IMG/VR virus record: IMGVR_UViG_3300023297_001499 | Coordinates: 1-22,348 of that record | Reading direction: 5' to 3' (one strand) | Source: a virus | DNA: 22,348 bases | In this document: positions 1-22,348 of the stretch, one piece after another | Layout: every line of letters begins with the position of its first letter | How positions within the stretch are numbered: the first letter of the stretch is position 1 | The notes under the pieces: model-generated | The model's database searches: none | Told to the model about the DNA's origin: nothing | Seen by the model: the letters and a program-made list of their open reading frames with translations, nothing else | Translations under genes and position numbers: made by a program

Positions 1-161
1 CCGCGTCCACCGCCACGACCGCCGCCACGACCACCACCGCCAAGCACGCCGTCTGCGTTCTTCTTGATGCCATCGACATCCCCACGCATCTTACGGACGG
101 CCTGATCCCACTTGGCCATCCCCGGCTCTATTCCCAATATGACGGTTGCTTTACGGGCCAT
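1..161 (-). CDS. Tape measure protein, N-terminal fragment
   Basis: This is the first 53 codons of a gene that runs off the left edge. The ATG is at 161-159, one base after the TGA of the frameshifted chaperone product, with an AAAGAGAAG purine stretch as ribosome binding site. The visible protein starts MARKATVILG, continues through a charged probably helical stretch (residues 15-38), and then enters a glycine-arginine run of GGGR units (residues 41-53). The name rests on position: the gene directly after the G/GT tail chaperone pair in long-tailed phages is nearly always the tape measure, which sets tail length and is bound by the chaperone. The Gly-Arg linker so close to the N-terminus is unusual for the family. 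Only the order supports the call, as the body of the protein is not in the window. Confidence 0.7.
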   Translation of the reverse strand, partial: MARKATVILGIEPGMAKWDQAVRKMRGDVDGIKKNADGVLGGGGRGGGRGGGR

Positions 162-162
162 A

Positions 163-1178
163 TCAGCTTCTCTTTCGCGAGTTGTCCTTCACGTGCTCGT
201 AGTAGGAGTTGTAGAACACGTAGAGTTCTTGCGTGTCGTCACTCTCGACGAGTTCGGGCACGCGATCGGCGTAGGCCGATTCAGAAAGGGGTATGTTCCA
301 GAGTAGCCGTTCGGTGGCTATCCGCTCGATGATTTTGCCCGTCCACCAGGGGAGCGTTTCCTGCGCGAACCGGGCACCCGTGAGTTTGTCGTCGAACGGT
401 CCTGCGTAGCTTCCGGGGTATTCTCGGCAGGCCCGATCTGCATCACGGACCTGCCTTGCGAGTTTTTTATGTCTACCGGCTGAACGAGATCGACTTCCCG
501 AACCGCGGCCAATAGCGGGCTCCTTATGCCGTCCGGGAGCGATTGCACTTCGTCAATGTTCTCGAAGTAACGTGCTTCGTGGTTGTCGGCTTCGTGGACA
601 CCGTAGAAGATCCGGAAGTCGTCCTGCAAACCAAGCGTATCCCGCATGATCCCGAGTTTTACCGCAAACCGAAGCCCGGTCGCGACCAACTCCTCACGCG
701 TGATTGCAAGCAGCGATTCCCGTCGTTTGTCGGTGATCTCGCGCATTGCAGTCGCGATACGCTCCCGGTACTCGGCCTCGACTTTCTCGTAGGCGTCTTC
801 CGCCTTTGCCCGCGCCAATTCGGTGCTGCACCGACTCAAGTCGATCGGCATGAGCGCAGGCACGCGCTTCCGCGCCTGAGCCGTGATATCCCCCAGTTCG
901 AAGTTGAGGATCATGTTGACCAAGCTCTCGGTGCTCATGTCCATCAATTCGTTCTGGAGCGCGTCGTGCTTGGGTGTACCCAGGGCGTAATCCAAACGCG
1001 CCTGCTGCACCGCTTCGGCGTGGGCGTTATCGGCCTCGCGCATCTCCGGTGCACTCATCGTGCGCACCCATATCCGATCCGTTACTTCGTTACCGTCCGC
1101 GTCCCATGCGCTCACCGTGAACTCGCGCGCGCAGAGTTCCGCGGCGCTCTTGAAGCTGAGTAGTTTCTTTGTGCCCAT
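163..1178 (-). CDS. Tail assembly chaperone, -1 frameshift product (GT-like)
   Basis: Ribosomes that slip back one base at A AAA AAC (468-462) leave the short-form frame and read an uninterrupted frame from 462 to a TGA at 165-163. This adds 99 residues to the first 239, giving about 338. The added part starts LARQVRDADRACREYPGSY and contains WWTGKIIERIATERLLW and a tyrosine-rich end (ELYVFYNSYYEHV). It looks like a real folded domain, unlike the basic tail of the zero-frame product. The TGA lies one base before the tape measure ATG, so the extension fills what would otherwise be a 156-base gap. In lambda and many phages the T part binds the tail tube protein while G binds the tape measure. 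I checked the reading frame codon by codon from 462 to 163. Confidence 0.85.
318..1178 (-). CDS. Tail assembly chaperone, short form (G-like)
   Basis: A 286-residue protein between the tail tube and tape measure genes, the usual place of lambda gpG-type chaperones that coat the tape measure during tail assembly. The start ATG at 1178-1176 has a GGGAGG ribosome binding site 7 bases upstream. Residues 1-235 are mixed, charged and plausibly folded. The last 40 or so residues are Ser/Arg/Gly-rich and look like out-of-frame coding, which fits termination soon after a frameshift site at codons 237-239. It is larger than many G proteins (about 140 residues in lambda), but large versions exist in other phages. 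No catalytic motif is seen. The call rests on synteny and the frameshift site, not on sequence similarity. Confidence 0.75.
   Translation of the reverse strand: MGTKKLLSFKSAAELCAREFTVSAWDADGNEVTDRIWVRTMSAPEMREADNAHAEAVQQARLDYALGTPKHDALQNELMDMSTESLVNMILNFELGDITAQARKRVPALMPIDLSRCSTELARAKAEDAYEKVEAEYRERIATAMREITDKRRESLLAITREELVATGLRFAVKLGIMRDTLGLQDDFRIFYGVHEADNHEARYFENIDEVQSLPDGIRSPLLAAVREVDLVQPVDIKNSQGRSVMQIGPAENTPEATQDRSTTNSRVPGSRRKRSPGGRAKSSSG
426..468 (-). promoter_or_regulatory. Programmed -1 frameshift site with 3' hairpin
   Basis: The heptamer A AAA AAC occupies 468-462 in the correct phase (zero-frame codons ATA AAA AAC). After a 6-base spacer comes GGCAGGTCC (455-447), which pairs with GGGCCTGCC (434-426) to make a 9-bp stem with one G-U pair and a 12-base loop. 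Heptamer, spacing and stem all match the known pattern for efficient -1 frameshifting. A pseudoknot is possible but I did not identify one. Confidence 0.88.
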
Positions 1179-1226
1179 GAAAATGCCTCCCGTTGAAGTT
1201 GAATGCCCTTGCCCCCGAAATGATTA

Positions 1227-1276
1227 AAGGCGCCGCGTCTATCCGATGTGCCGGGCAAGCACAGACGCGGCGCCTT
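1227..1276 (-). terminator. Strong hairpin after tail tube gene, terminator-like
   Basis: A perfect 14-bp inverted repeat: AAGGCGCCGCGTCT (1276-1263 on the minus strand) pairs with AGACGCGGCGCCTT (1240-1227). The 22-base loop contains a further GTGC/GCAC stem. It lies in the 184-base gap between the tail tube stop (1363) and the chaperone start (1178). The arm is followed by only a short U-run (CCUUUAAU), so it may be a leaky terminator or an mRNA end stabiliser that lets tail tube mRNA exceed that of the chaperone and tape measure genes. The rest of the gap (1277-1362) holds only a minor CCGGC/GCCGG hairpin at 1301-1314; I see no promoter between the hairpin and 1178. Confidence 0.6.
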
Positions 1277-1362
1277 CCGGGAGCGCCCTCACCGCTGATT
1301 CCGGCCAGTGCCGGCGAGGATCAGGTGTAGGATGGGACCTGTCAGCGGCATTGAGGGACAGC

Positions 1363-2463
1363 TTATGCGTAGCTCGCGACCGAGTTGATGAGAACGATCT
1401 CGCAGCTCTTGCCCTCGGTCGGGCACTTACGAGCCGTCCAACCGAAGTCGTATTCGAGGTTCCCGACCCGGTTCGTGTTCTCGTTGGTGTTGGCCTTGCA
1501 CGAGTACGCCGTAATTGACAGTTGGTTCTTGTGGGCACCCTGGATGGTGTCGCCCTCGAGAACCGATTCTAGCTTGAAGTAGTCGCCCGCCTTGAATGTT
1601 TCCCAGTAGCTTTCGTCGTCGAACAGGATCGTCGCCCTGCCCGACAACTGGAAGAGGTCAACGCGGTAGGTTCCCAGATCGAGTCCCGAACCGCCTGTGA
1701 ACAGACCCTCCAGACCGGGGAATGCGAACTCGAAGTTGATTGCCGTCAGCACTTCGACGTTCACATCGTCGATCTGCGGCGATGCCGTGAGTTGCTTGAA
1801 GTGCCACGGGGTTTCGTCGGCAACGACCGGCGATGCGGTCATTACGGCCGGGCGCTCTTCACTGAGATCGTTGGTCGTGCCCGACCCCTTGCTGCCGGCG
1901 TCGGTGCCCAGCCAGATGATGTTCTTGGCCACGAACTCCGGCGTTATCATCGCAGGCCCGTTGTTCGGCAGGTCGATCGGCAGCCTGCGGCATATTGCCC
2001 CTCTGATCAGCTTCGAGCGGGTAGCCGCGAAGATCGACTCGATCGAGTAAGGCACAGGCCAGGCCGTGCGGGCGTTGAGTCCCGGCGACCAGGTGTGTTG
2101 CCACACGTCGGTATCCGTGTCCCCGCCGGAACTGGATTCCAACTGTGAGCTCGTTGGCGTGCCGAAGATCATTGTGAGGAAGTGCCCGATAGACTCAGGG
2201 CCCGGGATCATCCGCAAAGACCCCTCGTTCATCGACCCGTGTTCGATGACACGCGTGATCTCTCGGTCGGCGCCCATATCATCCATCTGGGACTCGGCGT
2301 TGAAGCCGGCCTGAACCGACTCCTCTTTGATCGGGAAGAACGTGATTCCGTCGACCACTTTGTCCGGGTCGGAGCCGCTGGTTGGTGTCGTACCCCACGT
2401 AGCTTCGCGGACGAGGCCGACAATGCTTTCAGATCCGCTCAATGCCGGTGTAGTTACAGTCAT
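1363..2463 (-). CDS. Major tail (tail tube) protein
   Basis: A 366-residue protein starting MTVTTPALSGSES, with the ATG at 2463 behind an AAAGGAAG ribosome binding site. The early motif GLVREATWGTTPT resembles the N-terminal region of many phage tail tube proteins. The rest is rich in beta-prone and Gly/Ser/Thr segments, including GLEGLFTGGSGLDLGTYRVDL in the middle and a C-terminal part with TARKCPTEGKSCEIV. The protein polymerises into the tube through which DNA is ejected. It sits between the terminator-like and chaperone genes, the standard place. No sheath gene lies beside it. Hairpins flank it on both sides, in keeping with high expression. At 366 residues it is longer than simple tube proteins (about 150-250) and may carry an extra surface domain. 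Confidence 0.75.
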   Translation of the reverse strand: MTVTTPALSGSESIVGLVREATWGTTPTSGSDPDKVVDGITFFPIKEESVQAGFNAESQMDDMGADREITRVIEHGSMNEGSLRMIPGPESIGHFLTMIFGTPTSSQLESSSGGDTDTDVWQHTWSPGLNARTAWPVPYSIESIFAATRSKLIRGAICRRLPIDLPNNGPAMITPEFVAKNIIWLGTDAGSKGSGTTNDLSEERPAVMTASPVVADETPWHFKQLTASPQIDDVNVEVLTAINFEFAFPGLEGLFTGGSGLDLGTYRVDLFQLSGRATILFDDESYWETFKAGDYFKLESVLEGDTIQGAHKNQLSITAYSCKANTNENTNRVGNLEYDFGWTARKCPTEGKSCEIVLINSVASYA

Positions 2464-2480
2464 GACTAAAACTTCCTTTC

Positions 2481-2494
2481 CCGCGATCTCGCGG
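2481..2494 (-). other. Small hairpin just before tail tube RBS
   Basis: CCGCGA and TCGCGG form a 5-6 bp GC-only stem in the 36-base gap between the glycosyltransferase stop (2500) and the tail tube start, immediately 5' of the AAAGGAAG ribosome binding site. It could keep the binding site open or stabilise the mRNA 5' end. The stem is short, so this is only a suggestion. Confidence 0.35.
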
Positions 2495-2499
2495 AGTTC

Positions 2500-3693
2500 C
2501 TATTTCCTACGGTAGCGGCGTTCCAGTCGGAATCGCCTGTCAGTAAGGTTGATCGACGCCGATTGCTCGGGCGTCAGTTCTCGAGGTATCCCCCGAGTGA
2601 ATCCGCCGGCCTTGGTTGTCACCTTCGGCGAATTGCCCCGCCAAACAACGACATCGACCGGTTCGACCTCGACCCGCTCCCGTGGGTTCACTTCTTCCAG
2701 AAATGACTTGATCCGCATTGCCGTGCGCTGATACGTCCAGTCATTCGCCACTCTCTTGGCCGCGTGCTTGCCCATCTCCGCGAGTTTGGCATGATTATCG
2801 AACGCCCACCTCATGCAGTAGCGCAGGCTCGCAATGGAAGGGCGCGCGAAGTGCCCGTCAATGTTGTTGTGGTAGTTCGGGCAACCTTCCAGTCCGTCGA
2901 TCGCAACGCGCAGGCAATCCGTATCGAGATAGTCCCGGCACCCGCCCCAGTCAGTCACGATCGCAGGTGTGCCGCACGCCATCGCTTCAAGCGGCGTGAG
3001 TCCAAACCCTTCGCCCCGAGACGGCATCACGAAGCAGTCGAGGCTCTGATAGAACCCGCGCATCGTGTCGGTGTCCACCTGTGCGCGTCGGGCATCTATC
3101 CGAGCGTCCTTTATCTTGAGCAACGCGGGAAGCGCGTTCGATGTCTGCACCATCAATCGCACATTTTCGCTGCCCGTAAACTCTTCCTGAAACGCCCGGA
3201 TCAGCAGATCGTAGCCTTTTCGCGTGCTCGCGGAACCCGCATAGCCGAAGACAAACGTGTTGTCCGTCGGGTCTGCATCCCGTGTGCGTGGAGGGTAGTA
3301 GTCCGCGGTGTCGACGCCCAGCGGTATGACCACAATCGGCGCCTCGCACCCGGACGCTATCAGGCTGTCCCGACAGAACTCCGAGGGAACCCAAACCTGG
3401 TTGGCGCAGTTACACGCCGCGACCCACTCGCCTGGCCATCGGTCGGCTTCGAACATCGTGTAGAGAATCCGATACGGACTCGGCAATCGCTCCAGAAACG
3501 ACAGGCTGATCGCCGCGTAACCGATGCCGACAGCGCACTTCTCCGCCTTGTCACCACACGTTGTTACGTCATGCGGTACAACGTCGTTTTGCAGCAGGTG
3601 GCGAACGATGTTCCGTGAACTCGATCCATAACCGCAGAACGGATTGTCGACCCCGATCCACGCTACGTGGGATTTGCCATCTCGTTTGAACAT
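2500..3693 (-). CDS. GT4-family glycosyltransferase with C-terminal extension
   Basis: A 397-residue GT-B fold glycosyltransferase. I chose the ATG at 3693 (MFKRDGKSHVAWIG), four bases after the TGA start of the preceding stop codon and with a GGAGG site 9 bases upstream. Residues 10-30 hold the glycine-rich N-terminal loop (NPFCGYGSSSRN), 121-128 VVIPLGVD, 150-160 the Rossmann strand of the nucleotide-sugar domain, and 228-236 the EGFGLTPLE motif with both glutamates of the EX7E signature. GT4 enzymes move a sugar from an NDP-sugar with retention. Residues 335-397 form a Lys/Arg-rich tail that ends the protein after the GT fold and contains GGFTRGIPRELTPEQ, similar to the module at the N-terminus of the GT4 at 13649-14959. 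It lies between tail terminator-like and tail tube genes, where no such enzyme is expected. Donor and acceptor are unknown. Confidence 0.88.
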   Translation of the reverse strand: MFKRDGKSHVAWIGVDNPFCGYGSSSRNIVRHLLQNDVVPHDVTTCGDKAEKCAVGIGYAAISLSFLERLPSPYRILYTMFEADRWPGEWVAACNCANQVWVPSEFCRDSLIASGCEAPIVVIPLGVDTADYYPPRTRDADPTDNTFVFGYAGSASTRKGYDLLIRAFQEEFTGSENVRLMVQTSNALPALLKIKDARIDARRAQVDTDTMRGFYQSLDCFVMPSRGEGFGLTPLEAMACGTPAIVTDWGGCRDYLDTDCLRVAIDGLEGCPNYHNNIDGHFARPSIASLRYCMRWAFDNHAKLAEMGKHAAKRVANDWTYQRTAMRIKSFLEEVNPRERVEVEPVDVVVWRGNSPKVTTKAGGFTRGIPRELTPEQSASINLTDRRFRLERRYRRK

Positions 3694-3694
3694 A

Positions 3695-4201
3695 TCACAA
3701 TGCCTCCGTTGCAATACTGACATCGCAACTCCAGAGCAGCTTGAAGTGCACGACCGTCCGATTGGTGTCTACGTCTGGTATGAACTCAGCTATCGGTTCC
3801 GCTGATTCGTCGTCGTCCGAGTAGTCCCAGCCGAACCGCCCCGCGCCCCACACGCCGTCGTCGGACGGGTAGTTGGCAAGCACTCGCTGGACGTTATTGC
3901 ATAGATTGGTGGCTTCGTCGAACGCCGCTTCCTGCGTGGTCTGCTCGGACGCCCCGGAGATCAGGAACATCAACCGTTCCTGCCGTCTCAGCCCCCCAGC
4001 CATATCAACAACCAGCCCCGCGCGCTGAAGCCGCACAAACACCATTGGCTTGTCGAGCATCGACGTGGGCATGAATTGGCCCTTGTGTATTCCGCGCAGT
4101 TCAACGCGCGTCAGATTCTCCGAGAGCGCATCGCCGACACCGCTTTCGGCATCGAGTATCGCGATAAGCCGATCCGTGACGGTCTTGTATTCCGTGCTCA
4201 T
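3695..4201 (-). CDS. Tail terminator / tail completion protein (lambda gpU-like by position)
   Basis: A 168-residue protein, MSTEYKTVTDRLIAILD, whose start overlaps the preceding stop as ATGA. A GGGAG site lies 6-7 bases upstream. The N-terminal helix with DRLIAILDAE, a middle with VFVRLQRAG and later a strand-rich half ending in VVHFKLLWSCDV fit the alpha/beta pattern of tail terminator proteins, which cap the tail tube and join it to the neck. Size (130-170) and gene order (adaptor, closure, gp10-like, terminator, tube) match. I did not recognise a diagnostic motif, so the call depends mainly on order. Confidence 0.55.
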   Translation of the reverse strand: MSTEYKTVTDRLIAILDAESGVGDALSENLTRVELRGIHKGQFMPTSMLDKPMVFVRLQRAGLVVDMAGGLRRQERLMFLISGASEQTTQEAAFDEATNLCNNVQRVLANYPSDDGVWGAGRFGWDYSDDDESAEPIAEFIPDVDTNRTVVHFKLLWSCDVSIATEAL

Positions 4202-4707
4202 AGTTGGCTCCCGATGAATGATTCGAGGTCCTTAACGATCGACGGGATCGACTCCATCATCGCCGACCCCAGAAACGCGCGCTTCGGCGGGGTGTGCACG
4301 CTGTTGGCGATGGTTTCCATCTCCGGGTCCTGCTCGTGGATCTCCGCGGGGAACGGGGCGCTCACGATTGTCTCGTGCTTGCCGCGTTCGTTATGGCTGA
4401 TCCTGCGGGACATCTGTGATGTGTCAATCAACGGCGCGTCGAACGGCAGGCCGACGGCGGGGCCGATTACTTGACGCGACTTCGCTAGTTGTGCTCGCGG
4501 TCCCCGCCGCCGTCTCTGCTTGCGCCTGACCGTGCTTGCGGCCAGTCTGGCCCAACCCTTTTGGTAGCTGCCTAGCTTCGCCTGTGCCTTGCGTTGGATG
4601 CGCACGCCCGCCCGCGGCATGAACTGCCCGATCAGTCCGCGAGTAGATTGAACGTAGTCGGGCATGCGGAACTCAACACCGTTTCCGCGGTATGTCTTTG
4701 TGAGCAT
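4198..4707 (-). CDS. HK97 gp10-like / virion morphogenesis neck protein
   Basis: A 169-residue basic protein. Its ATG follows directly after the TAG of the upstream gene, with no close ribosome binding site, so it probably depends on translational coupling. The segment LGSYQKGWARLAASTVRRKQ (about 45-65) matches the 'Y..GW..L..sT...K' pattern of phage tail completion and virion morphogenesis proteins, and the later HTPPKRAFLGSAM (about 137-150) matches their 'PaRpFLG' C-terminal pattern. APFPAEIHEQ corresponds to the usual Y/F-A-x-x-H element. Such proteins act at the head-tail joint. The Arg/Lys-rich stretch RRKQRRRRGPR (60-71) is unusually basic and may contact DNA. Confidence 0.65.
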   Translation of the reverse strand: MLTKTYRGNGVEFRMPDYVQSTRGLIGQFMPRAGVRIQRKAQAKLGSYQKGWARLAASTVRRKQRRRRGPRAQLAKSRQVIGPAVGLPFDAPLIDTSQMSRRISHNERGKHETIVSAPFPAEIHEQDPEMETIANSVHTPPKRAFLGSAMMESIPSIVKDLESFIGSQL

Positions 4708-5058
4708 CTAAATGAACGACTCCGTTTTTCTGATGCACAGATAACGTTCGGCCACTATCACGTTGTTCAACATCGGCGTGGACACCCGACGCACTATCCA
4801 GCTTTCGCCGGTTGTATTCACCTTGATTGTGCCACCCGCGACCATCACCCCTCCGGGAGAGGCTTCGAAGACAGCCCACGGCAACACGACCTCATCGGAA
4901 TAATCATCGCCCAGCGCGGTCTTGATCTGCTCGGGCGTCAGATCCTTAACCGAAAGCGTTTCCGTCCATTCGATCTCGCCGTTGCCAAGCGCGCATTCGC
5001 TGCCGAACTCCTCGCGCAACGCGTTCAATTCAGTTCTCAGGTCCGTTCCTATGCCCAT
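4708..5058 (-). CDS. Probable head closure (stopper) protein
   Basis: A 116-residue protein, MGIGTDLRTELNALREEFG. I chose the ATG at 5058, which overlaps the end of the PEP-CTERM gene by 10 bases; upstream codons in this frame lie inside that gene. A weak GTGGAAACG is the only binding site, so coupling is likely. After an N-terminal helix the protein is strand-rich, with VMVAGGTIKVNTTGESWIV and a terminal VIVAERYLCIRK. Size and position between adaptor and gp10-like genes fit a head-closure protein that plugs the portal after packaging. No firm family motif is visible; call by order only. Confidence 0.45.
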   Translation of the reverse strand: MGIGTDLRTELNALREEFGSECALGNGEIEWTETLSVKDLTPEQIKTALGDDYSDEVVLPWAVFEASPGGVMVAGGTIKVNTTGESWIVRRVSTPMLNNVIVAERYLCIRKTESFI

Positions 5059-5633
5059 CGTTTCCACGCACCGCACATCGCCGCAATACAGACCAGCAGA
5101 ACGGACATCGACGCCGGTTCCGGCACTGCAAGCGGGATCACCATAATGTTGTCGAGATACAGTCTGTCGTCCGCATCGTTCCAACAACCGACGTAGAGAG
5201 TTCCGTAGTCAGCAGTTTCGATATAGGCGGTGTAACCGGACCACGTGTCGTTGGGAGGCACCGTAAACTCGGCGAAGAACCCGGCAACTTCGTAGTAGAG
5301 GCTACTGGCCTGCTGCCCGTGTCCCGCGGCCATGGCGTAGATATCATAGGCGCCTGGCGGCAACACACAATCGTGCCAGATGTAGGTCGCCACGCGCGAG
5401 CTGCTGACAGCATCGCAAGTGATTACATACTGGCCGTCGACTCCCGCATTCCCCACAACGTCTATCGCCCACGCCGCGGGGATCACTTCCCAGTCCGGCA
5501 CGCAGACCGCGTTATGCCAACCCAGAGGCGCCAGGTATTCCCCGTGTTCCTCGAAGCTGCCGTTGACATCAAACGCAAAAGCCCCCGTGCTCAACACAAG
5601 AACCGCCATCACTAAAGCTACGAATCGTATCAT
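5049..5633 (-). CDS. Exported PEP-CTERM protein with signal peptide
   Basis: A 194-residue protein starting at the ATG at 5633, two bases after the adaptor stop and behind GGAGGAG. Residues 1-20 (MIRFVALVMAVLVLSTGAFA) are a clear signal peptide ending in A-x-A. The mature part begins with VNGSFEE, typical of galactose-binding-like or DUF642-like beta-sandwich exported proteins, and contains four cysteines. At the end comes VPEPASMS (170-177), a hydrophobic helix (178-189) and basic KRWA: the PEP-CTERM signal that exosortase recognises for sorting to the cell surface or extracellular polymer. Such proteins are normally chromosomal. Here it sits between adaptor and closure genes, tightly coupled to both. 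It is more likely a moron acting on the host surface than a virion part. Family of the mature domain is uncertain; the sorting signal is strong. Confidence 0.82.
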   Translation of the reverse strand: MIRFVALVMAVLVLSTGAFAFDVNGSFEEHGEYLAPLGWHNAVCVPDWEVIPAAWAIDVVGNAGVDGQYVITCDAVSSSRVATYIWHDCVLPPGAYDIYAMAAGHGQQASSLYYEVAGFFAEFTVPPNDTWSGYTAYIETADYGTLYVGCWNDADDRLYLDNIMVIPLAVPEPASMSVLLVCIAAMCGAWKRWA

Positions 5634-5635
5634 GC

Positions 5636-6352
5636 TCAACTCCTCCCCGCCGCCGCATAGCCGGCGTTGCATTTACCGATGAACCGGTCGCGCTGTTCGC
5701 GCCCGCGCTTTCTCCACACACCTATCTGCGAACCGAGATCCCGTTCGTATTCAGGGGTCTTGATCCGCACCGCCTGGCTCGATTTAGCCAACTCGTTCAC
5801 GACCCGCTCGGCCGCGCACGATTCCACGAGATCTAGGAAGATGTCGCGGTCTGTCGTCTTGACTTCCGTCACTGCCGACAGAACCTTGGTGTAGAGTATG
5901 TAGACCGTATCGCCGGCGGTTTCGGGCGTAGGGTTGAGGTAGACGTCGCCGCCCTCGATGTCGCGTTGATAGGCGTCCCCGCCGTAGTTCGCGCTCCAGG
6001 CAGATCCCTTGATGCTCTCAATGATTGCCTGTGACGGCAGGTGCCAGTAGCCGGCTTCTTGTGGAACACCAAGTGTCGCCAGTGTCCGCGCCAACGTCCA
6101 TTCGTCGCCGGACTGGTAGGGGCTCCAGAGCACGAGTATCGCCATCATTCCCGCGGAGTCCCCGATCTCCGACCAGGTATACTTCTGCTGGTTTGCGATC
6201 GTCTCGAATGTCCTGTCGGCGACCAGCGGCCGATAGCGCGAGTATTCGGTAAGAACCTCGGAGATGAGGCTCGTCAGTGCATCATCATCAAGTTCAGACG
6301 TGCTTATCCCGCGCGCTCGTATTCCGGTTATGTAGCTTGCAACATCAGCCAT
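5636..6352 (-). CDS. Head-tail adaptor (connector) protein
   Basis: A 238-residue protein, MADVASYITGIRARG, with an AGAGG site before the ATG at 6352. The N-terminal half has LDDDALTSLISEVLTEYSRYRP, the helical 'x..al..AL..Y' pattern of adaptor proteins (gp6/gp15-like); then a strand segment with QQKYTW; then GDVYLNPTPETAGDTVYILYTK; then a helical C-terminus with FLDLVESCAAERVVNEL. Adaptor proteins bind under the portal ring. The N-terminal and DIFLDLVE...AAERVVNELA helices resemble those of other adaptors. It is the first of the five neck/tail joint genes in order and is followed two bases later by the PEP-CTERM gene. Position and layout give moderate support. Confidence 0.6.
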   Translation of the reverse strand: MADVASYITGIRARGISTSELDDDALTSLISEVLTEYSRYRPLVADRTFETIANQQKYTWSEIGDSAGMMAILVLWSPYQSGDEWTLARTLATLGVPQEAGYWHLPSQAIIESIKGSAWSANYGGDAYQRDIEGGDVYLNPTPETAGDTVYILYTKVLSAVTEVKTTDRDIFLDLVESCAAERVVNELAKSSQAVRIKTPEYERDLGSQIGVWRKRGREQRDRFIGKCNAGYAAAGRS

Positions 6353-6360
6353 TTCAACCT

Positions 6361-6723
6361 CTACGGATTATGACGATAGGGAAGCAGGTCGACTCGATCG
6401 GAGGCGCCGCCTGACTGTGCCGATCCGGACGAATCGGTGAGCAGCAGGTGCAGATAGGGCGTTGTGCCGCTGGACGGATCGATCCAGAGTTCTTCGTCCC
6501 CGCCGGCAGTGAGGAATCCCTCGGGCTTGAATGTGGCCAGTGTCGTCCCGCCGGCAGCCGCCGTTTCATCCAGCCGGAAATACAGCCGATAGGTGGAATT
6601 GGTGAGCGGGTCGAACTGAATCCTGATCATGCGCTTCCCTGAAACGTCGGTATCAACATGATTGACGCCGCTCAGAGCCACAGGGTCGATCGCGGTATCC
6701 TTGAATAGTTTGTCTGTTGCCAT
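6361..6723 (-). CDS. Small beta-rich protein of unknown function
   Basis: A 120-residue protein starting MATDKLFKDTAIDP, 14 bases after the glycosyltransferase stop with GGAG 9-10 bases upstream. Strand-forming segments (RMIRIQFDP, YRLYFRLDE, LHLLLTDSS) alternate with Gly/Ser/Thr loops; no cysteine, signal peptide or membrane segment. It could be a capsid decoration protein or head fibre base, since such genes often stand between the capsid and adaptor genes, but I recognise no motif. Confidence 0.55.
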   Translation of the reverse strand: MATDKLFKDTAIDPVALSGVNHVDTDVSGKRMIRIQFDPLTNSTYRLYFRLDETAAAGGTTLATFKPEGFLTAGGDEELWIDPSSGTTPYLHLLLTDSSGSAQSGGASDRVDLLPYRHNP

Positions 6724-6737
6724 GGCGTTTGTCTCCG

Positions 6738-8384
6738 TTACTGGATTTTCAAGTTGAAGCGTGGGGCGCGAAACCCCTGCAACATTGCTTCCATGCGAGA
6801 CTGGTAGGTGAACTTATGGGCAAGAGCGTAAGCGGCATCTGCCTTTGCATTCAACTCGTCGGGATGGGACAGATAGTGACGGATCTTCTCTGCCGCTTCG
6901 TCAGCGCTGCCATACCACTCGACTTCACCGTTGAACGAACTGAGAGCACGGCGGTTGTCAATCAGAAGCAGGGCGCGATAGGCGGCTTCAACGTATCCGC
7001 GATTGACGCTGCCCGGCAAAATCGCTGGGAACCCTCCGCAATCCTCTTCCGTGCGATGAGATAACAGGATTATGCGAGACGCCATCCCAATGCGCGCAGT
7101 GGCTTCAGCATCAATAGTCGGAAACACGGTCGCGTCTCGAATGCGCTGTTTGTCCCAGGTGTCTCCAACGAGGGCCAGCCTTACATTCGGCAACTGTGCC
7201 CTAATTTGCCGGATCAGTTCCACTCTGCTCGGGTAGGGATAACCCACAAGGCATATATCATGCGTCTTCTCCGGCCGATTATCCCGACATAGCGCGTGCA
7301 CTGCGTTTGTTATGGACAGGCAGTTCCAGAGGTAGACTCGATCAGGGTCGCGGAAAACGTTCCTGTAGAACTTGTAAGCATTGGCGTCGTTGGTTACGAT
7401 CCAATCGAGCAGATCCAGCGCGTCGGCATTGGGAATCAATGCCTGCGGGTCTTCGATTAACAACCCGGCAATCGGTGCGCCTGTTGTCTCTCTGATTTGC
7501 CGGATCTGATTCCTGCTCCATCGAAAAAGCGGACCCAACAACAAAACTATCTCGGGCTGATGGTCTACAACTTCAACGAAAGGAATCGAACTTAGACCAT
7601 CGCGCACTCCGTCGGCCACTTGCTGCTGACTGACCGTCAGTTCCGGATGCGCAGGGACACTAATCTGCACGCGCATCTTTGGCGACTGCTGCTTGTCCTT
7701 TATCATCTGCGCGCACTCAAGCATCTTCAGTTCCATGCTTCGGAGCATTCGCTTCCCGGAATGCCAACGGTACCACGAAAGCGGCCTGTTCAAGAAACGA
7801 GCGGCACCCACACCGAGAATGCCGAAGAATCGAACGGTGTAATCCCAGTCTTCCTGGCTGACCATCCGCTCGTCGAAGTAACCGACCTTCTCAAGCGTTT
7901 CTCTGCGATACACGATCTCGCCACTGTCGATGAAGTTGTCCTTTCTCAGTGTGCGGATCTGGATCGGGTTCGGGATGTGTATCCCGGTATGGTCGCCAAA
8001 GTTCCTGCTACCCGATACGACGGCATACAACGCGGAGTCAGACTCAAAACAACGGATGGCTTCTTCGCAGAACGTGTCGCACTTGCGGTTGTCGTCATCA
8101 AGGGTGGCCCAGTAGCGCCCGTTCATCACATCAAGAGCTTCGTTCCAACATGCGGCTATGTTGTCGACGTTGCGGTCGTGGTAGATGACCCGAATCCGCG
8201 AGTCCTTTTCCGCTTCTCGGCAGATTCTTCGGGCCTCATTGTCGGGATCGCTGTTCTCGACAATGATGATTTCCCAGTCATCAATAGTCTGCTTGAAGAT
8301 GGAATCCAACGCTTCGGTCAGATACTTCGGCCTGTTATGACTGACAACTATGATTGAAACCGAGCACTGTCGTTCTTCCGGCAT
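6738..8384 (-). CDS. Two-domain glycosyltransferase (GT2 plus CgeB-like GT-B)
   Basis: A 548-residue fusion. Residues 1-225 are a GT-A fold GT2 domain: SVSIIVVSHNRPKYL at the N-terminus, VEN acidic site, LDDDN (95-99) as the DXD metal/nucleotide-binding motif and SQEDWDY (176-182) as the general base region. Residues 235-548 resemble the CgeB/spore-maturation glycosyltransferase group: VLLLGPLFRWS, a Rossmann VGYPYPSRVELIRQIR, and a C-terminal half with GYVEAAYRALLLIDNRR, EVEWYGSADEAAEKIRHYL and a closing HKFTYQSRMEAML, the Glyco_trans_1_2 pattern. Two active domains suggest that two sugars are added in sequence, as seen in polysaccharide or S-layer glycan loci. The ATG is 6 bases after the second radical SAM gene, behind GAGAGGG. 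Confidence 0.85.
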   Translation of the reverse strand: MPEERQCSVSIIVVSHNRPKYLTEALDSIFKQTIDDWEIIIVENSDPDNEARRICREAEKDSRIRVIYHDRNVDNIAACWNEALDVMNGRYWATLDDDNRKCDTFCEEAIRCFESDSALYAVVSGSRNFGDHTGIHIPNPIQIRTLRKDNFIDSGEIVYRRETLEKVGYFDERMVSQEDWDYTVRFFGILGVGAARFLNRPLSWYRWHSGKRMLRSMELKMLECAQMIKDKQQSPKMRVQISVPAHPELTVSQQQVADGVRDGLSSIPFVEVVDHQPEIVLLLGPLFRWSRNQIRQIRETTGAPIAGLLIEDPQALIPNADALDLLDWIVTNDANAYKFYRNVFRDPDRVYLWNCLSITNAVHALCRDNRPEKTHDICLVGYPYPSRVELIRQIRAQLPNVRLALVGDTWDKQRIRDATVFPTIDAEATARIGMASRIILLSHRTEEDCGGFPAILPGSVNRGYVEAAYRALLLIDNRRALSSFNGEVEWYGSADEAAEKIRHYLSHPDELNAKADAAYALAHKFTYQSRMEAMLQGFRAPRFNLKIQ

Positions 8385-8390
8385 ACGCGC

Positions 8391-9704
8391 CTACCCTCTC
8401 CCTCTATATTCTCTCAGTGGCGAGGTGTAGTTGGCACACCAATCAGCCGCCCGGCTGAATACATACTCGTAGTCCACGCCCTTGATCTTGCGATCGTAAG
8501 GATAGGGGCCGACCCCGTAATGACCATCCGGGGCGCCGACATCCGTAGCCCAGTAGTTATTCGCGCGAACCCAGTCATAGAGGTGCGCGCCCGGATACGA
8601 GGTGTAGACCGACCGCGCGTGGTATTCCGGCTTGATCTCGGCCAGCATTCGTTCTGTAGCATCCAGATCGGCCGTAGTCTCGGTCGGCAGTCCGATGATG
8701 TAGTTGCCGAAAATGTTGACATCGCTTGCGTGCAAGAGAGCGCTCGCTTCGATGTTCTGCTCGACCGTTGTGCCCTTTTTTAGAAAGTCGAGCATTCGTT
8801 GGGAACCGGACTCCAGTCCAAGACTGACCCACGTGAACCCAATTTCTGCCATCTCGGGGATCAGTTCGCCAAGACGCAGGATGTTGTCTGCCCGCAACTG
8901 ACACCAGAACGGTATTCGCGGAAGTCGTTCTTTCCACAACTCGACGAACTCTTGCATCCAGCGCCGCGACCCGAATAGATCATCGTGGATCATCAGGCTG
9001 CCGATGCCGCCCGGACGCGAGTTGAGCAGACATATTTCCTCAATGACGTGCTTGGCACTGCGTATCCGCACACGCTTCCCAGAGATCAATTCTCTGCTCG
9101 GAGCGCAGAACGTGCACTTCCCCGGGCATCCTCTGCCTGCCACCAGAGTCACGAACGGTTCGGGAAGCAGGGGAAGGATAGGGGACGTCTCTTCCATTCG
9201 TGGATTAAAGAAGCCCCGGTCCACAAACGGCAATGAGTCGAGATCTTCCACGGCTTTCAATTCGTAGACGGTTTCCAGAGATCCGCCGGCGTCAATGGTA
9301 TTGGCGATATCGAGTATCCGCTCCTCGCCCTCGCCCCACACGATGCAGTCGATGTTCGGGTATTCCCGCGCTTGAGTCACCGATAGGTGGATGCCGCCAC
9401 CAATGAGCGGTTTGTTCGGCGCGCATCGCTTGACGATCTCAGCAGCACGCCGTGCGTGAGCATCATCACACGTAAGCCAACTCATCATGCTCCAGTCGTA
9501 GTCGGCTTTCTTGACCACATCCTCGAATTGATCCCAACTGGAGAACGATCGCAAGTCCACCAAGAACGGGTCATGCCCCGCGCGCTTCAAGACGGCGGAC
9601 AGCATAGCAAACCCGTGATTGATGTAAGTAGAATCACTGCCGCCGTGCTCGTTGTATGACGACCAGCCGCTCATCAATGCGGGGTAAACACAGAGTATCC
9701 TCAC
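8391..9704 (-). CDS. Radical SAM enzyme with B12-binding-like N-terminus (BchE-like)
   Basis: A 437-residue protein. I chose a GTG start at 9704-9702, which overlaps the upstream TGA as GTGA and has AGAGG 7 bases before it; longer reading in this frame lies inside the previous gene. Residues 1-140 follow the cobalamin-binding layout of B12 radical SAM proteins (RILCVYPAL, GFAMLSAVLKRAGH, PLIGGGIHLS, VWGEGE). GRGCPGKCTFCA (190-201) has the CxxxCxxC cluster that binds 4Fe-4S and SAM, at C193, C197 and C200. Later SLGLESGSQRMLDFLKKG and GNYIIGLPTET are typical of the barrel. Members often methylate or rearrange sugars, lipids or tetrapyrroles. The substrate is unknown; neighbours suggest a glycan or lipid-linked sugar. 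Confidence 0.88.
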   Translation of the reverse strand: MRILCVYPALMSGWSSYNEHGGSDSTYINHGFAMLSAVLKRAGHDPFLVDLRSFSSWDQFEDVVKKADYDWSMMSWLTCDDAHARRAAEIVKRCAPNKPLIGGGIHLSVTQAREYPNIDCIVWGEGEERILDIANTIDAGGSLETVYELKAVEDLDSLPFVDRGFFNPRMEETSPILPLLPEPFVTLVAGRGCPGKCTFCAPSRELISGKRVRIRSAKHVIEEICLLNSRPGGIGSLMIHDDLFGSRRWMQEFVELWKERLPRIPFWCQLRADNILRLGELIPEMAEIGFTWVSLGLESGSQRMLDFLKKGTTVEQNIEASALLHASDVNIFGNYIIGLPTETTADLDATERMLAEIKPEYHARSVYTSYPGAHLYDWVRANNYWATDVGAPDGHYGVGPYPYDRKIKGVDYEYVFSRAADWCANYTSPLREYRGRG

Positions 9705-11167
9705 GGTGACACCTCTTTGGCCTGCCTGTCCGATGTGATCTGCTGCCATGTCGCCGCGCCAGAACCAGCAGCGACAGGAGGAGGGTCTGCCAGGATCTCT
9801 TGCAGCAACCCCACCATCAGTATGCCGGTCGTGCCCTTGAACGAGTGAGACGGCGCATGCTTGTCTCGATATGCCGGCCACATTCGGTTGAATGCCAGCA
9901 TGATCGCGCGGACTTGAAGATCGTCCGGCAGAATGACGGTTGGCTGCTTGATCTTGAGGTCTGTGCCCTCGATCTCCGTCACGCACCAGCCGAACTCGTG
10001 CGCTGATTCGTAGAGAGGAGCGCCGCGGTAAGGCATCGTGTAGGGTTCCACCGATATAGTCGCGCCCATCCGCGCCCACTCAAGAACAGCACTCACGTTT
10101 TCCTGCAAGTCGGCAACGGTCGCGCTCGGTGCGAACAGGATGATGAGCAGATATGGCGTGATCCTGTTGTCCTCGCACCACCAGATGATATCGGGTATGC
10201 GCGCCAGGTCTTGCGGCTTATTGAAGCTCGCCAGCACATTCTTGCTTGCGTTCTCGATCCCCAGCGTCAGATGCCTTGCGCCGCCCCGGGCCAGCGTGCG
10301 AACCAGATCCAAGTCAACCCTTGAACTATGGGTCTGCACGAGGTAGGACAACCCGAGTGACGCCGACTTCTCGCAGAAGTGTTCGACCCGTTCTCGAGAG
10401 TGGCAGAAATCATCTTCGCAGAAGTATATCGTCTCGGTTTCCGGCACCTCGCGCTTCACGCGTGCACACAGACTCAATAGCTGCTCGGCATTTAGCATCG
10501 CAGGCTTCGTCAGGCGCCCAACGGCCAATCGCTGCCACTGAGTCACGCTGCAAAACGCACATCCGCGGTTACAGTGCGTGCTCGTAACGAGACGGACGGT
10601 CCGTATATCCCGGTAGTTGGGCTTCGCATACAATCTGGCGGTCTGTTGCCAGTAGTCTTCGTAGCCCATAACGGAGAAGTCGAGTTGTTCGTAGAAGTCC
10701 CAAAGATCGGAGTTGAGCGTCGGGTTATTCCACCGTCGGTAGATGATTCCTGGTATATCCTCCGGCGCCTCTCCCTGCACAATGCCGGCAAGTGCACGTT
10801 CGCCCGTCCCCAACACGACCCACTGCACTGGTGACTTGTCAAGGATCTCCTGGTAGTTCAGGGTCGCTTCCACGCCGCCGACAACCAAGTCGGCGCCGGG
10901 GTTGGCGCGGCTGGCCTGGTTTATCAGCGCAATGTCCGACGCCAGTGTTTCCGAAAGAGGCGAGAACCCGATAGTCGTGCGGTGTTCGAATAGATCGTCG
11001 CCCGGCATGCCATCCTTGCAGGGATCGTGCACGTCTACTCGTATACCGGGTATTTCTGCGCGAAGCCACGCCGCGAGCCTGTGCAACCCGATGTGTGGCG
11101 CGCTCCAGTTCGCAACCGAACTTGTCTTCTTGCTGGGGCCGACCAAAAGGACGTTATGAGGACACAT
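9701..11167 (-). CDS. Radical SAM enzyme with B12-binding-like N-terminus
   Basis: A 488-residue protein with the ATG at 11167, overlapping the end of the GT2 gene by 14 bases. Residues 1-130 have the layout of a cobalamin-binding domain (HNVLLVGPSKK, IGLHRLAAWLR, LVVGGVEATLN, VLGTGE), though no DxHxxG motif is seen. THCNRGCAFCSV (197-208) holds the CxxxCxxC cluster (C199, C203, C206). HLTLGIENASKNVL and LLIILFAPSAT are typical later barrel segments. It is distinct from the next gene (8391-9704), not a simple duplicate: spacing and motifs differ. Two adjacent enzymes of this class suggest two steps of sugar or lipid modification. B12 dependence would make this pathway rely on the host's cofactor supply. 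Confidence 0.87.
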   Translation of the reverse strand: MCPHNVLLVGPSKKTSSVANWSAPHIGLHRLAAWLRAEIPGIRVDVHDPCKDGMPGDDLFEHRTTIGFSPLSETLASDIALINQASRANPGADLVVGGVEATLNYQEILDKSPVQWVVLGTGERALAGIVQGEAPEDIPGIIYRRWNNPTLNSDLWDFYEQLDFSVMGYEDYWQQTARLYAKPNYRDIRTVRLVTSTHCNRGCAFCSVTQWQRLAVGRLTKPAMLNAEQLLSLCARVKREVPETETIYFCEDDFCHSRERVEHFCEKSASLGLSYLVQTHSSRVDLDLVRTLARGGARHLTLGIENASKNVLASFNKPQDLARIPDIIWWCEDNRITPYLLIILFAPSATVADLQENVSAVLEWARMGATISVEPYTMPYRGAPLYESAHEFGWCVTEIEGTDLKIKQPTVILPDDLQVRAIMLAFNRMWPAYRDKHAPSHSFKGTTGILMVGLLQEILADPPPVAAGSGAATWQQITSDRQAKEVSP

Positions 11168-12668
11168 GATAACGCACCCCCAGAAGTTCGCTTGCGCCTC
11201 TGACGACAGCTTCGGCCTTGTCTATGACCGTATCCGCATCGCCGACCACTGTCACGGGCGAGCCAGTCAGAGACACGATCTCGTAATCTTCGGGTGCGCG
11301 TTGACGCCGAACGGCGGCTTGTCCAAGGAACGAGGCTGCCTCATTGTCATCCTCGGTGCAAGCCAGATAATACGCCCGCTTTGCCTGTATCGGACCGGCG
11401 ACTCCAACAGTCTCCCATCCGGTTGCTACGAGGGTGTCGGCCCTCTGCAATCTGTCTATCCGCCCGGAACCAAACAGAGCGTCCGTGGGCGGAGTACGCC
11501 CTTCGAACGTGTGCACGGTAGTCTTCTGGCCGCAGGACACCAGCCGGTTGGCGATCAACATTACCAGCCTGCATCGCTCGGAATCATCATAGCGTGGTAA
11601 TAGGAACCTGACGGTTTCTTCAGCACACCGATCAACGACGTCGCCCCAGCGTTCACGGAACACCCCTTCGCCCTTTGTCGTTTCTGTTTGAGCCCACGCA
11701 GCAGTGCGCGCAGATGACTTCCGCACCCCGTTGTCGATGTGCGTCACGACACAACCCGGAACATACCAGACTTCCCAGCCATGCAGCATCGCACGGAAAC
11801 AGAAATCGGTGTCCTCGTTCCCGAAGACGTATGCCGTATCAAAGCCCCGCAGTTCCTCATACACGGAACGACGAAGCGCAAACACCGCGCCCGTCACGGC
11901 CGGGACCAGTTCGTAATCGCCCGCATCCACAGCAGATAGTTCAGCACGCTTGTAGCGATGAATCCCACAGGAACCCTTCGGGAACTCCAACCCTACGTGC
12001 TGGATCTTTCCATCCGGGTAGAGCAGTTTGGCTCCCGCGACCCCACATTGAGGCCGTAATTGCATCCAACTCATCAACGCCGTCAGCCACCCGGCATCGC
12101 ACACCTCGCAATCTTGATTGAAAAGCACGTAGTGGCTCGCATCTGCACACTCGATCCCCCGGTTGACCGCAGCGGCAAAGCCCATCCGCTTGTCCAGTCT
12201 CAATACTCTGCCTGGCGCGTCTTTCAGGAGGGCTCGTGTGGCATCGTTGGTGCTGCCATTGTCCACCCACACGAAGACGACGTTGCCCGCGTAGGATGTC
12301 TTTCTGAGCCCGTCGATACATCTACTTAACAGATCCGGGCAGTTATAAACAGGAACGACGACAGCGACAGAAGGCCAAGTGCCCACATTCCGGTAAGCTA
12401 CGCTCCGCGCTGGAATGCGATAACCGTAGGCCAGTCCCCCGCAACGAACCTCTGTGTCACTCTGGCAACCTGTCTGATAGCCGGCATTGTCCGCAATCAG
12501 CCGTTCGGCCAAACTCGACGGAATCGGCGTGTATTGATCGGCCGGCAGCGTATAGACCCCGTGCACCTGTGTTCGCCCGGTCATGTTCAACACAGGAACC
12601 ATTGCCTCGGTTGCCGTTGGCTGCTTTGCCTTGCGCATCCTACTACGCCTTCGAATCGCGTTTACCAT
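11154..12668 (-). CDS. GT2 glycosyltransferase with N-terminal module and C-terminal Rossmann-like domain
   Basis: A 504-residue protein whose ATG overlaps the stop of the Rmd-like gene as TGATG. A basic start (1-22) precedes the module at 23-67 (MVPVLNMTGRTQVHG then ...LAERL). Residues 98-345 are a GT-A domain: SVAVVVPVYN, WVDNGSTND, FNQDCEV (183-189; the DXD equivalent), GFDTAYVFGNEDTDFCFRA (275-293, with the conserved E-D). This layout is that of rhamnosyltransferase-like GT2 enzymes. Residues 365-504 carry another alpha/beta segment with ADTLVATGWETVGVAG and AKRAYYLACTEDD, similar to the N-terminal Rossmann half of WsaF-like rhamnosyltransferases. The donor half seems missing, so this may bind the acceptor. 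With the Rmd-like gene beside it, a D-rhamnose donor is plausible but not shown. Confidence 0.85.
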   Translation of the reverse strand: MVNAIRRRSRMRKAKQPTATEAMVPVLNMTGRTQVHGVYTLPADQYTPIPSSLAERLIADNAGYQTGCQSDTEVRCGGLAYGYRIPARSVAYRNVGTWPSVAVVVPVYNCPDLLSRCIDGLRKTSYAGNVVFVWVDNGSTNDATRALLKDAPGRVLRLDKRMGFAAAVNRGIECADASHYVLFNQDCEVCDAGWLTALMSWMQLRPQCGVAGAKLLYPDGKIQHVGLEFPKGSCGIHRYKRAELSAVDAGDYELVPAVTGAVFALRRSVYEELRGFDTAYVFGNEDTDFCFRAMLHGWEVWYVPGCVVTHIDNGVRKSSARTAAWAQTETTKGEGVFRERWGDVVDRCAEETVRFLLPRYDDSERCRLVMLIANRLVSCGQKTTVHTFEGRTPPTDALFGSGRIDRLQRADTLVATGWETVGVAGPIQAKRAYYLACTEDDNEAASFLGQAAVRRQRAPEDYEIVSLTGSPVTVVGDADTVIDKAEAVVRGASELLGVRYHVSS

Positions 12669-13648
12669 CAGTCTCGATCGACCTCCGTAATCTGCCAGCC
12701 GACCATTTCTTTGATCGTGTCCTCGATCTTAAATCGCGGTTCCCAGTCGATTGCAATGCGGAGTTTCGAGGCATCGCCGATAAGCGTGGGGACATCGGAC
12801 GGCCGCATCTTGTCCGCGTCACGATTGATCTTGGCTTCTGGGATCGAAGCGCACTCTGATGCAATCGTCACGATTCGGCTGATCGGGCAACCCTTGCCAC
12901 TACAGATGTTAAACACATCGCCGTTCTTGATAACGCCCTCGTTATGCGCCTCCACGAGAAGTCGGTAGGCACGAACGGTGTCCCTGACATCTGTATAATC
13001 CCGAACCGCTCCCGTGTTGCCAAGGGAATACTGCTCTCGCTTCCCGAGCACTATTTCCGCGGTCTGACGCGCAATTGCCGCTTCGACGAAAGCCAACCCA
13101 CGACCCACGCCCGTATGATTAAACGCTCGCGTCCGCACAACACTCATGCCGAACGACTGCGCATACTGATAACCCAACAGATCCGCCGCGATTTTCGAGA
13201 CGCCATAGGGCGACCTCGGTCGAAGCGGGTTGGATTCGGTAATCGGGATCTCCGCCTCGTGCACCAGCCCGTATTCCTCGCTGGAACCGCACACGTGCAC
13301 AACGCAGTCGGGCACGTGCCGCTTCGCCATCTCCAACACGTTCAGTGTGCCGTTCAGGTTAGTACGTAGTGTCGCTTCCGGCTCGTGCCAACTGGCCGGG
13401 ACAAACGACTGAGCCGCCAGATTGAAGATCGCATCCGGTTGCGACTCTAGGATCGTCGCCGATACACTGAGCACGTCCGTCACATCGCCCGGGATGCAAT
13501 GGACGCCCTTGCGCTTCAGTCGATCGACAACTGCATCGTTCGACCGCACCCGCGTTAGCGCGCAGACCTGATAATCGCCGGAGTTCAGTAGTTCGTCAAT
13601 GAGGTATTGCCCTACAAACCCGGTCGCTCCCGTTACAAGAACCCGCAT
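12668..13648 (-). CDS. rmd: GDP-6-deoxy-D-mannose reductase-like (Rmd-type SDR)
   Basis: A 326-residue extended SDR enzyme. Start ATG at 13648 directly follows the upstream TAG, with GGGAGGGG behind it. GATGFVG (7-13) binds NAD(P); NLAAQS is the usual following strand; CGSSEEYG and YGVSK carry the Ser and Tyr-x3-Lys of the active site; RAFNHTGVGRG and RPSDVPTLIGDASKL near the C-terminus are particularly close to Rmd, more so than to Gmd. Rmd reduces GDP-4-keto-6-deoxy-D-mannose to GDP-D-rhamnose. Its substrate must come from Gmd, which is not in this window, so host or another phage region would supply it. A related 4,6-dehydratase or epimerase activity cannot be ruled out. Both neighbours are glycosyltransferases joined to it by coupled starts. 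Confidence 0.82.
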   Translation of the reverse strand: MRVLVTGATGFVGQYLIDELLNSGDYQVCALTRVRSNDAVVDRLKRKGVHCIPGDVTDVLSVSATILESQPDAIFNLAAQSFVPASWHEPEATLRTNLNGTLNVLEMAKRHVPDCVVHVCGSSEEYGLVHEAEIPITESNPLRPRSPYGVSKIAADLLGYQYAQSFGMSVVRTRAFNHTGVGRGLAFVEAAIARQTAEIVLGKREQYSLGNTGAVRDYTDVRDTVRAYRLLVEAHNEGVIKNGDVFNICSGKGCPISRIVTIASECASIPEAKINRDADKMRPSDVPTLIGDASKLRIAIDWEPRFKIEDTIKEMVGWQITEVDRD

Positions 13649-14959
13649 CTATGCCCCTCCCGCATCATTCATCACGACCCGCAACAGCGACTCGCACGTT
13701 CGTTTGACTGTCCACTGCTCGCGCACCCACTTCGCCGCGGCAAGCCCAGTCTTTCGCGCGCTCTCCCTCTTCTCGTAAACCTGCCGATAGCGGGCAACCA
13801 GTTCATCGAAGTTGGGCTCCCACCAGTTTCCGACATCGCCCCAGTCTGGGGGGTAGCCGCCTTTGGAAACGTGCGGCACTTTCGTTTCGAAGCACGACAC
13901 CGGATAGTTGTAGCGCGGGTCGCAATACTCGCTCATCCCGGAGTTGTTGCTCACGATCACCGGCAGGCCCGTGGACATTGCCTGCAACGGTGTCAGTCCG
14001 AACCCCTCGCCGCGCGAGGGGAACACGAACGCGTCGGCGTCGTGCATCCACTGCACCATCTGCGCGGGCGTCGATTCCTCGGCCACAAATCGAATCCGAT
14101 CATCGGACGGCAGGCGTTTGTTCCAGTCCCAGAACCCGCCCGAAGTCTGTTCACCCCGTGTCTTCAACACGAATCGCACGTCCGGATACTGCGCACGTGG
14201 AAACGCGGCTACAAATGCCCTTGCCGCTCCCACGGGGTTCTTGCGATGCGTGAGTCCGGCCGCCATCAGGAACGTGAAATATGGCCGATACTCCGTTCGC
14301 TTGAGTTCCGGAACCGGCCACTTGTCGGGATCTACGCCCAGACACACGACATCGATTGGGGTAGTAACCCCCTGCCTCTCGAACGCCTCTTTGTTCTGGC
14401 GACACGGCACGATTATCCGCCGGCACTTGTTCATCTCGATCGACCATGCCGCCGGGGGCGTGGTAGTCTCGAACATCGTCAGTCCGATCCCGCGCAGGAA
14501 CGGATGATGGTGGATGTCCCGAGGCCAGGTCATGTTGATTCCGTAGCAGCACTCGGGCTGTTGCGGTCGGCGCAGGCATTCGACGATCGCTTTCGGCACG
14601 AACGCTCTCTCGCTCCATTGGTCGAGAGGAATCCCGCCGAACTGCGGCTTGCCGGGGTCGTAGTCTCGCGTGTAGATCGAGAGATTGACGCCGGATTCGA
14701 TCAGAGTCCGCGCGATCTCCTGCGCAACACTGCCGTAGCCGTCACAGTAGTGGAACGGACTGCTCCACCCAAGAAATATGTGTCCGCCGTCTTCCAGGAA
14801 CAGAAAGTCCTCGGCCAGATCGTTGCTGTCGATGCGGTAGTCGGGATTTGTCGCCAACTGCCGCGCCAACGCTCGCGGGACTTCCGTCCATTCGCCCGGC
14901 CGCAGGTAGTGATGCCCAAACACCTGCGGGACACGAGTAAGGTTCAAAACCGGTATCAT
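13649..14959 (-). CDS. GT4-family glycosyltransferase with N-terminal module
   Basis: A 436-residue protein, ATG at 14959 behind GGGAG. Residues 1-44 are the module (MIPVLNLTRVPQVFG, LRPGEWTEVPRALARQL). The GT-B fold follows: GWSSPFHYCDGYGSVAQ (64-80), IDVVCLGVDPDKWP (202-215), a donor-domain Rossmann start at 228-240, and EGFGLTPLQ (318-326). The EX7E motif has Gln at 326 where the family normally has Glu; the related enzyme at 2500-3693 keeps both glutamates. The fold is clear, but activity may be reduced or changed. It opens the accessory cassette right after the capsid gene, separated from it by two hairpins, and the module at its start matches those in proteins just upstream of the capsid gene. 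Confidence 0.86.
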   Translation of the reverse strand: MIPVLNLTRVPQVFGHHYLRPGEWTEVPRALARQLATNPDYRIDSNDLAEDFLFLEDGGHIFLGWSSPFHYCDGYGSVAQEIARTLIESGVNLSIYTRDYDPGKPQFGGIPLDQWSERAFVPKAIVECLRRPQQPECCYGINMTWPRDIHHHPFLRGIGLTMFETTTPPAAWSIEMNKCRRIIVPCRQNKEAFERQGVTTPIDVVCLGVDPDKWPVPELKRTEYRPYFTFLMAAGLTHRKNPVGAARAFVAAFPRAQYPDVRFVLKTRGEQTSGGFWDWNKRLPSDDRIRFVAEESTPAQMVQWMHDADAFVFPSRGEGFGLTPLQAMSTGLPVIVSNNSGMSEYCDPRYNYPVSCFETKVPHVSKGGYPPDWGDVGNWWEPNFDELVARYRQVYEKRESARKTGLAAAKWVREQWTVKRTCESLLRVVMNDAGGA

Positions 14960-14984
14960 GTGCTCCCGTATGCCTCATGCAATC

Positions 14985-15018
14985 GGCGGAGGAACGACTC
15001 GGATGCCATCCCTCCGCC
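14985..15018 (-). other. Hairpin in capsid/glycosyltransferase gap (distal)
   Basis: GGCGGAGG and CCTCCGCC pair perfectly (8 bp) around an 18-base loop that itself contains a GGAT/ATCC element. It lies 25 bases upstream of the GT4 start at 14959, in the 90-base gap after the capsid gene. No U-run follows, so a rho-independent terminator is not indicated. It may pause transcription, stabilise capsid mRNA or affect translation of the glycosyltransferase. Confidence 0.5.
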
Positions 15019-15037
15019 AGTGTTAGTTATCGTAGTT

Positions 15038-15058
15038 GATCCGTCTGTTCTACGGATC
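15038..15058 (-). other. Hairpin across capsid stop codon
   Basis: GATCCGT and ACGGATC form a perfect 7-bp stem with a 7-base loop; the 5' arm and loop hold the capsid TAG stop (15052-15050). The following bases are not U-rich. It is the first of two hairpins between the capsid gene and the accessory cassette; both together may lower read-through into it. Confidence 0.5.
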
Positions 15059-16759
15059 TGAGCCGGCCACACCAGGCTGCATCGTGACGGTCGCGAAATA
15101 CTTACCGTCAAGCATCTGATGCGCGACCTCGCTCTGGAGGGATTGCTCGACATCCTGTGTGCCGGGGTCGATCCAGATCGGAGTCACGAACAGACCGAGA
15201 TACGGCGCAATGACGTAGCCCGTCTGCGGCCACTGCTTACCCTTGGCGCCGACCAGCAAGGTGTTTGTCTGGAGGCTGTCCCACCAGCCGACCTTGACCA
15301 GCCGCTCGCCAGTGCTCAGAGAACCGGCGATGTCGATTCCCTCGGCGACTCGCCCCTGGCCATCGCCCTTGTAGTCGCCGGCGGCCTGAGCCAGCCAAAC
15401 GATGCGATCGATCGAATCCGGGTCACCGATGATCCACACCGTGTCCGCGAACCTCGACTTGTAGATCAGGTTGCGGGCTTTCTTGATGTGGGTGATGATC
15501 TGCTTCTGCCACTGCTCGCCGTCGTAGTTCCCGGTAGCGGGCGGCAGAGTGCCGTAGTTGACGTTGCCGGCGGTCGCGCCGCTGACCATCTCCGCGAGAA
15601 TGTTGTAGTTCCATTCCCGCGCAACCTGGTCGGCGCACGCGGAGATCATCGTGCCGGTGCCGTCGATGCCGAAGTCGGAGTGCAGGTGCCGCATCACCTC
15701 GACCGACAGGTCGTAACCGAGCTTTTTGATGAGGCAGGTGACATTGGTCGAAGTCAAGCTGCCCTTGAGCCGCTTGATCTCTTCCTTCTCACCCGGGTCG
15801 TTGGCATACGAGCCAGTGAAGTTCGCGACGGCCGACATATCGGCGTCGTCCTCGTCGGTGATCTTCCAGTGGTAGACGCGGCCGGTCGACTGCTTCAACG
15901 GCTGAAGCGTTCCGAGTTGGGTCGCGATCAACTGCGGGAAGATGTCGACCATCAGCGGCATCACATACGGGATCGCCGCCGCGACGTCGCCGGTCGTGGT
16001 GGCGCCGGTGGGAATCGCCTGTCCCCTCGCGCCCTGCCGCAGCACGGACATCCGGTCGCGGCTGAACTGCTCGGCATCCTCGACTCTCTTCATCATGCCG
16101 TTGCGCATCATCAGCCACGCATCGGCCAGTTCCGGCTTCTCCTTGACGAAGTTCTGGAGCATGATCCGCATGCACAGACGCGTGTCGGAGAAGTCGGGAA
16201 GAGCGCCGGGCACCCACGAGCTATTCCCCTCGTGCAGTATTCCGCGTTCGGTCGCCGACTGGATCAATTCCTCGACGGCCGCTTCGTAACTCTGCGGGGC
16301 GTCCACCGAAGTACCGTCGTCCTTGTACTCCGGGGTATACATCCCCTTGCTCGCAAGGCGAGCGTGACTATCGAGGAACGGCTGTATCGACTGCCGCAGC
16401 GCCGGCATCACCGCCTCGATCCCCTCGTCCGTAGCGCACATGTTCTGCAACATCGTCCGAGCGGAGTCACTGAACTGCTCGGGCAGTTCCTTGTCCGTTA
16501 CCATCTGCGCGATCCGTGCGCTCACAGCGGCGTTGCGCTTCTGAACCAGTTCACGCGACGCGTCTCTGTCGATGATCGCCTGCGCCTGCGCCGTTACTCC
16601 ACGGGCCTGATCGAGCACTGCCCGATCATCGTCCGTCAGTCCCGCGGGCGCCGCCACGGGCGCCGCCTGCGGCAATACCTGCGGTGGCGTCGCCGTTCCA
16701 TCCGGGCCGCCGCCATCGACATCGGCGTTCTGCTTGTTTGTGACCTCATCGGGGTCCAT
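15050..16759 (-). CDS. Internal-start product: scaffold plus major capsid
   Basis: An in-frame ATG at 16759 (residue 378 of the fusion, MDPDEVTNKQ) has AAAGGAGA 5-6 bases upstream, as good as any gene start in the window. Translation from it would give 569 residues: a Pro/Ala/Gly-rich start, a helical scaffold-like region (to about residue 240 of this product) and the HK97-fold capsid domain. This would allow many capsid copies per protease copy, a problem a plain fusion does not solve. Internal scaffold starts are known in lambda (C/Nu3), where both products end together. No experimental evidence is available here. Confidence 0.65.
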   Translation of the reverse strand: MDPDEVTNKQNADVDGGGPDGTATPPQVLPQAAPVAAPAGLTDDDRAVLDQARGVTAQAQAIIDRDASRELVQKRNAAVSARIAQMVTDKELPEQFSDSARTMLQNMCATDEGIEAVMPALRQSIQPFLDSHARLASKGMYTPEYKDDGTSVDAPQSYEAAVEELIQSATERGILHEGNSSWVPGALPDFSDTRLCMRIMLQNFVKEKPELADAWLMMRNGMMKRVEDAEQFSRDRMSVLRQGARGQAIPTGATTTGDVAAAIPYVMPLMVDIFPQLIATQLGTLQPLKQSTGRVYHWKITDEDDADMSAVANFTGSYANDPGEKEEIKRLKGSLTSTNVTCLIKKLGYDLSVEVMRHLHSDFGIDGTGTMISACADQVAREWNYNILAEMVSGATAGNVNYGTLPPATGNYDGEQWQKQIITHIKKARNLIYKSRFADTVWIIGDPDSIDRIVWLAQAAGDYKGDGQGRVAEGIDIAGSLSTGERLVKVGWWDSLQTNTLLVGAKGKQWPQTGYVIAPYLGLFVTPIWIDPGTQDVEQSLQSEVAHQMLDGKYFATVTMQPGVAGSDP

Positions 16760-17890
16760 TGATGTCTCCTTTCGCGGCTCCGGATGTTTGTTGGCCTGGA
16801 GCCGGGCGTATTCAACGGCGGAGCCTGGACTCGCACCGTTCAGAACAACATCGATAGAGATGAGGCGGAACCCATCCGCCTGCACAATATCGACTTTCTG
16901 TCCCTGGAACTCTCCCGGCTTCGTTGTGGCGATTACCAGCGTGCTCATGTCGAACCCGATACCGGCAATCAGCGTTGCGGCCAAGTCGTTGCCCTCTCGC
17001 GTCTTGGTCGTGACAGCTTCAAATGCGACTTGGTTGCCTCGCATTTCCAGCTTCGTGAACTTCTGGGATACTTCATGCGGATCAGGCGGACGGGGAAAGC
17101 CCTGTCCGTCGGCCTTGTGACCTGATGCGCCGATCACCCTGCCCATGGGAAGGCTGATTTGCGCCAGATCAACCTGTTGGCACCACAGTTCAGCGGGGTA
17201 CACCTGTCCTTGCGTATTGACAACATCACCGACCGTGGCCACGCCGCCAAAGCGCACAGTCCCATCTTTCTGTGCTTTGCCTTGATCGAGTAGCCGTATC
17301 GGAGCACGGACCTGCTGCATCAAAAAAGGCGGCTTTTCGCCGCCTTGTTCGATCACCGCCCCGACCGGGGTTTCTTGTAGTTCAATGTCTGGCGGCGTAT
17401 GTTCCGCGTTCGCCAACCCGCCGATCGCCTGCTGAACGATCGTGATGATCTGCTTGATCTCGACCTCGCGGACATCGGAGAACGTGAACGCATCCCCATC
17501 GCGAGTCCAATCGGCCTGATAGTAGCGAGATTCCCACTTGCCGGACTGGTTCCGGATCTCGCTTGAGATAACAACCGACTCCGGCATGGTGAATACGGTC
17601 CACTTGTATTCGCCCGGAATCGAGTCGTTCGCTTGAATCGCCCGATTCAGACGGCGGATCAACTTCTCATACGCATCGTCCGTGCTTTCGCCCGAGATCA
17701 CCGCCCCTTGCAGAAGTGCCGACATGCTCTCTTCCAGGGCGGATTCGTCGATCTTGTCGTCCTGCGCCAGTTTTTCGAGCCCAACCATAGTCGTGCGGAT
17801 AGGTTCGACCAGTTCGGACGGCAGTATCTCCCGTGTTTGCCCTAGAAACGAATCAAGCCCGGATATCCGGGCTTTGAGCAGGTCAATCAT
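15050..17890 (-). CDS. Prohead protease-major capsid protein fusion
   Basis: A 946-residue protein, ATG at 17890 behind AGGAGG. Residues 95-150 match the N-terminal region found before prohead proteases; 193-360 resemble a phage serine protease with GASGHKADG (His258 candidate) and GFDMSTLVIATT (Ser316 candidate), but without a proven catalytic triad. From about 378 an Ala/Pro/Gly-rich linker and a helical region (scaffold-like) precede an HK97-fold capsid of T4 gp23 type: LGTLQPLKQSTGRVYHW (about 659-675), LIKKLGYDLSVEVMRHLHSDFG, QVAREWNYNIL and a C-terminal LFVTPIWIDPGT. Protease, scaffold and capsid are usually separate genes or a two-part fusion; a continuous frame of this length is notable. 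Cleavage and the final particle subunit remain inferences. Confidence 0.82.
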   Translation of the reverse strand: MIDLLKARISGLDSFLGQTREILPSELVEPIRTTMVGLEKLAQDDKIDESALEESMSALLQGAVISGESTDDAYEKLIRRLNRAIQANDSIPGEYKWTVFTMPESVVISSEIRNQSGKWESRYYQADWTRDGDAFTFSDVREVEIKQIITIVQQAIGGLANAEHTPPDIELQETPVGAVIEQGGEKPPFLMQQVRAPIRLLDQGKAQKDGTVRFGGVATVGDVVNTQGQVYPAELWCQQVDLAQISLPMGRVIGASGHKADGQGFPRPPDPHEVSQKFTKLEMRGNQVAFEAVTTKTREGNDLAATLIAGIGFDMSTLVIATTKPGEFQGQKVDIVQADGFRLISIDVVLNGASPGSAVEYARLQANKHPEPRKETSMDPDEVTNKQNADVDGGGPDGTATPPQVLPQAAPVAAPAGLTDDDRAVLDQARGVTAQAQAIIDRDASRELVQKRNAAVSARIAQMVTDKELPEQFSDSARTMLQNMCATDEGIEAVMPALRQSIQPFLDSHARLASKGMYTPEYKDDGTSVDAPQSYEAAVEELIQSATERGILHEGNSSWVPGALPDFSDTRLCMRIMLQNFVKEKPELADAWLMMRNGMMKRVEDAEQFSRDRMSVLRQGARGQAIPTGATTTGDVAAAIPYVMPLMVDIFPQLIATQLGTLQPLKQSTGRVYHWKITDEDDADMSAVANFTGSYANDPGEKEEIKRLKGSLTSTNVTCLIKKLGYDLSVEVMRHLHSDFGIDGTGTMISACADQVAREWNYNILAEMVSGATAGNVNYGTLPPATGNYDGEQWQKQIITHIKKARNLIYKSRFADTVWIIGDPDSIDRIVWLAQAAGDYKGDGQGRVAEGIDIAGSLSTGERLVKVGWWDSLQTNTLLVGAKGKQWPQTGYVIAPYLGLFVTPIWIDPGTQDVEQSLQSEVAHQMLDGKYFATVTMQPGVAGSDP
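16765..16772 (-). promoter_or_regulatory. Internal ribosome binding site before capsid part
   Basis: AAAGGAGA with a 5-base spacer (CATCA) to the ATG at 16759, in frame inside the protease-capsid fusion. It lies exactly at the junction between the protease domain and the linker, where an independent gene would start. Confidence 0.65.
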
Positions 17891-17906
17891 ATCGGCCTCC
17901 TGTCGA

Positions 17907-18347
17907 TCAGAGTGCAGCTCCTTCACCTGTCATCGCGCGCACTTCTTCTGCGGCCGCCATATCCGTTGCGACCTTGTTGACCGCCGCCACATGCGTGTCC
18001 GCCAGGTGCAGAACCAGACCTTCGGCCTGTTCGAATACCTCCTGGCAGAACGGGCATTGATATTGCTTCGTCGGTTGCGAAGAGTCGTATTGTACCGGTG
18101 CCGGTACGCGCCCTTCGAGCATGTCCAGTCCGGGAGTTTCGCTCGCAATTTCAAGCACGCCCGTTTGCACCAGCCGTTCGCCCAGTGTGCCCTTGGCGCA
18201 GTCAATCACGTCCGACGCGCCGGGCCGCAGCATCCCCCGCCCGACGCTTTGGGGAACGCGGGTTACGTTTTGAACCATCTTCAAGACCGGTTCGTGCTCG
18301 GGTTTTTCTTCCTTTTGCTTTCGTTTCTTGTCGGCTAGTCCCACCAT
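17907..18347 (-). CDS. Small module protein with C2H2 zinc finger
   Basis: A 146-residue protein. ATG at 18347 with a perfect AGGAGGT site upstream; longer in-frame starts lie in the gene before. Residues 1-20 are Lys/Glu-rich. Residues 21-67 hold the module (VLKMVQNVTRVPQSVG, MLRPGASDVIDCAKGTLGERL). Residues 96-120 contain a C2H2 zinc finger: C98, C101, H114, H119 (C-x2-C-x12-H-x4-H, with F105 and L111 as core positions). The end is a short Ala/Glu-rich helix. Zinc fingers of this type occur in phage and archaeal regulators; here, between portal and protease-capsid genes, a virion or assembly role is as likely. I cannot assign a known family. Confidence 0.75.
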   Translation of the reverse strand: MVGLADKKRKQKEEKPEHEPVLKMVQNVTRVPQSVGRGMLRPGASDVIDCAKGTLGERLVQTGVLEIASETPGLDMLEGRVPAPVQYDSSQPTKQYQCPFCQEVFEQAEGLVLHLADTHVAAVNKVATDMAAAEEVRAMTGEGAAL

Positions 18348-18654
18348 TTGACCTCCTGTAGTTGCCGTGCGCGTGCATGATGTGTCCGTGCCGTGCGAGC
18401 TTCGTGGGGAACGCCCTAGCAACCCCTTGCACAAGACACTTCTGACAGAAAAACCCCGGCAGATCCGGGATGTTCTCGACACGCGCGTTCGAACACATCT
18501 CGTCTACCAGGGTTCGTTCGTATTCCAGTATTTCAATCCGGCCCAGATCACGAAGCCGTTGGGCCATCCCCCAGCTAATCCAGCCAGTCCCGCCCGGCTC
18601 CAGAACAGTCTCGCCGACCACTTCGATCAGATGATATGTGGATCTCGCAAGCAC
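18202..18654 (-). CDS. Small module protein with zinc-finger-like motif, overlaps next gene
   Basis: About 150 residues from a proposed GTG start at 18654; an alternative GTG at 18708 overlaps the upstream stop. No ATG is available in a sensible place, so the start is uncertain. Residues 5-45 hold a divergent module (YHLIEVVGETVLEPGG then GMAQRLRDLGRIEIL). Residues 68-96 contain FFCQKC (C70, C73) and LARHGHIMHAH (H89, H94 candidates), giving C-x2-C-x15-H-x4-H, similar to the finger in the next gene. After about residue 97 the frame is low-complexity and basic and overlaps the next gene by 146 bases, through its ribosome binding site, to a stop at 18202. The true C-terminus may be shorter if a frameshift or sequence error is present. 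The module and finger suggest a diverged partner of the next gene. Confidence 0.6.
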   Translation of the reverse strand: MLARSTYHLIEVVGETVLEPGGTGWISWGMAQRLRDLGRIEILEYERTLVDEMCSNARVENIPDLPGFFCQKCLVQGVARAFPTKLARHGHIMHAHGNYRRSNGGTSRQETKAKGRKTRARTGLEDGSKRNPRSPKRRAGDAAARRVGRD

Positions 18655-18700
18655 CCTGCGTTCCGGGGGCGAAGCGGGGTGTGCCCGGCGAAAGACCCTG

Positions 18701-19177
18701 CTAACCACGCGGCTTGTGGCCTCCGCGCGGGCGACCGGGCTTTCGTCCCTTTCTGGATTTGGGCTTCTTCTCTGGCTTGGGCGGCTCGACTTCAGCATCT
18801 TCCGATTCGGAGTCGTCCGACTCGGCACCGATCACCGACTCGATGTGCGCATCGATCTGCTCATCGGCTTCCGCGTCCGGGTCATAGCGAGTAACCAGCG
18901 GCACGCCTCTCGGAACGGGCGGCGGCGCGGACTCTTCCGCGGCGTCAGCAGCCTCGGGCTCGTCGTAATCTGTCTCCGTGGGCACCTCGTCGATGATCGT
19001 GATTTGTGCAACCGGCACCGGCAATATCTCCACGACCCCGCGTGCCGCAAGGAACGTCGCGCATCCATTCGGCATCATTGCGACTTCGTGCGTCTGGTAG
19101 GTGTAATGCCCCACGACCTGCGGCCCTTTCAGGCAGCGGATTTGCACAAGTTCTTCCTGACCCGGCTCGTCAACCAT
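18701..19177 (-). CDS. Small module protein with acidic linker and basic tail
   Basis: A 158-residue protein, ATG at 19177 behind GAGGAGG, 13 bases after the portal stop. Residues 10-52 hold the module (VQIRCLKGPQVVGHY, HEVAMMPNGCATFLAARGVVEIL). Residues 64-134 are Asp/Glu/Ala/Pro-rich and probably disordered. Residues 137-158 are very basic (KKPKSRKGRKPGRPRGG) and suggest nucleic acid or membrane/polyanion contact. No enzyme motif. An acidic then basic layout is like phage scaffolding or DNA-linked head proteins. Unknown function; the module ties it to the glycosyltransferases downstream. Confidence 0.72.
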   Translation of the reverse strand: MVDEPGQEELVQIRCLKGPQVVGHYTYQTHEVAMMPNGCATFLAARGVVEILPVPVAQITIIDEVPTETDYDEPEAADAAEESAPPPVPRGVPLVTRYDPDAEADEQIDAHIESVIGAESDDSESEDAEVEPPKPEKKPKSRKGRKPGRPRGGHKPRG

Positions 19178-19190
19178 CTGGTTTTCCTCC

Positions 19191-20684
19191 TCAGACCTTC
19201 TCTCGGGCGTCTTTATTGCCCGCGCCCGGCAATTGGATTCGATCGTCCTTCCCGTCCCCGTTCTTGCCGGGTTCCTCCGGCGGTTGCTCTTCGCTGATCG
19301 TAATCCCGGAGATCAGCGTATTCTTGGACGCATCGCTCATCCTTGTGAACTCGCGCAACACGACTTCGAGGTGCGGTCGCATCTCGGGGTAGCGCTCAAG
19401 AAGCGTGTCCATTGTCTTTGCAAGCGCCATCTGCGTCTGAGCGCCCCGAAGCGCGTCGGTCGTGTTGATGTCAGCCATCCGAATCACGTAGCGAACGGAG
19501 TTGGGGTCTATGCCCTTGAGGACAAGCTGACGATCGAAAAGTGTCGATAGCCCTTCCTTGAGGATCTGCTGACAGAACATCAACGTGCAGGCATAATGCT
19601 TGTCTTCCGCCTGCCCGCCGCCCTCGGACAGCTTCGGGATAGATCCCTCGAACGGGAAATACCGCTTCGGGATGCTGGTCGCGGTTATCAGACGGTCGAT
19701 GAAATGCTCGATATCCTTGATGTTCTGGAGTTGCGCGTTTTCGGGGTCGATCATTTCCACGCCGCCCCGCCCGGAACCATCATCCGGAATGTAGTAATCC
19801 GTGTTGATGCTCGTCGGGTCGTTCACCAGGTCAACGGTCGAGAGGTCCTGGTTAAACACAGGGCGCTTTGCCATCGCGTCCTTATACATGTTGATCGCGG
19901 ACAACTGCTGAGGGACATTCCAGTCGGATCTCGTGGGCACCTTGTGGATTAGCTTTGCAAACGCGCGCACTATCCGCGCCGCGGCGGTCGAGTCCTCCGC
20001 CATATTGATTCGCTTCCAGTTGTGCCGCGCACAGCCCAGAAGCGGAGTCCCGATATACCCGTCGAGTTCCCCGAAAGGAAAGTGCAATACCTCCCATTCA
20101 GCGAACTGGATCTGGTTTTTCGTGTCAGCCGGCGTGTTCTCGGGCCGTTGGAAGTAGCCGGGGAGCTTGTTTCCCTTGTCGTCCGTCATGGGCCACAGCG
20201 TATGCTCGGGCAACTCTTTCAAGCCCACGATATCCATCGTCTTGGAGTCGATGAGCACTTCGCGGAACTCGTTTCCCCATTTGACGAACCGCCGGACTAT
20301 TTGCCATGCCTCTCCGCGCAGCTTCAGACGCCGCACCAGATCGTCGATCTCGCGTTGGGCGGTCTTGAGTGCGCGCTTGCCGGCATCACCTTCCGCCTGA
20401 ACTGTCACCTCAAACGCATCGAGGGTGGGATCTTCCATCCCCACAGCACGATTAGCGATCGTGTTGAACGCGAACGACACAATCTCGTCCGCCCTATCCA
20501 TCCGATGCAAATCCTTGTGTATTTGAGTCCGCGCATACGACACCTGGAACTGCCTGGCGAGGATGGTTTCCAGCGTTGCCGCCGTTGCGCCCCGCCCGAC
20601 CTCGGTGGTCTGTACGGGGTTTCTCCCCAGCAGTGCCGCGACTGCCGCCCGCGTTCTTGTTCGCGCCTGGCTAACTAGACTCAT
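19191..20684 (-). CDS. Portal protein (T4 gp20-like)
   Basis: A 497-residue protein. I chose the ATG at 20684, next to a GTG at 20687; GGCGGGG lies 4 bases from the ATG. The start overlaps the sigma gene's end by 14 bases. The segment DLVNDPTSINTDYYIPDDGSG, GGVEMIDPENAQLQNIKDIEHF and ITATSIPKRYF (about 285-350) matches the T4 gp20 pattern of a YYIPD.G...GVE.. stretch followed by a helix and P-x-x-Y/R-x. LHFPFGELDGYIGTPLL is a usual portal segment. The portal is the dodecameric DNA entry channel and the motor's docking site. Size (T4 524, others about 500) fits. The C-terminus is Glu/Pro/Lys-rich. Confidence 0.82.
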   Translation of the reverse strand: MSLVSQARTRTRAAVAALLGRNPVQTTEVGRGATAATLETILARQFQVSYARTQIHKDLHRMDRADEIVSFAFNTIANRAVGMEDPTLDAFEVTVQAEGDAGKRALKTAQREIDDLVRRLKLRGEAWQIVRRFVKWGNEFREVLIDSKTMDIVGLKELPEHTLWPMTDDKGNKLPGYFQRPENTPADTKNQIQFAEWEVLHFPFGELDGYIGTPLLGCARHNWKRINMAEDSTAAARIVRAFAKLIHKVPTRSDWNVPQQLSAINMYKDAMAKRPVFNQDLSTVDLVNDPTSINTDYYIPDDGSGRGGVEMIDPENAQLQNIKDIEHFIDRLITATSIPKRYFPFEGSIPKLSEGGGQAEDKHYACTLMFCQQILKEGLSTLFDRQLVLKGIDPNSVRYVIRMADINTTDALRGAQTQMALAKTMDTLLERYPEMRPHLEVVLREFTRMSDASKNTLISGITISEEQPPEEPGKNGDGKDDRIQLPGAGNKDAREKV

Positions 20685-21315
20685 CACACCCCGCCATACG
20701 TGCCATCTTTTCTATGATCTGCTCATGCCGTCGGCCTGCCCACGCTCCCGTGTAATTGTGCATCCGCCCGATGTCAACAAACCGCATCCTGCGCCGATAG
20801 CGCTGCTCGATCAACTCCGCCTCGTCTTCCGGCAACTTTCCAATCAGGTCGCTCACCATAACGCGGTCAAGGCAAGCGTCCACATCGAATGTTTCGCTGA
20901 GTTTGTCGTCTAACTGTAGCGCGTCGAAGGACACAAGTTCGGGCGGATCGACGGCACCGCGCTGACACCGCCTGTAGTTGCTGCCCCCGTGGGTTCCGTG
21001 GTCCCGGATGTAATTCTTGATTGTGCCGTCAATCCGCGTGCATGCGTAGGTCGCGAAAGACGATTTGCCTCGGCATGGATCGTAGAGATCGACCGCGCTC
21101 ACAAGCGCAGCCCACGCCGCCCCTGTGATGTCTCCCTCCTCCAACCCAACCGCCCTTACCACATCGCTCAGTTTTCGGGACCGGCTATATACAAGACCCT
21201 TGTAGCTCATAATGAGCAGGTCGCGTGATTCCGGCGTGCGTAGTTGCCAATACCGCATCCACAGCGCCCGTTGGCCGGCATTTGTCGAGACTTTCTCCCA
21301 ATCGATATCAGGCAT
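20671..21315 (-). CDS. Sigma-70 family RNA polymerase sigma factor
   Basis: A 214-residue protein. ATG at 21315-21313 overlaps the terminase TGA as TGATG. Region 2 (about 58-105) has the familiar ITGAAWAALVSAVDLYDP, RGKSSFATYACTRIDGTIKN and YIRDHG, matching the 'GLxxAxxxFDPxRGxxFxTYAxxRIRGxIxxxxR' pattern of FliA-like alternative sigma factors. Region 4 (about 150-205) has DLIGKLPEDEAELIEQRYRRR then a helix-turn-helix with FVDIGRMHNYTGAWAGRRHEQI. Region 3 is poorly defined. It would direct host RNA polymerase to particular promoters, likely late phage genes. Placement between terminase and portal is unusual and would give positive feedback. Its own start has no separate promoter in the window. 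Confidence 0.86.
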   Translation of the reverse strand: MPDIDWEKVSTNAGQRALWMRYWQLRTPESRDLLIMSYKGLVYSRSRKLSDVVRAVGLEEGDITGAAWAALVSAVDLYDPCRGKSSFATYACTRIDGTIKNYIRDHGTHGGSNYRRCQRGAVDPPELVSFDALQLDDKLSETFDVDACLDRVMVSDLIGKLPEDEAELIEQRYRRRMRFVDIGRMHNYTGAWAGRRHEQIIEKMARMAGCDESS

Positions 21316-22348
21316 CAGGCAGCGGCCTCCATGACGGCGGCGTAGTTCTCCGCGAACGCATCGGCCGTGTCGACGAAGCACAGACACATGGCGTCGAAGT
21401 CGTCCGGAGACAAGCCGATCCTGGCGCGGATTTTGTCTTTGGATTCAATGCGATACCGTCCGTTTCTGGAGTAGTCCCACTTGATAAGCGGCGCCTGGTT
21501 CTCGAAATCTTCCCCGGCCTCGCCAAGTCGCGTCATGTCGATGCTGCCTTGGGCAAACCGTTCCGCTAGAGCGAATGCGAGTTCGGCGCGCTGATTCTCG
21601 TATTTCTCGACGCTGACGGCCTTCTCGCTGACCTGGATAGCAAGCACCCGCCCCACGGAGAGTTCGCCGTCGTTCTGTAGTCCCTGGAGTCCAGCCGCCA
21701 CGCCCGATCCAATACCGATCGCATCGACCGCGACCGTGCCGACCCGATACCCCTGTATGTGCAGCTTCCTGCAAAACGCCGCCGTGCGCCTGATCGTAAA
21801 CTCGGTGTCGCGCCCATACCACTTCTCGCGCGCGATCACACACGGGCCGCGCCGCGCAAACAGCACGCAGGCATCCCCGCCTTGATAGGCAACGTCCAGT
21901 CCTATATCAACGCTTGAAAGTTCGTCGATGGGTATCGGCGCGCGCGTCCGGGCATAGACAACCTGCGCGAATGTGATGAGGACGTCCGGGCCTTCCTGCG
22001 GAAACTCGCCCAAAACTCGGCACATGAACGTAGCAGACGGCCGATACCATTGGCCGCTCTGTTTGGGATACTCGAAATCGACAGCGGGATCTACATCAGC
22101 CGCCGTGATCGGCGTGCAATACTTCGCTATCCGTTTCTCGACCCATTGGCGAGACACCGCACCCGGGAATATCTGCTTGCCGTGCACGACGTTCGGGTGA
22201 TCGAGACAACTGATCTTCAGTTGAGCCCAGCCGGAACCGGACTTGAATGCGTCGTAGAAGTCACCGGAGGGATTGATCGGGTTGCCAAGCGCGAGGATCT
22301 TGTTGCCCGGCACGGTGCACATGTTCTCGGTTTCCTCCCACACAAAGG
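21315..22348 (-). CDS. Terminase large subunit, C-terminal part
   Basis: The frame is open to the right edge, so the start and the Walker A/B ATPase motifs are outside. What is visible: the coupling motif KILALGNPINPSGDFYD (the C-motif of the ATPase), then the RNase H-like nuclease domain with three acidic sites in DIGLDVAYQGGDA, VAVDAIGIGSG and SPDDFDAMCL. The protein cuts and packages phage DNA as the motor docked on the portal. Nuclease motifs are complete, so the enzyme is probably active. It lies directly before the sigma factor and portal, the usual head-module order apart from the inserted sigma gene. The terminase small subunit would be beyond the edge. Confidence 0.9.
   Translation of the reverse strand, partial: FVWEETENMCTVPGNKILALGNPINPSGDFYDAFKSGSGWAQLKISCLDHPNVVHGKQIFPGAVSRQWVEKRIAKYCTPITAADVDPAVDFEYPKQSGQWYRPSATFMCRVLGEFPQEGPDVLITFAQVVYARTRAPIPIDELSSVDIGLDVAYQGGDACVLFARRGPCVIAREKWYGRDTEFTIRRTAAFCRKLHIQGYRVGTVAVDAIGIGSGVAAGLQGLQNDGELSVGRVLAIQVSEKAVSVEKYENQRAELAFALAERFAQGSIDMTRLGEAGEDFENQAPLIKWDYSRNGRYRIESKDKIRARIGLSPDDFDAMCLCFVDTADAFAENYAAVMEAAA

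Follow-up and report, generated by a model that had tools for sequence, protein, structure and literature searches.

A likely programmed -1 frameshift in a candidate tail assembly chaperone gene of a divergent uncultured phage

The tail gene locus

The window, by which we mean the whole stretch of DNA analysed here, is a 22,348-base virus contig whose minus strand carries the identified structural genes. Near one end lies an ORF of 286 codons (1178 to 318), preceded by a Shine-Dalgarno-like GGGAGG at 1191-1186. The gene upstream is confirmed as a tail tube gene, and the gene downstream, which opens with the ATG at 161-159, is presumed from its first codons to encode the tape-measure protein. 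By comparison with lambda, the place after the tail tube gene and before the presumed tape-measure gene is the usual one for a G/GT-type tail assembly chaperone gene. The features of the locus are as follows:

1363-2463, minus strand: tail tube protein gene, upstream neighbour (PF18906, E 1.3e-14; phrog_290, E 1.4e-15)
1227-1276, minus strand: strong terminator-like hairpin in the 184-nt gap between the tail tube and candidate chaperone genes, followed by only a short T tract
318-1178, minus strand: zero-frame ORF, 286 aa, candidate G-type tail assembly chaperone (residues 1-239 common to the predicted fusion, 240-286 zero-frame only)
462-468, minus strand: slippery heptamer A AAA AAC, in phase, the only copy of AAAAAAC in the window
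426-455, minus strand: predicted stimulatory hairpin of 10 bp (455-446 / 435-426) with a 10-nt loop, -20.4 kcal/mol
318-461, minus strand: zero-frame tail of 47 codons, Ser/Arg/Gly-rich, with codon usage resembling non-coding sequence
163-462, minus strand: -1 frame extension of 99 aa plus TGA, a putative T-like domain, identified by the -1 reading and codon usage
1-161, minus strand: start of the presumed tape-measure gene, assigned by position only and running off the window

An initial annotation of this DNA had described a tightly packed operon, which is only partly true, as the 184-nt gap lies ahead of the ORF at 1178-318; the strong hairpin in this gap (1276-1227) is absent from the terminator scan listing. 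The further statement that the -1 frame ends one base before the tape-measure ATG is accurate as to spacing, with the single base 162 separating the TGA at 165-163 from the ATG, and presumptive as to the gene, of which only the first codons (fewer than 54) lie inside the window.

The chaperone identity is suggested by position and architecture. Neither half of the putative fusion gave a significant match to a known tail chaperone in Pfam, PHROGs, NCBIfam, or the PDB, and no homologue of the chaperone or the extension was found in the phage, plasmid, and IMG/VR searches. The matches to the extension that did appear in the phages and plasmids collections were set aside as chance (E above 1). Single-sequence structure models of the two halves were of low confidence (pLDDT 60 and 49) and returned no significant fold match.

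Slippery site, hairpin, and reading frames

An in-phase heptamer of the form X XXY YYZ lies late in the short ORF, where ATA AAA AAC (Ile-Lys-Asn) forms codons 237-239 of the 286 (GACATAAAAAACTCGCAAGGCAGGTCC), and the in-phase A AAA AAC that had been annotated at 468-462 is thus confirmed. About one AAAAAAC is expected by chance anywhere in the window, and therefore the presence of the heptamer alone is not evidence of frameshifting. Across the genes there are eight in-phase X XXY YYZ sites, only one of which is A AAA AAC; the others, such as A AAA AAG at 8781, are followed by weaker downstream structure, and no second canonical in-phase heptamer was found within the chaperone gene. In E. coli, A_AAA_AAC shifts less readily than A_AAA_AAG (PMC5009743), which counts against a frameshift here.

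A downstream stimulatory structure is common, although not universal, in shifts of the lambda G/GT type, and at this site a hairpin begins after a spacer of 6 nt (461-456). Its location and spacing agree with the initial annotation, which had given the stem as 9 bp; the stem is one pair longer, perfect over 10 bp with one G-U. The folding energy of the 40 nt downstream ranks 29th among 7118 codon positions of the genes, and a perfect stem of equal strength at a spacing of 5-8 nt occurs at 4 of 7074, placing the hairpin among the top 0.06-0.4% of codon positions. The folding z-score in a 71-nt context is only -1.16, a modest value attributable to the GC-rich region. We also looked for a pseudoknot through pairing between the loop and downstream sequence and found none of 5 bp or more.

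Translation bears out the earlier report of a -1 frame that is open from 462 to the TGA at 165-163 and encodes 99 residues. This openness had also been offered as support for a frameshift; it is real, and weak by itself, because -1 runs of 100-196 codons occur in other genes of this GC-rich phage, and we rejected it as stand-alone evidence. Codon usage gives strong evidence. Using a codon model trained on the remaining genes, and 1038 48-codon windows of other genes for comparison, we found that past the heptamer the per-codon score is -0.144 in the zero frame and +0.109 in the -1 frame, against a true-frame mean of 0.173 and an out-of-frame maximum of 0.057 in the comparison set. Such a reversal of frames was seen in none of the 1038 comparison windows. 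Between 462 and 318, the -1 frame outscores every out-of-frame comparison window (0 of 1038 as high), and the low score of the zero frame is equalled by just 2 of the 1038 windows read in their true frame (bottom 0.2%). In addition, the 50 codons past the zero-frame stop are coding-like in the -1 frame only. By this model, the coding signal shifts to the -1 frame after the heptamer. The codon statistics locate the change imprecisely, somewhere from the heptamer to about 60 nt past it: the maximum-likelihood change point falls at 399, ~60 nt beyond the heptamer, and 462 is worse by 4.2 log units. A change point at 399 rather than 462 counts against a frameshift at the heptamer.

Interpretation as a programmed frameshift

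We consider it highly probable that these features together represent a programmed -1 ribosomal frameshift in a phage tail assembly chaperone gene of the lambda G/GT type. This interpretation, proposed in the initial annotation, is supported by the codon switch, by the canonical arrangement of heptamer, spacer, and hairpin, and by the tail tube neighbour (PF18906, phrog_290). Most ribosomes would stay in the zero frame across A AAA AAC, yielding the 286-aa short protein. We infer that slippage occurs and that its rate is low, in that a minority of ribosomes would stall at the hairpin 6 nt downstream with the heptamer in their decoding sites, slip one base back along the A-run, and produce a 338-aa fusion (239 shared and 99 new residues) ending just before the presumed tape-measure start. 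Judging from gene order and the lambda precedent, we expect the short form to coat the tape-measure protein and the 99 added residues to bring in tail-tube subunits.

The tape-measure protein is the binding partner of G in lambda, and the tail subunit that of the T part of GT; the shift occurs at a low level, and frameshifts of this kind show wide conservation among long-tailed phages (PMC5009743, citing Xu, Hendrix and Duda 2004 for the lambda G/GT frameshift). The locus described here shares with lambda a -1 shift late in the gene (predicted here), a position between the major tail or tube gene and the tape-measure gene (the latter presumed here), and a short form with a minor extended form (predicted here). 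It differs from lambda in the zero-frame tail of 47 codons on its short form and in that the gene is without detectable sequence homology.

Other phages offer parallels for the site itself. The annotated chaperone frameshift of Acinetobacter phage Loki (gp12/gp13; LN890663; PMC5313236) uses the same in-phase A AAA AAC, followed by a hairpin of -18.1 kcal/mol that is comparable to the -20.4 kcal/mol found here, and phage Loki has an annotated terminator between its major tail and chaperone genes, at a place like that of the strong hairpin at 1276-1227. However, the zero-frame stop of phage Loki (TAA) directly follows the heptamer, whereas here the zero frame runs on for 47 codons, a long tail by that comparison that counts against the frameshift reading. 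Phage Loki also has an extra gene between the chaperone and tape-measure genes, while the extension in the window ends at the presumed tape-measure start. In Caulobacter phages of the phiCbK group, the gp93/gp94 chaperone pair ahead of the tape-measure gene likewise has an AAAAAAC slippery sequence (PMC3556154), although these are different phages, and the chaperone in the window is without a detectable match in the phages collection. AAAAAAC is possibly also the site in Paenibacillus phage Dragolir (PMC6003738).

The same arrangement could arise in other ways, each of which we regard as improbable. The best of these is that one continuous gene of about 338 residues has been split by a mistake in assembly or sequencing, or by a recent indel that inactivated it. 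A single metagenome contig provides the sequence, its A6 run and a C4 run (418-415) are error-prone, and the change point is slightly better at 399. Relatives were sought in IMG/VR with the chaperone, extension, tail tube, terminase, portal, adaptor, and a small structural protein; portal and terminase alignments were searched against genome contigs, and the tail tube and portal against the phages collection. Terminase and portal relatives were found, and none was found to carry the chaperone gene or tail region; the related contigs stop before the tail genes. Two contigs from other records (IMGVR_UViG_3300023435_000020 and IMGVR_UViG_3300031227_010065) match the window at 100% identity across at least 14.5 and at least 11 kb (within 7818-22348), and both end ahead of the chaperone region; a distant relative with 37-60% identity in the shared structural genes ends at the neck genes, and a fourth contig ends shortly past the capsid gene. 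Against an error or indel stands the location of the break, at the sole in-phase A AAA AAC of the window and beside a hairpin, at 6 nt, of the rare strength described above, in a gene position where such frameshifts are expected.

Less probable still is transcriptional slippage, in which RNA polymerase would insert an additional A while transcribing the A6 run and so generate mRNAs for the same fusion without a ribosomal slip. A six-A run would give the identical product, but the in-phase layout of the heptamer and the spaced hairpin would be left unexplained, and known runs that support transcriptional slippage are usually longer than A6. That the downstream stretch is a small gene translated independently is hardly credible: the -1 frame does stay open beyond the zero-frame stop, and its codon usage there is good, but it contains no ATG, GTG, or TTG ahead of the GTG at 261, so that a separate gene would not cover the extension, and the coding signal begins far upstream of that codon.

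Taken as a programmed ribosomal frameshift, the element is ordinary and of a well-understood kind, a fresh and clean example of a familiar phage device that extends a known rule and changes none; the initial annotation was right to caution that chaperone frameshifts are well known. What it adds is the precise position of a tail chaperone frameshift, together with its complete product, in a divergent uncultured phage lineage, for which simple gene calling would list just a short protein ending in a nonsense-like tail and overlook 99 coding residues. There is an outside chance that the pair forms a protein family without recognisable relatives, in a thinly sampled phage lineage, and that the 47-residue Ser/Arg/Gly-rich tail equips the short form for a role of its own in addition to that of lambda gpG.

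Other genes in the window

Between the capsid and tail genes, the minus strand carries four glycosyltransferases and an NDP-sugar dehydratase/epimerase (2500-3723, 6738-8384, 11154-12668, 13649-14959, and 12668-13648), perhaps a cassette for modification of virion or host glycans; in a related contig (G003), the glycosyltransferase/epimerase set is partly different. Among the glycosyltransferases, within the phage structural operon, are two adjoining B12-binding radical SAM genes (HpnJ/BchE-like; 8391-9755 and 9701-11167, minus strand).

Close to the start of glycosyltransferases, and also in three small ORFs that lie upstream of the capsid gene, we found a stretch of ~45 residues with loose similarity (N-L-T-x-x-x-Q-x-x-G-x-x-x-L-x-P ... 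P-x-x-L-A). It was located in the following ORFs:

11154-12668, 13649-14959, 17907-18482, 18202-18828, and 18701-19177, minus strand of the window: ~45-residue stretch
5532-7967 and 8812-10131 of L005: ~45-residue stretch

The invariant positions are just one G and one L, and the stretch is possibly a shared binding module, which we offer as a lead. Between the terminase and portal genes, the ORF at 20671-21387 (minus strand) contains a sigma-70 region 2 domain (E 1.4e-7) and is a candidate phage sigma factor. Finally, the ORF at 5049-5672 (minus strand) encodes a protein that looks secreted and carries at its C-terminus a PEP-CTERM-like sorting signal (E 0.0027, narrowly below the curated cut-off), which hints at a host with an exosortase system.

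Follow-up and report, generated by a model that had tools for sequence, protein, structure and literature searches.

The window analyzed here, a whole virus record of 22,348 bases, contains a gene for an exported protein, P0001, that is placed between virion genes and carries the two tags of PEP-CTERM proteins, an N-terminal signal peptide and a C-terminal sorting tail. The open reading frame, both tags, the tight fit into the virion operon, the absence of an exosortase gene from the available sequence of this phage, and the recurrence of PEP-CTERM genes beside packaging and portal genes in unrelated phages are the observed basis for viewing P0001 as a phage cargo ("moron") protein that would be made late and displayed on the host via the host exosortase pathway, not destined for the virion. 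The odds for this reading appear to be about even. Slightly more tentative is its generalization, according to which many phages of exosortase-bearing Gram-negative bacteria may encode PEP-CTERM proteins, often in packaging or head operons, and use host sorting to redecorate the cell, a convergent, undescribed strategy of which P0001 would be one divergent example. The sorting tag itself is known; as far as could be checked, nobody has described phages using it repeatedly in late operons. A search of the open-access literature (subscription journals were outside its scope) turned up no publication on PEP-CTERM proteins encoded by phages, and the one lead treats PEP-CTERM proteins and prophage separately.

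The P0001 gene and its sorting tags

The P0001 gene (positions 5049..5633, minus strand) extends from the ATG at 5633 to a stop codon that ends at 5049. Its 194-residue translation matches Pfam family PF07589 (18.3 or 22.1 bits, see below) and no other family. The preliminary description of this DNA had listed the frame, with its signal peptide and PEP tail, without giving a strand; it is real and is encoded on the minus strand. Residues 1-20 form the signal peptide MIRFVALVMAVLVLSTGAFA (5574..5633, minus strand), which is of type I, judging from its sequence and a positive n/h/c-region rule; cleavage is predicted between AFA and F, and the mature protein starts with FDVNGSFEE. The C-terminal sorting tail AVPEPASMSVLLVCIAAMCGAWKRWA (5052..5129, minus strand) covers the PF07589 match, which spans positions 5058-5129 in the genome search and residues 169-192 in hmmscan. 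The tail VPEPASMSVLLVCIAAMCGAWKRWA, beginning at residue 169/170, has the organization VPEPASMSV-helix-KRWA, in which the PEP motif, the hydrophobic stretch, and the basic end are all present, the last of these in a weak form with two basic residues (KR only). A hydropathy scan revealed no further hydrophobic or transmembrane segment between the signal peptide and the tail.

The body of the protein is soluble and acidic, with a net charge of −18, no Lys, and 1.4% Arg. In PEP-CTERM proteins, the body is poor in basic residues, very low in Cys, and enriched in Ser, Thr, and Asn (PMC1569441). The acidic, Lys-free body of P0001 fits the first of these trends; in contrast to typical representatives, it has more Cys (2.7%) and shows no Ser/Thr enrichment (4.7% each).

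In the hmmscan of the protein, P0001 scored 18.3 bits against PF07589 (E value of 0.0025), under the cut-off of 20.7, whereas the genome search of the window with the Pfam PEP-CTERM model gave 22.1 bits, over the same cut-off. The NCBIfam model TIGR02595 did not report P0001, and three control PEP-CTERM proteins scored 26 to 28 bits with it. We therefore call P0001 a predicted divergent PEP-CTERM protein, whose formal class membership is borderline (Pfam in one of two scorings, TIGR02595 negative). The frequency of such tags was assessed in control open reading frames of at least 60 amino acids from 158 unrelated phage loci (2.08 Mb). A signal-peptide-like N terminus was found in 802 of the 10,475 frames, a tail combining PEP motif, helix, and basic end in 3, and both features in none. 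Similarly, none of 50 unrelated phage records had a Pfam PEP-CTERM match above the cut-off. These controls make a chance motif unlikely as the origin of the P0001 tags. A recent foreign import of the gene was rejected on its GC content (0.581) and GC3 (0.692), which match those of the neighboring genes; neither base composition nor codon usage is distinct.

The body had no match in Pfam, NCBIfam, PHROGs, or PDB, and the AlphaFold model, built from the single sequence without an alignment, had a pLDDT of 36.7, too low for use. The VNGSFEE and LYLDNI motifs are, we assume, suggestive of a galactose-binding-like or CBM jelly-roll protein, and the body is probably beta-rich. No relatives of the body were detected in viral contigs, species genomes, cultured phages, plasmids, or PDB; the contig scans used exact 8-residue patterns, which can miss distant relatives. 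No relatives of the adaptor encoded upstream were found in viral contigs either. Relatives found with the terminase are only 27 to 35% identical and those found with the major capsid protein (MCP) 21 to 26%; none of them has a recognizable homologue of P0001 or of any neck gene. By these comparisons, the phage itself is isolated, with terminase and head relatives at no more than 35% identity and none sharing the neck genes. The suggestion that P0001 points to the host group holds only in a loose sense: the bacteria from which PEP-CTERM proteins are known possess an outer membrane and genes for exopolysaccharide (PMC1569441).

Placement in the head-tail gene run

The gene upstream of P0001 (5636..6352, minus strand) encodes an SU10_adaptor-like head-tail adaptor (PF24175, 24.9 bits, E value of 3.2e-5, just under the cut-off of 27). 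Its stop codon, at 5638-5636, lies 2 nt ahead of the P0001 ATG, and the Shine-Dalgarno-like sequence GGGGAGGAG that precedes this ATG (5640..5648, minus strand) is within the end of the adaptor gene. The downstream gene (4708..5058, minus strand), known from its translation as a 116-aa product without a family match, has its ATG at 5058, and its first 10 nt are the last 10 nt of the P0001 gene. The coordinates thus confirm the earlier reading of a start two bases after the adaptor gene and a 10-base overlap with the next gene. Of the two neighbors named at that time, the adaptor is backed by the near-threshold match, and the "closure" identity of the 116-aa product has only its position behind it. 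Further along the run are a tail completion/Neck1 protein (4198..4707; phrog_222, E value of 3.1e-8), a 168-aa product in the tail-terminator position with no Pfam or PHROG match (3695..4201), a GT4 glycosyltransferase within the tail genes (2500..3723; PF13692, E value of 7e-19), and the tail tube protein (1363..2463; PF18906, E value of 1.3e-14; phrog_290, E value of 1.4e-15), all on the minus strand. With the SU10-type adaptor upstream, Neck1 two genes downstream, and the tail tube beyond, the data support the proposal that an exported protein of PEP-CTERM type is encoded among the head-tail genes. No local sigma-70 promoter was detected on the minus strand near the P0001 gene.

From the right end of the window, the order on the minus strand is terminase, portal, a protease-head fusion, a glycan/radical-SAM cassette, and the head-tail and tail genes. 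The large terminase subunit (21315..22346, minus strand; phrog_2, E value of 3e-15) has its 5′ end beyond the window and is complete at L003:4984-6612; the portal protein follows (19191..20687, minus strand; phrog_213, E value of 1.2e-22). The protease-major head protein fusion (15050..17926, minus strand; phrog_138, E value of 1e-15; phrog_207, E value of 8e-9) is a single 958-aa open reading frame that combines regions of two kinds, one of a head maturation protease and one of a T4-like major head protein. The cassette, defined by Pfam matches, occupies 6738..14959 on the minus strand between the head gene and the adaptor and includes a GT2 (6738-8384), two B12-radical SAM proteins with B12-binding domains (8391-9878 and 9701-11167), a second GT2 (11154-12668), a GDP-mannose dehydratase-like protein (12668-13648), and a GT4 (13649-14959), all on the same strand.

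Two virus records from two metagenomes overlap the window. The 52-kb record G002 (L003) is 100% identical to it over 14.5 kb and ends at window position 7818, and the 23-kb record G001 (L002) is 100% identical over 11.0 kb and ends at 11312; the P0001-bearing stretch is therefore backed by the window record alone. Both records break within the glycan cassette, which is possibly a variable region. G002 adds tyrosine integrases, UvrD and DnaB helicases, a beta clamp, a GHMP sugar kinase, and a nucleotidyltransferase. Glycan genes, identified by Pfam matches, thus accompany the PEP-CTERM-type gene in this phage: the window encodes four glycosyltransferases (one of them inside the tail run), the GDP-mannose dehydratase-like protein, and two B12-radical SAMs, which, with the GHMP kinase and nucleotidyltransferase, amount to a large predicted surface/glycan tool set. 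The exosortase family PF09721 had no match in the window and the two overlapping phage contigs.

PEP-CTERM genes in other viral contigs

A DNA pattern for VPEPA[ST]M, scanned across all 2.9 million viral contigs, matched 18 stretches, ∼13 of which encode genuine PEP-CTERM proteins; 9 of the 10 proteins tested pass the Pfam cut-off. A PEP-CTERM consensus compared with the cultured-phage collection gave no match, a negative that carries no weight because low-complexity sequence is filtered out in such a comparison. A second pattern, VPEPA[ST]xAxxG, matched at least 120 viral-contig stretches. Among the matches listed for it, a proper tail was seen in 78 of the 81 inspected and a recognizable signal peptide in 66 of the 81, and several others are truncated where the stretch ends. 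Some of the IMG/VR contigs represent proviruses flanked by host DNA, so that not each match is a phage gene, but many of the matched genes are clearly phage-borne.

In L177, L192, and L194-L197, the PEP-CTERM gene lies directly ahead of a portal gene, within 200 nt; the two portals scanned beside such genes match phrog_156 with E values of 1e-122 or better. The gene at L260:1910-2545 sits exactly between, and on the same strand as, the genes for terminase and an HK97-type portal, and in L185/L190 the PEP-CTERM gene is found between the terminase and head-protease genes. It also adjoins the portal in L235 and L238 and the terminase in L210, L205, and L238, and it is next to virion or tail proteins in L179, L198, and L227. 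Overall, a head or tail marker was present within 3 kb of the PEP-CTERM gene in at least 24 of the 133 fetched stretches, a count made with 16 markers only and on short stretches. The check proposed in the preliminary description, a search for PEP-CTERM proteins near virion genes of other phages, was accordingly positive in unrelated phages, with portal, terminase, and head genes as neighbors. No exosortase was found in the 41 other PEP-carrying phage records, which makes 0 of 44 phage records including those of this phage, so that sorting would depend on the exosortase of the host.

One body family, A4, recurs in 45 viral loci (L194-L238), identified by body homology to the seeds L177:2767-3501, L192:7035-7769, L183:9649-10377, and L178:1686-2429. 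Practically all complete members have a signal peptide and a PEP-type tail, which reads PET in L210 and L211. Close pairs have dN/dS values of about 0.11 to 0.3, i.e., the family is under purifying selection, which indicates that this phage PEP-CTERM class is kept for use. A4 had only one marginal match in PHROGs, and the patterns used revealed no relatives in species genomes; the family is also absent from the cultured-phage collection. Its distant match to the NCBIfam model floc_PepA (NF033554; E value of 5e-11, below the model's cut-off) suggests that A4 probably derives from host surface proteins. AlphaFold predicts a 190-aa all-beta fold (pLDDT of 93.5), in which Foldseek recognizes a beta sandwich whose similarity to carbohydrate-binding and jelly-roll domains (TM values of <0.5) is too weak for an assignment. 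Like P0001, A4 proteins are phage-borne and combine a signal peptide with a PEP tail, and several members adjoin portal or terminase genes; unlike P0001, they have canonical tails and the 190-aa beta fold. Membership of P0001 in A4 was rejected: in BLASTP and phmmer comparisons with L177, L192, L178, and L183, only the tail of L183b matched P0001, and the bodies are unrelated.

Proposed mechanism and alternative explanations

If P0001 is displayed on the host surface, it would be made late alongside the adaptor and neck proteins, with probable translational coupling, and its signal peptide would direct export by the Sec pathway. The PEP-CTERM tail would then retain P0001 in the inner membrane, pending recognition of the PEP motif by the host exosortase; the enzyme would remove the tail and pass the acidic body to the outer surface or the exopolysaccharide layer. 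Such surface transfer by exosortase has been proposed for cellular PEP-CTERM proteins (PMC1569441), whose roles include floc formation and motility/biofilm (PMC9850573, PMC9012009, PMC12188702). At the surface, P0001 could act with the phage glycosyltransferases and the products of nucleotide-sugar genes to alter it. The benefit is the least certain step, most plausibly hindered re-adsorption or superinfection, or else a changed host polymer or aggregation.

Because the tail of P0001 is weak, the strongest rival is that the protein is exported without being sorted by exosortase, its helix serving as an inner-membrane anchor with the body facing the periplasm, where it would block DNA entry of other phages or act at lysis, and the PEP motif being an ancestral relic. 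The divergent tail (TIGR02595 negative, Pfam borderline), its weak basic end, the unproven presence of an exosortase in the host, and the Cys-containing body, which would suit the periplasm, all speak for this version. However, the VPEPASMSV core matches a motif that many canonical PEP-CTERM proteins have in exact form, and unrelated phages combine canonical tails with similar gene surroundings; an unsorted anchor is considered unlikely. Somewhat less likely again is a host PEP-CTERM gene acquired by chance recombination and carried with no benefit to the phage. P0001 lacks relatives in other phages, such hosts have many PEP-CTERM genes (PMC1569441), and the surroundings are rich in cargo genes, all of which would agree with a passenger. 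Yet there is no compositional sign of recent import, the frame is intact, has its own Shine-Dalgarno sequence, and is fitted to its neighbors at both start and stop, and the comparable phage family A4 is under purifying selection.

The location between adaptor and neck genes and the frequent occurrence of jelly-roll-like domains in virions could also suggest that P0001 is a neck or decoration component of the virion and only resembles an exported protein. This is very improbable, because the signal peptide would take P0001 out of the cytoplasm, where heads are assembled; the terminal membrane helix and PEP motif likewise argue against it. An assembly chimera or host contamination comes to mind because the overlapping contigs stop at window positions 7818 and 11312, leaving the P0001 stretch in this record only. 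With a gene that is spaced 2 nt from one phage gene, overlaps the next of the same run by 10 nt, and has the same composition as they do, and with 14.5 kb and 11.0 kb of the remaining window identical in contigs from two metagenomes, an artifact is the least probable of these explanations, bordering on negligible.

Comparison with known systems

Host-sorted display of P0001 would resemble several known systems. With the substrates of the PEP-CTERM/exosortase (EpsH) system (PF07589, TIGR02595; Haft et al. 2006, PMC1569441), P0001 shares the signal peptide, unique body, PEP motif, hydrophobic stretch, and basic end; as is typical of these substrates (PMC1569441), it has no family match outside the tail. 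Unlike them, it is encoded by a phage, inside a virion operon, with the exosortase not in the phage, and its tail is divergent, with a helix that is not glycine-rich and only KR at the basic end. The PEP-CTERM proteins involved in activated-sludge flocculation (PMC9850573, PMC9012009) are likewise exported and act with exopolysaccharide at the cell surface, but they are products of cellular genes with a proven floc phenotype and have no sequence relation to P0001. Superinfection-exclusion proteins of prophages, such as SieA of P22 (PMC10883804), offer an analogy only, as phage-encoded envelope proteins that could change the entry of other phages. SieA acts from the prophage, whereas P0001 is encoded among virion genes and bears a tag for sorting by the host.

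Cells are known to use the PEP-CTERM/exosortase pathway for sorting proteins of biofilms, flocs, and exopolysaccharide. If its substrates are routinely encoded in the late operons of phages, the host surface and aggregation state could be rewritten by phages through a host enzyme, which would link phage infection to floc and biofilm behavior, e.g., in activated sludge. A phage PEP-CTERM gene would then be a genomic marker for a host with an exosortase and an outer membrane, and surface exclusion would become a testable mechanism.

Additional observations on gene content

A sigma-70 region 2-like protein is encoded at window positions 20671-21387, between the terminase and portal genes and overlapping both; a sigma-like gene also immediately precedes the PEP-CTERM gene of L177. 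The phage seems to carry two DnaN-like beta-clamp genes on opposite strands, L004:16077-17666(−) and L005:6716-7849(+), with a Pfam basis for the second only. Phage PEP-CTERM genes are often followed directly by another gene for an exported protein, which is often of PEP-CTERM type as well (L200-L202, L209, L212, L213, L215, L218, L221, and L231), and the same paired arrangement is seen at L183:9649-11138 and L189:2565-3988.
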